Origin: Bacteriovoracaceae bacterium
GTDB lineage: Bacteria; Bdellovibrionota; Bacteriovoracia; Bacteriovoracales; Bacteriovoracaceae
Assembly (NCBI GenBank): GCA_029865945.1
Contig: JARXAH010000016.1
Location: 1 to 64,000 of the forward strand
DNA: 64,000 nucleotides
Reading direction: 5' to 3'
Shown here: in pieces, positions 1-64,000 of the stretch
Layout of the letters: each line of letters begins with the position of its first letter
Position numbering within the stretch: the first letter of the stretch is position 1
The notes under the pieces: model-generated
Told to the model about the DNA's origin: nothing
The model's input: the letters and a program-made list of their open reading frames with translations, nothing else
The model's database searches: none
Translations under genes and position numbers: made by a program

Positions 1-333
1 GCGCTGACACTCAATGAGCGATGCTTCCACCACATCTTGGATCTGCTGACGCGATTGATTCACTCGCATCAACGCTACCTTAAACACACGCGCCAGCAAC
101 GATGATGACCTCGAGCAAAGCTGTATCGCGTACTGCACTTCATTATGCAAAACAAATTTCTTCGTCTCCGCAAGAAAGCTCGCACTATCAACCTGGTAGT
201 ACCTTAACTTTAAAAACTTCATCACCCCAATCGCCATTCCACAGCACCACTGGAAGATGATTAACCACAAGAACATGTCCCCTTCTTTGAGGACCTTGAT
301 GATCGCATCTAAGGTGCTGAGTTCTTCGTTCAT
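1..333 (-). CDS. MotA/TolQ/ExbB proton channel family protein, second copy (partial, N-terminal 111 residues)
   Basis: Inner-membrane proton-channel subunit of the TolQ/ExbB type, which with ExbD partners powers TonB-like proteins. Only the first 111 codons lie in the window; the gene runs off the left edge. The start at 331-333 (MNEELST) has an AGGAG ribosome site upstream. The DNA is nearly identical to the N-terminal part of the gene at 4361-5032, with about 9 differences in 345 bases. All but one are silent; the exception is Phe to Val in the IIKFL/IIKVL stretch. The identity stops about 15 bases upstream of the start codon. This indicates a recent duplication or gene conversion, with both copies under selection. 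Confidence 0.85.
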   Translation of the reverse strand, partial: MNEELSTLDAIIKVLKEGDMFLWLIIFQWCCGMAIGVMKFLKLRYYQVDSASFLAETKKFVLHNEVQYAIQLCSRSSSLLARVFKVALMRVNQSRQQIQDVVEASLIECQR

Positions 334-345
334 TCGGACGCTCCT
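1..345. repeat. Direct repeat copy A of the exbB 5' end (copy B at 4700-5044)
   Basis: Bases 1-345 match 4700-5044 at roughly 97 percent identity in the same orientation. They cover the ribosome site and the first 111 codons of an ExbB-type gene. Sequence similarity ends abruptly at CTCCTGATAAAAAA just upstream of the start codon. The left boundary lies outside the window. Confidence 0.9.
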
Positions 346-447
346 GATAAAAAAATAGAATGGTTGTGGTTCTTCTCGGCAGGAATAAAATAATATTAAT
401 GATTGTGTTGGCGGATAAAATACGAGGAAGAAAAATGAGACGTTAAG

Positions 448-957
448 TTAAGGCCTTGGGCAAAAACCATCCATCTCCTCTGACTTGCGGCCCGCAATAT
501 CAGACTGACATAGTTGATCAGTATTAAAAACAGAGCGAACAACACAATCACCTTGCTGTGCCTTCATCTGGGTTCGACATCGGCGATAGTTGGCCGAATC
601 CACACAATACCAACGGCGATTTCCACAATTATAAACAAGCCCTCGCCCTTGAGCTAAATAATTTACTGATCCGCCCTCTCCTTTAGTCGGTGCGACGTCT
701 CGAGGCGCACCAGCACTTTCGGAGTTATTAGCAGCATCCATCGGTTTTTCAACGGCCGGATGTTTTTGAAATGACTTCCATAAAAAAAATCCCAGTATCA
801 CGGCAACAATAAAAGCAACAAATCGTAGGGATCTTTTCCACGCACCCACATTCCAGGCCACCATCACTACAGAGCGTCCGCCTTTTAAAACGCGGGTTCG
901 ATCCATTAATTTGATTCGTGTGCTTGTTTGATCATTGTCATCATCATGCTTCGCCAT
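448..957 (-). CDS. Small single-span membrane protein with Cys-rich C-terminal domain, unknown function
   Basis: 169 residues, family not recognised. Residues about 1-40 are polar and basic. One membrane span follows (about 44-62: FVAFIVAVILGFFLW), then a Ser/Ala/Pro linker. The C-terminal 75 residues contain six cysteines (CGNRRWYC, RRC, DC, LCQ, FCPRP) and would lie in the periplasm, where disulfides could form. Start ATG at 957 follows AAGGATA. It sits between the AgmX-like gene and the duplicated exbB, all on the minus strand, so it may be an accessory part of that envelope complex. Function unknown. Confidence 0.7.
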   Translation of the reverse strand: MAKHDDDNDQTSTRIKLMDRTRVLKGGRSVVMVAWNVGAWKRSLRFVAFIVAVILGFFLWKSFQKHPAVEKPMDAANNSESAGAPRDVAPTKGEGGSVNYLAQGRGLVYNCGNRRWYCVDSANYRRCRTQMKAQQGDCVVRSVFNTDQLCQSDIAGRKSEEMDGFCPRP

Positions 958-1020
958 GAAATATCCTTTTATTCTTTATTCTATTCTCATGCGCTTCGGC
1001 CAAGAGGTAAACTAAAAATA

Positions 1021-1130
1021 ATATACCCATCGCACTTTGGTTTTCAGGGTGCGTATTCGTCGTCGACGTATATCCATACGCCTTCCTCCTCATCCACTAC
1101 CCTGAAAACCAAATTCCAATGGGTATAAAA
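1021..1130. repeat. Structured dispersed repeat, copy 1 (nested inverted repeat)
   Basis: Outer arms ATACCCAT (1023-1030) and ATGGGTAT (1119-1126) flank a perfect 15-bp pair TTTGGTTTTCAGGGT (1036-1050) / ACCCTGAAAACCAAA (1099-1113). Inside these is a GCGTAT (1051-1056) / ATACGC (1076-1081) pair with CGTCGACG in the centre. Bases 1090-1115 are identical, in reverse complement, to 62451-62476. The hairpin core CGTATggatATACG is also shared with that second copy. It lies about 70 bases downstream of the stop codon of the gene at 1200-3329. No open frame explains it. Confidence 0.85.
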
Positions 1131-1199
1131 GTGATAATGATTCAGAATTGAAACGAATGGGTCAGGTAATCAAAGATAGCATTTAAAAACTCTAATAAA

Positions 1200-3329
1200 T
1201 TAAATCGAACTAGAGGTAAAACTAAATGGATAGTTGACTTGCGCAGGACCACCCTTTGGTGATGGGAAAGGAATGGTAGTTATCACCCCTGAAACGCAAC
1301 CATGTAGAGTGGCATCGTTGAGTGCCGATTGTACAACGCGAACTCCTGACGCGCGGCCGCCAGGTTGAATCGACCACTCCATTTTGAGTGATCCACTGAG
1401 CGAGGGTTTTGAAAGAAGTGCTCGCTCATAACAATAACGAATTTTACTCATGTATTTTTCGATGGCCCTTCTCACTGCATCTTTATCAATATTTCCAGAA
1501 ACACTCATGGAACCTCCTGGACCAAAAGAACCTGATCCACCAGCGCTATGAAGTCCATTGACGCTCACTTTTCCTTGAACAAAATTGAGGGATTTTCCAT
1601 TGGCGACTCCATTAATTTCTCCATCAGAAACCACCGGGCCCGTAGCAATACTTCGCGACCCCTTGGTATTAATAGGGCCGTTACTTGAGCCCACTGAGTC
1701 GGCACCAATCTTCGCCAACATATTTTTTCCGGTCACATCCTTGGCCCCCGCGAGTCCGCGTCCGCCGAGAAATTTATCATTTTGATTAGAGGTGTTCGGA
1801 ACCGCCTGCAATCCTCGGTCATTACTTAAAAATCCTAAGGATGAAGAAATTTTTGATTTTGCTTGCGCAATTTTTTGCGCCTGAGCTTTCGCAGCAATAT
1901 CTTGGGCCGCCCGTGGATTGACAGGGCCAGTGCCCCCAACTTTAGGTGGGCCAGCTTGAACTACTAATCGTTTTGGTGGTTCTTTTTTTACCACCGTTTT
2001 TTGAACGGGTTGTGGTTTTTTTACTTCAGGTACTGGCTTCGGTATTTTTGGTATGGGTTTTTTTTCCACAACTTTTTTAGGTGGCTGTGTAGGTTCTGGC
2101 TTTGGTTTTGGTGGCTCAGGTGTTGGCTCGGCCTTGACAATTTCAGGCGCAGGGGTTGGAGCGGGCGTAGGAGCTTCTAATATTTCAGGCCTTAAAATAA
2201 CAATGGTTTCTTCTTTCTCTTTTACCTCTACCACTTCTCGCACATGAAAGAGTGAAAGAATCATGAAGGGAAGAAAAAGACCCAAAGATAATTTTAAAAA
2301 ATTTAAAAATTCTTCACGCCCTGGCCATGTCAGCCATAAAATAAATCCTGGCAAACTTTGAGAGCGCCTGATAATTATTTCATTCACGCCACTGGCCATG
2401 CGAAATTCTTGAGCTTTCTCTGTGGTTCCTTGCCCAATACTTTTTGAATCTAGCTTGCGCCATTGAGATGGCAAAGTAATGGCCAATTTTCCTTCCTTCC
2501 AACTTAACCAATCTTGTTCTTGAGGAAGGAGCTTCTTCATTTCAGGCGATACGTAAGAGTAGAGATGATTCACATATCTTGCATTCAGAGGTAATAATTC
2601 AAAATTGACAATATTTCCGTAGGATAAAAACATCACTTCTAAAACTTCTGAAGTTGTTTTTTGTTTATTGGGAAGTAACGCCCGCACTTGTTGGGAGTTA
2701 ACATCTATATAGTCTTGAAATCGTTCCCTATCTGATTCGATAGGAATTAAATCACCTGGAGTAAATTGACTCTCATCAAAGACCACCGAAGAAGAATGGG
2801 GCGTAGAATTTGAAGTTGATTTTTTAATGGGAATAATATTTATATTTTTGACGAGTTCAGGTTTTTGATTAGATTTACTTTGAGGGTTAAGTTTAGGTAT
2901 TAGAGGAAGCCTCGGTGTTTTCGTATCCTCATTTTCGTTTTCACTTTCATTCTGATTATTGATTAATTTTAGGTTGGGACGTTTTTTATCTTCCTCCCTA
3001 CCGCTGCCATTAATCAGATCAATATTTTCTTTGATAGCAGGAATTTGCAGACGAAATTCTCCACAAGTAATCCATTCACTATCACCGAACTTAGTGAGAA
3101 AATTTTTTTTATCTGAAAAACGAGTAAACTTAAGATCTCCATTCTCGATCTGTAAAACTCCATATCGCCTGGCGACAGAAGGATGCTTAAGACAAATTCC
3201 GCAAGAGGGATCACTTCCTACGAGGTAGGACTCACCTTCACTAACGGCCCAAGACTCCGACAATCCTTTCTCATTCACAATGATCAACGTAAACGATCTC
3301 GTTTCCGCTGCCAGTTTATTCGCTAGCAT
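1200..3329 (-). CDS. FHA domain - TonB-like (AgmX/PglI C-terminal) energy-transducing protein
   Basis: 709 residues. The N-terminus (about 25-95) looks like an FHA phosphothreonine-binding domain (YLVGSDPSCGICLKHPS). It is followed by a polar region, a membrane span (about 343-363, FLKLSLGLFLPFMILSLF) and a Pro/Lys/Glu-rich linker of TonB type (about 375-460). The last ~100 residues match the AgmX/PglI C-terminal domain (NIDKDAVRRAIEKYMSKIRYCYE). The topology fits a TonB analogue: the FHA domain stays in the cytoplasm and the linker crosses the periplasm. It begins 6 nt after the second exbD, so it is probably driven by the ExbB/ExbD channel encoded immediately upstream. In Myxococcus and Bdellovibrio such proteins belong to gliding or envelope machines; the role here is inferred. 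Confidence 0.8.
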   Translation of the reverse strand: MLANKLAAETRSFTLIIVNEKGLSESWAVSEGESYLVGSDPSCGICLKHPSVARRYGVLQIENGDLKFTRFSDKKNFLTKFGDSEWITCGEFRLQIPAIKENIDLINGSGREEDKKRPNLKLINNQNESENENEDTKTPRLPLIPKLNPQSKSNQKPELVKNINIIPIKKSTSNSTPHSSSVVFDESQFTPGDLIPIESDRERFQDYIDVNSQQVRALLPNKQKTTSEVLEVMFLSYGNIVNFELLPLNARYVNHLYSYVSPEMKKLLPQEQDWLSWKEGKLAITLPSQWRKLDSKSIGQGTTEKAQEFRMASGVNEIIIRRSQSLPGFILWLTWPGREEFLNFLKLSLGLFLPFMILSLFHVREVVEVKEKEETIVILRPEILEAPTPAPTPAPEIVKAEPTPEPPKPKPEPTQPPKKVVEKKPIPKIPKPVPEVKKPQPVQKTVVKKEPPKRLVVQAGPPKVGGTGPVNPRAAQDIAAKAQAQKIAQAKSKISSSLGFLSNDRGLQAVPNTSNQNDKFLGGRGLAGAKDVTGKNMLAKIGADSVGSSNGPINTKGSRSIATGPVVSDGEINGVANGKSLNFVQGKVSVNGLHSAGGSGSFGPGGSMSVSGNIDKDAVRRAIEKYMSKIRYCYERALLSKPSLSGSLKMEWSIQPGGRASGVRVVQSALNDATLHGCVSGVITTIPFPSPKGGPAQVNYPFSFTSSSI

Positions 3330-3335
3330 GACACC

Positions 3336-3848
3336 TCAATCTTTTGATTTCGAGCGAACCACAAACTTATAATTATCAAAACCCGACTTCGACGCTATCA
3401 GCATCAACTTCTCCATTTGCTCATACTTTAAATTTCCATCCAATATAAAATTTATACTCTTATGTTGCTCATCCTTGGCCCCAAACTTCTTCAAGAACTT
3501 TTGCTTCTGCAATTCAAACTCTTTCTTAAACACACTCTCCAATGCTTCCTCATCTCTTTGCGAATCCAAGTTACCCAACTTTCTCTTCTCCAAAAACACT
3601 TCCTTATCCGACGACACCTGGATAATGATCGCTTCCTTCCCCATCTCAAGTGATTCCGAAAATGGTGGATTCACATTCTTAAGCGGATCAATCGAGAGCA
3701 CTGAAGGGTTATAGGACATCAACAAAAAGAATAGTAAAATAATTAACACATCTAAGAGCGACGTTAAGTTCACTTCATCCACGTCCTGACTAGACACTGG
3801 TTTCTTATATTTTTTTTGATAAATACTTAACTGGTAATGCTCAGACAC
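3336..3848 (-). CDS. ExbD/TolR family protein
   Basis: 170 residues. It has the single N-terminal membrane span of ExbD/TolR (about 26-48, VNLTSLLDVLIILLFFLLM), including the Asp in SLLDVLI that carries protons in the family, and a periplasmic C-terminal domain. The start is GTG at 3848, with GGGAG 5 nt upstream; it lies 2 nt after the stop of the other exbD (translational coupling). It probably forms the channel with the ExbB protein at 4361-5032 and drives the AgmX-like protein. Confidence 0.85.
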   Translation of the reverse strand: MSEHYQLSIYQKKYKKPVSSQDVDEVNLTSLLDVLIILLFFLLMSYNPSVLSIDPLKNVNPPFSESLEMGKEAIIIQVSSDKEVFLEKRKLGNLDSQRDEEALESVFKKEFELQKQKFLKKFGAKDEQHKSINFILDGNLKYEQMEKLMLIASKSGFDNYKFVVRSKSKD

Positions 3849-3850
3849 TT

Positions 3851-4339
3851 CTACTCCCTCGTTTCAAAAGCGATATTGCGAAAAAGTAACTTCATCTTCG
3901 CATTACCCTTAGCATCTTTCCCTGCTGACATCCGCTGTTGCACCGAATCCACCACCGACACTATGTGATTAAAATCTATATCCTTGTACGGCTTGATGAT
4001 CATCGAATTCTCATCCGGATTCTCTGACTTTATCTTTCTCATAAATTCTTTTAAACGAGTAAGACCTTCTTTATCATACCCAAATGTCTCTACCACTTTC
4101 TCATCCACTCCTTGCGTAAATTCCACTTTCTCTTTCCCCAGTTGCAACTTAAATTGCTTCTGCTCTTTTGAATCCGGAGGGGTCGCCTGGGCATTCTTCG
4201 TCACCGGATTTGACGACGCTATCTCAAAGTATTCAAAAAACTGCACACTCATCAATAAAAAGAAAATAAAGATAAAGATCACATCCATCAAAGGAATAAT
4301 GTTAATCTTGGGTTCGTTACTGTTACTGCTTACTGACAT
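3851..4339 (-). CDS. ExbD/TolR family protein
   Basis: 162 residues. The N-terminal span (about 15-36, IIPLMDVIFIFIFFLLM) has the family Asp in PLMDVIF. The periplasmic part ends in a segment like those of other TolR proteins (MIIKPYKDIDFNHIVSVVD). It lies 21 nt after the exbB stop and 2 nt before the next exbD. Two different ExbD proteins per ExbB is the arrangement seen in Agl/Glt-type and AgmX-linked motors. Confidence 0.88.
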   Translation of the reverse strand: MSVSSNSNEPKINIIPLMDVIFIFIFFLLMSVQFFEYFEIASSNPVTKNAQATPPDSKEQKQFKLQLGKEKVEFTQGVDEKVVETFGYDKEGLTRLKEFMRKIKSENPDENSMIIKPYKDIDFNHIVSVVDSVQQRMSAGKDAKGNAKMKLLFRNIAFETRE

Positions 4340-4360
4340 ACGTAGTTACCTTAATAAAAT

Positions 4361-5032
4361 TTACGCCACGTGATCCGTTGAGCGGTACTCTTCATTCTTT
4401 CTCGTTCCTATCAAATCAATCAAACGCATGCTGTATTCATCTAGCTCAGACAACATATGGTGAATCTTCGTGTGAAGAAAATTGTGAAAAAGAAGAAGCG
4501 AAATCGCTGCCATGATACCCACCGCCGTCGCGTTCATCGCTGTCGCAATACCAAGCGCTAAGATCTTTGCCTTCTCTGAAGGATCCACTCCCGCTACCGC
4601 ACTAAATGAAATAATCAAACCGTGAATCGTTCCCAATAATCCAAAGAGCGTAGAAAAGTTAGCAAGTAACCCAAGCCAACTGATATGAGAACTCGCATTG
4701 CGCTGACACTCAATGAGCGATGCTTCCACCACATCTTGGATCTGCTGACGCGATTGATTCACCCTCATCAACGCTACCTTAAACACCCTTGCCAGCAGCG
4801 ATGACGACCTCGAGCAAAGCTGTATCGCGTACTGCACTTCATTATGCAAAACAAATTTCTTCGTCTCCGCTAGAAAGCTCGCACTATCAACCTGGTAGTA
4901 CCTTAACTTTAAAAACTTCATCACCCCAATCGCCATTCCACAGCACCACTGGAAGATGATTAACCACAAGAACATGTCCCCTTCTTTGAGGAACTTGATG
5001 ATCGCATCTAAGGTGCTGAGTTCTTCGTTCAT
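4361..5032 (-). CDS. MotA/TolQ/ExbB proton channel family protein
   Basis: 223 residues from ATG 5032 (MNEELST), preceded by AGGAG. A longer in-frame start at 5098 is less likely because the strong ribosome site and the duplicate copy both point to 5032. Three membrane spans: about 20-40, 115-140 (LGLLANFSTLFGLLGTIHGL) and 150-178 (GIATAMNATAVGIMAAISLL), with the family TolQ/ExbB core. It is the first gene of the exbB-exbD-exbD-agmX-like run. The 5' half is duplicated at the left edge of the window. Confidence 0.9.
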   Translation of the reverse strand: MNEELSTLDAIIKFLKEGDMFLWLIIFQWCCGMAIGVMKFLKLRYYQVDSASFLAETKKFVLHNEVQYAIQLCSRSSSLLARVFKVALMRVNQSRQQIQDVVEASLIECQRNASSHISWLGLLANFSTLFGLLGTIHGLIISFSAVAGVDPSEKAKILALGIATAMNATAVGIMAAISLLLFHNFLHTKIHHMLSELDEYSMRLIDLIGTRKNEEYRSTDHVA

Positions 5033-5044
5033 TCGGACGCTCCT
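4700..5044. repeat. Direct repeat copy B of the exbB 5' end
   Basis: Partner of bases 1-345, same orientation, offset 4699. It spans codons 1-111 and the ribosome site of the gene at 4361-5032. Differences cluster at third codon positions. Confidence 0.9.
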
Positions 5045-5159
5045 GATAAAAAAGTAGGATAGAAAATAGTGGCCCACAAAACGGCCAATACTATTCATCC
5101 TACCGTAGGTAAAAAAAAGGAAACAGATAGGTAAAATTTGCGCAGGAAATTCACTTTGA

Positions 5160-5600
5160 TTAGTATTCAGAATTCTTATCTGGTGTCGTTTCCAGAGAAG
5201 GTTGATCAGAGTTCCAGTTGAAGGCGAATGTAATCACCATGACATGCAAGATAAGCGCAATGATGAGATAAATCCCATTATTTTTATTCACAAAATAAAG
5301 AAAATCTTCGTGCAAAGTAAAATAGGCGGAAGTTCCATCCGGTTGTTGCAACTTAAGTGGCCGATCAAAATCCATTCGTATCTCGCGGCCATCTTCTGGG
5401 GAAATTAAATAGTGGTCATGCTGATCAACAAGTCCGCTCTTAAAATAATAGGTAGAGTTTTTTAGTTTTATGCGAAAATTTTTTCGATCAGAAACGGACA
5501 ACTGCTTGTCCACTAAGCGTTCGCTGCTCGGTGAAGACTTATACTTAATATTTAATATTTTTTTCTTTCTAAAAAAGAAATGTTTGATCTTCTTCATCAA
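5160..5600 (-). CDS. Tail-anchored small membrane protein, unknown function
   Basis: 146 residues. A strongly basic N-terminus (KKIKHFFFRKKKILNIKYK) leads into a soluble region and a single C-terminal membrane span (about 108-130, IYLIIALILHVMVITFAF), with a short acidic tail. No family recognised. It overlaps the upstream gene by 4 nt (ATGA), so the two are translationally coupled. The position between two ExbB-type genes suggests a component of the same envelope complex. Confidence 0.65.
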   Translation of the reverse strand: MMKKIKHFFFRKKKILNIKYKSSPSSERLVDKQLSVSDRKNFRIKLKNSTYYFKSGLVDQHDHYLISPEDGREIRMDFDRPLKLQQPDGTSAYFTLHEDFLYFVNKNNGIYLIIALILHVMVITFAFNWNSDQPSLETTPDKNSEY

Positions 5601-6019
5601 TAATTCATATTCTCAATTTCTTTTCTATATTCTGTTCTTGGTTTCACGAAATTAATTTCTTCATTAGGATTTTGTAAAATAAGCAACATATTTAAGTTTC
5701 TCGCTTGGCCGTGAACTTCAATGGGAGCGTTAGGATCGCGAGCAGGAGCACGAGACGCAGAGGGAACGATATTATTTGATAGGGATCGTTGCATTTGACT
5801 AGTTTTTGGTTTCACTTTTGTAACGTTGGCGTCTTGAGTATTTTTAGTTTGTGTTTGTTTTTGAGTTTGAGTTTTCGTTTTAGTTATCATTTTTGACACA
5901 CTTTTAGCATTCCTTGGTGCCTGGCCTTTTTGTGCATACGAAAAATTAATAACATTAATGAAGCCAATAAAACCAAAAATCAAAAACATCACGACATAAA
6001 TAAAATTCTTACGCTTCAA
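5597..6019 (-). CDS. Exported or signal-anchored protein with Lys/Thr/Gln-rich middle, unknown function
   Basis: 140 residues, probable TTG start at 6019 with AAAAGG just upstream. The N-terminal hydrophobic segment (about 5-28) ends in FSYAQKGQ, a likely signal peptidase site. It is followed by a low-complexity Lys/Thr/Gln region with a TKTKTQTQKQTQTK stretch, then a C-terminal part with the motif LNMLLILQNPNEEI. No family recognised. It is the second gene of the exbB-led cluster starting at 6774. Confidence 0.6.
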   Translation of the reverse strand: MKRKNFIYVVMFLIFGFIGFINVINFSYAQKGQAPRNAKSVSKMITKTKTQTQKQTQTKNTQDANVTKVKPKTSQMQRSLSNNIVPSASRAPARDPNAPIEVHGQARNLNMLLILQNPNEEINFVKPRTEYRKEIENMNY

Positions 6020-6087
6020 ACTAAACCTTTTGTTTTTTTAGATTCCCTAACTGATTTAAAACTTTCCATCCCATGTAGCGCCGCCTA

Positions 6088-6774
6088 TTAGGTTCCATAT
6101 CTTCGGTAGTATTGTTTTTCTTCATTCAAATCCTGATTGACGATTTCTTTTATTGGACGAAAGACCACTAAGTGAGTAATTTCTGAAATGATTTCCTCGT
6201 ATTTTCTGAGAATAGAATTTTCTTTATTGGTGAGCCAGGTAGAGAGCACCATACATGGAATCGCCACCATGATGCCCATCGATGTGATATTCAAGGATGT
6301 AGATAATTCTTTTATTAACATTCCAGATTGGCCGGCGACGTTCAATCCCACTAAAGAGGGAATGATAGGCATGAGACCTTGAAGGGTTCCTAACAGGCCG
6401 AGGAGTCCGGCCACTTTAGCACTCAGACTTATGTAGTTGGTTCCTGATTGAAGATGAGGAATAAATTTTTGTACTTCAATATGTGACGCCGACTTAACCG
6501 CCTCAGCACTCTTGTTAGAGTTGTAGAGAATGGCGGCGAGCACTTTTGATAAGGGATGGGTAGTCGTTAAGCAGTGTTGATAGGCCTCTTGCAATCGATT
6601 GTCTTTGACGAGGGCCTTAATTTTTGAAAAAAATTTTGCGTTGATGGTAAAGTTAAAATTTAAATTGAGATACTGTTTGATCGCTATGGCAGTCGCAAAA
6701 ACTGAGACCACCAAAATTGAAATCATGATCACGCCGCCGCTTAATAAAAATTTGAGATTCGAACTTAAATCCAT
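6088..6774 (-). CDS. MotA/TolQ/ExbB proton channel family protein (divergent paralogue)
   Basis: 228 residues from ATG 6774 (MDLSSNL), with GGGAG 5 nt upstream. Membrane spans at about 10-32, 110-140 (AGLLGLLGTLQGLMPIIPSL) and 155-180 (SLNITSMGIMVAIPCMVLST). It has the TolQ/ExbB core, but is clearly different from the gene at 4361-5032. No ExbD follows directly; the two downstream small membrane proteins or the later exbD genes would have to partner it. First gene of this minus-strand cluster. Confidence 0.85.
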   Translation of the reverse strand: MDLSSNLKFLLSGGVIMISILVVSVFATAIAIKQYLNLNFNFTINAKFFSKIKALVKDNRLQEAYQHCLTTTHPLSKVLAAILYNSNKSAEAVKSASHIEVQKFIPHLQSGTNYISLSAKVAGLLGLLGTLQGLMPIIPSLVGLNVAGQSGMLIKELSTSLNITSMGIMVAIPCMVLSTWLTNKENSILRKYEEIISEITHLVVFRPIKEIVNQDLNEEKQYYRRYGT

Positions 6775-6919
6775 TGTCGCTCCCAAAGGAGAAAGGAAGG
6801 CACAAAAGATGGGCCTCCTTATTAGGATTATTTTGCGATAGATTGGAGGGAGAAAACAGCAGGGGAAAAATCTGCAGGTCTCAAAATTTCAAACGGCCGC
6901 ACGCATCGAAACATTCTTA

Positions 6920-8614
6920 TTATAAAATCTTCTGAATCTGAAAATGCTTCAAAAATACCTGATCATAATTATCATCTGGAAATAATTCTCTGGCCGTATT
7001 AACAATGGCAGTCGCCATTTGAGGCATCTTCACTCCAGCTCCCAGGCCAAAGTGAGCTTGTAAAATAATTTGATCAATCGTACTTTTCGGAACTCCAGAT
7101 TTAAACAATTCTAGGAAAGCTTGAAATAAAGGTGTAGACCACATTTCATCAGAATTTCCTCCATTCACTGTTCTATGAGCATAATAAGTTTTTGTAGGAT
7201 CATAGGCAGGTGTTACTGAATCTAACTTTCTTCCTGGCCAACATTTGTTGTGTCCATCCCATTTGAAAACCCAATTTACATGAGGTTCAAAAAGTCCTTG
7301 GGGAGTTGAGGCACTATGAGAGGCCGCCCAGTAATCACCAAAACCTTCTCCCATGGCACCCGTATCGCCACCACGCCAAGAAGGGTTGATATGATGTTGA
7401 ATAGCGTGGCCTAATTCGTGAAGGATCACTTCTGTATCTTCATTATCATCAACGCAACCATGTCCAAAAGCTAATCGCCTGTTAGAAGGAATATAGTGTG
7501 AGTTGTCTGCTCCATTATCACCATCAGCATCTACTTCGATGGCCACAGGAAAAATCACTTTATTTCCCACAAATCCCATAGATTCCAAATAGCGAATACT
7601 TTTATCGATGTGGTAGTAGGTCATGACATCCGTAAACCCAGACTGATTGCGCTCAAAATTCCAACTTCCATCGGCGGAATTCGTAGGTGCGATAGCGGGA
7701 GGTTCAAAGTCAACTAAGGCAACTTTAGATCCTTTTAATAAATATTTTCCCTCATCTAAGGTGATTTCTTGTAAGTCCACTTTTAAGTACGCCGCAATAA
7801 AATTTTCTGCAGGGGTCGTATCTTCTAGATCATAGCGGCGTAAAGTAACCACGGGATTGGGATCAAAGACGATTGCCGATCCTGAAGTAAGTTCAACAAC
7901 GGGTAGTGTTTGAACTTTGCTAGCGTTTCTATATTGAAACGTTCTTAAGGCCTTAGAAAAGGGAATGACTTTTAATCCTTTTAAAGTAGCTCTAGATTTT
8001 AATTGAAACGCCTCTGATGGGCCTTCTACTTTCATGCGAGGAAGGGACGCACTCTCAACACTTAAAATTTTTCCATTCAAAGCATCCACGATAAGATTGC
8101 GATGACCATAAGGATTGGAAGTGGCCAAATAAACTTTATAAACTAACTTAGAATCTTGAGACACGATTAACTTAACTTCCGGAGCTTCCATCATTTCGCC
8201 CGACACGTTTAGATGATTCCATGCCTTTTCCATTGCCGCTTGCGAGCTGAGTGCGGGATGAGTCGTTAAGGATTTGAAGGAACTGCTAGAAGTAGTGGAA
8301 TCATAAATGGATTTAACTACTGATACTTTTAAATCCGTAGTCACCACTAACTGTGATCCTTCAAGTTCGACACCTTGAACTTTTTGCTGAAAAGTAAAAT
8401 GCTTGCCCAGCAAACTTTCTTTTACTTCCACTAGTGTGAATTGATCGGGATCTAAATTGAGATTTAATTCTCCGAGAGATGTTTTCAACAACTCTTCATG
8501 AGAAGAAGACTTACTCAGTTTAAGATGAATTTGTCCGTTCAAATAATGAGCTGTCCCTGCATAAAGAGAGGAATAGAAAAATGAACATAGCAGTGCTGTA
8601 CTAAAGATTTTCAA
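6920..8614 (-). CDS. Secreted zinc metallopeptidase with FTP/PepSY-like propeptide (M4/M36-like)
   Basis: 564 residues. Signal peptide at 1-19 (MKIFSTALLCSFFYSSLYAG). Residues about 25-190 resemble the FTP and PepSY propeptide domains of thermolysin and fungalysin families. The catalytic domain has the zinc motif HELGHAIQHH and, downstream, GEGFGDYWA, which supplies the third ligand in M36/M4 enzymes. Predicted extracellular protease, activated by removal of the propeptide; a plausible nutrient-acquisition or prey-digestion enzyme (inference). Transcribed alone. Confidence 0.88.
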   Translation of the reverse strand: MKIFSTALLCSFFYSSLYAGTAHYLNGQIHLKLSKSSSHEELLKTSLGELNLNLDPDQFTLVEVKESLLGKHFTFQQKVQGVELEGSQLVVTTDLKVSVVKSIYDSTTSSSSFKSLTTHPALSSQAAMEKAWNHLNVSGEMMEAPEVKLIVSQDSKLVYKVYLATSNPYGHRNLIVDALNGKILSVESASLPRMKVEGPSEAFQLKSRATLKGLKVIPFSKALRTFQYRNASKVQTLPVVELTSGSAIVFDPNPVVTLRRYDLEDTTPAENFIAAYLKVDLQEITLDEGKYLLKGSKVALVDFEPPAIAPTNSADGSWNFERNQSGFTDVMTYYHIDKSIRYLESMGFVGNKVIFPVAIEVDADGDNGADNSHYIPSNRRLAFGHGCVDDNEDTEVILHELGHAIQHHINPSWRGGDTGAMGEGFGDYWAASHSASTPQGLFEPHVNWVFKWDGHNKCWPGRKLDSVTPAYDPTKTYYAHRTVNGGNSDEMWSTPLFQAFLELFKSGVPKSTIDQIILQAHFGLGAGVKMPQMATAIVNTARELFPDDNYDQVFLKHFQIQKIL

Positions 8615-8855
8615 TGTCTAACTCCTTGACTAAAAAGATAATCTAGTTATTCAAGGTTAAGAGTTTTGAAACCTGTTAGGGTACTAATTTGATCTAAAAT
8701 ATAATTTGCTTAAATCCATGCGGGATAAAAACTATTTCAGACAACTAATGATAGTGAGATAAATATTGAATAAGTAAGGATCTTGTTCCATTTTTTTGAA
8801 TAAATTTTAAAAAAAAAGAATCAAAATCCTATAATAGCAGTCAACTTTCTAGTCA

Positions 8856-10517
8856 TTATCTTGACCAATCAGCTCGCTTGCGAGGGCCACCTTGTCCACT
8901 TCCGCCGCCACTACTTCCACCACGGTCACTACCGCGATCACCTCGGTATCCACCACCACTTCCACCTGAGCGGTATCCACTTCCGCCGCCACTACTGCGA
9001 TCACTTCCTCCTCCTCTAGATCCACGATAAGAGGACGATCCGCCGCCACGATAGTTGGAATTGGAAGATGACGAAGAAGATGAGTAAGCTCCTCCAGAAT
9101 TGGCATCAATAGGAGGCAATTGATCAAGATTGATAAAATCTTTGTTGAAGAGAATCGTAAATAAAACTTTAGTCATTTGCTCAAAATCTTTTTGAGTTAA
9201 ATCACTTAGGTCTAGTTTAAATTGATCCACTAACTTATCAATTTTGAAATCATTCCCTTTCTCTTGAACTTTGGTAATAATGCCTTTTAATTTTTCTAAT
9301 TTTTCTAAATAGATGGATTTTTTTAAATCATCTAAGGTTGGAACCGCTCCTCTCGGGATTTCGGTGCGCAGCATTCGCTCTAATTGACGTAAACGTCCAG
9401 TGCTGCGATCCCCTACAATGGTCCACGCCACTCCCGATTTCCCACCGCGGCCTGTTCGACCAATTCGGTGAACATAAGTTTCTAAATCTTGAGGGAGTCC
9501 GTAGTTAATCACGTGGGTGAGATCATCCACATCAATTCCGCGCGCCGCCACGTCGGTAGCAATTAACACGCGAACTTTTCCTTCGCGAAATTTCGCCATC
9601 GCTTCATCGCGACTCTTTTGGGATAAATCACCATTGAGTGCGAGTGCCTTTAGGCCCTGATTTAAAAAATATTCACAAATGGAAGTTGTTTCAGATTTCG
9701 TTTGGCAAAAAACGATTCCATGAAATTCTCTCACTGATTGCACGAGGCGAGCAAGTAAAGGCCTTGCACTTCGATCATTAACCACGTAACTAAATTGAGC
9801 AATGTTAACGTGAGGCGTAGATGTTTTTTGAATTCTCACTTCTCGGTGATCTGGCAAAAATTTGGTAATCAAGCTTTTAATTTCGTGAGGCAGTGTTGCA
9901 GAAAACATCCACACTTTACGCGTCGGGGAATTTGTCGATTCCATTAAAAATTTCACCGCATCTAAAAACCCACGGTTCAACATTTCATCGGCCTCATCTA
10001 AAATTAAATGTTTCACCGATGATAAGTTCAAAAGACCTTGGTCATGCAAGTCCATGATACGTCCAGGCGTTCCCACGACTACATGGGCACGTCTTCGTCT
10101 GAGCGGCTCTACTTGAGGAGCGTAAGCAGATCCACCGTAAATAGGAACCACTTGAATGGGTCGATCAAAGGAACTTCCCAATAGCAAATGGGCCTCTTCG
10201 GTCACTTGCTTAGCAAGTTCTCGAGTGGGAGTTAAGATGAGTGCTAACACATCACTTTGCGCGGGAGCGCTCTGCAATTTAGTGAGAAGCGGGAGCAAAA
10301 AGGCCAGGGTTTTACCCGTACCAGTTTGTGCTTGTCCTATAAAGTGAGTTGAGTCAGTTAATAAAATGGGTAGCGCTTCTACTTGGATCGGTGTCGGAGA
10401 AGTAATTCCTTGCTTCGTGAGCGCTTCGATTAACTTGGGACTGATTGGGTACTCAGAAAATAGTACTTCAGTGACTGGAACAGTTTTTTCAACGGCCTTT
10501 TCTTTAGCTTTTTCCAT
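8856..10517 (-). CDS. DEAD-box ATP-dependent RNA helicase with Gly/Ser/Arg-rich tail
   Basis: 553 residues. All core motifs are present in order: QAQTGTGKT (I), PTRELAKQ (Ia), VGTPGRIMD (Ib), DEADEML (II), SATLP (III), VFCQTKS (IV), ATDVAARGID (V) and HRIGRTGRGG (VI). After the two RecA-like domains there is a helical region. The tail (about 475-553) is very rich in Gly, Ser, Arg and Tyr and resembles the RGG-type RNA-binding tails of RhlE/CsdA-like helicases. Cytoplasmic RNA remodelling in ribosome assembly or mRNA decay is the family role. Monocistronic. Confidence 0.95.
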   Translation of the reverse strand: MEKAKEKAVEKTVPVTEVLFSEYPISPKLIEALTKQGITSPTPIQVEALPILLTDSTHFIGQAQTGTGKTLAFLLPLLTKLQSAPAQSDVLALILTPTRELAKQVTEEAHLLLGSSFDRPIQVVPIYGGSAYAPQVEPLRRRRAHVVVGTPGRIMDLHDQGLLNLSSVKHLILDEADEMLNRGFLDAVKFLMESTNSPTRKVWMFSATLPHEIKSLITKFLPDHREVRIQKTSTPHVNIAQFSYVVNDRSARPLLARLVQSVREFHGIVFCQTKSETTSICEYFLNQGLKALALNGDLSQKSRDEAMAKFREGKVRVLIATDVAARGIDVDDLTHVINYGLPQDLETYVHRIGRTGRGGKSGVAWTIVGDRSTGRLRQLERMLRTEIPRGAVPTLDDLKKSIYLEKLEKLKGIITKVQEKGNDFKIDKLVDQFKLDLSDLTQKDFEQMTKVLFTILFNKDFINLDQLPPIDANSGGAYSSSSSSSNSNYRGGGSSSYRGSRGGGSDRSSGGGSGYRSGGSGGGYRGDRGSDRGGSSGGGSGQGGPRKRADWSR

Positions 10518-10702
10518 GGTAACAACATCCTTAAAATTTAGATCATTTTCAGATCATATTGAGAGCAATTATAGATAAATAAACAATTTATTTGTATAAT
10601 GAGAATTTATGTAGGCCTTTAGTACTTACGTGTTTGATCTCAATTAAGCAACAAAAATCATTTAATAATCGTAACAACTTAAGTAGGTCGTAGGTCACCG
10701 CT

Positions 10703-11689
10703 TTAAAAAATAATACGGGAAACATAAGTCAAATGGTTACGTCCCTGACCTAATTTCTGGTCCCCACTCGCTTGCTTACTGTGATCCTTAGCATCCCCTG
10801 CCCCTAACTCCCCAGAATGTGATTTCTGCGAAGCATAAACAAGAAGAGCATCTAGCGGTGACTTTATATCGGCCATCAAAGAAGGGTCCACTTTTACATT
10901 TTTATTTAAGCAGTTTTTGCTCAATCGACGGTAATCTTTGGAACTTAATAATTCTAAAGTTTCAGCACTGTTGTTTGTTTTCTCTTGAAAAATCGACATA
11001 AAAGTCAAATCCGTATTATCAGACAGATAATCTTCAAAATGTTCATGAGATCTGGCAACCGCCGATTCCATGATATGGTCTTCAAATTTTGCTAAATCCT
11101 GGTGAAAACATTGATCAAATTTTTTTGCACGAAGACAAATTTTGGCGACTTCGTCTTTTTCAAAATCTAGCTGGATTTTAGCTTTTTGAATTTCTCGTTG
11201 CAATTTCAAATACATTTTTGAGGCCGCATTGTCCTTATCATTTTTCATTTTTTCTTTTAAATGATTCTTAATCTCGGCTAAATCTCGCTGATAATTTTTT
11301 TCAAAAATCGCTCTCCCCTTGCCCTCTCCTTCATCATCCATCTCCAAGAGCGCCATATTGGCGGCGTAATTTGCATCGCCTCCATATTGACTATCCGTTT
11401 TCCAAGTGGCCTTTAAAACTGTGTCTAATAACTCATTATCCTGAGTAGTCATTATTTGGGGAGAATTCAACAAATCCTTCAGTTTATTATTGGTCACAAT
11501 AACTTCACTGATCATTTGCTCTAAATAGTTAGTTTGCTCTAGATTTTCCACTAAAGTTGCAAAAGCATAAGCACAGTTAAGAGAAGAAGTCCCCGAGCTA
11601 GAAGGTTGGGATCCCTTAACTTCTGAATAAGACTTAGTTGCCATACCAAGAAAAAGGATGAAACTTAAAAAATAAGATATTTTTTTCAT
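10703..11689 (-). CDS. Exported protein of unknown family, paralogue of 11843-12619
   Basis: 328 residues. Signal peptide at 1-22 (MKKISYFLSFILFLGMATKS..S). The mature N-terminus has SLNCAYAFATLVENLEQ, and the protein is otherwise helical and charged with a likely coiled coil (about 135-190). Near the end, KNCLNKNVKVDPSLMADI resembles KQCLNPEVRIDKDLPSIL of the neighbouring protein, and the N-terminal Cys region also aligns. The two are therefore paralogues with conserved Cys pairs, probably periplasmic. Function unknown. Confidence 0.7.
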   Translation of the reverse strand: MKKISYFLSFILFLGMATKSYSEVKGSQPSSSGTSSLNCAYAFATLVENLEQTNYLEQMISEVIVTNNKLKDLLNSPQIMTTQDNELLDTVLKATWKTDSQYGGDANYAANMALLEMDDEGEGKGRAIFEKNYQRDLAEIKNHLKEKMKNDKDNAASKMYLKLQREIQKAKIQLDFEKDEVAKICLRAKKFDQCFHQDLAKFEDHIMESAVARSHEHFEDYLSDNTDLTFMSIFQEKTNNSAETLELLSSKDYRRLSKNCLNKNVKVDPSLMADIKSPLDALLVYASQKSHSGELGAGDAKDHSKQASGDQKLGQGRNHLTYVSRIIF

Positions 11690-11842
11690 ACTAAAATTCC
11701 CAAATGACCATTTCTATAGGGATCATTTTAGCACCACCCGTCCCAAATACCTTTTGGTAGATTTTTAGTTTGTAAATTTTGCGCTTTCAAAAGTAGAAAT
11801 TTCTTATTCAGGTGTCAAAAAAATAAGCAAAATTTAAGGTTA

Positions 11843-12619
11843 CTAAAATTTATACCTCAAATAGGAGAGGATGGAAGGTAGGTCCTTGTCGATCCTAACC
11901 TCAGGATTCAAACATTGTTTCAAAAATGAAGCTTTATTGGTATCTAAAATCTGATCATCAAGGGACAATTGATAATCGCCCTTATCCCATGTAAAAAAAA
12001 GTCCCTTCATCGAAAAATCTCCGATTTCATTTCTCTCTTTAGTTTCTATTGCGATGATCGATTGTTTATTTCTAAAATCTATGTCTTTTTGAAGTTGCCA
12101 CCATAAATCTTCGTAGCACCCTAACTTAATCGTTTTTTCAGTATTTAAAATCTGGGTATAGACTCCCAATTGATTTGTATGCACGCATGAATCTCTAAAA
12201 AAATTCTTAGCTCTTTGCCACTTATCTTCTATTTTCGTTAACTGCGATTGAATTTTCTCAAATTCTTCTTGGCGCTTCATCACTTTATTTATTTGATCGC
12301 CCAGCAACTTTACGGCCGCTTGCAACTGTGAATGATTGATTAATGTTTCTTCTGGTTGGCGAATTCTTAAATAATTTTTGGCATATCCCCTCATGATGGT
12401 TGGACGGTTTTTGATCTTAGAATAAAAATCGATACTTGTTAAAATCCTTGTTACTAGTTGTTGGTGAAAATTAAATTTTTCTTGAAATTCCAAAAGCGCG
12501 CTTCCATAACTCACGCAATCCAATGGATGACCTTGGGCCATTAGATTATTCGATAAACCCAAGGAGGAGATGAAAAAGGAGAAAGAGTAAAAAAAGATCA
12601 AAATTTTTTTTAATTTCAT
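11843..12619 (-). CDS. Exported protein of unknown family, paralogue of 10703-11689
   Basis: 258 residues if begun at ATG 12619 (MKLKKILIFFYSFSFFISS), which creates a clear signal peptide ending near NLMAQG. A longer frame reaches a GTG at 12778 but would bury the signal sequence, so the shorter start is preferred; no strong ribosome site marks either. The mature part starts HPLDCVSYGSALLEF. It is helical and charged in the middle and ends with the CLNPEVRIDKDL motif shared with its neighbour. Likely periplasmic, function unknown. Confidence 0.65.
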   Translation of the reverse strand: MKLKKILIFFYSFSFFISSLGLSNNLMAQGHPLDCVSYGSALLEFQEKFNFHQQLVTRILTSIDFYSKIKNRPTIMRGYAKNYLRIRQPEETLINHSQLQAAVKLLGDQINKVMKRQEEFEKIQSQLTKIEDKWQRAKNFFRDSCVHTNQLGVYTQILNTEKTIKLGCYEDLWWQLQKDIDFRNKQSIIAIETKERNEIGDFSMKGLFFTWDKGDYQLSLDDQILDTNKASFLKQCLNPEVRIDKDLPSILSYLRYKF

Positions 12620-12808
12620 GTAAGCGATATAGCTTAATTTTTCTGAAATAGGAAAACTTAAAAAGCTGAGCTCGGGAAATCCGTCGGTCTGCTGTGTCGC
12701 AAGAATTGCTCTCTTCCTTGCATACCTCGGATTTACCGACTCAGGCTTTTTCACCAATACAGTTCTGATGTGTTTCACCGAGCTGAGGTTAAGTAGGTCT
12801 TAATGATT

Positions 12809-12839
12809 CGGTGGCCGCTCTCAAAATGGAGGCCACCGA
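12809..12839. repeat. Inverted repeat in a divergent intergenic region
   Basis: TCGGTGGCC (12808-12816) and GGCCACCGA (12831-12839) form a 9-bp perfect stem around a 14-nt loop. It lies in the 377-base space between the minus gene starting at 12619 and the plus gene starting at 12997. There is no T run after it, so an operator or a mRNA leader structure is more likely than a terminator. The rest of this space shows nothing further that I can name. Confidence 0.5.
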
Positions 12840-12996
12840 TGCCACCCACGTATTTCACTCACAAAGGGCCATAACGTCACTCACAAGTTTCCAAATGATA
12901 TCAGTTTCAAAAATGAATTTCTGATAATTTCCTACAATCCCTCCCTTCAATCTAAGTCTCGTATGCTAAAAGGAATCTTTATTCCATTATTTCAAC

Positions 12997-13905
12997 ATGA
13001 GACTTCAAGACGATGATCGACAATCGGCCACTGAGATAACGATGAATTCGCAATTGCGAATTTTGGTGGAAGAATACTTGAAGAAAAATCCCTATCTCTC
13101 GTTAAATCAGCTGTCCCAAAAATCGGACGTTGCCTTTACGAGTCTAAGAAGGCTGACACAGACCGATTCCCAAGGGGATTTATCGCCCCATTTTGTTTTA
13201 AACTTAAGTTCCTTTTTGTTGAAAGAATATAATATTTCTCATCTCATCGAAAAGGCCAAGGGGCCATTAAAAGAATTTTTAAGCAAACACTTTTCTAAAT
13301 TTTTTTCTACTTCAACTTCGCCTGAGATAAAATCTCAATCTTCAAGTGCCACCTCAAAAGTATCCTGGAATTGGGTCTCGCTCAATTCCCATTATTTTCT
13401 TTATATTTATTTAACGAAACGTCCGCTGGGACTCAATTGGAATCAATTACCCGATTCTTGGAAATTAGCTTTTTTAGATATTCATACTTTGTGTCTGGAA
13501 TCCCATTGGGTGAGGATGGAGTGCAAAAAAAATACTATTTATTGGGCCGAGGAAACATTAGAAATCCCGGAATCCTGGAAGCAGAAACATGAACCCCTCT
13601 TGCTCCAATTTTATGAACAAACAAGTGAGCTCATCGAAAAATCTCCCATCATTGAGGCCGAGGTGAGCTGGAGTACGTTTGAGAAACTCTCTGCCATCCT
13701 AGATAGATCAAATTTAGAATGTATTAAAGTGATTCAAGCTGAAATGGAAAATGAAGAGGTAAAGGAAGCTTCGCCAAAATTAAGTATTTATCTTTCAACA
13801 TCGCTAGGAGTTCGTGCTGGAGGCGCGAGCGAGTTCTTCACTTCACATCCCATGTCTAATTTAGGAAAAATCGGCCAATCCACTCCACCAGAACTAAATG
13901 GGTGA
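12997..13905 (+). CDS. Putative helix-turn-helix regulator, unknown family
   Basis: 302 residues. The segment about 20-60 (LVEEYLKKNPYLSLNQLSQKSDVAFTSLRRL) reads like a helix-turn-helix. The rest is unassigned and resembles in size and layout the TIGR02147/DUF4423-type proteins common in this phylum, but I cannot confirm this. The start is uncertain: ATG 12997 or ATG 13042, neither with a clear ribosome site. The codons just after 13042 form an 18-bp palindrome, possibly an autoregulatory operator. The last 118 bases overlap yidD on the other strand, which is unusual and could reflect a lost stop codon. Confidence 0.6.
   Translation: MRLQDDDRQSATEITMNSQLRILVEEYLKKNPYLSLNQLSQKSDVAFTSLRRLTQTDSQGDLSPHFVLNLSSFLLKEYNISHLIEKAKGPLKEFLSKHFSKFFSTSTSPEIKSQSSSATSKVSWNWVSLNSHYFLYIYLTKRPLGLNWNQLPDSWKLAFLDIHTLCLESHWVRMECKKNTIYWAEETLEIPESWKQKHEPLLLQFYEQTSELIEKSPIIEAEVSWSTFEKLSAILDRSNLECIKVIQAEMENEEVKEASPKLSIYLSTSLGVRAGGASEFFTSHPMSNLGKIGQSTPPELNG
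13045..13062. promoter_or_regulatory. 18-bp perfect palindrome at a possible start codon
   Basis: AATTCGCAATTGCGAATT is its own reverse complement and lies directly after the ATG at 13042, inside the putative HTH gene. This suits an operator for self-repression if transcription starts just upstream. Inference only. Confidence 0.35.
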
Positions 13906-14075
13906 CAGCGACAAAGGCGATAAGCACTCATCCCAAGTGCCTTGAGCGGGTGAGTTTTTTCAAAGCAAATTTTTGAATACTCCGAACAGGTGGGAATAAA
14001 ACGGCAGTGATTCCCGAGCCAGGGAGAAATAAAGTATTGGTAGGCCCAAATAAGTTTTAAAAAAATAAATTTCAC
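13788..14075 (-). CDS. yidD: Membrane protein insertion efficiency factor YidD
   Basis: 95 residues. Family signature present: LIWAYQYFISPWLG, CRFIPTCSEYS and CRCHPFSSGGVD, with the conserved cysteines. YidD is a small peripheral membrane protein that assists YidC-dependent insertion. The start is GTG 14075 with AGGAAAG upstream, 12 nt after the stop of the large gene at 14088, so the two are coupled. The C-terminus runs about 25 residues past the usual YidD end and overlaps the opposite-strand gene. Unlike in many bacteria, it is not next to rnpA/yidC. Confidence 0.92.
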   Translation of the reverse strand: MKFIFLKLIWAYQYFISPWLGNHCRFIPTCSEYSKICFEKTHPLKALGMSAYRLCRCHPFSSGGVDWPIFPKLDMGCEVKNSLAPPARTPSDVER

Positions 14076-14087
14076 AATTCATCTTTC

Positions 14088-16433
14088 CTACTGAGTCACC
14101 AAATCAGGTGTGAAAGGTGCGGGAAGTTTCTTAAAGGTCATTAAACTTTCATTAACCCTTAAAAGCTCTGCTTCCGCCATCCAAAAAGTTTTGGCGCCAT
14201 TGGATTCTCGAATATTATATTCACAAATATTTTTGGCCGCATTAAACCGAACTCCGACCACACTATTAACATGAAACTGATGGATATTTCCTACAGGGTT
14301 TCCATTGGCAGATAATAAATTATTCAATACTGCATAGCGGAAGTGATAAATTTTATCTTGGTTTGTATCGGTCTCATCGAGAGAAGCAAAGAGGTAAGGA
14401 TTTTGTTTTTGTTCGCAAAAAATTTCTTTTGAAAGAGGTTTGCGGTTGGCAGGATCAATACACTTAGGCGCCATAAGTTTTAAGAAATTAACTTTAGTTT
14501 CGTTGGCCTCAGATAATTCTCTAAAGGATTTTTTGAAATCAGAAAAATCTAAGTGAAAATCTTTTTCAATGCTATCTAAACGAATTTTAATTTTTTCCGC
14601 AATGGAGGCGTAACCAAAAAGAGTGCTATTTTTAAAGAGGATTTCGTTTTCAGGATTAAGTTCGGCCCAAGTTTTGAGCAGGCCAAGACGGTTGTGCCAA
14701 GTCGATTGTGCTGTGGCCCGCAAAAAATTATTAAATCGATAATCAGTAAGTAAATTCACTTCAACATCAGGCAAATTTTCTGATTGGAATTTGTTGTGAA
14801 GAAAACGACTAAAATCTTTGGCAAGATTTTGATAAACGATTTTACATTTCTCTTTTGATTCGCGGCCGCGTTCATTACCAACTGCAGTTCCTAGGCAATT
14901 TTCTTGAATTTCATGAAAATATTTTGACGTTATTTCTAAATCAAAAGCATACAACCAACTTGTCACGAGGGCGGTTAAGTAGGTCGCTTCTTTGAGTAGC
15001 GGGTGATTGGGATTTTTCGAATACATGGAATAGTAAAGCTGAGCTTTTTCCCACTCTTCAAAAAAAACACTTGAGCTTGCTGGATCGGTGAGAATCATTT
15101 TTCCTTGCTCATTAAATGTTTCTAGAGAGTACCAACTATTTAAAAAGGAATTCCATTGTCCCACGATAGTTTTAGGAAGGGATTTTTTAATTTCTTCAAA
15201 GTCATTAAGTTCCTCCCACAGTTTTTTTAAGTTGGCCGAGATATTTATTGCCTTAAGATTGGCGGAGTTTTGTTGGCCGAGTTCCTCCCACATTTTTTTT
15301 ATCTCAGCGGAGGCATTTTTCGTCACTGGATTTGATGAATTGTGTTCAAGGAAATAAATGAGCTCTAGAGGAGAATTTCGAAAATCGCAAACACCAATTT
15401 CTTTTACCTTGTTAAGCACGGAGCAAGGATTTCCCCCACTATTGATATCGTTATCAGCTTTCACAAGATTAAAATTTAAATAGGCAATATCCAAAAATGA
15501 AGGGGTGAATTCGCCATCCGTGACGGCGGTGATTGAATCTTTACTAAAATGGGCGTAACAAGTTCCCACCATAAAAATCTGTTGATCATCTCTTGGCTTG
15601 TTATAAAGAATCCCTGCCTTGCCAGATCCGCTATACCATTCCTCTCCCTCTAAATTCACGATAAGGTTGGGATCATGACAATCCAAGTAGGAGGAAAATT
15701 TTGATTTAAAGTTAAGAATTTCTGAAATTTCCCCTTTTAATTCTTGGGATTTCGCGCTGAGTTCTTTTAGACTTTCTCTCCAGATATGAGTCGGGGAGGA
15801 AGTGGATTCATTGAACGTCTGGGTAGAATCGCTATACTGTTTTTTGAGTTTGCCTAATTCTTGAGACAACTGGTCTTTGGTTTTTTTCCATTGGGTGAGG
15901 AGTTCTTTTCTTAAGGCCAAAACATCCCCGTCGGTAAGATTATTTGCTGTCCCCTCGCACAAATTGATGGGGTTAATGGCCCCTACCACGTACTTCACTT
16001 GAGATAATTGAGAAATTTTAGGCCCGAGGCACATTAAGTATTTTCTCTCTGTCTTAAAAAACCGTAGTTGATACTTTTCTTCCAACATCCTCTGTTTTTC
16101 CATGAGAACTTTGAGCTTAGGATCGTAGGATTTAATTTCCACGAGCTTGGCCTGAATTTGGGTGTTTAACTCACTTAAGTGAGGGCCCAGAGACGATTGA
16201 GTTTGGTCATTTTGAGCGAGGGATTGGTTCAGAAGGCTGATAGAAGCTTGAATTTCCTCTAGTTTACTTTTATCAGAGGCCAGTTTTTTGTCCAAGTAGG
16301 TTTGGGCGTAGGAATCTTGATCATTTTTAGAGGGAAATTTTTCCCCTAGGGCCGAAAAATTTATGATAAAACTGCCAATCGAAAACAAAAAGAGATCCAT
16401 TAACCGGGCCAAGAAATTTTTACAAACATCCAT
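14088..16433 (-). CDS. Large membrane-anchored or exported coiled-coil protein, unknown function
   Basis: 781 residues. One N-terminal hydrophobic segment (about 10-30, LMDLFLFSIGSFIINFSALG) acts as anchor or signal. A long helical, coiled-coil-prone region follows (about 40-230). The remaining ~550 residues contain several Cys, for example CEGTANNLTDGD and CDFRNSPLEL. No domain recognised. Start ATG 16433, with GAGG about 10 nt upstream. It is followed at once by yidD. A cell-envelope location is likely; function unknown. Confidence 0.65.
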   Translation of the reverse strand: MDVCKNFLARLMDLFLFSIGSFIINFSALGEKFPSKNDQDSYAQTYLDKKLASDKSKLEEIQASISLLNQSLAQNDQTQSSLGPHLSELNTQIQAKLVEIKSYDPKLKVLMEKQRMLEEKYQLRFFKTERKYLMCLGPKISQLSQVKYVVGAINPINLCEGTANNLTDGDVLALRKELLTQWKKTKDQLSQELGKLKKQYSDSTQTFNESTSSPTHIWRESLKELSAKSQELKGEISEILNFKSKFSSYLDCHDPNLIVNLEGEEWYSGSGKAGILYNKPRDDQQIFMVGTCYAHFSKDSITAVTDGEFTPSFLDIAYLNFNLVKADNDINSGGNPCSVLNKVKEIGVCDFRNSPLELIYFLEHNSSNPVTKNASAEIKKMWEELGQQNSANLKAINISANLKKLWEELNDFEEIKKSLPKTIVGQWNSFLNSWYSLETFNEQGKMILTDPASSSVFFEEWEKAQLYYSMYSKNPNHPLLKEATYLTALVTSWLYAFDLEITSKYFHEIQENCLGTAVGNERGRESKEKCKIVYQNLAKDFSRFLHNKFQSENLPDVEVNLLTDYRFNNFLRATAQSTWHNRLGLLKTWAELNPENEILFKNSTLFGYASIAEKIKIRLDSIEKDFHLDFSDFKKSFRELSEANETKVNFLKLMAPKCIDPANRKPLSKEIFCEQKQNPYLFASLDETDTNQDKIYHFRYAVLNNLLSANGNPVGNIHQFHVNSVVGVRFNAAKNICEYNIRESNGAKTFWMAEAELLRVNESLMTFKKLPAPFTPDLVTQ

Positions 16434-16554
16434 GGTGAAAAATCCTCACAAAAATTGAACAATATATCATGAAAAAGTCTTGTAAACTGTGACAGTAAGA
16501 GTCATTGTTGTCTACGGTTTAGTCCTTACATTGGACATCTTTAAGGTGGGAAAA

Positions 16555-16860
16555 ATGAGTCAATTAACAAAAAGTATCAGAAATGATGCAGAAAATTTTT
16601 TGAAAAAATCTTATCTTGATCATCATCAAATCGATGCCAAGTTGATAGAATATTTTAATAATCGGCAATTCCAATCCTCTTTTTTTAGTTTAAAAAAGTG
16701 GAGGCCCGCACGTCATCAATCAGCTTTAGGATTTATTCTGTCTTTTATCGGAGGAGTTCTGGTGTCCATTTGGCTATTCTTTTTATTAACTTTTGGTTTT
16801 TCTATCGCAAAAGCGGAAAGACATTTGAGCTCCAAGAGCGAAGTCCAGATTTCTCCATGA
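16555..16860 (+). CDS. Small membrane protein, unknown function
   Basis: 101 residues from ATG 16555, preceded by AAGGTGGG. The upstream in-frame start lacks a ribosome site. A soluble N-terminal part with KSIRNDAENFLKKSYLDHHQ is followed by one membrane span (about 59-82, LGFILSFIGGVLVSIWLFFLL). The stop overlaps the next gene by ATGA, so it is coupled to the DUF2797 gene. No family recognised. Confidence 0.6.
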   Translation: MSQLTKSIRNDAENFLKKSYLDHHQIDAKLIEYFNNRQFQSSFFSLKKWRPARHQSALGFILSFIGGVLVSIWLFFLLTFGFSIAKAERHLSSKSEVQISP

Positions 16861-17702
16861 GTTCCTTTTATCAATTTATTATCAAAAAATTAAACGGTTC
16901 TCTTCCGCAATTTTCGCCGGAACTTATTTTTACAAAAGATACCGCCACTTTTTTAGCTAAATACGAATGGGATGCAGAAGCGCAAATTCCAATCTCCCAA
17001 TTTTTACATCAAAAGATAACTCTTCGCCCCACTGGAAAAATTTTTTGCATTGCCAGTGGAGAAAAAATTAAAAAAACTTATAATCAAGGTTACTCCTACA
17101 AATCTTTTATCAGTCTCCCAGAATGCGATATCTGTATGGTACGTCCCGAATTGTGCCACTACGCAAAAGGTACCTGTCGTGATTCAAGTTGGGGGGAATC
17201 TCATTGTTTGCGGCCGCACATTATTTATTTGGCCAATACGGGAGATATCAAAATTGGAATCACCAGAAATACCAATTATCCCACCAGGTGGGTGGATCAA
17301 GGGGCATCCCAAGTAATACCTCTCGTCTCGGTGAAAGATCGATTGACCGCTGGATTAGTGGAAATGGAATTGGCCAAAAAATATAGTGATAAGACCAAAT
17401 GGCAAAAAATGCTTTCTCCTTTCTCTTTAAATGAAAAGATGGAAGAAATAAAGACGAATATTTTGAATGAATTTCAAGATCTTTTTGACTTGCACCATGC
17501 TGAGCGTCTGCCTAACTTTATCATTAATATCAATTATCCCGTGGAAAATTATCCCACGAAAATAAAATCTTTTACTCTCGACGAAAAAAATGAAGTCAGT
17601 GGGGCCTTGCTTGGTATCAAGGGACAGTATTTGATTTTTGAAACTGGCGTACTCAATGTCCGTAAATTTCAGGGTTATGAAGTTGATCTTGAGATTGGAT
17701 GA
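16857..17702 (+). CDS. DUF2797 family protein
   Basis: 281 residues from ATG 16857, which overlaps the previous stop by 4 nt; a longer open frame upstream is a shadow of that gene. The cysteine region (ECDICMVRPELCHYAKGTC) and the block IIYLANTGDIKIGITR...TRWVDQGAS are those of DUF2797, a family distantly like GIY-YIG nucleases. Molecular role unproven in the family. The 3' end overlaps the convergent DUF218 gene by 50 bases. Confidence 0.82.
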   Translation: MSSFYQFIIKKLNGSLPQFSPELIFTKDTATFLAKYEWDAEAQIPISQFLHQKITLRPTGKIFCIASGEKIKKTYNQGYSYKSFISLPECDICMVRPELCHYAKGTCRDSSWGESHCLRPHIIYLANTGDIKIGITRNTNYPTRWVDQGASQVIPLVSVKDRLTAGLVEMELAKKYSDKTKWQKMLSPFSLNEKMEEIKTNILNEFQDLFDLHHAERLPNFIININYPVENYPTKIKSFTLDEKNEVSGALLGIKGQYLIFETGVLNVRKFQGYEVDLEIG

Positions 17703-18378
17703 CTTCTTCTTTGTCCCATAGAAGGAGTACTATGACCGTATTAATAAATTTCAAAACTTCCAAACTTACTTTTCTTAATTTATGAAAATAAGTTCCTTGA
17801 TCTGGAACTGGATCGTAAATAAAAGTTAATTTTTCTTTAGGATGAATAAAAAAATTAAACAGTAAATTGATTCTGGTGAAGTGATAGCTACTAGAGACGA
17901 CAAGAATTTTTCCTGTTAAAAAATTTTTCCGAATAAAGTTGAGTGTCATGAGTACATTGCCAATGGTGTTCTGGGCCGCATAATCAATTTCAATATTTTG
18001 AGATAACCAATCAATTCCTTTCGAGGGAGGAAGTTTAATTTTGTTTTCCTCAACTAAAGTAATTAGGGAATTCTTTGAAAAGACACCTGAGATGTAGAGT
18101 TTGGCGCTAGGATGTTTTTCTGCCAGTTTGAGTGCGTGCTCAATTCGCCCTTGATCACCAGTAAAGACAATAATGACATCCGGGGCCTCATCATAAAGCA
18201 AAGATTTGGTATCTTGTACTAACCGATCAGCGTAGTAGGGAATGGTGATCATGAGGGACAAAAAACCAAGAACTGCAAATAGGACGAGGCCTAAGAAAAA
18301 TTTTTTGATCCAGCGAAAAAATTTCGCTTCTTCTTCTTCCTTAATTTTGAAGCGAAAATTTGTCTCAGTATTATTCAT
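17653..18378 (-). CDS. YdcF/SanA-type DUF218 family membrane protein
   Basis: 241 residues. N-terminal cytoplasmic tail, one span (about 26-48, FFLGLVLFAVLGFLSLMI), then a DUF218 domain. Visible are the first strand DVIIVFTGDQGRIEHALKLA, the NTIGNVLMTLNFI segment and the VVSSSYHFTR block. DUF218 proteins such as SanA and ElyC act in envelope integrity or peptidoglycan precursor metabolism; the role here is inferred. It lies 11 nt downstream of the RidA gene, so probably in the same transcript. Confidence 0.82.
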   Translation of the reverse strand: MNNTETNFRFKIKEEEEAKFFRWIKKFFLGLVLFAVLGFLSLMITIPYYADRLVQDTKSLLYDEAPDVIIVFTGDQGRIEHALKLAEKHPSAKLYISGVFSKNSLITLVEENKIKLPPSKGIDWLSQNIEIDYAAQNTIGNVLMTLNFIRKNFLTGKILVVSSSYHFTRINLLFNFFIHPKEKLTFIYDPVPDQGTYFHKLRKVSLEVLKFINTVIVLLLWDKEEVIQSQDQLHNPEIYGH

Positions 18379-18389
18379 GGATAAATTTT

Positions 18390-18779
18390 TTACTCGGCAC
18401 GTGGAATTTGAAACGCGATCACTTCAATCTCTACTTCCGCACCCTTAGGTAGTCCTTTGACTTCGATCGTGCTTCTCGCTGGAAATGGGGCCGCAAAAAA
18501 TTTTTCATAGGCCAGGTTAACTTTAGGGAACTCCTTAAGATCAGTTAAAAAAACCGTTGTTTTTAAAATATTTTTTCTAGTCAAATGGCAACCCTCTAGC
18601 AAAAGATCAATATTTTTTAAAATTTGCTCTAACTGCGCCTCAAATCCAACTCGCATTTCTCCGTTGTCGGGATTTAATCCAATTTGTCCGGAAAAAAAGT
18701 AGGTTCCATTATAATAACTACCTTGAGAATAAGTTCCCACTGCCTTGGGTGCTTTCGTGTCATTGATAATTTTAAACAT
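18390..18779 (-). CDS. RidA family enamine/imine deaminase
   Basis: 129 residues, the usual RidA length. Conserved blocks: AVGTYSQG near the N-terminus, YFFSGQIGLNPDNGE, NIDLLLEGCHLT, KTTVFLTDLKEF, and the active-site region PARSTIEVKGLPKGAEVEIE containing the catalytic Arg and the late Glu. RidA hydrolyses reactive 2-aminoacrylate-type enamines in the cytoplasm. Start ATG 18779. A set of three 12-bp repeats lies in its upstream region. Confidence 0.92.
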   Translation of the reverse strand: MFKIINDTKAPKAVGTYSQGSYYNGTYFFSGQIGLNPDNGEMRVGFEAQLEQILKNIDLLLEGCHLTRKNILKTTVFLTDLKEFPKVNLAYEKFFAAPFPARSTIEVKGLPKGAEVEIEVIAFQIPRAE

Positions 18780-18853
18780 AAAAAATTCCTTTGGTAAAAA
18801 ACAATAGATTCACTATACTTGTTTTCCTATGAGTTTGGGAATCAAAGCTTGTC

Positions 18854-18889
18854 AAAACAATCGGTAAAACAATCCGTAAAACAGTCAGG
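18854..18889. repeat. Three tandem 12-bp repeats between divergent genes
   Basis: AAAACAATCGGT, AAAACAATCCGT and AAAACAGTCAGG follow each other without gaps. They are centred between the divergent starts of the RidA gene (18779) and the serine hydrolase gene (18937). The spacing is close to one helical turn, as expected for repeated operator sites. No good ORF covers them. Confidence 0.6.
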
Positions 18890-18936
18890 TATTTTAGGCC
18901 AATTACTTTGAGTTCCCTAAGTTTCAGAATCTTCGT

Positions 18937-20025
18937 ATGATTAAAGAAATGAATGAAGCAAAAGATTGGCAAGATATTTTAAATGAATTTGAATCCAAAA
19001 AATTTTTCTCTGAATCCAGTTGTGCTTGGATCGACATAGAAAATCCGAAGCAAAATAAAATAGTCGGAAGCTCAAAATTATTTGATTTAGCATCCTTAAC
19101 AAAAATTCTTACTACGACTTTTTGTTATATGCATCTTTACGATAAGCAGCAAATTTCATTGGAACGCCCCTTATCAAAATTGACACCTTTTTTTCAGGGC
19201 CCAAAAAAAGAGTCCATCACGTTAGCGAATCTATTGAGACATACGAGCGGATACCCTCAATGGGCCCCCCTTTATCTTGAAAAGTCCTTAGCGAATACAT
19301 CATTGTTTCCTTACCTCGATGAGCTAAATTTAGAATATGAAGTGGGTGCAGAGCGAAAATATAGTGATTTAGGGTTTCTTTTGCTTGGTGAGATTTTTCC
19401 TTACTTAAGTAGTGGGAAGAATCTCTATGAATACTGGCATGAAAATTTTGTGATTCCCTTCAAATTATCTAAGTTACTTTATTTACCGCTCAAGCATTTT
19501 TTAGCTTCAGAAATAGTTCCCACTAGCATGGGTAATGAGTTTGAACGAAAGATGATTGAAGATGATTCTTTTGGTTACCCAGTGAATGCTGCAGATAAAA
19601 CTTTTACCAATTGGCGCCCATATCTCCTCCAAGGGGAAGTGAATGATGGGAATGGATTTTATCTCCTGAACGGGGTGGCCCCTCACTGCGGCCTATTTGG
19701 AACTTGCGAGGAAGTGATTGTTCTCGCCTCTCAGCTTTGGAATGAAAAAATTTTTTCGAAATCGACGGTAGAATTTTTTTTGACAGCTGATCAATTTGGA
19801 GGAGGCCTTGGTTTTGCAAGAGGTGAGCGAATTTTGCAACTGGGATTAGACCCCCTAGATTGGTGCGGGCATCATGGCTTCACAGGGTGTACTGTTGCTT
19901 GGAATTATAGGGCCAAAAAATTATTTATTTTTTTAAGCAATCGACTCATCTATGGTTTAGATCAAGAAAACAAATATCCTGATTGGAAATTAGTGGGAAG
20001 AAACTTACTCCGTGAACCAATGTGA
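18937..20025 (+). CDS. Serine hydrolase, class C beta-lactamase/esterase-like
   Basis: 362 residues. The SxxK motif is S53-L-T-K56 in DLASLTKILTT. The Tyr motif is YSDLGF and the third motif is GHHGFTG near residue 308. This is the fold of class C beta-lactamases, DD-peptidases and esterases. No signal peptide is visible, so it is likely cytoplasmic, closer to EstB/AmpH-like esterases than to a resistance enzyme. ATG 18937 or 18949 could start it. The end overlaps the convergent dus gene by 21 bases. Confidence 0.85.
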   Translation: MIKEMNEAKDWQDILNEFESKKFFSESSCAWIDIENPKQNKIVGSSKLFDLASLTKILTTTFCYMHLYDKQQISLERPLSKLTPFFQGPKKESITLANLLRHTSGYPQWAPLYLEKSLANTSLFPYLDELNLEYEVGAERKYSDLGFLLLGEIFPYLSSGKNLYEYWHENFVIPFKLSKLLYLPLKHFLASEIVPTSMGNEFERKMIEDDSFGYPVNAADKTFTNWRPYLLQGEVNDGNGFYLLNGVAPHCGLFGTCEEVIVLASQLWNEKIFSKSTVEFFLTADQFGGGLGFARGERILQLGLDPLDWCGHHGFTGCTVAWNYRAKKLFIFLSNRLIYGLDQENKYPDWKLVGRNLLREPM

Positions 20026-20961
20026 CACATCATTTAAATTTTGGGATAAAAGAAATTTTTGCTTTATCTCTTTTCCTTGCGGTAGGTCGTCAAAAAGGTA
20101 GCGAGATAGATTTTTAAACTGCTTTAAGATGTGATAGTCCGTATATTTCTTTTTTTCATAAGCACATTTTAAGTGAAAGAAATATTTTTTTATCTCCGAA
20201 CTAATAAATTCTGGATTTTTATATTCATCATGGGAAATGTCTTTAATGTGTTTCGCCATCCAAGGACTTTTCATTGCCCCTCTTGCCACCATGATGGCGT
20301 GACAATTTGTTTCATTCTTGATACGCACCGCATCTTCTGGACACCAGATGTCTCCATTGCCAATAATAGGAATGGAGACGGCCTTCACTGCTGCCTTAAT
20401 GTGGGACCATTCGGCGGGAACTTTATACATTCCATCTCTCGTGCGAGCGTGAACGGTGATCGCATCAATTCCTAGGTCTTCCACCATTTTTATATTATCT
20501 AGAAATTCATCAGTAGAGGAAATTCCCAGTCGTATCTTGACACTAAAAAATCCATGAAAATTTTTTCGAATCGTTTTGAGAATTTCCCACAATTCATTTC
20601 GCTGCCCGAGAAGCGCGGCCCCACCCGCCCGTTTATTTACGGTTTTACTTGGGCATCCCAAATTTAAATCAAGCCAAGGAATTTGTAGGGACTGGATTTG
20701 CTGGACCGTTTTTTCTGTCATCGCTCCAGGGGCAGTGAGAATTTGCAGCGCCGTTTTTTGTTTCAAAAATTCGTCGCTCACAAGTTCTGTACCATAGTGC
20801 TTTAATATGTAAGGTGCAGGGTAGACACCCACAGCTGGTACGCGCAAAAAATCACTGTAGTACGCATCCCACTGTGGGTACAAATCATGGATAACTTTTC
20901 GGTACGTAAAGTCAGTGATGCTCTCGAGAGGAGCAAAGATGACGGCGTCTTTAGTGATCAC
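20005..20961 (-). CDS. tRNA-dihydrouridine synthase
   Basis: 318 residues. FMN-dependent Dus family: APLESITDFTYR at the N-terminus, LNLGCPSKTVNKRAGGAALL with the catalytic Cys, VKIRLGI, ITVHARTRDG, IIGNGDI and VARGAMKSPW. It reduces specific uridines in tRNA D-loops. The short C-terminal helical domain and overall size fit DusB/DusC; the subtype cannot be fixed from sequence reading alone. It starts 11 nt inside the end of the bacterioferritin gene. Confidence 0.9.
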   Translation of the reverse strand: MITKDAVIFAPLESITDFTYRKVIHDLYPQWDAYYSDFLRVPAVGVYPAPYILKHYGTELVSDEFLKQKTALQILTAPGAMTEKTVQQIQSLQIPWLDLNLGCPSKTVNKRAGGAALLGQRNELWEILKTIRKNFHGFFSVKIRLGISSTDEFLDNIKMVEDLGIDAITVHARTRDGMYKVPAEWSHIKAAVKAVSIPIIGNGDIWCPEDAVRIKNETNCHAIMVARGAMKSPWMAKHIKDISHDEYKNPEFISSEIKKYFFHLKCAYEKKKYTDYHILKQFKNLSRYLFDDLPQGKEIKQKFLLSQNLNDVSHWFTE

Positions 20962-21433
20962 TAGTCATGGAAATTTGGGATTGAATATAATTCTGAACTC
21001 CCACGCGCTCAATTAAACCTAATTGAGTTTCTAGCCAATCAACGTGATGTTCCTCAGACGCTAATATTCTTAAAAATAAATCGCGGGTCACGTAGTCAGT
21101 TTCTTTTTCTGCAAGGGCAATAAAGGATTTTAAGTGCGTGAGGGCCGCGTATTCAACTTTAAGATCACACTCAATCACTTCTTTTACGTCCTGGCCGATG
21201 AGAATATTATTCATTCGTTGTAAGTTTGGTAGGCCATCTAAAAATAAAATTCGGCGAATGAGTTCATCTGCATGCTTCATTTCATCGATGGACGCTTTGT
21301 ATTCAAGCTTCCCGATGTGAGCGAGTCCCCAATTTTCTAGCATTCTTGCGTGAAGAAAATATTGGTTAATGGCAGTGAGCTCACCAGTCAAAATAGTATT
21401 TAATGCATCAATGATAACTTGATTACCTTTCAT
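20951..21433 (-). CDS. bfr: Bacterioferritin
   Basis: 160 residues. The ferroxidase di-iron ligands are all in place: E18, E51, H54, E94, E127 and H130, together with M52, the haem-binding Met of bacterioferritins (DEMKHAD). It stores iron as a 24-mer in the cytoplasm. Preceded by the bacterioferritin-associated ferredoxin gene 63 nt upstream, and overlapping dus at its end. Confidence 0.95.
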   Translation of the reverse strand: MKGNQVIIDALNTILTGELTAINQYFLHARMLENWGLAHIGKLEYKASIDEMKHADELIRRILFLDGLPNLQRMNNILIGQDVKEVIECDLKVEYAALTHLKSFIALAEKETDYVTRDLFLRILASEEHHVDWLETQLGLIERVGVQNYIQSQISMTSDH

Positions 21434-21496
21434 CTAAACCTCTCAAAATTTGGGTGGAAAAATTACCCTCATCATGCAATGGGTTCGTTTATGTGT

Positions 21497-21739
21497 CTAG
21501 TTACTGTTTTCTAGGTAGGTTAATTTTTCAGAGTTTTCAGGATTTTCAGAGTATTCAGAGTTTTGGTAGTGATCCAGAATTTTGCGGCATTTTCCGGCCA
21601 CAGAATCTTTTAGGCACATGCCACAATCTGATCCAAGCCTGAGGCATTTCTTAATGTCGGACGGATTTAAGGGAGTGCTTCCGTCGACTAATTTTTTGAT
21701 TTCTTTGTCCGTAATGTTTTTGCAAATACACACAATCAT
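21497..21739 (-). CDS. bfd: Bacterioferritin-associated ferredoxin
   Basis: 80 residues from ATG 21739 (MIVCICKNITDKEI); the frame also allows a start 9 codons earlier. The [2Fe-2S] ligands are C4, C6, C39 and C42 in CIC ... CGMC, the Bfd pattern. Bfd reduces the bacterioferritin core to release iron, and bfr lies directly downstream. The C-terminal tail has short acidic repeats (SEYSENPENSEK) beyond the usual Bfd domain. Confidence 0.9.
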   Translation of the reverse strand: MIVCICKNITDKEIKKLVDGSTPLNPSDIKKCLRLGSDCGMCLKDSVAGKCRKILDHYQNSEYSENPENSEKLTYLENSN

Positions 21740-21748
21740 AGAATTAAA

Positions 21749-21764
21749 GTTTGATATACCAAAC
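21749..21764. promoter_or_regulatory. Possible operator upstream of bfd-bfr
   Basis: GTTTGATATACCAAAC, with arms GTTTG and CAAAC around an AT centre, lies about 10 bases upstream of the bfd start codon. A TTGACG (-35-like) on the minus strand lies just upstream of it. It does not look like a Fur box. An iron or redox regulator is a reasonable guess, nothing more. Confidence 0.35.
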
Positions 21765-21779
21765 AAATTGCGTCAATAC

Positions 21780-22328
21780 CTAATATGTGAAAATTTTCTC
21801 AGAGAGCATTTTCACTCCATTAACCCAACATTTCATCCCAAGAGTGTCATTGCTAAAGGCCACTTCGACACCAGGCCAGTTTTGGGCAATCAGCAAGGAA
21901 GTAGACTTAACAGAACTTGCACAAAGAATAATCTTATCAAAAGATTCTCCATGGGCCGTTTGGCACAAAGGGTGAGATGGCCCGTGGGTAGGGAAGGAAG
22001 CACTTGGTTCACACTCAGCGGCAAAAACCCCGTCTTCACCATAGATTAAAAAATCGGTTCCTTTAATCGTGACTAAATTTAGTGTTACTCCTTTGGAAAC
22101 TGTTCCAAAGCTGCTGACAACCGCCAGATTTTGGGAAAAGTCGGCCAGCGTTTCATTTTCAAAAAATAAAATATTGGGTGAAGGATAGGAAAAGCTTTCA
22201 ACCAGCTCTTCGGTGGTTAATAACTCGTCTTTCCCGGTGGTGTTGGTGGCGGGAGCACTTGATATTTCCCTATTTTTTCCGCAGGAAAAAAATAACAAAA
22301 GTAGTGGAGCTAAAAAAGAAATATTCAT
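21780..22328 (-). CDS. Putative lipoprotein, unknown function
   Basis: 182 residues. A short hydrophobic N-terminus ends in LFFSCGK, a lipobox (cleavage before C16), so the protein is likely lipid-anchored. The mature part contains four further Cys and a beta-rich composition. No family recognised. It ends 41 nt before the bfd start. Confidence 0.7.
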   Translation of the reverse strand: MNISFLAPLLLLFFSCGKNREISSAPATNTTGKDELLTTEELVESFSYPSPNILFFENETLADFSQNLAVVSSFGTVSKGVTLNLVTIKGTDFLIYGEDGVFAAECEPSASFPTHGPSHPLCQTAHGESFDKIILCASSVKSTSLLIAQNWPGVEVAFSNDTLGMKCWVNGVKMLSEKIFTY

Positions 22329-22390
22329 GGTGTACTCCCTCTACTAAAACATTTGCAAGGCTTATGCCAATTTCGATGCCCATTGATTAT

Positions 22391-23929
22391 TTATCGTTTT
22401 ATCTGATCATCAGATTCATAGGTGCTATCATAATTTTCCTTCGCTTCAGCTGTTGCAGGGGAGGAGGACTCAAGTTCGTTTAAACTGGATTCGGCACGAT
22501 CAATCATTTTTTGAAAATCTTTGGCGAAGGCCGCATTCTTTTTATCTTTTTTAGATTTTTTCCAACTCTTGGCATCCGCAAAAAAATCCATCGATCTTTT
22601 TCCCATTTTTTGAGTCAGGGATGAAATTTCTCGGTAGCCTGCATAATCTTTTTCTTTTTCTGCATTATCTAAGGCAAGTCCCGTGAAGAGAGCACCAAAT
22701 TGTTTTTGATAAATTTGTAGCCAATTTTTCATTTTCTTATCTAGTTCTTTTTCGGATAAAAAAGGAATTTCCAGAGACCAACTGCGAATTTGTCCTGCAA
22801 TCGAAATGAGTAAACGAAATTGTTCTTTTAATTCCGCTAATGTTTCAGCGGGATAATGAGTAGAGGATGCTTTTACTTTGGTCGCCATTGGATTTTTAAC
22901 TTTGGGCTGTTCTTTTATTGTGGTGGTCTCTTGGTTGGATGAAGGTTGAGTCAAAGTTTGCGTAGAAGGGGCCGCCAATTCTTTTACTACTAAGGGCGCC
23001 GGCTTCCAATATTTGGCCAAATCTTTTTGTATCTTTTTTTCCGAGTATGTTCCCCAAACCGTTTTAAAATTAATGACTCTCGTTTTTGGCATATGTCTGG
23101 TCGTCCACTTTTGCTCCCAATCAGAATTTAATTCTTTGATCTGAATAGTGGCGTTGTAAACTCCAGGCCGCATTTTTTCACCGGAAACAAAAGTCCAATC
23201 CTCTTGCCCGATCTTAGCAAGGCCTTGATCTAAATTTACTTCCGTGTAGGCCGAAATTTTATCTTTACTTAAAACCTGTTTATCGATGGATTCCAAGGTC
23301 AAAATAATTTGGGCCTCGCCTGGGTAATTTCCTGCTAGCCAGGCAGTCTTGAAATCTTTGCTTTGAATAATGGAAAAGTTCCAATTTTGAAGCGAGGATT
23401 TCATGACCCCAAGAGCTTGTTGATACTCTCTTAGCTCCATGGAGGCAGGTTTTTTGGGAAAAGATCTCACCGTTTGAAAATCTACATTTTGCCAAGAAAT
23501 AATTCCTAAACTTAAACACAAAAAAGCGTGCAGCCAAGGCCAAAGCGAGCGAGAATGATAGACGTAAGTCGATTGCTTATCGAAATAACGGGTTACGCTT
23601 GTAAAGTTAGTAAGGAGATTTCGACCTGAATTTTTCAATTTTGGTTTAGTGATAATGGGAAGCGGCGGATTGTTGAGATCAAAACTGGGTAATCTTTTAG
23701 ATTGAAAATTTCGCTTGGGCGCTGGAGGTTCAGAAATGATACGTAGGGGCGGTACATGGATACCGTTAAGGCGGTCGCGAAGTTCATCTCGTGAGATGAC
23801 TTTACCGGAGGCACGTATTTTATTTTGCAAGCGCAACGCTTCTATTTCGCCATATTCATATGGGCCGAAATGGTGGTCGCCATCAATGATGTACCAAATT
23901 TTTTCCACGTCTTCCCTTGTGACTTCCAT
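22391..23929 (-). CDS. GYF_2 (DUF4339) domain membrane protein
   Basis: 512 residues. The N-terminal block (about 10-45, WYIIDGDHHFGPYEYGEIEAL) matches the GYF_2/DUF4339 domain, a small putative peptide-binding module. A basic linker leads to one membrane span (about 130-148, WPWLHAFLCLSLGIISW). After it come a periplasmic region and a C-terminal charged helical part (about 345-512) with coiled-coil character. Function unknown; the layout resembles other large membrane proteins of this phylum. Confidence 0.7.
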   Translation of the reverse strand: MEVTREDVEKIWYIIDGDHHFGPYEYGEIEALRLQNKIRASGKVISRDELRDRLNGIHVPPLRIISEPPAPKRNFQSKRLPSFDLNNPPLPIITKPKLKNSGRNLLTNFTSVTRYFDKQSTYVYHSRSLWPWLHAFLCLSLGIISWQNVDFQTVRSFPKKPASMELREYQQALGVMKSSLQNWNFSIIQSKDFKTAWLAGNYPGEAQIILTLESIDKQVLSKDKISAYTEVNLDQGLAKIGQEDWTFVSGEKMRPGVYNATIQIKELNSDWEQKWTTRHMPKTRVINFKTVWGTYSEKKIQKDLAKYWKPAPLVVKELAAPSTQTLTQPSSNQETTTIKEQPKVKNPMATKVKASSTHYPAETLAELKEQFRLLISIAGQIRSWSLEIPFLSEKELDKKMKNWLQIYQKQFGALFTGLALDNAEKEKDYAGYREISSLTQKMGKRSMDFFADAKSWKKSKKDKKNAAFAKDFQKMIDRAESSLNELESSSPATAEAKENYDSTYESDDQIKR

Positions 23930-23981
23930 GTCTGGGACGCAGGCCCTTCTTTATATGATAACAAATTTTTGAGGTGATGCG

Positions 23982-24929
23982 ATGATGCGACAATTATTTC
24001 CCTTTTTAATATCAAAACAGTCGGAGAATGATTACTGGAGTAAGTTAGAGGAGAATCGAAGTCGGTGGAAAATAAAATCCCAATGGAAAACGATTCTAGA
24101 TGTTAAAGATTTAAATCCCTCCCAGAGGATAATGTTTTCTTCTCCCTACGACCAAGGGGTGATGGAAAATGGAGGTAAGTGGGGAAGTCGTTTTGCTCCT
24201 AAGTCGATTGCTTCTGCCCTAAAAAATTTACATTTTTCCCAGGGTAGAAAAAATGATGTTTGGCAAAATTTAGAGCTATCGCATGATGCATCGGAATTTA
24301 AAGAGGGGTATGTAAAATTTCACTCGAAGTTTGGTGACAGGCCACTTATTCATTTGGGCGGTGGACACGACACGCTCTATCCTTTTTTTCAATCGCTATT
24401 GAATTCAACCACGGAGAGTAGTCAAAATCAAAATTGGCTCCTTATCAATATTGATTCCCACACCGATACAAGAATCGATACCCAACCTCACTCGGGAAAT
24501 CCTATTTCTCGCTTGGCCAAGGAATTTGAATCAAGACTTAAAATTTGGCAAATAGGAATTCATCCAGAAACCAATTCAGTGGAAACTTTAAAATCGATCC
24601 CCACGACACAGCAAAAAATTACCTATTTTAGTCAATGTAAAGAAATGGTTCGTGAGTTTGAATCCCTGGTAGCAGAGGGTTGGATAACAAGTGATACGAA
24701 TATATTTTTATCTCTCGATTTTGATGCCCTAGAGCCACAGTACGCCCAAGGAGTGAGTGCCATCAATGGAAGAGGGCTTTCTTTGGAATTTGTCTATTCG
24801 TTTTATAAGTTATTAGTCGAAAGAAAATGTCTTATTAGGGCGGTCGGATTTTATGAATATAATCCTCTTTATGATCATATCAGTGGGCTGGGTGCAAAAG
24901 TTTTGGCCCAGTTAATTTTGCATACCTAA
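23982..24929 (+). CDS. Ureohydrolase family protein (arginase/agmatinase/formimidoylglutamase-like)
   Basis: 315 residues. Metal-binding blocks of the family: HLGGGHDTL, NIDSHTDTR (usually DAHxD) and SLDFDALEP...AQGVSA. These hold the two Mn ions that hydrolyse guanidino-type substrates. SGNP stands where arginases have substrate-contacting residues, and the overall pattern is closest to formimidoylglutamase (HutG). The substrate cannot be fixed from sequence alone, and no his-utilisation genes are nearby. GAGGTG precedes the ATG. Confidence 0.85.
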   Translation: MMRQLFPFLISKQSENDYWSKLEENRSRWKIKSQWKTILDVKDLNPSQRIMFSSPYDQGVMENGGKWGSRFAPKSIASALKNLHFSQGRKNDVWQNLELSHDASEFKEGYVKFHSKFGDRPLIHLGGGHDTLYPFFQSLLNSTTESSQNQNWLLINIDSHTDTRIDTQPHSGNPISRLAKEFESRLKIWQIGIHPETNSVETLKSIPTTQQKITYFSQCKEMVREFESLVAEGWITSDTNIFLSLDFDALEPQYAQGVSAINGRGLSLEFVYSFYKLLVERKCLIRAVGFYEYNPLYDHISGLGAKVLAQLILHT

Positions 24930-24948
24930 TCAAAATGGCACTCTTATT

Positions 24949-26385
24949 TTACTTTGTTTCCATAAGATTAAGGGAGCAATTAAGAACTTTCAACCTCTCA
25001 TCAAAAGTATTGTTTTCTAAGTAAGAGAGAGAATTTTCTAAGCCATTGATTACCTGTTTCAAGTTTTGGTAGTAATGTATTTGCGATTGTAAGAAAAAGT
25101 CTTCAAGCGTTTCAACGATTAGACTAAAATGCTTTTCGTTAGCATAAACATAATAAATGTTAGAAAAAATGTTTCTCCAATCATCAGATGACACCTTTCC
25201 ATATTTTAATACTTGCTCTAAAAAATTTGACTGTAAAATTCTCGTATGTCCCAATAGGAAATATCGAACGGAACCTCTAGGGAATGAAGCTCTTAATTTT
25301 GTACTAGTCATTTGAGTGACCCAAGTTTTAATTAATAGCTCAAGAATGGAAGTTTTAGTTGAGGAGGAAATATTTTGATTTTCTTCAATGACATCCATTA
25401 GTATTTTTAGCATTTGGGGAGATCTGGCAATAAATTCAATTTTTGTATTTTGTGAGAGATATTGATTAAATATTGAATAAATTTTGTTATCCACATTGGT
25501 GATGAGGTCTTTTTCGACATTTTTGCCTTGTATGAAAGAAAAGAAGTCATTTACATCCATTTCGAAATTGGTAGGTAATGGCTTATTTAATCTCACATTA
25601 ACATATCGTAATTCTACATGTAGTATTCCATTGCTCAATTTATTGCCATAAACCTTAACGTTGTTTCCTTTAATTGAAAGCCTTTGTGATTCTTCTTCAT
25701 ACTTGATTGGTACCTTGTCTGAAGGAATAAATCCGTAAAGCCCTTCGGCCTCAAGATAATGTTTGGGCGAAAAATAAGAAGGAATACTGTCTAAGTTTAA
25801 CAAAAATCGGTATAAATCATAGTGTGAAAATAATTTCCATTTTTCCTCTTCCTTCAGCGCGAAAAGTTTTGGGAACTCATTCTTTAAGTCGCCCCCAAGA
25901 TTTGGTTGGACATTTCCAGCACCAATGAGGGTCAAAAAGAAGGAAACGTCGCGCTTATAATCTTCTATATTTTTATACCAGTTTTCTTTTTCTATCGTGA
26001 GTTCTAACTTATCTTGATCTATATGCCATTGAGTTTTAGATAGAAATTTAAGCAAATCGGTATCTGTACCCTTGAGAGTAAGTAACATTTTTTGGGTTTC
26101 ATGATCTTGAAAGTTTAAGCACGTTTTTCTTTTTTCTGAATTTAAATAAATGAGAATGAAATTATTTAAATAGCCTGTATATGCTCCCGATGTATTTTTG
26201 ATGAAACCGTAAGTCGGGTTGATGCATTCTTGTTTAACAAACGTTTTTAAAAAAGCGGCCCCATCGATTTGATCTTCAAGCTTTAATAAATTTTCTTCTA
26301 AAAGCTCCATTTCAACTGACAACTCAATCCCAGCGCCATAAGTTCTAAATGATAAGCATAATAAAATTAAAATTAAATATTTCAT
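24949..26385 (-). CDS. Exported protein of unknown family
   Basis: 478 residues with a signal peptide at 1-17 (MKYLILILLCLSFRTYGAG). The mature part is mixed, Leu/Asn/Lys-rich, with one Cys pair near the start (KQEC, KTCLNF) and one Cys near the end. No recognised domain. Convergent with the ureohydrolase gene. Function unknown. Confidence 0.65.
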   Translation of the reverse strand: MKYLILILLCLSFRTYGAGIELSVEMELLEENLLKLEDQIDGAAFLKTFVKQECINPTYGFIKNTSGAYTGYLNNFILIYLNSEKRKTCLNFQDHETQKMLLTLKGTDTDLLKFLSKTQWHIDQDKLELTIEKENWYKNIEDYKRDVSFFLTLIGAGNVQPNLGGDLKNEFPKLFALKEEEKWKLFSHYDLYRFLLNLDSIPSYFSPKHYLEAEGLYGFIPSDKVPIKYEEESQRLSIKGNNVKVYGNKLSNGILHVELRYVNVRLNKPLPTNFEMDVNDFFSFIQGKNVEKDLITNVDNKIYSIFNQYLSQNTKIEFIARSPQMLKILMDVIEENQNISSSTKTSILELLIKTWVTQMTSTKLRASFPRGSVRYFLLGHTRILQSNFLEQVLKYGKVSSDDWRNIFSNIYYVYANEKHFSLIVETLEDFFLQSQIHYYQNLKQVINGLENSLSYLENNTFDERLKVLNCSLNLMETK

Positions 26386-26608
26386 TTATTGATAATCTCA
26401 CGGGCCCTGTTTTTTTGGCATAAGGGAAAATATTTCAATTTAATGGCCATCGATACTTGCTTCTTTTAATCGGAAATGGAATTTTTGGAATTTGTTTGAA
26501 TGACTGAGTAAAATTTATCCCAAATTTGATAAGTGAAAAGAAAGCTATTTAAACTCCAATAATTATGCTATCAAACGTCTTATTTTAAATTCTATCCTAG
26601 GGAAAAAC

Positions 26609-27133
26609 ATGAAGCGAAACTTAGTGGTTTATTTATTTTTAGCGATTTTTTTTGCTACTTTAAATTTGAATGCATCCGCCAGCACTGATTCCTATGATTC
26701 AATCTTGAAACTGGCGACTGAAAGTCATGCTCCGTGGATTGATCCTGCGGCCAATAAGTCACTAGAAGGGATTTGTTTTTCTGCCTCTGCCCCATACAAG
26801 AAAAAACATGGGTACCTCGCGACTTACCGTACAAAAGCTGGAACTTTTAAAGTACTAAAAATGAAATTTTTTATTTTAGAATCTTTGGATCAAGAAACTG
26901 TTAAAAAAAATGTGGATCAATCAGTAAGAGACTTTGCGGCCTTAACTTCTTTTGAAATCGCAGATCCTTTTTATGTTAATGATGCGAAAATAGGATACGA
27001 GTATTTTTACCAAGAAAATGGTTACGATTCTCATACGAAAGTTCAAATCACAAAAATTGCGAAAGGCCATATTGGCAAGTTGTTTGATACCCAATCAGGT
27101 AATACAAATCCTGAAAGCATTTGCCGGTTTTAA
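26609..27133 (+). CDS. Small exported protein, unknown function
   Basis: 174 residues. Signal peptide at 1-24 (VYLFLAIFFATLNLNASAS). The mature protein is about 150 residues, beta-rich, with two Cys (GICFSA and a C-terminal ESICRF) that could pair in the periplasm. The family is not recognised. It is followed by a perfect 13-bp inverted repeat, probably its transcription stop. Confidence 0.65.
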   Translation: MKRNLVVYLFLAIFFATLNLNASASTDSYDSILKLATESHAPWIDPAANKSLEGICFSASAPYKKKHGYLATYRTKAGTFKVLKMKFFILESLDQETVKKNVDQSVRDFAALTSFEIADPFYVNDAKIGYEYFYQENGYDSHTKVQITKIAKGHIGKLFDTQSGNTNPESICRF

Positions 27134-27146
27134 TTCTCATCAAAGA

Positions 27147-27178
27147 GGAGGAAGTGGAACCCTTATTCCACTTCCTCC
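27147..27178. terminator. Perfect 13-bp hairpin between convergent genes
   Basis: GGAGGAAGTGGAA (27147-27159) and TTCCACTTCCTCC (27166-27178) pair perfectly around a 6-nt loop. The right arm covers the last codons and stop of the MBL gene. It could end transcription from both sides, although no long T run follows. Confidence 0.55.
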
Positions 27179-28041
27179 CACACCGCATCTTCTGATTTAA
27201 CGGCCCTTAGTTCAATCCACCCAAAACTTCCCGTTTCATTTTTGATAAGTTTTCCCACTCCATGTTTGATGTCATGATTGAAAATGACCTTGAGATTTTT
27301 TTCCATAATCATTTTATAAATTTTTGACCTCTCATCAGCGCTCACGCCCGGAGCCATATCGTAGCCCATCACCCACGGCAGATCGACATGGGCAGTCGTC
27401 GGAACGGTGTCTCCTAAAAAGAAGAAATTTTTATCATAAGGGAGCATCTGCCAAGGCGTATGTCCATGGGCCATGATGAAATTCATATTGACCTCATCAA
27501 TCTTCAAATACCCTTCTTGGGATTGATAGAGTTGGAGTAAATTTTTAAAACGATAATAGTTAATGACTTGTTCGATGTGTTTCGAGTGAAATGATCCACT
27601 ATCCCTGACAGTCGCCTTCTTTGAATAATCCAGGTGACCTGAGGCCAAATGCAATTTCGCATTGGGAAAGGTAAGGGTGAGAGACGAGTCTCCTTGGGTA
27701 AGCAGCCCACCCGCATGATCAAAATGAAGGTGAGTCATCACCACATCAGTCACTTCATTCGTACTAATGCCCATCTCTCTTTGAAAAGTGGATTCCGTCG
27801 ACTCACGATATTGCATTCCATAGCGGTCTTGAAAAACCTGGTCATGGAAATTTCCCAGGCCACTATCCACGACAACAACTTTACTTTTACTACGGATAAC
27901 CCAAATTCGCGCGGTCATGGTAATTCGATTGCGCTCATCGCAATCAATTCTTTTGTTCCACAAAGGTTTCGGTATAATACCAAACATGGCCCCTCCATCG
28001 AGGAGAAATTTGGAAGGTGTGTAAAAGTAGTTTTTAATCAT
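27163..28041 (-). CDS. MBL-fold metallo-hydrolase
   Basis: 292 residues. Zinc motif MTHLHFDHAGG near residue 101 (HxHxDH), a second His in IMAHGHTPWQML, the Asp in FFLGDTVPT and a final His in IFNHDIKHG complete a metallo-beta-lactamase-fold site. The arrangement resembles the lactonase-like branch, but the substrate is unknown. No signal peptide. Its stop codon lies inside the 27147-27178 hairpin. Confidence 0.88.
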   Translation of the reverse strand: MIKNYFYTPSKFLLDGGAMFGIIPKPLWNKRIDCDERNRITMTARIWVIRSKSKVVVVDSGLGNFHDQVFQDRYGMQYRESTESTFQREMGISTNEVTDVVMTHLHFDHAGGLLTQGDSSLTLTFPNAKLHLASGHLDYSKKATVRDSGSFHSKHIEQVINYYRFKNLLQLYQSQEGYLKIDEVNMNFIMAHGHTPWQMLPYDKNFFFLGDTVPTTAHVDLPWVMGYDMAPGVSADERSKIYKMIMEKNLKVIFNHDIKHGVGKLIKNETGSFGWIELRAVKSEDAVWEEVE

Positions 28042-28201
28042 GGGTCATCCTTTGTTATCCATTGTAAGTTTTTAGATATTATTAATAGACTATTTTGTAT
28101 GGATGGAGTGATAATCTGGAAATTCCATTCAATACACGATTGTTTATTATAGTTAGTATAAATTGCTTAATAAATTATTATTGGCCCTTTTTGGGAGGTT
28201 T

Positions 28202-29371
28202 ATGAATATTCATGAGTACCAGGCAAAACAATTAATGAGAAAGTTTAACATCAGTGTGTTGGCAGGTGAAGTTGCTTATACCGATGAGGAGGCCTGCAAT
28301 GTGGCCCGCACCATTGGTGGAAATGTCTGGGTAGTTAAGGCCCAAATTCACGCAGGTGGAAGAGGTAAAGGGGGCGGGGTAAAAGTCGCAAAATCTTTAG
28401 ATGAAGTTAAAAAACTTTCCAAACAAATTATTGGGATGAATCTTTATACTCATCAGACAGGACCAGAAGGGAAAAAAGTTCATAAAGTTTTAATCGAGCA
28501 GGGTTGTGAAATTGCCCATGAATATTACGTGGGGATCGTCTTAGATCGCTCGCTTGGAAAATTAGTGATGATGGCCTCTTCTGAGGGCGGAATTGAAATT
28601 GAAAAAGTGGCCGCGGAAACACCAGAAAAAATCATAAAAGTAGTCATCGAGCCGGCGGTGGGTTTTACTCCTTTTATCGGAAGAAAATTGGCCTACGGAA
28701 TGGGTGTCGAAGATGAAGCGGTTCAAAAGAAAATGATTAGCTTCTTTGAAGGCCTTTACAATCTCTACACCAGCAAAGATTGTTCTATTGCTGAAATTAA
28801 TCCACTCGTGGTCACGAAAGATAATAATGTGATCGCGCTAGACGCAAAATTAAATTTTGATGACAACGCGCTCTTTCGTCATCCAGATATTCAAGCTTAC
28901 TTTGATCCAACAGAAGAATCCCCTCAAGAAATTGAGGCCCACGAAGCAGGATTGTCTTATATTTCTCTCACAGGAAATATTGGATGCCTCGTCAATGGTG
29001 CTGGTCTTGCCATGGGAACACTCGACATTATTAAGTTGCACGGAGGAGATCCTGCTAACTTTTTAGATGTGGGCGGTGGTGCTTCCAAGGAAATGGTGGA
29101 GAAAGCATTTTCCATTATCCTTCGCGATAAAAATGTGAAGGCCATTTTAGTTAATATTTTCGGTGGAATTATGAAGTGTGACGTGATCGCCGAAGGAATT
29201 ATCGGTGCGGCGAAATCCCTCGATATGAAAGTTCCTTTAATTGTAAGACTAGAGGGAACGAACGTGGCCCTAGGCAAGAAAATCTTAAACGAATCAAAAT
29301 TAAAAATTATTGCTGCTAACGATCTCGCCGATGCGGCCAAAAAAGCTGTGAAAGCAGCAGGGGGAGTGTAG
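28202..29371 (+). CDS. sucC: Succinyl-CoA synthetase, beta subunit
   Basis: 389 residues from ATG 28202 ([15 protein letters not shown]), with a strong GGGAGG upstream; the frame extends 13 codons further but without support. ATP-grasp domain: [16 protein letters not shown] and the metal-binding INPLVV. The CoA-ligase domain contains GGGASKE and NIFGGI. It forms the nucleotide-binding half of the TCA-cycle enzyme. sucD follows after 2 nt. Confidence 0.97.
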
Positions 29372-29373
29372 TC

Positions 29374-30243
29374 ATGGCCATTTTAGTAAACCGTGAAACG
29401 AAATTAATAACTCTTGGATTAACCGGAAAACAGGGAAGCTTCCACACCTTACAGTCTCGTGATTATGGAACGAATGTCGTCGGCGGTGTAACTCCCAAAA
29501 AGGGCGGCATGGTTCACGAAGGGATTCCTGTTTTTAATACGACGACTGAAGCCGTGAAACAAACCGGCGCCAATGCAGCGATGATTTTTGTTCCCCCTTT
29601 TGCTGCTGCTGACGCGATTCTAGAATGTATTGATTCAAGGATCCCTCTCATCATTGCGATCACCGAAGGTATCCCTGTTCAAGATATGATTCGAGTAAAA
29701 CAAGTTTTGCGAAATTCTAAGTCGCGCTTAATAGGCCCCAACTGTCCGGGAATTATTACGCCTGGAGAATGTAAAATTGGAATCATGCCTGGCCATATAC
29801 ATATGCCAGGAAATGTGGGAGTAATATCTCGCTCTGGAACGCTCACTTATGAAGCGGTCTTTCAATTAACTCAAAGAGAAATTGGCCAGTCAACTTGCGT
29901 AGGGATCGGTGGTGATCCGGTGGGTGGGATGAGTTTCATTGAGTGTTTGGAACTCTTTGAAAAAGATCCCAATACCGAAGCCGTAATTATGATTGGTGAA
30001 ATCGGCGGCTCGGCAGAAACAGATGCAGCAAGATGGATTGAAAAATCCATGAATAAGCCAGTGGTGAGTTTTATTGCTGGTGCTTCCGCTCCTCCAGGAA
30101 AGAGAATGGGGCACGCAGGTGCGATCATTTCTGGTGGTGATGATACCGCAGAGGCAAAATTTAGAGTTTTAGAAGAATGTGGCGTATCGATCGCAAGATC
30201 TCCTGCAGAATTGGGAGAAACCATGGCCCGAATTTTAAAGTAA
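29374..30243 (+). CDS. sucD: Succinyl-CoA synthetase, alpha subunit
   Basis: 289 residues. CoA-binding Rossmann region ([12 protein letters not shown]), [10 protein letters not shown], and the phosphohistidine loop [10 protein letters not shown]. Pairs with SucC to convert succinyl-CoA to succinate with ATP or GTP formation. In the sucC-sucD-ndk run, ndk can balance the nucleotide product. Confidence 0.97.
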
Positions 30244-30289
30244 CTTTTAAAGTATTTATTTAGATGTTTAATAATCAGGAGTTTGGAAA

Positions 30290-30718
30290 ATGAGTATCGA
30301 AAAAACGTTTAGTATCGTTAAGCCTAATGCAGTAATGGACAACAATATTGGGAACATCATCGCTCGATTTGAAAAAGAAGGTTTGAGAGTTTGTGCGGCT
30401 CGCTTTACAAAACTTTCGAAAGAGAAAGCAGAAGGTTTTTATATTGAACACAAAGAAAGACCATTCTTTCATTCCCTCGTAAATTTTATGACTTCTGGCC
30501 CGGTTTTACTTTTGGCGCTTGAAGGCGAAAATGCAGTAGAAAAAAATCGCGATATTATGGGTGCGACCAATCCCAAAGATGCGAAAGACGGAACTATTCG
30601 TAAATTGTACGCAGCTTCAATCGAAGCAAATGCAGTTCATGGGTCGGATTCTGCAGCTTCTGCTCAAAGAGAAATTTCTTATTTTTTTGAAAAAAACGAA
30701 GTGATCTCTCGCTTCTAG
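30290..30718 (+). CDS. ndk: Nucleoside diphosphate kinase
   Basis: 142 residues, normal size. [10 protein letters not shown] at the N-terminus and the active-site His in [12 protein letters not shown]. Transfers phosphate between nucleoside tri- and diphosphates. AGGAG upstream of ATG 30290, 46 nt after sucD. A clear Rho-independent terminator follows. Confidence 0.97.
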
Positions 30719-30745
30719 AACTTCTCATTTTCAATCTATTTTACG

Positions 30746-30783
30746 TGGCCCACTGTGAACATATTTCTAGTGGGCCATTTTTC
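30746..30783 (+). terminator. Rho-independent terminator after ndk
   Basis: TGGCCCACT (30746-30754) and AGTGGGCCA (30769-30777) form a perfect 9-bp GC-rich stem with a 14-nt loop, followed directly by TTTTT. It ends the sucC-sucD-ndk transcript. Confidence 0.88.
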
Positions 30784-30882
30784 TAATATAAAATTTTCTT
30801 CCTCCCTTGATGCCGCTCTTGATTGCATTTATATTCCGCTCACTTTAACCCTTCTTTGTTTTTTGGATGGGAGTTCAAATTT

Positions 30883-31356
30883 ATGTATATAGCACCAGGG
30901 GATTATGTTGTTTGTCCCGGTCACGGAGTAGGTCAAGTTCTTTCCATGGAAGAACGGGCCGCCGGTCAAGTAATTGCCATTTTTTATAGCGTGAAGCTGA
31001 TATCGAACGGAGCAAAGATTTTAGTTCCCCAGAGTAATCGAGGCGCGATTCGTCCGCTTATGAAACCTGAGGAAGTAGAACAAGTTTTTGAAGTGTTGTC
31101 AGACAAAACGATCGAAATTGATCGCTCAACTTGGAATCGTAGACACCGTGAGTATCTTATCAAGATTAATACTGGCTCACTAACAGAAGTGGCAGACGTG
31201 CTCAGACAAGTTCTTTTGATTAGGATTGGAAAAAAATTAAGTTACGGTGAGAAAAAAATCATGGATTTATGCCGCGATCTCATCGTCAAAGAAGTTGCGT
31301 TGACCACAGGTAATCAAGAAGAAGACGTCGCTCGTCGTATTGATGCCTCCTTTTAA
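30883..31356 (+). CDS. CarD family transcriptional regulator
   Basis: 157 residues from ATG 30883 (MYIAPGDYVVCPGHGVG), preceded by GGGAG; the longer open frame lacks a site. The first ~60 residues are the CarD/TRCF RNA-polymerase-interacting domain (GVGQVLSMEER, KILVPQSNRGAIRPLM). The C-terminal helical part binds promoter DNA and stabilises open complexes in the family. Typical of Bdellovibrionota, Myxococcota and Actinobacteria. Confidence 0.93.
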   Translation: MYIAPGDYVVCPGHGVGQVLSMEERAAGQVIAIFYSVKLISNGAKILVPQSNRGAIRPLMKPEEVEQVFEVLSDKTIEIDRSTWNRRHREYLIKINTGSLTEVADVLRQVLLIRIGKKLSYGEKKIMDLCRDLIVKEVALTTGNQEEDVARRIDASF

Positions 31357-31373
31357 AACTAAAATTAAAACAT

Positions 31374-31397
31374 AAAACTTAAAAATCTTTAAGTTTT
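31374..31397 (+). terminator. AT-rich hairpin after carD-like gene
   Basis: AAAACTTAAA and TTTAAGTTTT pair perfectly around AATC, 18 bases after the CarD gene stop. The right arm itself ends in TTTT. A weak intrinsic terminator is plausible. Confidence 0.45.
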
Positions 31398-31463
31398 CCC
31401 TTTCCAATGCTTGTGTTAAAATTTCACTTGGTACGATTTTTGTTTATTTGAAAGGTGGAATTT

Positions 31464-32927
31464 ATGTCCGAAGTCCGCGTTCGATTTGCCCCCAGCCCCA
31501 CAGGTTATTTACACATTGGTGGTGCAAGAACTGCGCTCTACAATTATCTTTTTGCAAAGGCGACGAAGGGAACTTTTGTTTTAAGAATTGAAGATACAGA
31601 TTTGGAACGAAGTACAAAAGAATTTGAAGCGCTACAAATCTTAGATCTCAAATGGTTAGGCCTTGAGTATGATGAAGGCCCGGACAAACCAGGAAAGTAT
31701 GGCCCTTACCGCCAATCAGAGCGTCTAGAGATCTATCAAAAATATGCATTACAATTAATTGAACAAGGAAAAGCTTTCTATTGTTTTTGTAGTGAAGAAG
31801 AACTCGAAGCGATGAAAGAAAAGGCCACACGAGAGGGGAGACCTCCACACTATGAAGGCAAGTGGCGCAATCCAGAATTTTTTGAAGAGGCCGCTGCGAG
31901 ATTGGCCGCTGGTGAAAAACCTTCCATTCGCTTTCGCGCTCCCAATAAACCTTATGTGCTCAATGATCACGTGCGTGGGCGTGTAGTGTATCCAGAAAAT
32001 ATGGTGGGCGATTTTGTCATCGTGCGCTCCAGTGGATTGCCTGTTTATAATTATTGCTGCGTCGTCGATGATGTGGAAATGAAAATTACTCACGTCATTC
32101 GCGGAGAAGATCATTTATCCAATACGGTGCGCCAGCTCATGATTTATGAAGCACTGAGCGCAACGCCACCCGAATTTGCACACGTTTCACTTTTGATAGG
32201 TCAAGATCGCCAAAAATTAAGTAAGCGTCATGGCGCCACCGCCGTCGTAAATTATAAAGAAGAATCTTATTTGCCGGGTGCGGCCTTAAATTATTTATGT
32301 TTGCTTGGTTGGTCCCATCCAGAGGAAAAAGATATTTTTACCAAAGAAGAACTCATTCCTTTTTTTAATTTGGAGCGCTTTAGTAAATCTCCGGCCATTT
32401 ATGATATTGAAAAATTTAAGTGGGTGAATGGACAACATTTAAAACTCATGAATGAAAGTGAGTTGCGAAATCAAACGGAAAAATTTATTGAAAAAGATCA
32501 TCTCTATTGGGCACAAAGTGACGAATGGAAAACGAATGCGTTTAAGCTCTTTAAAGATTCCATGTTGTTCTTCAATGATTTTGCGAGAGTCGTTCAAGAA
32601 AATGTATTTCAGATTGATGAAAGCTTCGATGATAAGGCCAAAGAAATTCTTGCCATGCCAACGACAAAAGATTTGGCCACCCATTGGAATGCAGAATTAA
32701 ATTTAATTTCCAGCTCGGATAAATTTTTATCGCAAGCGAATTTTCAAAAAATTTTTGATAAAATAAAAACTGCACTTCAACTTAAAGGAAAACCGCTGTT
32801 CATGGGAACAAGGTTGTCACTAACAGGAAAGGATCACGGCCCAGAGTTAAAAGATCTCATTCCTTTAACTCCAGTGGATGTGATGAAAAAAAGATGTCAA
32901 AAAATCCTATCGTTCAGCGCCCAGTAA
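31464..32927 (+). CDS. gltX: Glutamyl-tRNA synthetase
   Basis: 487 residues from ATG 31464 (MSEVRVRFAPSPTG), with AAAGGTGG upstream. Class I motifs: HIGH variant HIGG in GYLHIGGARTALYN, KMSKS variant KLSKRHGAT, and GEDHLSNT. Charges tRNA-Glu, and possibly tRNA-Gln if a GatCAB pathway exists. The 3' end overlaps cysS by 34 bases. Confidence 0.97.
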   Translation: MSEVRVRFAPSPTGYLHIGGARTALYNYLFAKATKGTFVLRIEDTDLERSTKEFEALQILDLKWLGLEYDEGPDKPGKYGPYRQSERLEIYQKYALQLIEQGKAFYCFCSEEELEAMKEKATREGRPPHYEGKWRNPEFFEEAAARLAAGEKPSIRFRAPNKPYVLNDHVRGRVVYPENMVGDFVIVRSSGLPVYNYCCVVDDVEMKITHVIRGEDHLSNTVRQLMIYEALSATPPEFAHVSLLIGQDRQKLSKRHGATAVVNYKEESYLPGAALNYLCLLGWSHPEEKDIFTKEELIPFFNLERFSKSPAIYDIEKFKWVNGQHLKLMNESELRNQTEKFIEKDHLYWAQSDEWKTNAFKLFKDSMLFFNDFARVVQENVFQIDESFDDKAKEILAMPTTKDLATHWNAELNLISSSDKFLSQANFQKIFDKIKTALQLKGKPLFMGTRLSLTGKDHGPELKDLIPLTPVDVMKKRCQKILSFSAQ

Positions 32928-34360
32928 AAATTCACAATACGCTTACGCGAACGCTTGAAGAGTTTGTCCCTAAGCGCAAAGGAATGGTACATTTTTATTC
33001 TTGTGGGCCTACGACCTATGATTACTTACATGTCGGAAATGCGCGGGCGCTGCTAGTTGGAGATTTAATTTACCGAATTTTGAGGTACGTAGCGAAGTAT
33101 GAAGTAAATTTCGTGAGAAATTTTACGGACGTTGATGACAAAATTATTCAAGCCGCAGAAAAACTATCCGTTGATCCTATCATGTTTGCTGATCACTACG
33201 TCAAAGAGTGTGAAGTGGACATGGAGCGACTTAATATGCTTCAGCCCACCCATTCGCCGAAAGTCACCGACCACATTAATGAAATTATAGTGATGGTGGA
33301 AACGCTGATCGAAAAAGGGATCGCTTATGTGGTGGAAGGCGAAGTGCTCTATCATGTGCCCGCTAAGTCTGATTATGGAAAACTTTCTAATCGCGGAATT
33401 GATAGCGGCGATCAAAACGGAATTCGTATCGAAGTTGAAGCGCACAAAAAACATCCGTCCGATTTTGTTTTATGGAAGCCGGCAAAACCGGGAGAACCTT
33501 TTTGGGTTTCTCCTTGGGGAAAAGGTCGTCCAGGATGGCACATTGAGTGCTCCGCGATGGCCAAAAAATATTTGGGCGAAGAATTAGATTTGCATCATGG
33601 AGGGATTGATCTCATTTTTCCTCATCATGAAAATGAAATTGCCCAATCGGAATCGGCCAATGGGACGACTTTTTGTAAGTGCTGGGCCCATCATGAATTT
33701 GTCAATTTTGCGACTGAAAAAATGTCAAAGTCCCTTGGCAATGTGGTTACTATGCGCGAATTCATGAATGAATACACCCCGCTCATGTTGCGATATTTGC
33801 TACTCAGTATGCACTACCGCACCAAGTTGGATTGGAATAGTGATTCGATTAATAGATCGTTTCAAGAATTACTCCGTCTCCACGAATTTTATAAAGAGTG
33901 GGAAGAGTATCAGCAAAGTTTTAAAGAAAAAATTAGAACACTTCCTGGAAATAAAGATCTTCTGGATGCTGCGAAACAAATTCCTGAAAATTTATTGCAA
34001 GACTTTCATGTGCCCGATGCACTGGCCAATTTTTTTACGCTCATTCGCCTGGCGAGAAATTTAATGAAAGACCACCGAATTAATGAACAAGACCGCGTGG
34101 CGATTGATGAATCCATTGAAGTATTAAAATTTGGAACGGGATTATTGCAAACACCGTCGAAAGTCTATCAAGAATTGCGGGCCTATAAATTGCGAGCGCT
34201 CAATATCACAGAAATTTACTTAAATGATTTGTTGCAAGAGCGCCGAGTGGCGAAGCAAACAAAAGATTACAAGAAGGCCGACGAAGTTCGGCAGAAGTTT
34301 TTAGATCTGGGGTTGCAAGTTAAGGATCATCCAGATGGTTCGGCCACTTGGGATATTTAA
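32894..34360 (+). CDS. cysS: Cysteinyl-tRNA synthetase
   Basis: 488 residues. HIGH variant LHVGNARA after the zinc Cys in FYSCGPTTYD; further zinc ligands in GWHIECSAM and the HHENEIAQSE block; KMSKS in EKMSKSLGN. The start ATG 32894 lies inside the end of gltX, so translation is coupled. Confidence 0.97.
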   Translation: MSKNPIVQRPVKIHNTLTRTLEEFVPKRKGMVHFYSCGPTTYDYLHVGNARALLVGDLIYRILRYVAKYEVNFVRNFTDVDDKIIQAAEKLSVDPIMFADHYVKECEVDMERLNMLQPTHSPKVTDHINEIIVMVETLIEKGIAYVVEGEVLYHVPAKSDYGKLSNRGIDSGDQNGIRIEVEAHKKHPSDFVLWKPAKPGEPFWVSPWGKGRPGWHIECSAMAKKYLGEELDLHHGGIDLIFPHHENEIAQSESANGTTFCKCWAHHEFVNFATEKMSKSLGNVVTMREFMNEYTPLMLRYLLLSMHYRTKLDWNSDSINRSFQELLRLHEFYKEWEEYQQSFKEKIRTLPGNKDLLDAAKQIPENLLQDFHVPDALANFFTLIRLARNLMKDHRINEQDRVAIDESIEVLKFGTGLLQTPSKVYQELRAYKLRALNITEIYLNDLLQERRVAKQTKDYKKADEVRQKFLDLGLQVKDHPDGSATWDI

Positions 34361-34376
34361 AACAAATAGGTTGTAG

Positions 34377-35861
34377 ATGAGTGAAGCACTTATCATTCTT
34401 GGGGACCAGTTATTTGCGCCCAATTATTATTCGAAATATTCTACCCATCATGTGTTCATGGCCGAGGACCTGGAGCTAGCAAGTCATTACCAATATCATA
34501 AACATAAAATTGCCTTCTTCTTTTTAGCAATGCGTAACTTTGCCGATGATTTAAAGAAAAAGAGTTTTAAAGTTACCTATGAAAAATTATCTCATTTAAG
34601 TTTTTTAGACAGGCTTACCGTTTTCATTAAAAAAAATAAAATTACAAAGATAGTCATTCCCGAGATTCAAGATAAATTTTTTGAAACGAAGATGATTGAT
34701 TTTTTCACAGGCGGCGGTATCAAATATGAAATCATTCCATCGCCTATGTTTTTATGTTCAAGGGGAGATTTCAGAAATTACTTAGCTCGTCATAAAAAAC
34801 CATTAATGAAAAATTTTTACGAAGAGCAAAGGAAGAAACACAAAGTACTACTAACCGAAGAGGGCGGTCCGCTGGGCGATCAGTGGAGCTTTGATAGTGA
34901 AAATCGAAAAAAGGTGCCTAAGAATTTAACCAACAAACCTCTCTTGCCATTGAATAGGGGGCCGCATGAGGCGGAAGTTTTTAAAATCATTGATGAGGAA
35001 TTCTCAGCTCATCCTGGATCATTAGAAAATTTTTGGGCACCCGTTACTCGAAGTGATTCATTGTTGATACTAAAACATTTTGTGGTAAATCATTTAGAGA
35101 GCTTTGGTGACTATCAAGATGCGATGACGGATCGTGACCCATTTTTATATCACTCTGTGATTTCTCCCATGTTGAATAATGGTTTGCTCACTCCCAAAGA
35201 GGTTATTCAAACAGTGGAGGAAGCGAGAAAAAAAAATCCTTCGATCCCTTTGAATTCGGTGGAAGGATTTATCAGACAAGTTTTGGGATGGCGCGAATTT
35301 GTCCGTGGGATCTATCAAGAATTTTCTGAGCAAGAAGAGAGCACGAATTTTTTTGGCCATAAGCGCAAACTTACCAAAGATTGGTATTTAGGAACGACAG
35401 GAATTTTGCCTGTGGATGATGCCATCAAGAAGGCCGTGAAATATGGATACTGTCATCACATTGAAAGGTTGATGGTGCTATCCAACATTATGCTACTTTC
35501 TGAAATTGATCCGAAGGAAGTGCACAAGTGGTTTATGGAAATGTTTATTGATAGTGCGGATTGGGTGATGGGGCCCAATGTTTATGGGATGGGGCAATTT
35601 TCGGATGGCGGTATTTTTGCGACTAAACCTTACATCTCCGGGAGCAATTACATACTAAAAATGTCGGATTACAAGAAAGATCCCGTGTGGTGTGATCTGT
35701 GGGACGGCCTATACTGGCGGTTCATTGATAAGCACGCGGCGTTTTTTTCCAAAAATCATCGCTTAAATATGATGGTGAAGCTGTCTGAAAAAATGGACGC
35801 CAAAAAAAAGCAACGATTAATGGGTATTGCAGAAGAATTTCTCAATAAGAAGACGAATTAA
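34377..35861 (+). CDS. Cryptochrome/photolyase-related protein (PF04244 type) lacking the FeS-cluster cysteines
   Basis: 494 residues. The N-terminus (ALIILGDQLFAPNY) and C-terminal blocks HHIERLMVLSN, DSADWVMGPNVYGM and KPYISGSNYI...MSDY are those of the bacterial PhrB/CryB class, which binds FAD. In characterised members MSDY is followed by CxxC and then a CPF segment, and a further Cys precedes HHIQR, together holding a 4Fe-4S cluster. Here the sequence reads MSDYKKDPVWCDLWDGLYWRF, and TGILPVDD replaces the earlier Cys region. The cluster is therefore probably absent. Likely light-dependent DNA repair or signalling. It starts 16 nt after cysS. Confidence 0.88.
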   Translation: MSEALIILGDQLFAPNYYSKYSTHHVFMAEDLELASHYQYHKHKIAFFFLAMRNFADDLKKKSFKVTYEKLSHLSFLDRLTVFIKKNKITKIVIPEIQDKFFETKMIDFFTGGGIKYEIIPSPMFLCSRGDFRNYLARHKKPLMKNFYEEQRKKHKVLLTEEGGPLGDQWSFDSENRKKVPKNLTNKPLLPLNRGPHEAEVFKIIDEEFSAHPGSLENFWAPVTRSDSLLILKHFVVNHLESFGDYQDAMTDRDPFLYHSVISPMLNNGLLTPKEVIQTVEEARKKNPSIPLNSVEGFIRQVLGWREFVRGIYQEFSEQEESTNFFGHKRKLTKDWYLGTTGILPVDDAIKKAVKYGYCHHIERLMVLSNIMLLSEIDPKEVHKWFMEMFIDSADWVMGPNVYGMGQFSDGGIFATKPYISGSNYILKMSDYKKDPVWCDLWDGLYWRFIDKHAAFFSKNHRLNMMVKLSEKMDAKKKQRLMGIAEEFLNKKTN

Positions 35862-35940
35862 GAAAATCAAAACAGGAGAATAGTAAATAGAAATGAAAAT
35901 CGCGAAAAAAATAATCTTCTTTTAGAAAATCAAAAATGCA

Positions 35941-37266
35941 TCAGTATAAATGAGGAAGAAAGAAACTTACGTTTGTTCCAAATCCAAGCTTAGAGTCAAT
36001 ACTAAATTTACCACCCGCCATTTTTATGTTTTCAATTGCACTGGCTAAGCCAATACCGTTTCCTCCATTTTTGCCGTAGGTGAAACCATCAACACCAACT
36101 TGGTGAAGAATATTTTCAGGAATACCTTTTCCGTTATCTTTTATGGAGAGTTCAATACCGTTAGAATGTTGTTGCAATTTAATGGTAACTTGTCCGGAAG
36201 CAGATTTTTCATCCATAGCATCGCAACTGTTATTTATCAGATTGGAAATAATTCGATGTAAACTAATTGCTGAAATTGGGATAATTTGGTGCTTGAAAAT
36301 AACTTCAGTTTGAAGCGAAATTTTTATTTTATTTTGGTTCCTTACTTGAACAACTTTTTCGCGAATTACTTCCTGTAGTACTGTAACGATATCAAGTACT
36401 GTTGTTTGGTTATTTTCTTTTTTGATATTTTCTAACATGGAGTTTGCAATAATATTAATTCGATCAACACACTTTAAGGCCAATGAGCGTGATTCAGATT
36501 GGTTAAGGCCATCATCTGAGTTTAGTAGCATTCCGAGTGCTGCAACCGGGGACCGAATGTCATGGACGACTTGTTTTATCAATGTGGCTTTTTGATCATT
36601 TGCTTTAATAATTGCATAGTGTTTGGCAAGATCAATAATTTTTAAAATGATGGCCGTATGATGGAGTTCAATTGGTGGACGATAATTATCCATTTTTTGC
36701 ACATCAAGACTGTCTATTTCCTTTTCTAGATTTTGCAAAATTAAGACGTGGGAATTAATTTTTTTCTTCCAAGAGAAGAAAAAATATAAGAAAACGGCAA
36801 CCAGTGTTAGAAGCATAAAGAATGTTTTGGAAAATTGCAAAATTAGAAACTCAACAGTACGGAAAGCAATTTGTAGTTTTAAAGGAGAAAGGCCCGGGGA
36901 TGGAAGATTCTCACTTATTTGTTTGTTTGCCAAATTCCAATCAAAGAGTGTCCTAGGCGATTTATGTGCTAAAAAAAATTTGCCTGAAGGTGACTCAAGG
37001 GAGAGATCAATCACTAATCCTTTTGGAGATTCTAGGATGATTGATTGAACGGCAGATTGCATACCAAGGAAATCACCTTTAATGATATGTTCATGAATTT
37101 TGTTCTTTAAGCTAATCTCTAGACCGCTGACTAAAGAATTTTTCAATTGAAAGGTCGTGATTATGCTATAGGAGATAGATAAGAAAACGAGCAATGCTGT
37201 AACTGCATATCCTAGAAATGAGAGCTGTTTAGAAAAATCCTGGTAGAAAAATTGTTTCTTACTCAT
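35941..37266 (-). CDS. Membrane sensor histidine kinase
   Basis: 441 residues. Two membrane spans (about 12-35 and 148-166) bracket a periplasmic sensor of ~110 residues with no recognised domain. H-box VVHDIRSPVAALGMLL, N-box IISNLINNSCDAMDE, G1 IKDNGKGIPE and G2 GGNGIGLASA make a complete HATPase. No response regulator lies nearby. It starts 16 nt after the MFS-SBP fusion gene and is the last gene of the peptide operon, so it may sense the peptide or its transport state (inference). Confidence 0.9.
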   Translation of the reverse strand: MSKKQFFYQDFSKQLSFLGYAVTALLVFLSISYSIITTFQLKNSLVSGLEISLKNKIHEHIIKGDFLGMQSAVQSIILESPKGLVIDLSLESPSGKFFLAHKSPRTLFDWNLANKQISENLPSPGLSPLKLQIAFRTVEFLILQFSKTFFMLLTLVAVFLYFFFSWKKKINSHVLILQNLEKEIDSLDVQKMDNYRPPIELHHTAIILKIIDLAKHYAIIKANDQKATLIKQVVHDIRSPVAALGMLLNSDDGLNQSESRSLALKCVDRINIIANSMLENIKKENNQTTVLDIVTVLQEVIREKVVQVRNQNKIKISLQTEVIFKHQIIPISAISLHRIISNLINNSCDAMDEKSASGQVTIKLQQHSNGIELSIKDNGKGIPENILHQVGVDGFTYGKNGGNGIGLASAIENIKMAGGKFSIDSKLGFGTNVSFFLPHLY

Positions 37267-37282
37267 AAATAATTAGCAAATT

Positions 37283-39931
37283 TTAATCTTTTAATTCTAA
37301 CGTCTCCAATGGAAGTGTATGCAATCCCATGGGATGTGCTGGCACAAACTTTACTTTTTCCGACCAAAGTCCAGAAGAGTTTGAGCCAAATACAAGAGGA
37401 GCAATAGTTCTGCTTGCTAGCGCCTCTATTTGTATTTTTTTATAGATGGAAAATCGCTCCTGCTGATCAATAATGGTACTGGTTTTATCGAGATAGTTAT
37501 CAATTAATTTGGATTGAATGTCGTATTTGTTAAATTCATTTCCTGAACGTAGATAAGATAAAAATGAGAGCGCCTCTGGGTAATCTAGAAACTTGCTTCT
37601 CATAAGTAGGTCAAAATTTTTGTTCTTGAGGGACGAAAAGTATTGTTCTTCAGAAATTTCTTCAACGATGAGTTCAATATTTTTTTTTGCCAAAATGGAT
37701 TGAACTTGATTAGCAATTAAAAGCATGTCTTCAAAACCTTTTAAAACTAATAAACGTAGATTTATTTTTGATTTTAGTTGAGGAATTTTTTCATGCAAGA
37801 TTGGTTCAATATCTGACTTAATTAAACTTCCACCAATACTTGGTGGAAGTATTCCATAAGACTTGACATAATTGGATCCAGGCATGGAAAAATTAAATTC
37901 AGATAAGATAGTATGTTGTATAATTTTACGCACGTTTTCTTTTATGGTCGGATTTAGACTAAGGAAAAGGATGCGAGTCGAAGCGGCAACATAAGGACTC
38001 CATTTTTTTATTTTTAATCTCTTTGTTTTTTCTATGCTGACGGAGACGGCGTCTAGGCAATCAATTTCTCCCTTGAGTGCTAAATCCGAAAGCTCTTCAT
38101 TGTTTGCTTTTACTTTTTTAATGATAATATTTGTGGGAGCTATTTTTGATAAATTTGAAAAAAAATTGTGTCGTAACGTTAAGCGATAGTGGGAATTAGT
38201 TTCTTCGAGTAATTCGTAAGGGCCAAGTCCTAGAAATTTTCCATCAGTCGTTAGTTTAAAAATTGAGCTATCAACGACAGCCAAATGGAGCAAGAAGAGT
38301 GGGTGAGGACGATCAAGGTTAAATTCAACTATGGTTGGAGATATTTTTCTTACTCCAAAATTCTTTTTGTGGTCATCACTTGAACCAGATAGATAAGCTT
38401 GCTTCGAGCCAGTTATATAAGACAAATCTACCGCCATTGAAGATCCAACTTGAAACATTCGATAAAAAGAATTCACAACGTCTTGCGCATCAAGTTTCGA
38501 GCCATCAGTGAAGAATGCTTGCTTTAAATGAAGTAAATATTTCTTTCCAGAATCTTTTATCTCAAAACTTTCAGTAAGTTCCGGCATCACCTGTAAATCA
38601 GGTGTTAATCGGAAAAGACCACGATGAAGTTGTAAATTAAAAAATACCGAATTTACCGACTCAAGTTTGTGTGGATCACGGGTTATGTTTTCTGAAGTTG
38701 TAAAAAGATTTAAAGTTTGTGCTTCTGTCATATTTGGATCTCCTGTCATGACAGCTAAGGCAAATATGCCTAGTGAAACAATTTTATTACTGGACTTTTT
38801 AAACGCATACCCAGCAGCGATAGTTGCTCTCCAACTCATTTCAATTATGATATCAATCATACCTGTTGCTCCAACCCAAAATTCTCCTAGGGATCCAGTT
38901 AGTACAATGTTTGACTGTCTACTAGCACTGATAGAAGCATAATTTTCAGTAGGACAGTCCCTCATGAAATTTTTACTTATCCTGTTAAATAATATCCAGT
39001 AGGAAATATTTCTAACTAATGACATTGTTAGAACAGCTCCAGAATATTGTTGTAATAGGCCTTGTAAAAGTAAAGCAATCGATAATGTGTACCAAATAAG
39101 TTTTTCCGATATGATTTTTTTTTTATCAATCATTGGCGCAATCCATACAGCTAGTCCAAACGCACCCGATGCAAAAGGTAAAAAATTTGGATTTTCTAAA
39201 AATAATCTAGTATTAAGTGTATTCGCTCCAAACATTACAAGAGCCAAAATAAAATCTGAAATAGCAATAGTAGGAAGAAGTTTGTAATATTTCGAAAAAT
39301 TATTTTGTATGATAATTTTCTTTGAATAATTGCTTGAGGTGGTAAATATTTTTTTATTTTTACCATTAAAGAAAATAAGGATGATGAAACCATTTGCAAG
39401 GAATGTAATGAAATCGAAATAAATTGCGGTATTTAAAGAAAAATATTTTATAAATAATAAGCTTATAAATGTTCCAAAGATTATTGTTCCAAAGTCTGCT
39501 TTGTTTTTCAGTAATGCAAAGGAACCATCTTTTTTGTTTTTATCATCTAAGAATTTTGCAATCTTGGCCGAATTTGCAACTTGTAATGCGGTAAATAAGG
39601 ACTTTAAAGTAGTGGCAAAAAAGAAGGGAAAAAATATATTTTCTGAGAATAAGTTTGAAGATAATGCTAAAAACAAAGAAAGAATTCCTGCAATTAATTC
39701 ACAACTAACTAAAAGCTTAATTGGATCAATTTTATCTGCAGCGTGTCCTAGAAAATTGTTTACAACAAAGCCAGTAATCCGAAGTAGCCCTATTGTAACC
39801 CCAATGGCCCAAAGAGGGAGTCCAATTTCGCTTGAAAATGCCAATAGAGAAATTATATAAGTAGTAGACCCCAGTGAAGTTAAAAATGAACCAAATAAGA
39901 ACATTTTTGCATCTAGTGATATTGATCTCAT
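37283..39931 (-). CDS. MFS transporter fused to an oligopeptide-binding (SBP_bac_5) domain
   Basis: 882 residues in one frame. Residues about 1-390 are a multi-span MFS-type transporter (LWAIGVTIGLLRITGFVVNN, LGHAADKIDPIKLL). Residues about 405-882 are a family 5 extracellular solute-binding domain (VNSVFFNLQLHRGLFRL, PELTESFEIKDSGKKYLLHL, FTDGSKLDAQDVVNSFYRMF). A last hydrophobic stretch (IVSLGIFALAVMTG) joins them, placing the binding domain in the periplasm if the span count is odd. M401 is preceded by CAGGAG at good spacing, so an internal start making the binding domain alone is possible. It overlaps the dehydratase gene by ATGA. Probably handles the operon's peptide. Confidence 0.8.
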   Translation of the reverse strand: MRSISLDAKMFLFGSFLTSLGSTTYIISLLAFSSEIGLPLWAIGVTIGLLRITGFVVNNFLGHAADKIDPIKLLVSCELIAGILSLFLALSSNLFSENIFFPFFFATTLKSLFTALQVANSAKIAKFLDDKNKKDGSFALLKNKADFGTIIFGTFISLLFIKYFSLNTAIYFDFITFLANGFIILIFFNGKNKKIFTTSSNYSKKIIIQNNFSKYYKLLPTIAISDFILALVMFGANTLNTRLFLENPNFLPFASGAFGLAVWIAPMIDKKKIISEKLIWYTLSIALLLQGLLQQYSGAVLTMSLVRNISYWILFNRISKNFMRDCPTENYASISASRQSNIVLTGSLGEFWVGATGMIDIIIEMSWRATIAAGYAFKKSSNKIVSLGIFALAVMTGDPNMTEAQTLNLFTTSENITRDPHKLESVNSVFFNLQLHRGLFRLTPDLQVMPELTESFEIKDSGKKYLLHLKQAFFTDGSKLDAQDVVNSFYRMFQVGSSMAVDLSYITGSKQAYLSGSSDDHKKNFGVRKISPTIVEFNLDRPHPLFLLHLAVVDSSIFKLTTDGKFLGLGPYELLEETNSHYRLTLRHNFFSNLSKIAPTNIIIKKVKANNEELSDLALKGEIDCLDAVSVSIEKTKRLKIKKWSPYVAASTRILFLSLNPTIKENVRKIIQHTILSEFNFSMPGSNYVKSYGILPPSIGGSLIKSDIEPILHEKIPQLKSKINLRLLVLKGFEDMLLIANQVQSILAKKNIELIVEEISEEQYFSSLKNKNFDLLMRSKFLDYPEALSFLSYLRSGNEFNKYDIQSKLIDNYLDKTSTIIDQQERFSIYKKIQIEALASRTIAPLVFGSNSSGLWSEKVKFVPAHPMGLHTLPLETLELKD

Positions 39932-40428
39932 ATAATATTTTCCGGAATCGTTGATTTATATTTAGTTTTGTACCATTCGACATATAAAATATTTTTATCA
40001 ACATAGAATGAAAAGTTTTTAGATGAGATTGACTTTATTTGTGTGTATTCAAATATTCTAAAAGTAAACATAATAATCGACTGGTTCTTTAATTTTTCAA
40101 TTCGATCTCTACAAAATAAAAACGATAAAACTTGACCGCTTCTTGAAATATCTTGATTGACTAAATCATTTTGCATTACAAGTTTATTTTCTCTATTGGT
40201 ATCCAAGTAAAATATATCCTTGGACCCAAGGAATGTATAAAAAAAGGGTATGTCTCCTCTTTCAAGTTGTTCTCGTTCTTCGGGTAAAAATTGGTGAGAT
40301 AAAGTTTGATATTCACTCGTAGGACGAATGAGAACTCTAATCGGAAATTTATCAACATTTGGTATTGAAGCGATCGAGTCGATAATTTGGTTGTTGTGCC
40401 GTGATAACAGATTATATCTATGAAACAT
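39928..40428 (-). CDS. LanM-type dehydratase (DUF4135), C-terminal half in a second frame
   Basis: 166 residues from the first ATG, but the frame is open further upstream to about 40507 and encodes LLRYTSQDNSKVFEEYLIAA before that ATG, which clearly continues the domain. Signature of the DUF4135 C-terminal half: FPIRVLIRPTSEYQTL (the Arg and Thr of the LanM active site) and EEREQLERGDIPFFYTF (the ExxxLxxGDIPyF block). With 40500-40970 it forms one ~347-residue dehydratase domain interrupted at a T7 run. No LanC-like cyclase domain follows; the stop overlaps the MFS-SBP start. Confidence 0.78.
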   Translation of the reverse strand: MFHRYNLLSRHNNQIIDSIASIPNVDKFPIRVLIRPTSEYQTLSHQFLPEEREQLERGDIPFFYTFLGSKDIFYLDTNRENKLVMQNDLVNQDISRSGQVLSFLFCRDRIEKLKNQSIIMFTFRIFEYTQIKSISSKNFSFYVDKNILYVEWYKTKYKSTIPENII

Positions 40429-40499
40429 AGATTCAGCAGCTGCTATAAGATACTCTTCAAAAACCTTGGAATTGTCTTGACTAGTATAGCGAAGTAGTT

Positions 40500-40970
40500 T
40501 TAAAAAAATGATTTTTTGTTTGAATTATTTTTTTGAGGAAGTAGATGACTGTCTGCAGGGCTTTCACATTTAAAAAAAAGACATTCGATATCTACAATTT
40601 GAGTTTTATCTTTTGTGATTAGAACATTTTCGTGGTGCAAATCAACTATACCAAAAACTGTGGCTATTGCCATTAGCTCACCGAAATTATTCCAAGAATC
40701 TATATTTGGAGTATTATTTTCCTTTACTTCTTTGACTTCTCCATGATCAAATTTTTCATTTGTCGCATAGCATAGTGAACCCATAGGTTCAAGCAAATCT
40801 AATCCAGCGGCATCAATTATATTTTTTCTTAATGTTGAATGATGAGATAGTAACTGATACTCCCAGAAAACTACTCTAGGTTTTACAAATAAACAATGGT
40901 CTTCCTTGACCACTTTGTGAACATACTTACCGAAATTATGAACATCACCTTTTCGGTCAATAAAATTCAT
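40500..40970 (-). CDS. LanM-type dehydratase (DUF4135), N-terminal half
   Basis: 156 residues. Matches the catalytic core of class II lanthipeptide synthetases: GDVHNFGKYV (D9, H11), FVKPRVVFWE (K30 in VKPR), GIVDLHHENVLI (D110, H112, E114, N115) and IVDIECLFF (D127). In LanM enzymes these residues bind ATP and phosphorylate, then eliminate, Ser/Thr side chains. The usual ~200-residue LanM N-terminal region is missing. It ends at TTT TTT TAA; one extra T continues smoothly into the 39928-40428 frame. The start codon overlaps the stop of the peptide ORF by one base (TGATG). Confidence 0.82.
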   Translation of the reverse strand: MNFIDRKGDVHNFGKYVHKVVKEDHCLFVKPRVVFWEYQLLSHHSTLRKNIIDAAGLDLLEPMGSLCYATNEKFDHGEVKEVKENNTPNIDSWNNFGELMAIATVFGIVDLHHENVLITKDKTQIVDIECLFFKCESPADSHLLPQKNNSNKKSFF

Positions 40971-41050
40971 CAGAATCCAGTTTCACTTTGATTAGTGTTC
41001 GCAGATGCTTCTAAATTAGCAAGATCAATAATGATTTCGACATTTTCCAT
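40970..41050 (-). CDS. Candidate RiPP precursor peptide, 26 residues
   Basis: ATG 41050 to TGA 40970-40972, with TTTAGGAG just upstream. The first half is MENVEIIIDLANLEA, acidic and aliphatic; it resembles the class III lanthipeptide leader box (two aliphatics-x-L-Q-x-L-E). The second half is SANTNQSETGF, with two Ser and two Thr, no Cys and a C-terminal Phe. It is translationally coupled to a LanM-type dehydratase. I infer a precursor whose Ser/Thr are phosphorylated or dehydrated. Alternative: a short leader ORF controlling the dehydratase. Confidence 0.6.
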   Translation of the reverse strand: MENVEIIIDLANLEASANTNQSETGF

Positions 41051-41641
41051 AATTCTCCTAAAAATTGAGGGTTAGATGATAGTAAGGAACCTGTTTAACT
41101 GTTTTCAATTAGAAAGTAAATATATCCGTAGCCTATGAGAGTTCATAACTTCACGAGCTAGAAATGCCAAAAATTACTAAAACAAGTTATTAGTGGTGTC
41201 CCAAGTTTTAAGCTTTATGGGCTTGATTGGGATTCGAATTGCTACGCTTTATAGAAAATAGGCGCAAATTATATAGGAAAATCGCTATTGGCAGGGTTCT
41301 GGCGGTTCTTCTAAAGAGGTTACGTTATCTGTCTTTAATTCTCTTATTTATTCGGTAGCAAGAAAACAGAAAAGGAAAATAGAAATATAGCGTCGGTGGG
41401 AAAGTGAGATTTATTGAAGCTATCTAATTCACGCTGCAGTGCTTTGATGAAAATGGCATAATATTAATCGAATTTTTTTGTGAAATGTCTTCTCTCTTTT
41501 TTTCGCTATCATAGGAAAAAGAGGGAGTAGTCATGTTTGCCGCAAATAATATACTTGAAATCTTTTTAGGATAGTAGAACAGTTGGGTATTTAACTTCTA
41601 ATTGAACTGAATATAAAAAGGTATTGTGGAAGAGTAGAAAA
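41051..41641. other. 590-base non-coding stretch upstream of the peptide operon
   Basis: No gene of convincing quality. It contains the promoter candidate at 41079-41108. A 13-codon plus-strand frame (41533-41574) is considered too short to call. The region is strongly A+T-rich. Confidence 0.5.
41079..41108 (-). promoter_or_regulatory. Candidate promoter of the peptide operon
   Basis: On the minus strand TTGAAA (41103-41108), an 18-nt spacer and TACTAT (41079-41084) precede the peptide ATG at 41050 by 28 nt. This leaves room for the AGGAG ribosome site. Confidence 0.45.
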
Positions 41642-42013
41642 TTACAAGATTTCTAAGTAGTTAATAAAAAGATATAAATTAAGAAAAAAATAAAATAGGG
41701 CCGGAAGGATAGCTACGAATTTATCGTGAATTTTTATTCGCGCCATGATTCCTAGGAACATAAGTAGAGTAAGGCCAATAGTCGAGAGCGAGAAAACGTA
41801 TAATATTTGAAACTTTACGCCAACAAGAATTCCTAGGCCTCCGAGCAATTCGAGCGCTCCCGTTAGCTTTCTAAATTTACTTAGCCCGTAGCGCTGAAAT
41901 TCCATGTGCATATGTTGTGTGAAGAGACAGAGCAAACCATAGACAATAAATGAGAGGGAAGAAAAGAGACTTAAGAATAAAATGATAGGCGAAAAATTAG
42001 GGTTGTAAGACAT
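41642..42013 (-). CDS. DoxX-like membrane protein
   Basis: 123 residues with four membrane spans. The segment FQRYGLSKFRKLTGALELLGGLGIL is the DoxX signature (conserved Gly/Glu in the second helix). The family is loosely linked to thiosulfate or redox metabolism; role here unknown. Divergent from a second DoxX-like gene at 42093. Confidence 0.8.
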   Translation of the reverse strand: MSYNPNFSPIILFLSLFSSLSFIVYGLLCLFTQHMHMEFQRYGLSKFRKLTGALELLGGLGILVGVKFQILYVFSLSTIGLTLLMFLGIMARIKIHDKFVAILPALFYFFLNLYLFINYLEIL

Positions 42014-42092
42014 GTCTTAATCTATCACAATAATTTGTAGATGAGAGAATGAATCGAGATGGAAGCTATAAATATTATCGAGTGAGGTTAAA

Positions 42093-42428
42093 ATGTTGAC
42101 GACTGTTGAATTATTGGAAGTCTTAAAAATTATTATCTTTAGTTCCGTGCTCTTTGTTTGGGTCATTAGGTATCAAAATATCGTCGCTGAATTCAAACAG
42201 TTCAAATACCCAGATTGGCTCAGAGATTTGGTGGGGATTTTAAAAATTACTTTTGTGGTCATGTTGATGAGAAGCGACGTTTCACTTGTGAAGCTAGGGG
42301 CGATGGGAATTATTTTCCTTATGCTGATGGCGTTAATCACACATCTTAAGAGTAAAAGTCCTCCCTTTAAAATGTTGCCTTCGCTTACTCTGTTGATTTT
42401 AAGTTTTTCGGTTTTTACACTCGCTTAA
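42093..42428 (+). CDS. DoxX-like membrane protein
   Basis: 111 residues, about four spans. YPDWLRDLVGILKITFVVML corresponds to the DoxX_2 pattern, followed by LGAMGIIFLMLMALITHLKSK. Probably a distant relative of its divergent neighbour (41642-42013), with 79 bases between the two starts. Confidence 0.7.
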   Translation: MLTTVELLEVLKIIIFSSVLFVWVIRYQNIVAEFKQFKYPDWLRDLVGILKITFVVMLMRSDVSLVKLGAMGIIFLMLMALITHLKSKSPPFKMLPSLTLLILSFSVFTLA

Positions 42429-42447
42429 TCATGCTTCCTTTTCGGTC

Positions 42448-42482
42448 TTGACCAAAATGGAGTGGCAGTCCATAATAGACAA
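42448..42482 (+). promoter_or_regulatory. Leaderless-type promoter with embedded palindrome (gene 42483)
   Basis: TTGACC (42448-42453), 17-nt spacer, CATAAT (42471-42476), then only AGACAA before ATG 42483. No ribosome site fits. An odd palindrome ATGGAgTGgCAgTCCAT (42457-42473) fills the spacer and enters the -10. Confidence 0.65.
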
Positions 42483-43673
42483 ATGGAAAGTAAGTCTTTT
42501 TGGATTGATAGAGATTTATCAAATTCATTAAATTCTAACCACGAAGTCATTCAAATCATTCGTGGCCCACGACAGTGTGGAAAAACAAGCTTGATGCTTC
42601 ATCACGCTGAGGATTTTGTAGAAGTTTCGTTGGACGATCCCGGACTTCGCCACTTGGCGCAAACAGATCCAGAACTTTTTTTAGGCCAATTTAAGAATAA
42701 AAAAATTTTTATTGATGAGGCGCAATACGCCCCTGAGTTATTTCCTTCACTCAAACGCATGGCCGACTTGTATAAACGCGCCAATCCCAGTAAGCGAAAA
42801 ACAATTATTCGGTTGACCGGATCAAATCAAATTCTCATGGACCGAAACGTAAAAGAAAGTTTGGCTGGTAGGGCCAGTTTTTTTGAGTTAAATACGTTAA
42901 GTGTTTCAGAAATTAGACGTTATTCTCCCACACCCATTCAAGAAATCCTTTACCAAGGGGGGTGGCCAGAACTCTACGCAAACCCGGGTGTGCGGAAAGT
43001 AGAAAAATTTTTAGATGATTTTATTAATAGCTACGTGGAAAAAGATGTTGTCTTGGCAGCAGGTATTCAAAAAGGAAAAGAGTTTTTACTTTTCTTGCGT
43101 TTACTGGCAGGAAGAGTGGGGCAGCTGGTCGATCTCACTCATCTTGGTAACGAGGCAGGGGTTAATAATAAAACCATCAAAGAATGGATTTCAGTTTTGG
43201 AACGAATGCACTTAATTGCACTGGTAATGCCATACTCATCAAATCTTTCAAGTCGTTTGATTAAGACACCCAAAGTTTATTTTTTAGATACCGGACTTGC
43301 CTGTCGACTACAGGGACAAAGTGGGCCAAGTTCCATGCTGACTTCACCACAGCAAGGGCCGATGTTTGAGAATTTGGTTTTTAGTGAACTTTATAAACTT
43401 AGTATTAACTATCAGCTTGGGTGGAGAATTTATTTTTGGCGCTCTAAAGCTGGAGAAGAAATTGATTTTCTTATTCAAAAATCAGCACATGATTACTTTT
43501 TTCTTGAGGTTAAAGTAAGCGCACAAAATTTAGGAGATATAAGTAAGTACCCTGAGATAAAAAAAGTTTTTGAAAAAAAAATTCCTCCCATCTATCTTTG
43601 CCACCAGGAGGGGGAGCGAGTTCTTGGGCCTAATGTTCCCATCGCATTTTTGAAAGAATTTCTCCTAAAATAA
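42483..43673 (+). CDS. AAA ATPase with DUF4143 domain (pair A/B)
   Basis: 396 residues from ATG 42483. Walker A GPRQCGKTS, Walker B IFIDEAQ, and sensor LTGSNQILMD of AAA_14. Then comes a winged-helix-like segment (EAGVNNKTIKEWISVLERM). The DUF4143 end has GEEIDFLIQ...FFLEVKVS, the D...ExK pattern of PD-(D/E)XK folds. Closest relative in the window is 58608-59804, similar along its whole length. Function of the family (COG1373) is unproven; autoregulation and a defence or addiction role are my inference. Confidence 0.88.
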   Translation: MESKSFWIDRDLSNSLNSNHEVIQIIRGPRQCGKTSLMLHHAEDFVEVSLDDPGLRHLAQTDPELFLGQFKNKKIFIDEAQYAPELFPSLKRMADLYKRANPSKRKTIIRLTGSNQILMDRNVKESLAGRASFFELNTLSVSEIRRYSPTPIQEILYQGGWPELYANPGVRKVEKFLDDFINSYVEKDVVLAAGIQKGKEFLLFLRLLAGRVGQLVDLTHLGNEAGVNNKTIKEWISVLERMHLIALVMPYSSNLSSRLIKTPKVYFLDTGLACRLQGQSGPSSMLTSPQQGPMFENLVFSELYKLSINYQLGWRIYFWRSKAGEEIDFLIQKSAHDYFFLEVKVSAQNLGDISKYPEIKKVFEKKIPPIYLCHQEGERVLGPNVPIAFLKEFLLK

Positions 43674-43685
43674 AATGGCGGGCGC

Positions 43686-43714
43686 TTTTCCACTTTTTCT
43701 AGTAAAGTGGAAAA
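43686..43714. promoter_or_regulatory. 11-bp perfect inverted repeat abutting a start codon
   Basis: TTTTCCACTTT (43686-43696) and AAAGTGGAAAA (43704-43714) with a 7-nt loop; the right arm ends immediately before ATG 43715. A TAGTAA -10-like hexamer lies in the loop, but no good -35 is visible. It is too close to the ATG to be a terminator for the previous gene alone; an operator is likely. Confidence 0.6.
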
Positions 43715-44865
43715 ATGTTTGACAGATTATTTGGCCTTCCAAAAGATCAGCATGTCTTTATCTTTGGCCCAAGAGGTGTAGGGAAGACGTCATGGCTTAA
43801 AAGCAATTATCCTAAAGCTCCTTATTTTGATTTGCTTGAAGCCGAAATCTACTTCGAATTATCCAGAAAACCAACTTCACTCTTGGAGCGTATTGGCCCT
43901 CATTATCGCGGGCCCGTGATCATTGATGAGGTTCAAAAACTTCCCTCTTTGCTTGATGAAATTCACCGCTTAATCGAAACCAAGAATTTAAAAATCACTT
44001 TTATTTTGACAGCTTCAAGCGCTCGTAAATTGAAACGAAGTGGAGTGAACCTTTTGGCGGGAAGGGCGCATGTCTATCATTTTTATCCACTTACCTCGCA
44101 GGAAATAGGTGCTGAGTTTCAATTAAAGAAGGCGTTAAAGTTGGGGATGCTCCTTCCTGTTGGTTTAAGATTTCAGGGGCAATTTCAGGCGAAAATTATT
44201 TAAAGTCTTATATTACGACTTACCTTGAGCAAGAAATAAAACTCGAAGGACTGACGAGAAATATTTATTCGTTTCAAAAATTTTTAGAAGCGGCATCTTT
44301 TTCTCAAGGGGCGCCCTTAAATATTTCCGCCGTGTCTTCAGATTGTGGAGTGGAGCGCCGGACAGTAACAAATTATTTTGAAATATTAAGTGACCTGTTG
44401 ATTAGTTACGAATTATCTTTGTTTACCAAACGAGCAAAAAGAGAGCTCATTAAGCATCGCAAATTTTATTTTTTTGATGCAGGATTATTTCGTACATTAA
44501 AGCCAACAGGGCCCTTGGATAGTGAGTCCGAGTTAAATGGTTTAGTTTTTGAAACGTTAGTTTTACAAGAGCTAATGGCCCTCAATGAATACTTGGGGTG
44601 GGGTTATCAAATTAGTTATTGGCATACAAAAAAGCATGAAGAAGTGGATTTTATCCTCTACGGAAAGAGAGGATTTTTTGCCATTGAAGTTAAGTCGTCC
44701 AATCGCTTGCGTGATAAAGATTTTGAGAGCTTAGAATTATTTATGCAAGACTATCCCGAATCTAAGGGCATGATGATATACGGTGGTGAAAAATCCTACT
44801 GGAATAAAAAAATAGAAGTCATACCAGCTAATTTCTTTTTTAAGAATTTAAAAAATTTATTTTGA
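43715..44865 (+). pseudogene. AAA ATPase with DUF4143 domain (pair E/F), frameshifted
   Basis: Two frames together give a full-length protein. Frame 1 (43715-44203) has Walker A GPRGVGKTS, VIIDEVQKLPSLLDE and TASSARKLKRSGVNLLAGR. Frame 2, open to 44865, resumes as LPSCWFKISGAISGENYLKS and contains a winged helix and HEEVDFILY...FFAIEVKSS. The break is at about 44148-44152 (ATGCTCCTTCC); one extra C restores GMLPSCWF. Its homologue at 46451-47611 is intact. Either a recent loss, or a sequencing error at a short homopolymer. Confidence 0.8.
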
Positions 44866-44968
44866 ATGATTTATTAAATTGAAGTCTTATCTAAGGTTAA
44901 AGTCTATTATAAATCCTAGATTTTTAATAAATAAGTAAAAATGATGAAGTTCACAAAAAAATAATTTT

Positions 44969-46054
44969 TTAATTGCATTTAAATTTTCCTTCGAAATACC
45001 CTTTCTCTACGTAACTATTTAGTAAATTATCCTTGCAAAGCCTTAATTTAAAATTATTTAAAGCATATTCTTTCTCATCAATAGATAGAAAGCGGTGTGG
45101 AGAATTAATGGAAATATTTCCTGGGATAGTTTCATCATAAATATATTCAATGCCTTCTGAATCAACATACCTTAGAAAGTGATTTACTGAACCATCTAGT
45201 CTCGAGGGGGGTTCTTTAATTATTGTTAAATTACTTTCTGATAATTTATTGAATTCTTGGCTTTTGATTCGAATAATTGGAAGTTTTAATTCCTTTGCAA
45301 GTTTAAGTAATGAATTTTCGTCGACAACTAGAACTCCGTTTTCGTCAGCCATCACGAAAATGGCTTGTATTTTTAAATCCAGAGTCTTACCAGTACTTGA
45401 TGCAAAAGCTATCTCATTGTAGATTTTACGCTTACTACCTGAGGCAATTAGGTCCACAGGTGAGATTTCTTTTTTTGGGAATTTTCTTTTGTATTCTTCA
45501 ATTGTAGTACGAAGTTCATTTGAGTATATAACTGGGTCTTCATCATATATCCGAACACCTGAAGGAGACCATGCATCCGAATCAGAAAACGCGATAATGT
45601 TATTATGATCCCAGCTTCCAATTATAAAACCTACCGTGGAAAATGTATTCTGGAAAAAATAGGGAGCAATGATAGAAGTCGCAATAACCTGAAGTGGAAC
45701 TTTTTCTTTGAAATCTAACTTAAAATTAGAGATGGACTGATTTTTGAAAAAGTTAATATCATAAATACTATTTAAAAAAAAATCTCGCATTTTTCTTAGG
45801 ATTCCATCTGGAGTCTTGTAAATTTTGTAATCGCTACTCCAACCTAATTCGATTGCATGTACTTGATAAACGCTTCCAATAGGGGCATCTGAGATTATTT
45901 TGTTAGGATCATAAGTGGGAAGATCAGTGAATTTACCATTTGACCACTTATAATTACCGTAGTGAGAATTAATAACTTTAGCGTCGCACTCTTTGCTTGC
46001 AAGTGCAGGATTCGCTCCAAAAAATAAAAAAAAATAAGTTAAAATTTTATTCAT
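44969..46054 (-). CDS. Exported protein of unknown family
   Basis: 361 residues. Signal peptide at 1-20 (MNKILTYFFLFFGANPALAS). The mature protein is Lys/Ile/Asn-rich with Cys near both ends (KECDAKV, LRLCKDN, a final FKCN). No family recognised. Composition is A+T-rich like the surrounding island, and it stands alone in the opposite direction to its neighbours. Confidence 0.65.
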   Translation of the reverse strand: MNKILTYFFLFFGANPALASKECDAKVINSHYGNYKWSNGKFTDLPTYDPNKIISDAPIGSVYQVHAIELGWSSDYKIYKTPDGILRKMRDFFLNSIYDINFFKNQSISNFKLDFKEKVPLQVIATSIIAPYFFQNTFSTVGFIIGSWDHNNIIAFSDSDAWSPSGVRIYDEDPVIYSNELRTTIEEYKRKFPKKEISPVDLIASGSKRKIYNEIAFASSTGKTLDLKIQAIFVMADENGVLVVDENSLLKLAKELKLPIIRIKSQEFNKLSESNLTIIKEPPSRLDGSVNHFLRYVDSEGIEYIYDETIPGNISINSPHRFLSIDEKEYALNNFKLRLCKDNLLNSYVEKGYFEGKFKCN

Positions 46055-46450
46055 TGAAATTATTTACACCAAAAAAATCGCCTCCATTATATTTTAACTT
46101 ATAGTGAAGATAAATCTCTTAGTTTTGAAAATGGTATATATTGCCCTTAAAATTCTTTTTTTCAATACTTAAGTAAAATAGTTGTGCCAATCTGGCTACC
46201 CTAAAAATGAAAGGACTTTTCTGAACCATGGTAAGGAATTATGAAATCGTGAATTTTAGCTATGATTTAATCTATAAATCTTAATTAATATAATTATATT
46301 TATTAGCAGTTCTTCTTGGGTCCTAAGCATGAAAATTGAGAGGAGCATAATTTTTATTGTCCATAAAACCAACGAATAGTCCGTTGATTTTATGACTTTT
46401 TCAGCGGAGTGTATGTTGATTTTAAAAAAACTAAATGGTATCATATACCT
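46055..46450. other. 396-base non-coding stretch with inverted repeat and promoter
   Basis: CATAAAACCAACG (46362-46374) and CGTTGATTTTATG (46382-46394) pair 12 of 13 around a 7-nt loop. The promoter of the 46451 gene follows (46416-46444). Nothing else recognised. Confidence 0.5.
46416..46450 (+). promoter_or_regulatory. Leaderless-type promoter with palindrome (gene 46451)
   Basis: TTGATT (46416-46421), 17-nt spacer, TATCAT (46439-46444), then ATACCT and ATG 46451. The palindrome GGTATcatATACC (46437-46449) covers the -10. Confidence 0.6.
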
Positions 46451-47611
46451 ATGTATACGAGAATTTTAAATTTATCTGACCTTGTTGAGAAAAAGTCTTT
46501 TTTTCTTTTTGGCCCTCGCTCCACCGGTAAAAGTACTCTCTTGAAAAATGAATTTGGGGAAATCTCAACCATTAATCTGTTATCGAATGACACCTATCTT
46601 ACTTTACTGGCCAGACCTTCCTTGTTAAGGGAAATGGTCAGTGCCATTAAAGCAAAAACGTCCCATCGTCGATTGCCGATCATTATCGATGAAGTTCAAA
46701 AAATACCTTCACTTCTAGACGAAGTGCATTATTTGATTGAAGAAAAAAAATATAAATTTATTCTCACGGGCTCAAGTGCTCGTAAGTTAAAGAGGAGCGG
46801 AGTAAATTTATTGGCGGGTCGAGCGTGGGAGGCACAGTTATTTCCTCTCGTTTCAAAAGAGATACCAACTTTTAATTTAAAAAAATATCTTTTAGTGGGA
46901 GGACTTCCTCAAGTCTACCCTAGTAAGTATCCGAGGGAAGAATTAGATGCCTATGTTAATACTTATTTGAAAGAAGAAATTAAAGAAGAATCCCTTGTGC
47001 AAAATTTATCTCATTTTTCAAGATTCCTAAAATTTGCCTGTCTCGCCAATGCTGAGCAAGTTAATTTTGCGAAAATGAGTAGTGATGCAGAATTACCTGC
47101 AAGTACAATAAAAGGATATTTTGAAATTTTGCGCGATACTTTTTTGGGCTTTATTCTTGAGCCATGGAAAGAATCGAAGAAAAGAAAGGCCATCGCAACC
47201 GCTAAGTTTTATTTTTTTGACATAGGTGTCGCAAATTATTTGCGAGGTGTAGAATCGATTACTGAAGGTAGTTCCGATTTCGGAAAATCGCTAGAACATT
47301 TTATCGCTATGGAGATTCGCGCCTATTTATCTTACCACCGTATAAAAAAAGAACTTTGTTTTTGGAGGACTCTACAAGGAGATGAGGTGGATTTTATAAT
47401 TGGTAATGAAGTGGCGATTGAAGTGAAGGGTTATCGAAAAGTGAATGAGCGAGATCTTAAAGGTTTATTAAAATTAAAAGAAGAGAAAATTTTGAAACGT
47501 TTTTATTTTGTATCTCTAGATAATAATGAGCGCATAACAGATAATCAAATTCATATTCTTGATGTGTATCGATTCTTAGATTTGCTTTGGTCGGGAAAGC
47601 TGATTTCGTAG
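46451..47611 (+). CDS. AAA ATPase with DUF4143 domain (pair E/F)
   Basis: 386 residues from ATG 46451. Walker A FGPRSTGKSTLL, Walker B IIIDEVQKIPSLLDEV, sensor LTGSSARKLKRSGVNLLAGR, winged-helix-like SSDAELPASTIKGYFEILRD, and PD-(D/E)XK-like GDEVDFIIGNEVAIEVKGY. Intact paralogue of the frameshifted gene at 43715. The 14 extra codons upstream are rejected because the promoter overlaps them. Confidence 0.88.
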   Translation: MYTRILNLSDLVEKKSFFLFGPRSTGKSTLLKNEFGEISTINLLSNDTYLTLLARPSLLREMVSAIKAKTSHRRLPIIIDEVQKIPSLLDEVHYLIEEKKYKFILTGSSARKLKRSGVNLLAGRAWEAQLFPLVSKEIPTFNLKKYLLVGGLPQVYPSKYPREELDAYVNTYLKEEIKEESLVQNLSHFSRFLKFACLANAEQVNFAKMSSDAELPASTIKGYFEILRDTFLGFILEPWKESKKRKAIATAKFYFFDIGVANYLRGVESITEGSSDFGKSLEHFIAMEIRAYLSYHRIKKELCFWRTLQGDEVDFIIGNEVAIEVKGYRKVNERDLKGLLKLKEEKILKRFYFVSLDNNERITDNQIHILDVYRFLDLLWSGKLIS

Positions 47612-47781
47612 TAATCCAAGAAAAATTTCATTGCACAAAATTTTAGAAGGAGGAATAGGGAAAGTTCTATAGAAAGACCCTATACCATACTTTTTTAGGA
47701 GTGTTTTTTTTAAATTATTTGCTAGAGATAATATTTAATTTATACATTTATTTTTTTATTTTGTTTAATTTTTTATTTGGT

Positions 47782-48222
47782 TTAATTTTTAGAAAGCGGA
47801 AGTCGCATACAAGTAGAAATGGACTTTGCAACGATCGTTCCGTCCAACATCGTAACTGTTGCTTCCACTACGCCTATTGATTTTCCATTTTTCAGTACGG
47901 CCGCATGAGAGATAAGTTTGCAATCCGTGTTAATCATTTTGAGTAAATTTATTTTTAGTTCAATTGTGCCGAATACTTCTGTATCTGGTAAAAGCGATAG
48001 ATAAGCGATTCCCATGGAGTGGTCCGCGAGCGAGGTTACTGCGCCTCCGTGGAGTGCGCCGAGGGGATTGGCCAACTGTAAAATGTTAACATCCATTTCA
48101 ACCGTTGCAGTTCCGCTTCCTATTTTTGTTAACTGCATGCCGAGTAATTTTGCGTAAGCGGTTTGCGGAAATTCACCAGTAATAAGTTTTTGAAAATGAT
48201 CCATTCTTAAACTATTGGTCAC
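47782..48222 (-). CDS. PaaI-type hotdog-fold thioesterase
   Basis: 146 residues. NPLGALHGGAVTSLADHSMGIA is the PaaI/YbgC-like active-site segment, and GTIELKINLLKMI the following strand. Hydrolyses acyl-CoA thioesters in the family; the substrate is unknown. A housekeeping-type gene inside the island. The ~170 bases downstream are very T-rich. Confidence 0.88.
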   Translation of the reverse strand: MTNSLRMDHFQKLITGEFPQTAYAKLLGMQLTKIGSGTATVEMDVNILQLANPLGALHGGAVTSLADHSMGIAYLSLLPDTEVFGTIELKINLLKMINTDCKLISHAAVLKNGKSIGVVEATVTMLDGTIVAKSISTCMRLPLSKN

Positions 48223-48416
48223 GTCGAATCTCCTATTAAAGTATTAAATTGCTAAGCATTATTAAAAAGTATTTCATTTTCTATGTCATGGAAAAATTCA
48301 GTCGAAACATGCTTTAAATGCTGAACTTGTAGATCATGAAAAAATGGTGTTGGTAATTTTTAAGAAATGTGATATTTTTAGCACGCCAACTTAAGAAAGA
48401 TTACAGGATCATTTAA

Positions 48417-48695
48417 ATGAAAATTAGTAAAGTGGCCAAACAACTATCAGATGATCTTGGATTAAGCCATGTTGATGCTTACATTATGGAGCTTAAGACG
48501 AAACTTTATAATAGAAGCGCCGATCTAATTAAATCTTCGAAACTAACTCATGAGCAGATTGCTAAACTTATTGGAACTTCTAGAAGTAGGATTAGTCGCA
48601 TTGCCAATCACGGAGAAAATAATGTTTCCTTTGAGTTGCTCATTAAACTCATTGCTGTTCTAGAAGGAAAACCTGCAATTAAATTTGCGGTCTAA
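48417..48695 (+). CDS. XRE-family HTH protein, orphan antitoxin-like
   Basis: 92 residues. HTH at about 45-65 (LTHEQIAKLIGTSRSRISRIA), followed by NNVSFELLIKLIAVLEGKPAI. This shape is that of HigA2/RelB-linked Xre antitoxins. No toxin gene is adjacent upstream (194 empty bases) or downstream. AGGATC lies upstream of the ATG. Confidence 0.8.
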   Translation: MKISKVAKQLSDDLGLSHVDAYIMELKTKLYNRSADLIKSSKLTHEQIAKLIGTSRSRISRIANHGENNVSFELLIKLIAVLEGKPAIKFAV

Positions 48696-48800
48696 AAAAT
48701 TTGCTGGAAGTTGGAGAGTAAAATTTAAGATCGAAATATTTGATGAATTTTAATCTAGGGCGAAGTGCGCAAAAGGGACGCGTGAATTATTAGGCATTCA

Positions 48801-49115
48801 TTAAGCTACTTCGTTAATTATAATTTCACCCGCAATCCCAGCTTTATGAAGTTGATCTTGAAGCGCATACTTAGCAAAAGTTTTCGCTGGCATCTTAAGT
48901 GATTGGGAAAACAAGATAGCTCTCTCAACACTAACAATTTTTCTTCCCTTTTCAATGTTGCATAGATCTTGCTTTGAAATACCAAGAAGCTCGGCCATCT
49001 CTGTTTGTGAATACTCTTGCGTTACACGTAAGGAATGAAGCATTTCTCCAAAGCTAATTGGCCCCGTAATTTTTTTGATGGCAGCTTTGGCCCTTACATT
49101 ATTTTTTATACTCAT
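48801..49115 (-). CDS. HigA-like antitoxin, XRE family
   Basis: 104 residues with an HTH at about 35-58 (YSQTEMAELLGISKQDLCNIEKGR). It overlaps the HigB-like toxin gene by 17 bases in the toxin-first order of higBA. It probably binds the repeats near the operon promoter and blocks the toxin. Confidence 0.87.
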   Translation of the reverse strand: MSIKNNVRAKAAIKKITGPISFGEMLHSLRVTQEYSQTEMAELLGISKQDLCNIEKGRKIVSVERAILFSQSLKMPAKTFAKYALQDQLHKAGIAGEIIINEVA

Positions 49116-49385
49116 GGTGATTAACCTCCATCACTTCAACAGTGATACAATTAGTTTGCTCATTTATAAAATAAATTACACGCCAGCTTCTAGAGAGAGA
49201 TGAAGATCGCTGTCCTTTTCGATCTCCTTTTAAGGCATGATCGCGATATCCTTTTACTTTTTGCATGGTCGTAAAACCCTCACTTTCAATAATTTCTACC
49301 CATAGATCAAATTGAATTAAAATGTGCTTGGGAATTTTTTTCAAATCCCTGTTTGCCTTTCTACTTAAAAAACCACAGCGTTCAT
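49099..49385 (-). pseudogene. HigB/RelE-like toxin, frameshifted near the start
   Basis: The C-terminal frame has SRKANRDLKKIPKHILIQF, GYRDHALKGDRKGQRSSSL and WRVIYFI, the HigB mRNA-interferase pattern. That frame has no ATG with a ribosome site. ATG 49385 (AGAGG upstream) reads MNAVVF and then stops; one extra T in the T6 run (A6 at 49367-49372 on plus) would give MNAVVFLSRKANRDL, the expected toxin start. The longer TTG frame (to 49428) would start on the -35 hexamer. So either the toxin is off, or the base is missing by error. Confidence 0.75.
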
Positions 49386-49389
49386 ATAA

Positions 49390-49428
49390 CCTCTTTTTTA
49401 GTATACTTTTTTGGTGTACTTTTGTCAA
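49390..49428 (-). promoter_or_regulatory. Consensus promoter, direct repeats and ribosome site of higBA
   Basis: Minus strand: TTGACA (49423-49428), 17-nt spacer, TATACT (49400-49405), then AGAGG (49390-49394) and ATG 49385. Two direct repeats GTACACCAAAAAA and GTATACTAAAAAA lie over the spacer and -10 and are likely antitoxin operators. Confidence 0.75.
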
Positions 49429-49612
49429 TCTGAATTTATTATTAATACTTTAGTAAAACCAATTATTTGAAATAACGGGTTGTTGGGCGAGTAAACACCA
49501 AGCGCTAAATATAAAAATTTTTGGTGTCATCAACCAAGAATATTTTTTACTGGTAAATTATAGGTAATAAGAATTAAAGTGAGGAAATTTTAAATTTCGT
49601 GAGGGACATTTT

Positions 49613-50005
49613 ATGTCAGACGTTTCTCAAATTTCCAAATTAAGATCGGCCGTCATTCAGAAACAGGAAATCATTTTGAATAAACTTACTCAGTTGCCAT
49701 ACCAGGAAGTGATGAAGCTTTTGGCGAGTTTATCGTCCCTTGTCATTAATCTTGATATGGCATTGATCGAAGTAGAAAATAAGTGCAATAAATTTTTAGT
49801 TTCAGAATTGGAACGTGACCCTAGGGCCACCTTTTCAAAAGGCGAAGCTGCTCTAAAGAGTTCGGAAATTTATATGACCTATAGAAATATTCTATCTCTC
49901 AAACAATGTGCCTCCCGTGGACTAGGTTTCGCTAGAATGCACGCACAGTATTTATTAAAACTAAAAACCCACAATGAGGAATCAGAAGCTAATAGTGACG
50001 AATGA
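49613..50005 (+). CDS. Small helical protein, unknown function
   Basis: 130 residues, predicted mostly helical, no membrane span or signal. Features ERDPRATFSKGEAALKSSE and RNILSLKQCASRGLGFARM. Not recognised. Start ATG 49613 follows GAGGGAC. It is followed 41 nt later by the DUF2786-like gene, possibly co-transcribed; both feel plasmid- or phage-like. Confidence 0.55.
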   Translation: MSDVSQISKLRSAVIQKQEIILNKLTQLPYQEVMKLLASLSSLVINLDMALIEVENKCNKFLVSELERDPRATFSKGEAALKSSEIYMTYRNILSLKQCASRGLGFARMHAQYLLKLKTHNEESEANSDE

Positions 50006-50046
50006 TAAGATTTAAGTTAAACTCACGATAATTCTAAGGATGTAAA

Positions 50047-50499
50047 ATGGATGAAATTGAGCTAATTCGAAAATTAAAATTAATTGAGGCGCTTCACCAA
50101 GGATCAACGACCGCCGGTGAAAAAATGGCCGCGTCTGAAGCGATACGTCGCATTCAAGATCGATTAAATGAAAGCCAAGCTGAGAGTCGTGAACGAGTTG
50201 TTGAATATAAATTTGGGATGTCTGATGAATGGAATAGAAAATTATTTAAAGCACTTTTGAGGCGTTATGGAGTCGAACCTTATCGATACGAGCGGCAAAG
50301 ACACACGACTGTTATGGCAAAAGTATCAAAACGTTTCGTTGATGATGAGCTTTGGCCACAGTATTTAGAAATGTCCAAAGTACTTGAGACCTATCTTACG
50401 CACGCAACTGATCGAATCATTTCTGAAGCCGTACACAAAGATAATTCAGAAGCAAAGGTCGTGGCCGAACCTGATCAATTGCCGTTTTTTGAAAATTAG
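50047..50499 (+). CDS. DUF2786-like N-terminal protein, unknown function
   Basis: 150 residues. IRKLKLIEALHQGSTTAGEK and the following helix resemble the DUF2786 start (IRKLLALA..gt..GE). The C-terminal half has RRYGVEPYRYERQRHTTVM, a basic, possibly nucleic-acid-binding segment. No function known. AAGGATG upstream. The stop overlaps the convergent antitoxin gene by 4 bases. Confidence 0.6.
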   Translation: MDEIELIRKLKLIEALHQGSTTAGEKMAASEAIRRIQDRLNESQAESRERVVEYKFGMSDEWNRKLFKALLRRYGVEPYRYERQRHTTVMAKVSKRFVDDELWPQYLEMSKVLETYLTHATDRIISEAVHKDNSEAKVVAEPDQLPFFEN

Positions 50500-50756
50500 A
50501 AATTAAATTTTATTCTACGCAAATTTTTAAGACGAGCTTGATAGAGATCCCAAAATTCTGCACTTATTTCAAAGATTTTTTCAAGTGCAATGGCAAAGGC
50601 CGCAGAAATGCCGCGTTTGTCATTACAAATTTCTGAAATTTTTCTCTCGGCGCAATCTATTTTTTCAGCAAGCCATTTTTGACTTAAGCCCCGTTCTTCT
50701 AAAATCATGGCCTTAAGAAATTTTCCTGGCGATTTTCTAACAGATAATTCTATCAA
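50496..50756 (-). CDS. HigA/VapI-like antitoxin, orphan
   Basis: 86 residues. HTH in LSQKWLAEKIDCAERKISEICNDKRGIS, followed by FAIALEKIFEISAEFWDLYQ, the ending typical of the HigA addiction-module antidote family. A HigB partner is not found on either side. It may have solitary regulatory or anti-addiction roles. Confidence 0.82.
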   Translation of the reverse strand: MIELSVRKSPGKFLKAMILEERGLSQKWLAEKIDCAERKISEICNDKRGISAAFAIALEKIFEISAEFWDLYQARLKNLRRIKFNF

Positions 50757-51062
50757 GATAGTCTCCTATTTCAAATTGTTGTTATCTGTTTTTTATTCAT
50801 TTCGCATACGTCATACCATTTCGGATCATGAAATTTTCTTCCGTTATCTTTAGTGATCCGATTTATCCTGCCTATTAAATTGGTCAACCATTTTGCAACG
50901 AAGTGGAGGCAATCGTTTGAAATTGGGTCATTGCCCTTGTTTTTCGCTAACTCATTGTATTCTAGAAAAAACGATAGGGGAGAATCTTTTGCCTATCTAG
51001 GGAAATAGTTGCGAACGCTCAATAATAAAGTAAGGAGCAGTATCGCTCTATGGGGCCATTGC
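50757..51062. other. 306-base gap without recognised features
   Basis: Separates the divergent antitoxin gene and the Thr/Pro-rich lipoprotein gene. I see no clear promoter, repeat or small gene; AAGGAG at 51032-51037 has an out-of-frame ATG after it. Confidence 0.4.
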
Positions 51063-52532
51063 ATGATAGCTACATTAATTAATCGTTTCACTTTTGTAAC
51101 GTTTAGACCAAAACTCTTTTTCACATTGTTGATGTTGTTCACTCTCTTTTCGTGTGGACAAAATTCTCACGTAAGAACCATCGATGATAATAACGTAGTG
51201 CCAGCGCCTCCGATCTTACCTGGCAACTCTACAGCGACATCAACGCCAACGGCGACATCAACGGTTGATCCAGATAGTACGGCGACGCCAACACCCACTT
51301 CTACTTCCACATTTAATTCTACTTTCACTCCGACAAGTACACCCACAAGTACAGTAACACCTAGTGGAGCAACGAGTACGCCAACATCTACGTCAACATC
51401 TACGCCAACTTTTACGGCGACGAATACACCTATCTCAAGTACCTCAACGCCAACACCATCATCGACACCAACGAATACAAATACTCCGACCCAAACTCCT
51501 ACTCAAACAAATACGCCATCGCCAACTCCGACTTATACACAAACGCCGACTCAATCACCGACGGCAACATTGACCTCAACACCTACGCCAACGTCAACTG
51601 CGACTTCGACTCCAACTTCAACGCCAACAAAAAAGGCAAACGATACAGCAACTCCAACGTCCACAGCGACGCCGACAAGTACTTTTACGGCAGCTCCACC
51701 GACGTCAACTCCGACTGCGACCAACACACCTACGATAACGCCGACGCCGACCAATACTCCGACGTGCGCGTTGGATGTTTATCCAGGCAATACAGTGTTT
51801 CAAAAATTAGTCATTACGCAGACGTCTTGGGAAGGCCCACTTGTGAATGGTGGAAATTATGATACGAGAGCGCAAGGGCCTGCGAGTACGTTATCTAAAA
51901 ATCACATGCGCTATGCTTTTCTCAGTGGCAACTTTCAAAAAACTTTAGCGATCTCCATTGTCTCTCCGCCTTTTATGCCGGGGATGGGTGTGAGTCCACT
52001 TACGATGGGGAATGGATTTAATGCGCCTAGTAGTGGAAATCCCATTTTCTTAAATCGTGAGATCAGTGCTTTCGCTTGGATCTCAAGTCAAAATCCACCA
52101 ACAAATTGTTACTCAAGTCAGATGTATGGATGTAGTCAGGCCTATACCATTTATCGATTTGCTCCGTCGCAAAATTATTCTGGAAATAATTATGATTGGT
52201 TTCGTAGTCAATCACAGCGATACGCACACGTGGCGAATAATGGTGTGAATTATGTGAGTGAAGGAATTGTGGGGGCCGTGCCGGAATTATCGCCACCGTC
52301 TTATCCACCATCCAATGCGTCGGTTAACATTTCAAGAAATGGAAACATTGTTACCATTTTTATTGGTGGCCAAGCATCGCAAGCTGATATCACGGGATGC
52401 GGAATGCAAAATGGTTTATATCTCGGATTTAGTTTAGGCGTTAAGCAAAGTGGTGTCGCTCATCAATACTATCCGTGGGGACAACACTTTCAGTTCAATC
52501 AAAATGGTGATCCTAAGTTGCAGTATTACTAA
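51063..52532 (+). CDS. Surface lipoprotein with long Thr/Pro/Ser repeat linker
   Basis: 489 residues if started at ATG 51063; the frame also allows TTG 51009. The hydrophobic start ends in LFTLFSCGQ, a lipobox. Then comes a ~170-residue low-complexity stalk of T-P-T-x-T-S-T repeats, as in heavily Thr-rich secreted proteins of this phylum. A C-terminal domain (~260 residues) is Gly/Ser/Asn/Tyr-rich with six Cys. The stalk probably projects the C-terminal domain from the outer membrane. Function unknown. Confidence 0.75.
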
Positions 52533-52717
52533 GTGCAAATTGGGAAGTGCGAATTCTGAATTGCGAATAGCGGACTTTGAATTGCAAGTTGCGAAGTGGT
52601 GAAGAAAGAAAATTGAAAGAAAAAATGAAAAGAATGAAAAGAAAGTAGAGAGCGCGGGCGTAGGGAAGTAAGTTGTAAAGATTCATTTGTTAAGAGTAGA
52701 GTGTCGGAGAGTAAAAA

Positions 52718-55543
52718 TTGAAACGTTTAGATAGCAATAAAATAAATAAATCATCGATAGATAAAAAAAACAAATTGAATAAGTTAATTTGTCAAGGAAA
52801 TCTCATAACGAAGGGGTGTTGGCATTTTTTTTTCTTTTACTTTTTTTTAATTTTTATTTCACTGAAAACATACTCCAAAACTTGTAAGGAAATATTAGCT
52901 GATTACAAAACTGTTATCACTGAAAATACAGCTGCATCAAATGAATATGATGAATTATCAAATCAGTGTAGCGGATTTAACAACGAAGCTGGCAACTTTC
53001 TTTTAAATAACTATTCAATTCCTTTGAAAACTAGCTTCTCTACATTACAAACAATTGCTATAGAAATTGAAAAAGATATGAGCAATACAATGATAATTGT
53101 TCCACCTGATTGTGGGGATATACGGAGTCAAAATTATGAATCTAGTAGACAAGAATTTATAAAAGCAAAAAATAATATAAGCACTTCAGCAAATTTTGTT
53201 AAGTATCAAAAAGCAAATTGTAAAAATATAATTCAAGTTGGACAAAATACAAATGATACTTTATGTCAAAAAGCTGCCGTGAAAATTCAAGGGAAAATGA
53301 GTGCATACGAATATGAAACTAGAAACTGTTCAAGTTGGATTGAGTCTTGTCATAAACAAAAAATAGAAGGCGATTATCAAGCAGTCCATTCAGAAATAAC
53401 AAATATTTCAATGGCAATTAAAGATTTAGGAGATTTAATTAAATACCTTGGTTCCATTAATGACAATGATTGTGGAAATAATGTAAAAGATGCAGCAAGT
53501 CTAATTGATTGCCCAGCAAATGATAAAGATTCAAGTACACCAAAAAAAAATTATTGTGATCAAATTAAATTGATTAATGAAAATATCAGTAAACTAAATA
53601 AGCAAACAAATAATTGTATATTGCCAGCCGATATAGGCAATTGTAATGCAACTGCGAGATTTAATGACGGTTCCCCTGAAGATTATGGCAATGAAAATCG
53701 TCAGAACAGTAACATTTTCATGTATTGCTTTGATATTAAAAAAATACAACTTTCAGGATCATTACAAAATAATTTTCCTGCATTTTGCAGGCAATTTTTT
53801 CCATTATTTCCTGAAATGTCTCAAATAAATTACCCTGGATTGTTACGTTGGGCATCTTCCGAGGGCGCAATTTGTAATGGAACTGATGAGTCAAACGTAT
53901 CAACGCAAATACCATATGTAACAAGAGTTACTAAAGAAGGAACGAAAGTTGTAAATAAGAAAGTAAGAGGCGAATTGTTCTCAGCTTTTCTCTCAAAAAA
54001 CCTCGCACTCTGCGAAGGCATGAATCGCTTCTACAACTACAAACTTAAAAATAATTTTAATCAAGCAGCAGAAAATTACAAAGCCAATCCTGAGCAAGCT
54101 TCTGACACAAAACTTGATACGGGTTTCGGAAAAGATTTAGCAAAAATAGAATGCAAGGAAACACTCTACAGTGTAGATAATTTTGCTTGTTTACGTGCAA
54201 AGGTTGCCTTGGGATCATATTCCGCAGGAACGATTGCTCAAAAAGTTAGATCGAGTAAAGAACTTCAAAAAGCAGCAGATGAACAATTAGATAAAGCAAA
54301 AAATATTGTTGATTCTGGTACCGGTGATAAAACAGTAGAGTTAACCCTTAACAGTTATGCTGGAAATATAAAGGCACAAAACATCTCAATGGAGTTGGCC
54401 GATAAAGAAATTCGTGAAATATGGTGGGCGCTTGGTACTTTCGGGGCCATCATCGGAATCTGGCCAATAAAGTTTACTGCTTTACATAAATGTAAAATAT
54501 CAGCAGCTGATTCACCATTTACTCCAGGCAATCCTGAAAACAGTTGTGGTGTTGCATTAAATAACTCATCTACCTATCCACTCATCTTACCAAATGATGC
54601 TGTGAGAAATGTTCTCCTTAAAACGATTCTCGAATTATGGACTCTCATAAATACAACTAAGCAAAATAAATCAGCGGCCGAAAAGGCCAAACTAGATTTG
54701 TTAGCGCAAGAAGATGCTTTCAAGCGAAGCCTTTGGACTCCCACACCAGGCCCAGCGGATCCAACACCAACAACAGAAGTCGCGCAAATAAATTGTACCA
54801 ACAATCCCTACATGATTGGGTGTGGTGGTGCGACTGGCGGTTATAAAGAATCACCAAATACTCTCGGTACGACAAGTGGTGTGATTGAGACTCCAGAAAA
54901 TGGTGATGGCAATCCCAATTCTCCTGGAGGCTCGGTGCCTGGCAACATTGCAGATCTCGATAAAAAAGAAGTCACTTGGGAAGACAAAGCTTCACCGGGT
55001 GGCGGTGGAGGAGGTGGCGCCGGAGCTGGTCAAGGTGGGCCAGGAAGTTCTGCCGGTGGCAGTAGTGGAGGAGGTGGAACTTCTCCAGGTGCAGCACCAA
55101 CACAACCTAACGGAAATGTTGCAGATAAATCTGGTGGCGGCGGATCAGTTTTGGAACGCTCCGCAAATTACGGAGGAAGGGGAGGCCGCTCAACATTGAC
55201 CACTGCTAGTGGATACGGATCTAATGGCCTGGGGCGAAGAGGGGGAGATGATGAAAAAAATCCTTTCGGTAAAATGTTTGGCGATAAAGATGGCGCTGAT
55301 GGTCGTGGCGGAATTTTTGGATCAGGCGGTGATGGAGACGGATCCGGAACTGATCGTTCCATTGCTGAAGCGAGCGATGATGACAACTTAGGCTACAGTA
55401 ATTTATTTGAACGCATTACCAAAACCGCTAACGCTTACTATCATAAGGGGCGCGTAGGAAAAGCGGCGCCGGGCAGTGGTAATAGCAGTGGTAAGGGAAG
55501 TAGTGGAAGCGGCAACAACAAGAAAAATCCTAGAGACGCATAA
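52718..55543 (+). CDS. Large exported protein with Cys-rich helical body and Gly-rich C-terminus
   Basis: 941 residues, TTG start at 52718 with GGAGAG upstream. N-terminal basic region, then a signal or anchor helix (about 35-55, HFFFFYFFLIFISLKT). The body (about 60-640) is Lys/Asn-rich with ~25 Cys, probably disulfide-bonded. A second hydrophobic stretch lies at about 565-585 (WWALGTFGAIIGIWPI). The tail (about 730-941) is Gly/Ser-rich and ends GRVGKAAPGS...NNKKNPRDA. A broken relative of this tail lies at 56895-57011. Confidence 0.7.
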   Translation: MKRLDSNKINKSSIDKKNKLNKLICQGNLITKGCWHFFFFYFFLIFISLKTYSKTCKEILADYKTVITENTAASNEYDELSNQCSGFNNEAGNFLLNNYSIPLKTSFSTLQTIAIEIEKDMSNTMIIVPPDCGDIRSQNYESSRQEFIKAKNNISTSANFVKYQKANCKNIIQVGQNTNDTLCQKAAVKIQGKMSAYEYETRNCSSWIESCHKQKIEGDYQAVHSEITNISMAIKDLGDLIKYLGSINDNDCGNNVKDAASLIDCPANDKDSSTPKKNYCDQIKLINENISKLNKQTNNCILPADIGNCNATARFNDGSPEDYGNENRQNSNIFMYCFDIKKIQLSGSLQNNFPAFCRQFFPLFPEMSQINYPGLLRWASSEGAICNGTDESNVSTQIPYVTRVTKEGTKVVNKKVRGELFSAFLSKNLALCEGMNRFYNYKLKNNFNQAAENYKANPEQASDTKLDTGFGKDLAKIECKETLYSVDNFACLRAKVALGSYSAGTIAQKVRSSKELQKAADEQLDKAKNIVDSGTGDKTVELTLNSYAGNIKAQNISMELADKEIREIWWALGTFGAIIGIWPIKFTALHKCKISAADSPFTPGNPENSCGVALNNSSTYPLILPNDAVRNVLLKTILELWTLINTTKQNKSAAEKAKLDLLAQEDAFKRSLWTPTPGPADPTPTTEVAQINCTNNPYMIGCGGATGGYKESPNTLGTTSGVIETPENGDGNPNSPGGSVPGNIADLDKKEVTWEDKASPGGGGGGGAGAGQGGPGSSAGGSSGGGGTSPGAAPTQPNGNVADKSGGGGSVLERSANYGGRGGRSTLTTASGYGSNGLGRRGGDDEKNPFGKMFGDKDGADGRGGIFGSGGDGDGSGTDRSIAEASDDDNLGYSNLFERITKTANAYYHKGRVGKAAPGSGNSSGKGSSGSGNNKKNPRDA

Positions 55544-55607
55544 TCATCTGACAGATAAATCTTAATTTACTTTTGGCCTCCAAAGTAAATTAAGGAAATC
55601 TCTTAAT

Positions 55608-56768
55608 TTACTTTTTTCTAGTTTTCATTGTGGTTTCGTTGTCAAATAATGCGAGATAAGCACTAAATACATAAATTCTATTCCGATGCCCGCCAGTCAT
55701 TTCATGTAGAATACCCATTTCTAGAAATTCTTTAGTAAGTGAGATGGCAGATTTTAATGTGATATCTAAACTTTTTTCGACTTCGCTCGCTGTAATGTTA
55801 GGTTTCTTATAAAGAAGCTGAATAAAATCTTTTCCCTTCTCGGCCCTACGACCCATTTTAAGAATTTTTCGATCAATTTGCTGGGAAAGTTTGATAATTT
55901 CTTTAAAAGTGAGGATACCATTTTCAGTCGTTTCAATAACTGCATTCAGAAAAAATTTAATCCAGTGGGACATATCATTTTGCTCTCTTACTCTTGAAAG
56001 TGCCTGGTAGTAAGAAGTTTTGTGCTTTTCAAAAAAAGCTGAAAGATAGAGACACGGACTTCTTAATAAGCCGTTACTGACAAGATAAAAAGTGATTAGA
56101 AGTCTACCGATTCTTCCATTACCATCAAGAAATGGATGGATAGTTTCAAATTGGTAGTGTGCGATGGCCACACGAATCATGTGAGGAACATTGGTCTCAA
56201 AATTATGAAGAAAATTTTCGAGGTCACCCATTAGATCGGCAACATGGGTATGATGTGGTGGAATGTAGACAGCATCAGTCAATGAACTTCCTCCGATCCA
56301 GTTTTGACTGGATCTAAATTCTCCAGGTGCCTTGTGAGAACCGCGTACACCCTTTAAAAGAATTTCATGCATTTCCTTTAAGAGGCGATTTGAAAGTGGT
56401 AACTTTTCAAGTTTTTTGATTCCGTGATTCATCGCCTTGATATAATTTTGTACTTCTTGCCAGTCATTACGTTTTTCAGGTGATACATTCTCCTTCGACA
56501 AAAGCGCTTCATCCATTTCAGTCTTCGTTCCTTCTATCCTGCTAGAATAATGGGCCTCCTTCACGATGTGCATTTGAATAAAGAGGTCAATGTTTGGAAT
56601 GAGAAGAGAATAAGCATTTAGTTCTCCAATACGACGAATGGCCGTTTCAAGGAGAACGTTGACTTGCCCCTCTTCCCAAACCCAATCATGATTAATATGA
56701 ACTGGTCGAAAACTTTTATATTGGTACTGCTGATCAAATGTTCCAGATATGAAATCTTTTAAGTTCAC
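55608..56768 (-). CDS. Fic family protein (class II, inhibitory helix before Fic domain)
   Basis: 386 residues, GTG start with AAGGAG 5 nt upstream. The active-site loop HPFLDGNGRIGRLL marks an AMP-transferase. SSRIEGT near residue 80 is the inhibitory (S/T)xxxE(G/N) motif upstream of the Fic core, so the enzyme is self-inhibited. The C-terminal ~90 residues look like a winged helix (PNITASEVEKSLDITLKSAI). Targets unknown. The island context suggests an addiction or stress role. Confidence 0.9.
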   Translation of the reverse strand: MNLKDFISGTFDQQYQYKSFRPVHINHDWVWEEGQVNVLLETAIRRIGELNAYSLLIPNIDLFIQMHIVKEAHYSSRIEGTKTEMDEALLSKENVSPEKRNDWQEVQNYIKAMNHGIKKLEKLPLSNRLLKEMHEILLKGVRGSHKAPGEFRSSQNWIGGSSLTDAVYIPPHHTHVADLMGDLENFLHNFETNVPHMIRVAIAHYQFETIHPFLDGNGRIGRLLITFYLVSNGLLRSPCLYLSAFFEKHKTSYYQALSRVREQNDMSHWIKFFLNAVIETTENGILTFKEIIKLSQQIDRKILKMGRRAEKGKDFIQLLYKKPNITASEVEKSLDITLKSAISLTKEFLEMGILHEMTGGHRNRIYVFSAYLALFDNETTMKTRKK

Positions 56769-56894
56769 TAGTACTCCTTAGGCATTTTTTCTTATAAAAA
56801 AAATTCTAAATTTAAATTTCAAGTTTATCACGGAGTCAAGAACGGAGCAAAGTTGAAATAAGCGATTATCGATATTCATGGTCTTGCGGTATTT

Positions 56895-57011
56895 ATGTCT
56901 AAAGACGATATTACCGAGAGAGAAATAGGAAAATTAAGAATGAAGTTTTTTGGTCGCGTCGGAAAGGTGGCGCTGGGAATTGATCGAAGCAATGACAAGA
57001 AAAATCCCTAG
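56895..57011 (+). pseudogene. Remnant of a C-terminal tail like that of 52718-55543
   Basis: A 38-codon frame ends in GRVGKVALGIDRSNDKKNP, matching the GRVGKAAPGS...NNKKNP end of the large protein 1.4 kb upstream. No convincing start or upstream domain remains. It is in the same orientation, so a tandem duplicate has probably decayed or been cut away when the Fic gene arrived. The rest of the 56769-57143 gap holds only the 57144 promoter. Confidence 0.5.
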
Positions 57012-57108
57012 GAAACTTAGTTAGGATTTTGTTTATTTTATCACTAATTTCAGAAAAATAAATAATAAATATAACCTCTTTAATGGGTGTTGAAACCTTT
57101 TTAAGAGG

Positions 57109-57143
57109 TTGATGTGTATTCAATAATGTAATACAATTCCATT
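57109..57143 (+). promoter_or_regulatory. Leaderless-type promoter with palindrome (gene 57144)
   Basis: TTGATG (57109-57114), 17-nt spacer, TACAAT (57132-57137), TCCATT, ATG 57144. GTATT...AATAC arms (57116-57120, 57130-57134) overlap spacer and -10. A further 8-bp repeat AACCTCTT/AAGAGGTT (57073-57080, 57103-57110) touches the -35. Confidence 0.6.
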
Positions 57144-57497
57144 ATGCTAAACAAAATATTAGGCAGTGAAATTGCTATGAAGGCCATGTTTCATCTCATT
57201 CATTATCACGAGATATATCCTTCTGCTGTGGCAAAAGATTACAAACTCACCTTAAGTGCTGTTCAAAAACAATTTGCCCGCTTCGAAGAGGCCGGGATCC
57301 TTGTTTCTAAACTTGTTGGAAAAACGCGAGTTTATATGTTTAATAAAAAGTCAAAAATATCAAATGCCTTTTTTGAGTTTGTAAAACTTTACTACGATGG
57401 TTTAAGTATTTCTGATAAAGAAAAAATATTCTCCGAAAGGAGACGCCCTCGTAGACTAGGAAAGACCGTTGTTAAGAAGATAGTGCTTGGAAATTAA
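57144..57497 (+). CDS. Winged-helix DNA-binding protein
   Basis: 117 residues. The N-terminal ~70 residues form a winged helix (YPSAVAKDYKLTLSAVQKQFARFEEAGILVSKLVGKTR). The C-terminus is basic (RRRPRRLGKTVVKK). It precedes a broken nucleotidyltransferase and the HEPN/MNT pair, and is the likely regulator of that group. Own promoter appears leaderless. Confidence 0.75.
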   Translation: MLNKILGSEIAMKAMFHLIHYHEIYPSAVAKDYKLTLSAVQKQFARFEEAGILVSKLVGKTRVYMFNKKSKISNAFFEFVKLYYDGLSISDKEKIFSERRRPRRLGKTVVKKIVLGN

Positions 57498-57513
57498 TTT
57501 AACAACTTGCTAA

Positions 57514-57768
57514 GAAAAAGAACTATGGCATGATGTCGCGGTTCACTTAAAGAAAAAAGGAATCGACACCGTTTTAGTCGGAGGAGCAGTTGTTTCAATA
57601 TATACCGATGGTGCCTACCAATCAGGTGATCTTGATTTTGTGAAACTAGACTTATTCACAAGTAAGCTCGAAGACGCTATGAAAGAGATAAACTTTAAAA
57701 AACTTGGCCGTACTTACAAACTTGAAACGTTAACTTGGTGTATGATAGGAAAAATATATGTCGAATAA
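57514..57768 (+). pseudogene. Nucleotidyltransferase-like fragment without start codon
   Basis: An open frame of ~84 codons reads WHDVAVHLKKKGIDTVLVGG, AVVSIYTDGAYQSGDLDFVK. The VGGAVVSIY...DLDF pattern is that of nucleotidyltransferase-fold proteins (DUF6036/AbiEii-like). It opens right after TAA at 57511-57513, and no ATG/GTG with a ribosome site precedes the domain. One extra A in the A5 run at 57514-57519 would shift the upstream frame. Its stop overlaps the HEPN start. Confidence 0.6.
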
Positions 57769-58159
57769 ATCACGTGCGTTTGATTGGTTCCTTCAGGCCC
57801 AAGATGATTGGAAATTCGCCAATTTTGGAATGCAAAATTCTCATTTTTCTCAAGTTTGTTTTATTGCACAGCAAGCTGCAGAAAAAGCAATTAAGGCCCT
57901 TGCTTATGATAGAAATTTAGAAGTGAAAGGTCATTCCATTACCATTATTGCAGGCATATTAAAAGTTAATGGTGAAATTGAAGCTGCAGGAAGACTATTA
58001 GATCAGTATTATATTTCAGCAAGGTATCCTGATTCGCTTCCAGCTGGTGCTCCTTTTCAATTTATTTCTAAAGATCAGGCCCAAGAGGCCCTCGCTAAGT
58101 CATGGATTGTTTTAGAATTTGTTCAAAAATATTTAAATAATAAATCTCATGAAGACTGA
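57758..58159 (+). CDS. HEPN domain protein (toxin of HEPN/MNT pair)
   Basis: 133 residues. Helical HEPN domain: ARAFDWFLQAQ-like start, FIAQQAAEKAIKALAYDRN, the R...H pattern in DRNLEVKGHS, and DQYYISARYPDSLP. HEPN proteins of this type are RNases held inactive by MNT partners. AGGA precedes the ATG. It overlaps the MNT gene by 11 bases. Confidence 0.88.
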   Translation: MSNKSRAFDWFLQAQDDWKFANFGMQNSHFSQVCFIAQQAAEKAIKALAYDRNLEVKGHSITIIAGILKVNGEIEAAGRLLDQYYISARYPDSLPAGAPFQFISKDQAQEALAKSWIVLEFVQKYLNNKSHED

Positions 58160-58511
58160 AGTAAAAGCAAAAGAAGTCCCTATTTTTTTCAAGCAAGATC
58201 TCGCTTCAATGATGAAACAGTTACATTCCTTGCTTATGGATAAAAAAATTCAAGAATCCTATCTCTTTGGAAGTGTGGCCTTGGGGACGCAAAATAGTGA
58301 TAGTGACTTAGATATGATTATTGTGATGGATACTACTTTGCCGTTTTTTAATCGTCATCAACTTTTTCCTGAACTCTATCGGCTTGGTGTTCCGATTGAT
58401 CTTCTCATCTATACGCCAGATGAATTTAAAAAACTAAAGTTTGAAGGTCAAAATTCAAAAGTAGGATTTTGGAGTTCCGTGGTAAAGCAAATGGTAAAAA
58501 TCTATCCGTAA
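58149..58511 (+). CDS. MNT-type minimal nucleotidyltransferase (antitoxin)
   Basis: 120 residues. GSVALGTQNSDSDLD is the GSx10DxD active site of minimal nucleotidyltransferases. In the characterised pairs, MNT inactivates HEPN by attaching AMP residues. Order HEPN then MNT with overlap, as in known modules. Confidence 0.9.
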   Translation: MKTEVKAKEVPIFFKQDLASMMKQLHSLLMDKKIQESYLFGSVALGTQNSDSDLDMIIVMDTTLPFFNRHQLFPELYRLGVPIDLLIYTPDEFKKLKFEGQNSKVGFWSSVVKQMVKIYP

Positions 58512-58570
58512 ATTTTATGCGGGTTTTTCCTCTATTTTATGAATCCGTGAAAGGGCAAAAATGGCCGTCT

Positions 58571-58607
58571 TTGACAATTTGCGGTTGACAGTAGTAATCT
58601 GCCAAAT
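58571..58607 (+). promoter_or_regulatory. Leaderless-type promoter (gene 58608)
   Basis: TTGACA (58571-58576), 18-nt spacer, TAATCT (58595-58600), GCCAAAT, ATG 58608. A second TTGACA at 58585-58590 lies in the spacer. No ribosome site fits. Confidence 0.5.
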
Positions 58608-59804
58608 ATGTGGATTAAAAGAGATATTTCTCATATTTTACAAAAAAATCAAGATTTTATTCAAATCTTAATTGGGCCAAGACAATGCGGAAAATCGAGT
58701 CTTCTTCACAACTTAAGTAAAGATTTCGGCCAAAATGGTGAGGAATTCGTTGAACTAAGTATGGACGACTTAAATCTCAGAAAACTGGCCTTAGAAGATC
58801 CCCAAGGCCTTCTCGATCAATATGACGGAAAAAAACTTATCATCGATGAAGCGCAACTCGCACCAGAAATTTTCTATGCTTTGAAAAGAAAAATTGATCT
58901 CCTCAAACGGGCCCATCACAGACGAGAAATTATGTTTCGCCTCACAGGATCAAATCAAATATTGATGGATAGGTCAGTGAAAGAAAGTTTGGCGGGACGG
59001 GCCAGCTATTTTGATCTCAATACCCTTTCGGTCGCAGAAATTCTGGCCGCAGGTGGAAACACATCGATGGCAGAAATTTTATTTAAAGGTGGATGGCCAG
59101 AATTGTACACTGACCCCACGATCTCCACTAAAAAATACTTAGATGACTACATCAGAACTTATGTGGAAAAAGATATTGTTCTTGCGGCCGGGATTCAAAA
59201 ACAAAATGAGTTTATTCGCTTTGCTCAGCTGCTTGCAGGAAGAACAGGTCACCAATTAAATTTTTCAGAATTGAGTAAAGAGGTAGGTGTCAGTAATGAA
59301 ACGATTCATGATTGGACATCGATCTTAGAGCGAATGAAAATGATCGCCCTAGTGCCTCCCTATTTTTCTAACCAATCTAAGCGACTAGTTAAGGCACCGC
59401 GAGTCTATTTTCTTGATACCGGTTTGGCGTGCCGCCTGCAAGGGCATAGTGAGATTGCCCCACTCTTGAGCTCTCCCCAGTTGGGCCACTTATTTGAAAC
59501 TCTGGTTTTTGGTGAGATCTATAAAACGGCAAAAAATTTCGATCGCGATTGGAAAATTTTCCACTGGAGAACGCGTGACGGTGAAGAAGTGGATTTTCTC
59601 ATCCAAATGGAAAATCAAAAATTTCTTTTTCTCGAGGCAAAAGTTTCGTTTCAAATGTTAGACGGCAACAAAAAATTGGTGGAAGCAAAAAAAGTGTTTA
59701 AAGATGGTCTACCTCCTCGTTTTTTATGCCACATGAGTGGAGATCAAATACTAGGTCACGCAGTGCCGATAAAATATCTCAGAGATTTTTTACTTAACCA
59801 ATAG
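58608..59804 (+). CDS. AAA ATPase with DUF4143 domain (pair A/B)
   Basis: 398 residues. Walker A GPRQCGKSSLL, Walker B LIIDEAQLAPEIF, sensor LTGSNQILMDRSVKESLAGR. Winged-helix-like EVGVSNETIHDWTSILERMK, then GEEVDFLIQ...FLFLEAKVS (D...ExK). Shares long identical stretches with 42483-43673 such as GSNQILMDR and RVYFLDTGLACRLQG. Followed by a 9-bp tandem repeat. Confidence 0.88.
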   Translation: MWIKRDISHILQKNQDFIQILIGPRQCGKSSLLHNLSKDFGQNGEEFVELSMDDLNLRKLALEDPQGLLDQYDGKKLIIDEAQLAPEIFYALKRKIDLLKRAHHRREIMFRLTGSNQILMDRSVKESLAGRASYFDLNTLSVAEILAAGGNTSMAEILFKGGWPELYTDPTISTKKYLDDYIRTYVEKDIVLAAGIQKQNEFIRFAQLLAGRTGHQLNFSELSKEVGVSNETIHDWTSILERMKMIALVPPYFSNQSKRLVKAPRVYFLDTGLACRLQGHSEIAPLLSSPQLGHLFETLVFGEIYKTAKNFDRDWKIFHWRTRDGEEVDFLIQMENQKFLFLEAKVSFQMLDGNKKLVEAKKVFKDGLPPRFLCHMSGDQILGHAVPIKYLRDFLLNQ

Positions 59805-59805
59805 T

Positions 59806-59856
59806 ATTACTTGCATTACTCGCATTACTCGCATTACTCGCATTACTAGTATTAGT
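59806..59856. repeat. 9-bp tandem repeat, about 5.6 units
   Basis: ATTACTTGC, three perfect ATTACTCGC units, ATTACTAGT, ATTAGT, starting 2 bases after the stop of the 58608 gene. It lies just before the operator array of the next ATPase gene. Confidence 0.85.
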
Positions 59857-59880
59857 GAAATAATGGTTAAAAAAATGGAT

Positions 59881-59958
59881 CGTAAATTTTACTAAGTAGT
59901 AAATTTTACGATCGTAAAATTTGACAACTAGTAAAATTTACGCGATACTGATCTCAAT
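59881..59958 (+). promoter_or_regulatory. Operator array and leaderless-type promoter (gene 59959)
   Basis: TTGACA (59921-59926), 17-nt spacer, GATACT (59944-59949), 9 nt, ATG 59959. Four related sites: GTAAATTTTAC at 59882 and 59899, and the opposite orientation GTAAAATTTGAC at 59914 and GTAAAATTTAC at 59931. A perfect 22-bp palindrome spans 59901-59922, and 14-bp arms at 59881-59894 and 59929-59942 are exact reverse complements. The last site fills the spacer. Confidence 0.8.
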
Positions 59959-61179
59959 ATGAAGCTTAATCACAAGCAATATCTATGGTCTCTCAAAAAT
60001 CCACTTTTTCCTGAGCATATGTCTTTTATCGCTGGGCCAAGACAGTCTGGAAAAACTACCATGGCACTGCAATTCCTAAAAGAAGCAGGTCTTGATAAGA
60101 CCGATTATTATTTTAATTGGGACAGGATAGATGTTCGTCGCAAATTTAAAGACAACATTGATTGGCTTTCCACTCTGAAAAAGGAAAAAAAAGGTGGCAA
60201 GCGACCTATTCTCATCTTCGATGAAATTCATAAAGTAAGACAGTGGAAAAGATTACTAAAAGGAATTTATGACGAATACCGCAAAGATTTTCAATTCATC
60301 ATCACTGGAAGTGGGAGGTTGGATTATTTTCAGCGAGGAGGAGATTCACTTGCAGGTCGATTTGATCTCTATCAACTGATGCCTTTTAGTCCAGCAGAAT
60401 GCACGAATGAAAAATCCTCTTTCGTCCATCTTACGATTGAAAAAATTTTGGCCGCAAACCCACTACATGATGATTTGATTACTCACTGGGAAATGACAGG
60501 TGGTTTTCCGGAACCATTTTTATCTGGAAGTGAACAAAAATCTAGATATTGGTGGAAGCAGTATTTAATTCGGGTGACGGAAGAAGATTTGCGTGATCTT
60601 ACGAGATTGGAATCAGTGGATTTAATGAGAGACATACTGGCCATCCTTCCTGCAAAAATATCTTCGCCACTATCCATTGAGTCGGTTCGGCGCGATGTTG
60701 AAACTTCTTTTGCTACTGCAAAACGATATTTGGCCACTTTAAATCAGCTCTACATCCTTTTTGAGGTTTCTCCTTACTCAAAAAAAATTCATCGTGCTAT
60801 TGCTAAAGAAAAAAAATGTTATTTCTACCATCATCCAGCAGTCATTGATGATGGTGCCCGCTTTGAAAATATGGTGGCACTCATTTTAAAGAAATGGGTT
60901 CTTGAAAGAAATGAAAAGGCCGAAGGCGAATTTGTACTAAATTATTTACGAGATCAAGACAGAAGAGAAGTAGATTTTATTTTATTAAAGGAAGGTGTCC
61001 CTTACTTCCTCATTGAATGCAAGCGAAGTGATACGTCACTCTCACCTAGTTTAGTTTTTTATTCCCATAAATTAAATATTCCTGGAATTCAGGTGGTCCG
61101 TTCTAAAGGATACAACCTAAAAAAAAGTGATCTATTGGCCGTTGTCTCCATTCATTACTTGGCGAGTGTTTTAGGGTAA
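59959..61179 (+). CDS. AAA ATPase with DUF4143 domain (pair C/D)
   Basis: 406 residues. Walker A GPRQSGKTTMA, Walker B ILIFDEIHKVRQWKRLLKG, sensor ITGSGRLDYF, and GGDSLAGRF. PD-(D/E)XK-like RREVDFILL...FLIECKRS. The SIESVRRDVETSFATAKRYL segment corresponds to the winged helix. Closest relative 61286-62425. Preceded by a rich operator array, so likely self-regulated. Confidence 0.88.
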   Translation: MKLNHKQYLWSLKNPLFPEHMSFIAGPRQSGKTTMALQFLKEAGLDKTDYYFNWDRIDVRRKFKDNIDWLSTLKKEKKGGKRPILIFDEIHKVRQWKRLLKGIYDEYRKDFQFIITGSGRLDYFQRGGDSLAGRFDLYQLMPFSPAECTNEKSSFVHLTIEKILAANPLHDDLITHWEMTGGFPEPFLSGSEQKSRYWWKQYLIRVTEEDLRDLTRLESVDLMRDILAILPAKISSPLSIESVRRDVETSFATAKRYLATLNQLYILFEVSPYSKKIHRAIAKEKKCYFYHHPAVIDDGARFENMVALILKKWVLERNEKAEGEFVLNYLRDQDRREVDFILLKEGVPYFLIECKRSDTSLSPSLVFYSHKLNIPGIQVVRSKGYNLKKSDLLAVVSIHYLASVLG

Positions 61180-61224
61180 TGATTTTAAGATATTTTGAGT
61201 AAAATGAGTAAATGGCAGTGCACT

Positions 61225-61285
61225 GTAAATTACTCATGAGTAAATTACACTTGACTGTAATTTACTAACAGTCGTAAAATAAGGA
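61225..61285 (+). promoter_or_regulatory. Operator array and leaderless-type promoter (gene 61286)
   Basis: TTGACT (61251-61256), 18-nt spacer, TAAAAT (61275-61280), AAGGA, ATG 61286. GTAAATTAC at 61225 and 61240 and its reverse complement GTAATTTAC at 61257 (in the spacer). A 14-bp perfect palindrome TTACTCATGAGTAA (61230-61243) joins the first two. AAGGA could serve as a short ribosome site only if transcription starts further upstream. Confidence 0.65.
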
Positions 61286-62425
61286 ATGACAAAAAACATA
61301 GGTCGATATTTAGTTCCGGTCATGAATGAATTTTTAGAAAATCGAATGGTATTTGTCGGCGGGCCAAGGCAAGTAGGGAAGACGACCATGTGCCTTAGTT
61401 TTCTTCGCAAACCCACAATAAATAGTGAGGCCTACTTAAATTGGGACGATTTGCCATCGAGAGATCAGTTAAAAAATGCGATACTGCCCGTCAGTGAAAA
61501 GATTATTTGCATAGATGAAATTCATAAGTATAAATTGTGGCGCTCGCTCATTAAGGGTATGTACGATAAGAAAAAAAATATTTATAAATTTATTGTCACT
61601 GGATCGGCGCGGCTTGATCATTATCGTAAAGAGGGAGATTCATTACTGGGCAGATACCGTTATTTGCGCCTCCATCCTTTGTCGCTTGGCGAGCTTAAAA
61701 AATATGATTCCACTACCATCCAGCTTCTACTCAAATTTGGGGGATTTCCGGAACCCTTTTTTAATGGAACAGAGAAAAATTGGAAACTTTGGCAGAGAGA
61801 AAGAAGTTATCGAATCATCTACGATGACATCAGAGATTTAGAGCGAGTCAAAGAAATTTCTTCACTTGAGTTATTAGCAGATGCGTTGCCGCAAAGAGTG
61901 GGGTCACCACTTTCCATAAATAATTTAAGTCAGGATCTTGAAGCTCATCATGCTACCATGAAAAATTGGTTACAAATTCTTGATAATGTTTATTTCTCCT
62001 TTCGGATCCCCCCTTTTGGTGCGCCTAAGCTACGGGCCGTCAAAAAAGAACAAAAACTTTATCTCTGGGATTGGAGTTCCATCGAAGATATTGGTATCAA
62101 ATTTGAAAACATGGTGGCCTCTCAGTTATTAAAATATTGTCACTTCTTGGAAGATTCTGAGGGAGAGAAAATGGAATTGCGGTTTTTGCGAGATCACGAC
62201 AAGAGGGAAATTGATTTTGTTGTTCTCAAAAATAAGATTCCCATTTTTGCTGTGGAATGCAAAACAGGCGAGCGATCTTTATCGCCACATATAAAATATT
62301 TTCAAACAAGAACAAGCATTAAGCACTTCTATCAAGTTCATCTTGGTACAAAACATCAGAAAATTGATGACCAAACAACCATCATCCCATTCGGACAATT
62401 CTGCAAAGAGTTAAATCTGCCCTAG
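61286..62425 (+). CDS. AAA ATPase with DUF4143 domain (pair C/D)
   Basis: 379 residues. Walker A GGPRQVGKTTMC, Walker B IICIDEIHKYKLWRSLIKG, sensor VTGSARLDHYRKEGDSLLGR, PD-(D/E)XK-like KREIDFVVL...FAVECKTG. The NNLSQDLEAHHATMKNWLQI block is the winged-helix region. Paralogue of the preceding gene. The dispersed structured repeat begins 6 bases after its stop. Confidence 0.88.
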   Translation: MTKNIGRYLVPVMNEFLENRMVFVGGPRQVGKTTMCLSFLRKPTINSEAYLNWDDLPSRDQLKNAILPVSEKIICIDEIHKYKLWRSLIKGMYDKKKNIYKFIVTGSARLDHYRKEGDSLLGRYRYLRLHPLSLGELKKYDSTTIQLLLKFGGFPEPFFNGTEKNWKLWQRERSYRIIYDDIRDLERVKEISSLELLADALPQRVGSPLSINNLSQDLEAHHATMKNWLQILDNVYFSFRIPPFGAPKLRAVKKEQKLYLWDWSSIEDIGIKFENMVASQLLKYCHFLEDSEGEKMELRFLRDHDKREIDFVVLKNKIPIFAVECKTGERSLSPHIKYFQTRTSIKHFYQVHLGTKHQKIDDQTTIIPFGQFCKELNLP

Positions 62426-62430
62426 GTGTC

Positions 62431-62546
62431 AGTACTTTTATAGTCATGGGAATTTGGTTTTCAGGGTAGTGGATGATGTTCCAAACTAAAAGTTTAGAAC
62501 GCGTATGGATATACGACGACGTCGAATGCGCATGGCTATGCGATCG
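62431..62546. repeat. Structured dispersed repeat, copy 2
   Basis: Bases 62431-62476 match the reverse complement of the 1090-1130 part of copy 1 (26 exact bases at 62451-62476). A private hairpin follows, TTCCAAACT/AGTTTAGAA (62479-62499). The shared core CGTATggatATACG and ACGACG come next, and CGCATggctATGCG is a second small hairpin. The opposite outer arm of copy 1 is not present here. It lies between convergent genes. Confidence 0.8.
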
Positions 62547-62551
62547 TTTCT

Positions 62552-64000
62552 CTATTGACACGAGACCATGATTGAATATTTTGCTTTCTGCATTGCTGTA
62601 TTTTTTTCTTCACATGATGTGATTTGATAAGTGCCGTCAATATATTGTAATCCTATTGGACAAAAAGATTGGAAGTGATTGTAACCATAGTTGATGTTAT
62701 TTGCTTTGTAGTTCTCGAAGGCGAGATAAAACGATTGAATCGTTTCACAGAGGCTTGATGTCGTTTGATAAGGTGGAAAGGGAAAACCATTTTGCCCATG
62801 AGTAAAGGGAATGAGGATTGGTAGTTTTACTCCATTGTACTCAACCGTATTCCCGTAGGCGTTGAAAATTAACTTATTATTTTTTCCGATGGCGCCAAGA
62901 TCAGCTTTTCCTGTTTGAACTTGTGGGGCACAGGTGGGATTCAAGGTAGCAGAGGAGAGATTATTTTCTAATAGGAAATCAAAAACTTCTACGGGTGAGT
63001 TATTTACAAGTATCATTTGTGAATCTTTAAGCACCACGGAGTTACTTACTGGCACACAAGTTAATAACTTATATTTCATTTTAAATGATTTTGAAGTATT
63101 GGCAGCTATTTCTCCCACGTATTTTAATTCAGCGGATAATTTATCGTAGGAAATATTTGGATCATCTGCAGATAAAAAATCAAGCTGTGATGGCAATTGA
63201 TCCAGCATCGATGGATTTTTCCAAGTAAGGCCAGTTAAATTATTGATTGTGATTTTGAAGGTTACTTGACCTAAATTTATTTCGGTTTTTGTTTGCGTAA
63301 CGGCCTCTTTTGCAACGGAAAAATCTATACTGCCAACAAGTACCTTCGCACAATGTTGATTTCCTTGCTGTGGATATAGAGTGCTGATGATGCACGCTTG
63401 GACGTATTCTCCTGGCTGCGCTGTGTTTTTAGTCTTTGTTTCAAAATTGAAGCTATGGCAATCACCCGCATTTCCAGAAGCTGAAAAATTTTGAGAAATC
63501 TGGTGAAGGGGAAAATTGTTTAACCCATTGGCATAGGATAATTGATGAGATAACAACGCCTTTACTTCAACGGGTGGAGATACCGCTTTGGAACTTTTGT
63601 TACAGACGGTGGCCGTAAATTTTAAATTTGTACCAGGGTAAGTTATCATGGCATTAGGTTGCACTACAACTTCAAATTTTTCTTGCTCTGGGTATGGGTT
63701 ATTTGGATCACAAACTGGAGAATCTAGTGGTACAAGGGAAAAGTGATCAACCATTTGAAAATAATTTAGATTTTCGTACCTCTTAGGAATAACGAGTATT
63801 TTTTTTTGGGATTTATTAGGCGTAATAATCGCTTCAAGCTTTGTCCAAACTCCAAAAGGTTTAGAATAAGTTACTTCTGCTACGCTTTGTTGATCAGGAC
63901 TTGGTGTAAAAATTCCAAATAATGAAATCTCATCTAACAGAGAAATGAGTTTTGGGAAAGTATCTAAACTGATAGTAAATCCCTTTTCGAAAGGCACATT
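62552..64000 (-). CDS. Secreted surface protein with DUF11/CARDB-like repeats (partial)
   Basis: The last 481+ residues of a gene that enters from the right edge; the first codon seen is a GTG, but the frame stays open to the edge, so this is not taken as the start. Beta-rich, with IgG-like repeat features: PGTNLKFTATVCNKSSKAVSPPVEV and GQVTFKITINNLTGLTWKNP resemble DUF11/CARDB adhesion repeats. Many Cys. Probably extracellular or outer-membrane attached; function unknown. Confidence 0.65.
   Translation of the reverse strand, partial: NVPFEKGFTISLDTFPKLISLLDEISLFGIFTPSPDQQSVAEVTYSKPFGVWTKLEAIITPNKSQKKILVIPKRYENLNYFQMVDHFSLVPLDSPVCDPNNPYPEQEKFEVVVQPNAMITYPGTNLKFTATVCNKSSKAVSPPVEVKALLSHQLSYANGLNNFPLHQISQNFSASGNAGDCHSFNFETKTKNTAQPGEYVQACIISTLYPQQGNQHCAKVLVGSIDFSVAKEAVTQTKTEINLGQVTFKITINNLTGLTWKNPSMLDQLPSQLDFLSADDPNISYDKLSAELKYVGEIAANTSKSFKMKYKLLTCVPVSNSVVLKDSQMILVNNSPVEVFDFLLENNLSSATLNPTCAPQVQTGKADLGAIGKNNKLIFNAYGNTVEYNGVKLPILIPFTHGQNGFPFPPYQTTSSLCETIQSFYLAFENYKANNINYGYNHFQSFCPIGLQYIDGTYQITSCEEKNTAMQKAKYSIMVSCQ

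Follow-up and report, generated by a model that had tools for sequence, protein, structure and literature searches.

A putative operon for an enzyme-modified linear peptide pheromone, built around a short LanM-type dehydratase, in a Bdellovibrionota genome

Most known peptide pheromones that are gene-encoded, enzyme-modified, and read by a receptor kinase come from Gram-positive bacteria. On the enterococcal plasmid pCF10, the signal is an unmodified peptide, which Opp brings into the cell for an intracellular regulator to read (PMC7117660). LanM enzymes dehydrate their substrates via a phosphorylated intermediate; in CylM, residues K274, D347, H349, N352, and D364 are needed for phosphorylation and R506 and T512 for elimination (PMC4550811). 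Proteins of the Clostridium CA_C0082 type, which are LanM-like, do not have the conserved catalytic residues, and CA_C0082 is dispensable for making the signal (PMC10301443). We have analysed an operon in a stretch of 64,000 nucleotides (the window) from a Bacteriovoracaceae genome. Our reading, in which we place rather more belief than doubt, is that this one operon makes, exports, and senses a RiPP-like peptide pheromone; all the functional steps are inferred.

The ORF list and the sequence give four units on the minus strand at 35941–41050, laid out as the initial annotation had described. The first (40970–41050, minus strand) encodes a candidate precursor peptide of 26 amino acids without Cys, MENVEIIIDLANLEASANTNQSETGF, assigned by its homologues upstream of DUF4135 genes in relatives; a ribosome-binding site, AGGAGA, was read at 41054–41059 (minus strand). 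The peptide gene overlaps the dehydratase gene in TGATG on the minus strand, the dehydratase gene overlaps the gene for an 882-residue MFS–SBP_bac_5 fusion (37283–39931, minus strand) in ATGA at 39931–39928, and a gap of 16 nt separates the fusion gene from that of a sensor histidine kinase of 441 residues (35941–37266, minus strand). The block is indeed richer in A+T, with a G+C content of 0.29–0.36 compared to about 0.38–0.42 in the sequence to the left. Neither an NtrC regulator nor conjugation genes were found when the genes neighbouring the operon were checked. A separate region of the window, 42462–62425, looks like a variable island. It holds at least five AAA_14/DUF4143-like ATPase genes (at 42462, 43715–44865 in two pieces, 46409, 58608, 59959, and 61286; the Pfam assignment covers that at 42462 only), a Fic-like gene (55608–56768), and a HEPN/MNT-like pair (57758–58511).

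The dehydratase gene is broken by one frameshift. Its N-terminal part (40500–40970, minus strand) encodes the motifs GDVHN, VKPR, DLHHEN, and VDIE, which include catalytic residues, and the frame ends in a TAA (40502–40500) that directly follows a run of seven T (40502–40508, minus strand). The C-terminal part (39928–40518, minus strand; first ATG at 40428) lies in a shifted frame, with the motifs PIRVLIRPT and QLERGDIP and a match to the family profile at 39931–40518. Absence of a DUF4135 score had been named beforehand as a result that would refute the proposed operon; both halves match in Pfam (8.2e-11 for profile positions 53–177 and 1.2e-5 for positions 285–325). After the break, the frame stays open for 196 codons with no stop, as against 6 and 22 stops in the other two frames, which argues that the break either arose recently, stems from an assembly error, or is bypassed. 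The copy in the window may have no activity, may contain a sequencing error, or may be rescued by slippage. A programmed frameshift is unsupported, as no relative has one at this place, but it is not excluded. The window copy could also be a decaying remnant with no current function, as the frameshift and the lack of an adjacent regulator or target would suggest; we consider this unlikely, though it deserves to be kept in mind, since every other frame is intact, and the half after the shift retains its catalytic residues along with its long open frame.

The enzyme belongs to a family of about 345 residues that starts about 10 residues before a conserved GDxHN motif, which matches D252/H254 of CylM. 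In the alignment, the five CylM phosphorylation residues are kept in the window and in nearly all relatives. An AlphaFold model of the enzyme from one relative (L076; loci are numbered L throughout) has a pLDDT of 88.5 and a pTM of 0.89, and the solved folds that match it best are CylM (2e-9) and LicM2 (5e-8). The idea of a truncated LanM was ruled out, as the relatives share the start position and the family folds well. Against the NCBI LanM model TIGR03897, the L076 enzyme scores 35.5 bits with a cut-off of 304, so it is not a full-length LanM. No C-terminal LanC-like cyclase is present on the enzyme, where only DUF4135 was found, and a separate LanC gene occurs only in L035 and L117. The stand-alone dehydratase of the initial annotation is thus borne out as a naturally short, cyclase-less family, whose window copy is frameshifted; its coupling to an MFS–SBP fusion also stands, but for the window and L080 only. 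L035 (G158:C80, 1644–6713) encodes three near-identical Cys-containing precursors of 136 residues with a GG leader, a separate LanC, and the short DUF4135 enzyme, and is a split class II lanthipeptide cluster. L117 (4667–9166, a Pseudobacteriovorax MAG) has LanC, a Cys-free precursor, DUF4135, SBP, and kinase in one operon; despite the LanC gene, this precursor offers the cyclase no Cys.

Taken at the level of the alignment, residue conservation supports both half-reactions, phosphorylation and elimination, from which the chemistry is inferred. DUF4135 might instead act as a kinase only, in which case the exported signal would be a phosphopeptide and not a dehydropeptide. That LanM dehydration itself passes through a phosphorylated intermediate makes this conceivable, as does the replacement of T512 by Ser in three relatives and by Asp in L090; we judge it improbable, however, with R506 present in every aligned sequence, T512 in nearly all (the window included), and GDxHN kept.

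Across the family, DUF4135 is preceded by a short ORF with a ribosome site, in which a short tail, usually with Ser/Thr and Gly, comes after the motif [IV][DN]L..LE. The window peptide has the leader-like motif IDLANLE and a Ser/Thr-rich tail. A peptide with the strict motif lies upstream of 20 of 37 DUF4135 enzymes compared to 3 of 297 control genes (p 3e-19, a rough value given shared ancestry among loci), and looser forms precede several more (L070, L084, L085, and L132). The peptide genes of L071 and L075 differ by three synonymous codons and no replacing ones, and the precursors of L081–L083 by 8–10 synonymous and no replacing codons over the last 56 residues. By this codon evidence, the precursor peptide is under purifying selection. 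A chance ORF was ruled out by the motif enrichment and the synonymous-only changes. Many tails close with a Ser/Thr and then, a few residues on at most, a hydrophobic or aromatic C-terminus (SETGF, SETGM, GTSSY, ESVGF, TTSF, and PTSW), and those of L114 and L115 contain few Ser/Thr. Most relatives' peptides are, like that of the window, free of Cys; a Cys-containing core able to form lanthionine is absent from the window peptide. The candidate precursor of Fluviispira multicolorata (L115, 5767–5985) shows the leader motif six times, in CMDLDKLE repeats, and then an 11-residue tail.

DUF4135 was found in 3 of 129 genomes in a class-level search. One of the three, a Bacteriovorax MAG, has the order SBP–kinase–peptide–DUF4135, with a peptide of 26 residues (MENVISVNLEAIEAEAELFEGGTSSY) and an SBP and kinase 28–29% identical to their window counterparts. 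A profile made from these three enzymes located short DUF4135 proteins in 30 of 369 genomes of the phylum; 21 of these 30 have linked SBP and kinase genes, as counted from neighbourhoods and domain searches. Two orders predominate: regulator–MFS–SBP–kinase–peptide–DUF4135 in L071–L076 and L079, and precursor–DUF4135–SBP–kinase in L070, L083–L087, L115, and others. The conservation in relatives that the initial annotation also depended on is therefore met for the gene set, and the same order with the same fusion, peptide–DUF4135–[MFS.SBP]–kinase, recurs once, in L080, whose enzyme is sister to that of the window in the tree (support 99/94). L108 is the same locus as L080; its source record is titled Streptomyces, and the genome was placed in Bdellovibrionota. 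Upstream of the fused locus, L080 also has a CBAH-family hydrolase gene and a 454-residue gene without a Pfam match (5158–7697). Screening the genomes of 84,980 species added F. multicolorata (an isolate), Oligoflexia, an Elusimicrobia locus, and Myxococcota. Most loci are from metagenome assemblies. SBP/kinase or MFS neighbours are missing in several relatives (L089, L095–L100, and Polyangium-type loci). The Polyangium isolates (L110, L116, L122, and L131) and other Myxococcota form a separate clade of stand-alone DUF4135 proteins of about 400 residues without SBP/kinase neighbours, and these enzymes may do something else. The gene set of the window is more than chance, as distant genomes have it too, together with a homologous peptide.

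The fusion protein comprises an MFS part (residues 1 to about 375), a former signal segment (about 378–395), and an OppA-like domain to the end. SBP_bac_5 matches at 4.9e-28 and MFS_1 at 2.9e-7, slightly below the curated cut-off; the initial annotation had proposed profile searches for both and for DUF4135. Apart from the window and L080, the two parts are overlapping separate genes, and the search for the fusion among 97 relatives matched only the SBP half. A sequencing artefact was ruled out by the same fusion, next to a sister enzyme, in L080. Where the precursor has no Sec-type signal, an MFS gene is present in 16 loci and absent in 1; where it has a signal, MFS occurs in 0 of 8 (p 8e-6, which is rough, as the signal peptides were called by visual inspection and the loci are only partly independent). 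Because MFS is missing from the loci whose precursor itself carries a Sec-type signal, we take the MFS protein to be the peptide exporter; this complementarity is the strongest hint, and export remains an inference. By its matches to OppA (1.6e-13) and to PrgZ (4.6e-6), a pheromone receptor, the binding domain is OppA/PrgZ-like, peptide binding being inferred. Several of the separate SBPs (L071–L076) have lipoprotein-like N-termini. As the operon encodes no ABC permease, a receptor role is preferred over uptake. The kinase (HisKA/HATPase_c; HATPase_c 3.5e-18 in Pfam) has two hydrophobic segments (18–36 and 148–166) with a predicted periplasmic loop between them and no receiver domain. The candidate exporter, its role inferred, and a sensor kinase share one locus.

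OppA-like proteins commonly bind nutrient peptides, and the phylum includes predatory bacteria; the operon could thus sense environmental or prey peptides through SBP and kinase, with the small peptide and enzyme supplying a competing inhibitor or calibration ligand. We give this little credence, because the peptide has a conserved ORF that is coupled to a modifying enzyme and because the presence of MFS tracks the missing Sec-type precursor signal, linking export to the peptide.

An NtrC-type regulator is encoded in eight DUF4135 loci (L071–L076, L079, and L083) and is not in the window, whose genome contains many candidate response regulators elsewhere. F-type conjugation genes (TraC, TrbC pilin, and TraL) adjoin five or more loci (L071, L073, L074, L076, and L081–L083). 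Kinase/NtrC modules, several of them with an SBP, often flank the conjugation clusters of the phylum, among them two in the genome of the window. In some of these modules (L188, L193, L190, and L185), the place of DUF4135 is taken by a YcaO-like enzyme, accompanied by a small Sec-type ORF whose tail often contains Cys/Gly. In the window's own genome, L185 (G000:C3:1-19999) encodes at 12770–18333 an NtrC regulator, a 60-residue Sec-type ORF ending NCTGGGSSCVSKP, an SBP, a YcaO-like protein of 312 residues, and a kinase. This module is a few kilobases from an F-type conjugation cluster (TraC in L186, 3014–5572), and a second SBP–kinase–NtrC set with an alpha/beta hydrolase lies at 4381–9447 of L185. 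Similar conjugation-linked YcaO-like modules with kinase, SBP, and NtrC are found in L188 (7540–13102), L193 (402–5970), L190 (11180–16810), and L196 (11895–14380); the small ORFs end TVCFGGGPGSAVR in L188 and TTVCFGGGPGVGSATK in L193. The YcaO assignment is based on the L190 match (6e-21), weak profile matches, and conserved ExxER motifs, and is firm for L190 only, as far as profile and motif can tell; the AlphaFold model of the YcaO-like protein has a pLDDT of 50. A scan for sigma-54 promoters gave 15 sites, where 6 were expected and 20 shuffles reached at most 11; L071, L072, and L079 have sites close to the start of the regulator. This result is suggestive only.

On the pheromone reading, the peptide would in some relatives probably control conjugation. 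As the modifying enzyme appears interchangeable and the receptor–kinase–regulator readout constant, the modified peptides would be signals. A wider generalisation, which we offer tentatively and at slightly less than an even chance, is that Bdellovibrionota and their mobile elements use ribosomal, enzyme-modified linear peptide pheromones, modified by a minimal LanM dehydratase in some cases and by a YcaO-like enzyme in others, and read by an OppA-like receptor, a sensor kinase, and NtrC/sigma-54, with F-type conjugation as a main target.

In the mechanism that we propose, the [IV][DN]L..LE segment would probably serve as the leader by which the enzyme recognises its substrate, with the Ser/Thr-rich C-terminal 8–14 residues as the core. 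The short DUF4135 protein, as a stand-alone LanM-type dehydratase, would phosphorylate Ser/Thr of the core and eliminate the phosphate to give dehydroalanine/dehydrobutyrine; as both a cyclase and Cys are lacking, the product would stay linear. The MFS protein would export the modified peptide. Outside the inner membrane, the OppA-like domain, tethered by the MFS fusion in the window or by a lipid anchor in several relatives, would bind the peptide and, once loaded, modulate the adjacent histidine kinase. In many relatives, the co-encoded NtrC-type sigma-54 activator would follow, with the neighbouring F-type conjugation genes as likely targets, giving a pheromone-like switch for DNA transfer. 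The initial annotation had inferred a Cys-free peptide that is modified and then exported, captured, or sensed; read as export by MFS, capture by SBP, and sensing by the kinase, this fits all the findings, with no chemistry shown.

The secreted product could otherwise be a bioactive antimicrobial or effector RiPP, which SBP and kinase would sense, as in lantibiotic clusters, so that the producer induces or protects itself. The usual task of LanM-type enzymes is to make lanthipeptides, and the same short enzyme is paired with LanC in L035 and L117, in the former with its three Cys-containing precursor copies. This origin seems to us distinctly improbable for the operon, however: the peptide tails are tiny, linear, and Cys-free, the neighbours include no immunity genes and no LanT-type transporter, and a signal accords better with the OppA-like receptor and with the link to conjugation.

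If the pheromone reading is true, modified-peptide signalling has a separate family in a Gram-negative phylum with predatory members, and there is a plausible link between modified peptides and the control of conjugation in Gram-negative bacteria. It would also provide a minimal dehydratase of the LanM type that acts with no cyclase, which could help in producing linear dehydropeptides and in tracing the origin of LanM. The signalling model is testable in an isolate such as F. multicolorata. No published description of such an operon was found in the literature searched, of which coverage was partial, in line with the initial annotation, which knew of none.

The short enzymes share with LanM (CylM, 5DZT; LicM2, 6ST5) the fold, the phosphorylation and elimination residues, and a peptide gene that adjoins the enzyme gene. 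They differ in length (about 345 residues compared to about 1000), in having neither the cyclase domain nor the N-terminal helical part, in a precursor without Cys, and in a score (35 bits) far below the NCBI cut-off of 304. CA_C0082, which is Agr-linked in Clostridium (PMC10301443), likewise ties a LanM relative to peptide signalling, but the short DUF4135 family keeps its catalytic residues and its enzyme is coupled to a peptide gene. Enterococcal pheromone plasmids (pCF10, PrgZ/cCF10; PMC7117660) resemble the operon family in the OppA/PrgZ-type probable peptide receptor and, for the relatives, in the linked conjugation genes; unlike pCF10, the operon family has a modifying enzyme and a sensor kinase, in many cases joined by an NtrC regulator, and no permease. 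As in Agr and lantibiotic autoinduction with a membrane sensor kinase, a ribosomal peptide, modifying enzyme, inferred exporter, and kinase are brought together in one locus, whereas the separate OppA-like binding protein, the MFS protein as likely exporter, the NtrC-type regulator, and the Gram-negative hosts set the operon family apart.

Follow-up and report, generated by a model that had tools for sequence, protein, structure and literature searches.

What does a 26-residue open reading frame (ORF) directly upstream of a dehydratase gene encode in a member of the Bacteriovoracaceae? The window analysed here is a stretch of 64,000 nucleotides of contig JARXAH010000016.1, and its source genome (GCA_029865945.1) is an assembly of 3.08 Mb in 103 contigs. 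The original prediction took the ORF for a translated peptide gene with a class III-like lanthipeptide leader and a Ser/Thr core, paired with a class II-type dehydratase. The gene itself is as described: the 26-aa frame follows an AGGAG ribosome site, its TGA shares one base (40970) with the ATG of the dehydratase, and the tail after LE holds four Ser/Thr residues and no Cys. Further along the operon, the dehydratase stop and the start of the MFS-SBP gene overlap by 4 nt (Table 1).

Table 1. Features of the window operon, in window coordinates
Feature	Coordinates	Strand	Basis
Shine-Dalgarno AGGAG of precursor ORF	41055..41059	(-)	sequence; 4 nt before ATG
Precursor peptide ORF, 26 aa, MENVEIIIDLANLEASANTNQSETGF	41050-40970	(-)	ORF list, homologues
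Leader motif I-D-L-A-N-L-E, residues 8-14	41009..41029	(-)	conserved motif, 26 loci
Ser/Thr tail ASANTNQSETGF, residues 15-26, probable modification region	40973..41008	(-)	tail composition
LanM-type dehydratase, first half: GDVH, KPR, DLHHEN, DIE motifs	40500..40970	(-)	Pfam DUF4135 8e-11; CylM alignment
7-base homopolymer run, dehydratase frame break	40502..40508	(-)	frame comparison
LanM-type dehydratase, second half, other frame; PIRVLIRPTSEY and GDIPFF motifs	39928..40500	(-)	DUF4135 1.2e-5, LanM 1.6e-8
MFS carrier (~residues 1-390) fused to SBP_bac_5 oligopeptide-binding protein (~405-882), 882 aa	37283..39931	(-)	
Membrane sensor histidine kinase, two N-terminal hydrophobic segments	35941..37266	(-)	

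DUF4135 was reached in only 3 of the 129 genomes of the order. Across the phylum, a profile of three stand-alone enzymes reached 30 of 368 genomes, and the relatives recovered are almost all ~330-400 aa long; a search of genome contigs with the half enzyme alone found no match, and tblastn against plasmids gave weak LanM matches only. Most of the loci come from metagenome assemblies. At 26 of the 35 dehydratase loci, all in Bdellovibrionota, an ORF shortly before the gene of a ~350-aa stand-alone dehydratase encodes the motif hydrophobic-[DN]-L-x-x-[LI]-E followed by a Ser/Thr-rich, almost Cys-free tail, so the expectation of homologous short ORFs with a conserved leader and a variable core was borne out. 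The remaining loci (L005, L055, L078 and L085-L090), which have a DUF4135 relative without motif peptide and without SBP, served as a contrast. Within the window's own family, L085-L090 make up a distinct clade of stand-alone DUF4135 enzymes, likewise without a kinase, and two of them lie near family 2 glycosyltransferases.

The strict form of the motif, required in a small closed ORF no more than 200 nt upstream, is present at 22 of 35 dehydratases and at 0 of 172 control genes; in dinucleotide shuffles of the 400 nt upstream, a mean of 0.2 of 35 carried it. Four further loci (L062, L065, L077 and L084) have motif variants recognised by eye, which brings the count to 26. The pattern was written after the peptides had been seen, and a profile test was added as less circular: against 7361 ORFs of other loci, the profile of the peptides of the MFS clade placed ORFs directly upstream of dehydratases at ranks 1, 2, 4, 8, 23 and 29. 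The peptide closest to that of the window, MQNIEVVDLEQLEVIANTEHSETGM of locus L069, occupies the same position and keeps ANT..SETG, in a cassette whose dehydratase is <30% identical and whose MFS-SBP protein is 35% identical to those of the window. The precursor of L006 is MENVISVNLEAIEAEAELFEGGTSSY, and further upstream short ORFs with the common plan are MEIVYIDLEALEAEAESHNAGLSSAG, METVFIDLEALEIEAESYEAGASSGG, MQQIIEINLDELQIESEASGAGASSQ and MVEVMIDLEALEQSTAVQGNSDF. The precursors are under coding selection: in the closely related trio L070/71/72 all 13 of 13 variable sites are synonymous (p 2e-9).

The homologues, the control genes and the synonymous-only change rule out a chance ORF. The refuting outcome of homologous dehydratase loci devoid of any short ORF was checked and did not materialise. 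An eroded N-terminus of a longer enzyme is rejected as well: the start codon and the Shine-Dalgarno sequence are the ORF's own and lie in another frame, and all dehydratases of the family start shortly before GDxHNFG. The 26-aa ORF is a conserved precursor gene. That it serves instead as a regulatory upstream ORF, coupling translation of the dehydratase without being its substrate, we regard as very improbable: the stop/start overlaps or gaps of a few bases in many loci would fit such a role, but the amino-acid motif and the Ser/Thr tail are conserved, the changes in L070/71/72 are confined to synonymous sites, and long forms with a signal peptide end in the same motif and tail.

The precursors of the window's clade are 22-27 aa long. 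After the motif, most members have 9-16 residues and some up to 23; in the 23 listed members Ser and Thr make up 28% of the tails, and 5 of 323 tail residues are Cys. In L006, L060-L063, L065 and L068 a Gly (in GG, AG, TG or MG) occupies the ninth position of the tail, and the short ends that follow this Gly are TSSY, LSSAG, ASSGG, ASSQ, VSSQ, ESGH and ESVGF. The Gly resembles a double-glycine cleavage site, and cutting there would give a product of 4-5 residues; no such site is present in the window and L069 peptides. The predicted likeness to class III leaders lies in the spacing, which is that of LxLQ/LELQL, and is limited to a resemblance over 7 residues; almost all members have Asp, Glu or Lys at the position of the class III Gln. 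This likeness may be convergent.

By every sequence and model comparison that we ran, the enzyme classifies as a LanM-type dehydratase. The first half of the window protein scores 42.1 bits against PF13575 (curated cut-off 29), and the second half scores 25.1 bits, falling below the cut-off because the gene is split. In a search of the PDB with the family profile, CylM and LicM2 were the sole significant matches. An AlphaFold model of the L069 enzyme (pLDDT 79.5, pTM 0.84) has CylM as its best match (Z 17.2, 298 aligned residues, 4.0 A), followed by LicM2 (Z 14.1) and then PI3-kinases (~12); beyond CylM/LicM2 and PI3-kinase-like proteins, no PDB fold ranked high. CylM uses K274, D347, H349, N352 and D364 for phosphorylation, and D252, H254, R506 and T512 for elimination (PMC4550811). 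All of these residues are matched in the read-through protein of the window (D9, H11, K30, D110, H112, N115, D127, R212 and T218).

The enzymes of the family start just before the P-loop GDxH (CylM residue ~243), so that the first ~240 residues of CylM are missing, and they have neither the capping helices, nor the first N-lobe strands of CylM, nor a cyclase. LanM dehydratase domains cut out of the full enzyme can dehydrate, but they retain the N-terminal part (PMC10676384). This truncation would be compatible with an enzyme whose action on the peptide stops at phosphorylation, or is some other modification, and which so makes a phosphopeptide signal without dehydration. Variation at elimination positions points the same way: the elimination Thr is Ser in L069, L075 and L083 and Asp in L079, and the P-loop Asp is replaced by Glu in L072, L079, L082 and L083. 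However, the elimination Arg is invariant, most members, the window included, have the equivalents of D252, H254 and T512, and loss of T512 stops elimination in CylM (PMC4550811). We therefore consider phosphorylation alone quite unlikely, and dehydration the preferred reading.

The original prediction was silent on a frameshift in the window dehydratase. At the 7-base run 40502-40508 the frame breaks, and the second half, with the RPTSEY and GDIPFF motifs, runs on to 39928. The ORF list gives this half from an ATG at 40428; that codon has no Shine-Dalgarno sequence, and separate translation of the second half was rejected. A programmed frameshift is unsupported, the L069 enzyme being one continuous frame. 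The window copy may be inactive or misassembled, and its activity is uncertain because the frame is broken. It is possible, though doubtful, that the cassette of this genome is a decaying pseudogene copy of a family that is functional elsewhere. Besides the break itself, the window holds a second frame-broken gene, a DUF4143-type ATPase gene at 43715-44865 (+) that is split by a frameshift in comparison with its intact paralogue at 46409-47611. Decay would sit poorly with the catalytic motifs kept in both enzyme halves and with the intact peptide, MFS-SBP and kinase ORFs, and a run-length error in the assembly would give the same picture.

The neighbourhood of the gene pair is conserved too. 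An OppA-like gene of the SBP_5 type lies close to 25 of the 26 motif loci and to 0 of the 9 dehydratase loci without motif (p 1.4e-7; the Fisher p values given here overstate the significance, since the close pairs L060/L064 and L070/71/72 are not independent). A histidine kinase stands beside 24 of the 26 motif loci, and the other two are cut by contig ends. The order of the genes varies between MFS-SBP-HK-peptide-enzyme, divergent arrangements and peptide-enzyme-SBP-HK, so the linkage survives rearrangement. An NtrC-type regulator heads the operon in L060-L064, L068 and L070-L072 (checked with Pfam in L060, L068 and L072); just before it, L060-L064 have sigma-54-like -24/-12 elements resembling TGGCAY-N6-TCGCT, and in L083 a sigma-54-like element, TGGCCTCATAATTGCA, precedes the precursor. 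The window cassette has neither a linked response regulator nor a sigma-54-like element. Sigma-70 promoters showed no excess over shuffles, and no protease is linked to the cassette. A defence system was rejected, as PADLOC gave no match.

Two export features alternate among the cassettes. Where an MFS carrier is present (13 loci), the precursors are 22-45 aa long and lack a signal peptide, whereas 9 of the 12 loci without the carrier have precursors of 56-113 aa, in which an N-terminus resembling a signal peptide, as judged by hydropathy, stands ahead of the same motif and tail (the exceptions are L074, L079 and L080). The two features are mutually exclusive (Fisher p 1e-4, with the same overstatement of significance). 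On the tree the pattern is mainly one clade split; L077 groups inside the signal-peptide clade but encodes an MFS itself and lacks a signal peptide, an independent switch that goes the way expected. The cassette MFS is nearest to H+ antiporter efflux models. In the window (37283-39931) and in L069 (1127-3769) MFS and SBP are fused in one chain; family 5 solute-binding proteins normally serve ABC transporters. Some genomes (G190, G192, G241 and G013) carry two cassettes, and those of G013 differ in that L006 is without and L084 with a signal peptide.

The best explanation, which we hold to be probable, is that a RiPP precursor and its dehydratase make a linear Dha/Dhb peptide that the cell exports, captures in its periplasm and senses as an autoinducer. 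The first half of the precursor, with hydrophobic-D-L-x-x-L-E, would act as the recognition leader, and the tail would supply Ser/Thr for modification. In the cytoplasm, the stand-alone LanM-type dehydratase would phosphorylate tail Ser/Thr with ATP and eliminate the phosphate to leave Dha/Dhb. The product would stay linear, because the cassette has no cyclase and the tails have almost no Cys. In the window's clade the short precursor would leave the cytoplasm through the MFS carrier, and in the sister clade by its own Sec-type signal peptide; after export, a protease would trim it. In the periplasm, the OppA-like binding protein would capture the peptide and report to the histidine kinase, so that the cassette would work as a self-made peptide signal. 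For this signalling role the analysis covered gene linkage and export features. LuxP-LuxQ, which couples a binding protein of the periplasm to a sensor kinase, is the closest working parallel to such signalling, and in NisRK a modified peptide is the inducer. LuxP is not known to bind peptides, NisK operates in Gram-positives with no binding protein known to take part, and neither system is known to rely on a fusion of an OppA-like protein with an MFS carrier.

The same precursor and enzyme could also make a bacteriocin-like product that acts outward, on prey or competitors, with SBP and kinase providing self-protection or regulation. Relatives of this bacterium include predators, and dehydrated RiPPs are often antimicrobial. 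We find such a role unlikely, given tails of ~12 residues without rings, the lack of an ABC immunity exporter and the close association with genes for an oligopeptide-binding protein and a sensor kinase, which rearrangement has not broken up; the self-made signal remains our preferred reading.

The pairing of a class III-type leader with a class II-type dehydratase, which the original prediction saw as unusual, holds for the leader spacing and for the LanM-type enzyme, but the product is not to be called a lanthipeptide, because the cassettes lack a cyclase and the tails are almost without Cys. With the class II enzymes CylM and LicM2 the cassette enzyme has the dehydratase fold and the catalytic residues in common; it differs in its length (~350 aa) and in having no capping helices and no LanC cyclase. 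The cassette leader motif is not of the class II kind, and the precursors of the window's clade are 22-27 aa and nearly Cys-free. No cyclase domain is present in the cassettes, and a separate LanC occurs only in L005, which lacks the motif peptide. L005 (G102:C80, 1644-6713) is a split class II-like cluster from the same family as the window. Its three near-identical 136-aa precursors bear a GG site and core Cys, and the cluster also encodes a LANC_like protein as a separate chain, a dioxygenase of the PhyH type and a 396-aa dehydratase that stands alone.

Class III systems, which are built on LanKC, share the hydrophobic-x-L-x-x-L-E leader spacing (LxLQ; LELQL in the ThurKC leader) (PMC10604976, PMC7268733), but the cassette enzyme is a DUF4135 protein without separate Ser/Thr kinase, lyase and cyclase domains, and no LanKC was found in the cassettes. 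According to one survey, the four lanthipeptide classes share no leader motif with one another (PMC7268733). With cyclase, Cys and LanKC absent, membership of class II or class III was rejected. Dehydrazoles such as carnazolamide (LanMbC with YcaO) are RiPPs that are dehydrated by a DUF4135 enzyme and have no lanthionine rings (PMC10676384), as we propose here. Their enzyme CcaM has ~1015 aa, is active only with its class III-type cyclase domain, works independently of a leader and depends on azoles (PMC10676384). The cassettes differ in their short leader and in lacking YcaO; the window operon contains neither YcaO nor a fused class III-type cyclase domain, for which the enzymes are too short.

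The proposition that these cassettes form a separate RiPP class, with minimal LanM dehydratases, a class III-like leader and linear dehydropeptides of perhaps 4-12 residues serving as exported Bdellovibrionota autoinducers that are read by an OppA-like protein and a kinase and leave by two interchangeable routes (MFS or Sec), is in our judgement evenly balanced. The cassette is undescribed in the literature searched, with subscription papers and preprints outside its scope, and a search of that literature for RiPPs or peptide quorum sensing in Bdellovibrio gave nothing relevant. Enzymes below 500 residues did not enter the DUF4135 network (PMC10676384), and the large precursor survey took LanC-like domains as its anchor and left out ORFs of fewer than 30 aa (PMC7268733); both would miss these genes because of the length filters or the LanC anchor.

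At the level of gene content, the recurring peptide-dehydratase pair beside SBP and kinase suggests a chemically modified peptide signal not described before. If this is true, LanM dehydration would be shown to proceed without a cyclase and capping helices, class II chemistry would be found paired with a class III-like leader, and a chemically modified peptide signal would be added to a phylum known for its predators.

Follow-up and report, generated by a model that had tools for sequence, protein, structure and literature searches.

Array and encoded ATPase in the window

The window is the whole 64,000-nt stretch of DNA analyzed here, positions 1 to 64,000 of contig JARXAH010000016.1 from a Bacteriovoracaceae bacterium. 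A gene at 59959–61179 encodes an ATPase whose Pfam matches to AAA_14 (PF13173, 2.5e-27) and DUF4143 (PF13635, 1.4e-20) score 95.9 and 74.1 bits against curated cut-offs of 27 and 28.1. The PADLOC model PDC-S01 matches residues 22 to 359 (1.4e-48), which places the protein in that family by HMM. The gene is preceded by a dense set of repeats. The features of the locus are as follows.

59880–59895, + strand: half-site 1 (rightward); four-half-site model, dyad between 59911 and 59912, score 75/96
59896–59911, − strand: half-site 2 (leftward); four-half-site model, direct 32-bp repeat 59878/59910
59901–59922, no strand: perfect 22-bp palindrome, the central dyad of the array; window scan
59912–59927, + strand: half-site 3 (rightward), overlapping the −35; four-half-site model and promoter scoring
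59921–59926, + strand: −35 element TTGACA; best promoter score 10.7, spacer 17
59928–59943, − strand: half-site 4 (leftward), filling the −35/−10 spacer; four-half-site model and promoter scoring
59944–59949, + strand: −10 element GATACT of a leaderless-type promoter, ending 9 nt before the ATG at 59959, without a Shine-Dalgarno sequence
59959–61179, + strand: ATPase of the PDC-S01 family (AAA_14, winged helix, DUF4143); Pfam, PADLOC, AlphaFold model
60616–60828, + strand: predicted winged-helix segment, residues 220–290; AlphaFold model
60709–60747, + strand: predicted recognition helix, residues 251–263, within the winged-helix segment
60850–61173, + strand: predicted PD-(D/E)XK-fold C-terminal domain, residues 298–405; conservation, model pLDDT 94.1

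The first-pass annotation had described an operator array over the promoter of an ATPase gene, and this description holds well above chance. Its four GTAAAWTTTAC-like sites are exact at 59882, 59899, and 59931 and degenerate at 59914 (GTAAAATTTGA); its 22-bp palindrome is perfect (AAATTTTACGATCGTAAAATTT, 59901–59922), the outer 14-nt arms are identical (59881–59894 and 59929–59942), and the sites extend across the −35 and the 17-bp spacer as claimed. The palindrome is the longest in the window, where dinucleotide shuffles of the whole window (n = 20) reached 14 to 20. The best inverted repeat upstream of the gene has a z of 10.3, matched by none of 200 shuffles. The same region also consists of two direct 32-bp copies at 59878 and 59910. 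The array has four half-sites oriented → ← → ←, which lie over the −35 and the spacer in a strict 16/32-bp geometry. A scan of the window for four half-sites with a 16-bp mirror spacing ranked 61237 (76/96) and 59912 (75/96) highest, at the promoters of two adjacent paralogues; the third-best place scored 47, and ten shuffled windows reached 47 to 54. The array and its geometry are near certain to be real. Between the stop codon of the upstream paralogue and the array, at 59806–59847, the 9-mer ATTACTCGC is repeated in tandem ~4.7 times. The family half-site GAGTAAT has ATTACTC as its complement, and this tandem array may be an operator relic or a set of spare binding sites.

In the AlphaFold model of the protein (pLDDT 90.9), AAA core, helical segment, and winged helix follow in this order, with the fold of the STAND/MNS-type ATPase SSO1545 (2fna; Z 15.4, rmsd 4.4 over 257 residues). 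PABY2304 (2qen) shares the same core (Z 15.3; ~255 residues in both cases), and to our knowledge no operators have been described for either protein. Both matches are limited to residues 1 to 298 and leave the C-terminal nuclease-like domain outside. Over its whole length, this domain resembles Can2 (Z 9.1), EcoT38I (8.2), and McrC (7.6), and its key residues E337, D339, E353, and K355 are invariant in 20 homologues and nearly invariant in 67. Predicted fold and catalytic residues therefore assign it to the PD-(D/E)XK nuclease superfamily, with putative cleavage activity. A sequence search of the PDB gave only matches limited to the AAA core or the P-loop.

Several AAA_14/DUF4143 genes form an island at 42483–62425, which also holds a SoFic-type Fic gene (55608–56768; PADLOC 4.6e-120) and a HEPN/nucleotidyltransferase pair (57758–58511). 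At 43715–44865, beside intact paralogues, an AAA_14 gene is split into two reading frames (162 and 177 amino acids) and is apparently a decayed paralogue. The following paralogue features were found in the window.

42457–42473, no strand: ATGGAGTGGCAGTCCAT palindrome in the promoter of paralogue 42483–43673; inverted-repeat and promoter scoring
46437–46449, no strand: GGTATCATATACC palindrome over the −10 of paralogue 46451–47611; inverted-repeat and promoter scoring
61205–61268, + strand: four-half-site array of paralogue 61286–62425, dyad between 61236 and 61237; highest score in the window, 76/96
61251–61280, + strand: promoter of the same paralogue, TTGACT (61251–61256), 18-bp spacer, TAAAAT (61275–61280); promoter scoring
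61286–62425, + strand: paralogous AAA_14/DUF4143 gene, preceded by a different array of its own; Pfam, 39% identical to the product of the 59959 gene

All three palindromes that had been quoted for related genes are present, ATGGAGTGGCAGTCCAT and GGTATCATATACC at the places listed and GTAAATTAC at 61225. The wider claim that each related gene carries a different palindrome stands for these genes but not for the nearest upstream paralogue (58608), which has no significant dyad (p = 0.47). At the 61286 gene, the short palindrome is part of more than was claimed, a full 32-bp four-half-site design with direct repeats at 61204 and 61236. The genome contains about two dozen AAA_14/DUF4143 genes. 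An inverted repeat at p ≤ 0.01 was detected in 14 of 24 upstream regions, a set that includes one gene (L043) probably encoding another kind of AAA+ protein, and the sequences of these repeats are all different. The motif GACGCnACTCnnATAACAGAGnGGTGCTGGCA recurs slightly upstream of the operators of several paralogues (L028, L035, and L027, on C15 and C72, two contigs of this genome) and is possibly a small dispersed repeat or an insertion signature.

Geometry and promoter position in the family

Homologues were sampled within the phylum and in 80 genomes that span many phyla. An inverted repeat at p ≤ 0.01 was present upstream of 68 of 134 genes compared to 7 of 120 same-locus controls. The self-similarity of the upstream regions of 243 family genes has a sharp peak at lag 32 alone: autocorrelation over 100 bp was 0.133 ± 0.006 at this lag and ~0 at lags 31 and 33, while in control genes the value at lag 32 was 0.009 ± 0.005. 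Identity of at least 18/30 at lag 32 was seen in 164 of the 243 genes (0 to 8 at other lags). Five of 144 “controls” passed this threshold, but four were misfiled family genes and one was a divergent neighbor sharing the array, leaving 0 of 139 true controls. Four mirrored half-sites were fitted at z > 5 by 192 of 249 genes, with the dyad located between bases in 189 of the 192; the remaining 57 genes lie outside this model. Read outward from the dyad, the family half-site is TGASTAWWTTnnAGTn, of which TGASTAWWTT is common to members across phyla. The palindromes of related genes had been described as different; within the subfamily, the operators are variants of one half-site in one geometry rather than unrelated sequences. 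The first-pass annotation had also held that absence of the array from orthologous loci would count against its reading; arrays of this kind are in fact present at the promoters of hundreds of homologues.

More distant subfamilies also carry dyads at p ≤ 0.01 (20 of 30, 9 of 27, and 17 of 29 genes) but in other layouts. In the A3 subfamily (L353 to L382), the repeat lag is 31 bp instead of 32 (z 4.3), a hint of a second fixed geometry. Dyads are also found in some family members from viral contigs, and one distant viral homologue (L178) has direct-orientation copies of TTTCAAWTGGTCG before its ATPase gene, a different operator layout. Viral scans with three other subfamilies yielded only 1, 1, and 28 relatives. 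Among three plasmid homologues checked, the one from Rhabdochlamydia has a 32-bp array (21/30) and the other two have none. On the Rhabdochlamydia plasmid (L443, 1381–1560), the annotated ATPase start lies downstream of a likely leaderless start at the end of the array, and start codons in the PDC-S01 family may often be misannotated.

The arrays occupy a fixed place on strong predicted promoters. The median promoter score was 10.1 in the family compared to 5.5 in controls, the −35 mostly begins 1 to 2 bp before a dyad, and the distance from the end of the −10 to the ATG peaks at 6 to 8 nt. Shine-Dalgarno sequences precede 7% of genes with near promoters compared to 54% of those with far promoters. 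From this spacing, transcription is predicted to start approximately at the ATG, so the array would be promoter DNA that is not transcribed rather than leader RNA. Inverted repeats as strong as these could fold as RNA, and since 48 of 182 scored promoters lie more than 14 nt upstream, the array may be partly transcribed in some members. A 5′-leader hairpin controlling translation or termination is nevertheless extremely unlikely, for transcription of the window genes and of most relatives is predicted to start at or just before the ATG, downstream of the array; a 32-bp direct period is no requirement of an RNA element, and the outer bases track recognition-helix residues (see below).

The same register bears on what a bound protein would do. 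Activation of its own promoter by the protein would have a precedent in the STAND regulators MalT and IniR, which are activators (IniR: PMC5760070). The half-sites, however, cover the −35 and the −35/−10 spacer and not solely the DNA upstream of them, and promoters with the median score given above are already near consensus, which makes activation quite improbable. Position thus points to repression as the probable effect of the array.

The array could instead be mainly a nuclease target, cut by the PD-(D/E)XK domain, or an element end by which the gene moves. In favor of this, the nuclease-like domain has conserved catalytic residues and may sit near the dyad. Against both possibilities, the array always lies on the promoter in fixed register to the −35, and the 3′ flank contains no copy of it (12.42 of 18 for a gene's own array, 12.30 for those of other genes). 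We consider such a role improbable, and a mobile element with terminal inverted repeats was rejected since no matching 3′ repeat was found.

Covariation of operators with protein residues

Each operator is specific to its gene. In the 3.08-Mb genome, GTAAAWTTTAC occurs 10 times, as often as a control pattern, and clusters only at this promoter, giving no sign of a regulon. The 20-bp core of the 59901–59922 palindrome has its only exact copy there, along with two places with three mismatches, and neither window operator has an exact copy of its dyad core away from its own promoter; elsewhere the cores are absent or at background level, with a few places at three mismatches. No recurrent partner gene was detected in 80 loci: the largest recurrent neighbor cluster was the family itself, followed by a response-regulator-like protein (4 of 80). 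A toxin-antitoxin operon was rejected because of the lack of a conserved partner gene in these loci.

Half-sites are more similar within one gene (0.757) than between genes (0.454), and operator distance correlates with protein distance (Mantel r of ~0.41). Whole-domain Mantel tests singled out no domain, the winged helix included. Covariation was also computed column by column, with the proteins collapsed to 105 clusters. Of 366 columns, recognition-helix residues 250 to 253 ranked highest for operator positions 11, 12, and 13. Positions 1 and 2 were led by wing residue 279 and position 4 by residue 333, the last at all three cluster levels. Strong mutual information of W96 and F340 with position 8 was set aside, as it reflects rare changes in nearly invariant columns.

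The identity of residue 252 is associated with the bases at positions 10 to 13: lysine with TGGA or TAGA (40 of 58), asparagine with TTCA (17 of 22), proline with TAAA or TAAT (15 of 17), and histidine with TGCA (8 of 9). When training was limited to proteins less than 45% identical, residue 252 was the best single column for predicting positions 11 and 12. Position 12 was predicted correctly in 71% of cases (16% from the majority base and 27% from the nearest allowed relative), and position 11 in 60% (35% from either). At position 4, lysine or arginine 333 goes with C and threonine or isoleucine 333 mostly with G. This suggests a contact of the nuclease-like domain with position 4 through residue 333, inseparable from the contribution of wing residues 274 and 278, which predict this base equally well. 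The window proteins combine A252 with Q333 or H333, classes with few examples. The code therefore derives from relatives and, taken alone, gives no prediction for the 59881–59958 array.

As to insulation between paralogues, operators in the same genome are no more different than those of equally diverged proteins from different genomes (matched difference of 0.007 ± 0.007). Operators thus follow protein lineages, and no additional selection for insulation is seen.

These results bear on who reads the array. A separate host transcription factor, with the ATPase a mere client gene, would account for the half-site TGASTAWWTT being common across phyla; it is hard to reconcile with each gene having its own variant that is absent elsewhere in its genome, with the lack of a recurrent partner alongside, or with operator bases that track residues of the adjoining ATPase itself. 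We regard a host factor as very improbable and recognition of the array by the product of its own gene as likely. As judged by covariation, the operators would qualify as those of autorepressors, lying over their own promoters and read by residues of their own proteins. The first-pass annotation had read the locus as the trace of co-diverging self-repressors; the co-divergence is demonstrated computationally, and the repression is suggested by position.

Proposed autorepression and its meaning

We propose, with a probability of about 0.8, that the array serves the gene downstream of it as a private operator and that the encoded ATPase binds it and represses its own synthesis. A STAND-type oligomer would place one protomer on each 16-bp half-site, four per array. 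The recognition helix of the winged helix would read the outer bases, approximately positions 9 to 13 from the dyad, with the wing, and probably also the restriction-endonuclease-like C-terminal domain, near the dyad (positions 1 to 5). Since the promoter has leaderless spacing and its −35 and spacer lie under the half-sites, occupancy of these sites would shut out RNA polymerase. Until its ATPase state changes, such a negative autoregulatory loop would hold a potentially dangerous ATPase-nuclease at low levels. The stoichiometry, release by nucleotide state, and a possible purpose in defense are what we infer from this arrangement. It counts against the proposal that in STAND proteins the winged helix often packs inside the ATPase module instead of on DNA.

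Systems in which a protein represses its own gene through palindromic operators are known. NrdR boxes, a pair of palindromes spaced by about three helical turns on a promoter, resemble the arrays in this pairing, but they belong to an unrelated protein with a shared regulon and a different consensus. Orc1/Cdc6 initiators (2qby and 2v1u among the Foldseek matches) likewise combine AAA+ and winged-helix domains that read duplex DNA; they bind replication origins, whereas here the site would be a promoter array of four half-sites. MalT and IniR have a C-terminal DNA-binding domain of the LuxR type and are activators of other operons, whereas in PDC-S01 the putative reader is the winged helix and the sole target would be the protein's own gene. 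Like the proposed PDC-S01 repressors, both are STAND ATPases that bind promoters (PMC5760070). In the open journal papers searched, we found no report of self-repression for AAA_14/DUF4143, COG1373, or PDC-S01 proteins, and the open literature searched yielded no regulation, operator, or DNA target for PDC-S01. What is new is that a STAND ATPase-nuclease, for which DNA binding is predicted from sequence, has a single-residue code and a leaderless promoter with four sites in a fixed 16/32-bp geometry.

PDC-S01 is a PADLOC candidate single-gene phage defense system (AAA_14 and DUF4143, COG1373) and the fourth commonest prokaryotic defense call, with 9,986 archaeal and 29,494 bacterial loci; the ATPase is fused to a PD-(D/E)XK domain, and its antiviral activity is described as unvalidated (PMC12988326). 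PDC-S01 may comprise many mutually distinct, self-recognizing ATPase-nucleases with private arrays and a code tunable by one residue, whose nuclease near the dyad could also mark and attack foreign DNA carrying a related copy; we hold this extension to be doubtful. Although PDC-S01 is among the commonest candidate defense genes (PMC12988326), its mechanism is hardly touched on in the open papers searched. With a DNA address for each protein, the fixed geometry, and the single-residue code, PDC-S01 becomes open to immediate biochemical testing, and the family offers hundreds of putative natural orthogonal repressor-operator pairs for studies of specificity co-evolution. If the proposal is true, self-repression at leaderless promoters would account for the ability of one genome to carry about two dozen ATPase-nuclease paralogues.
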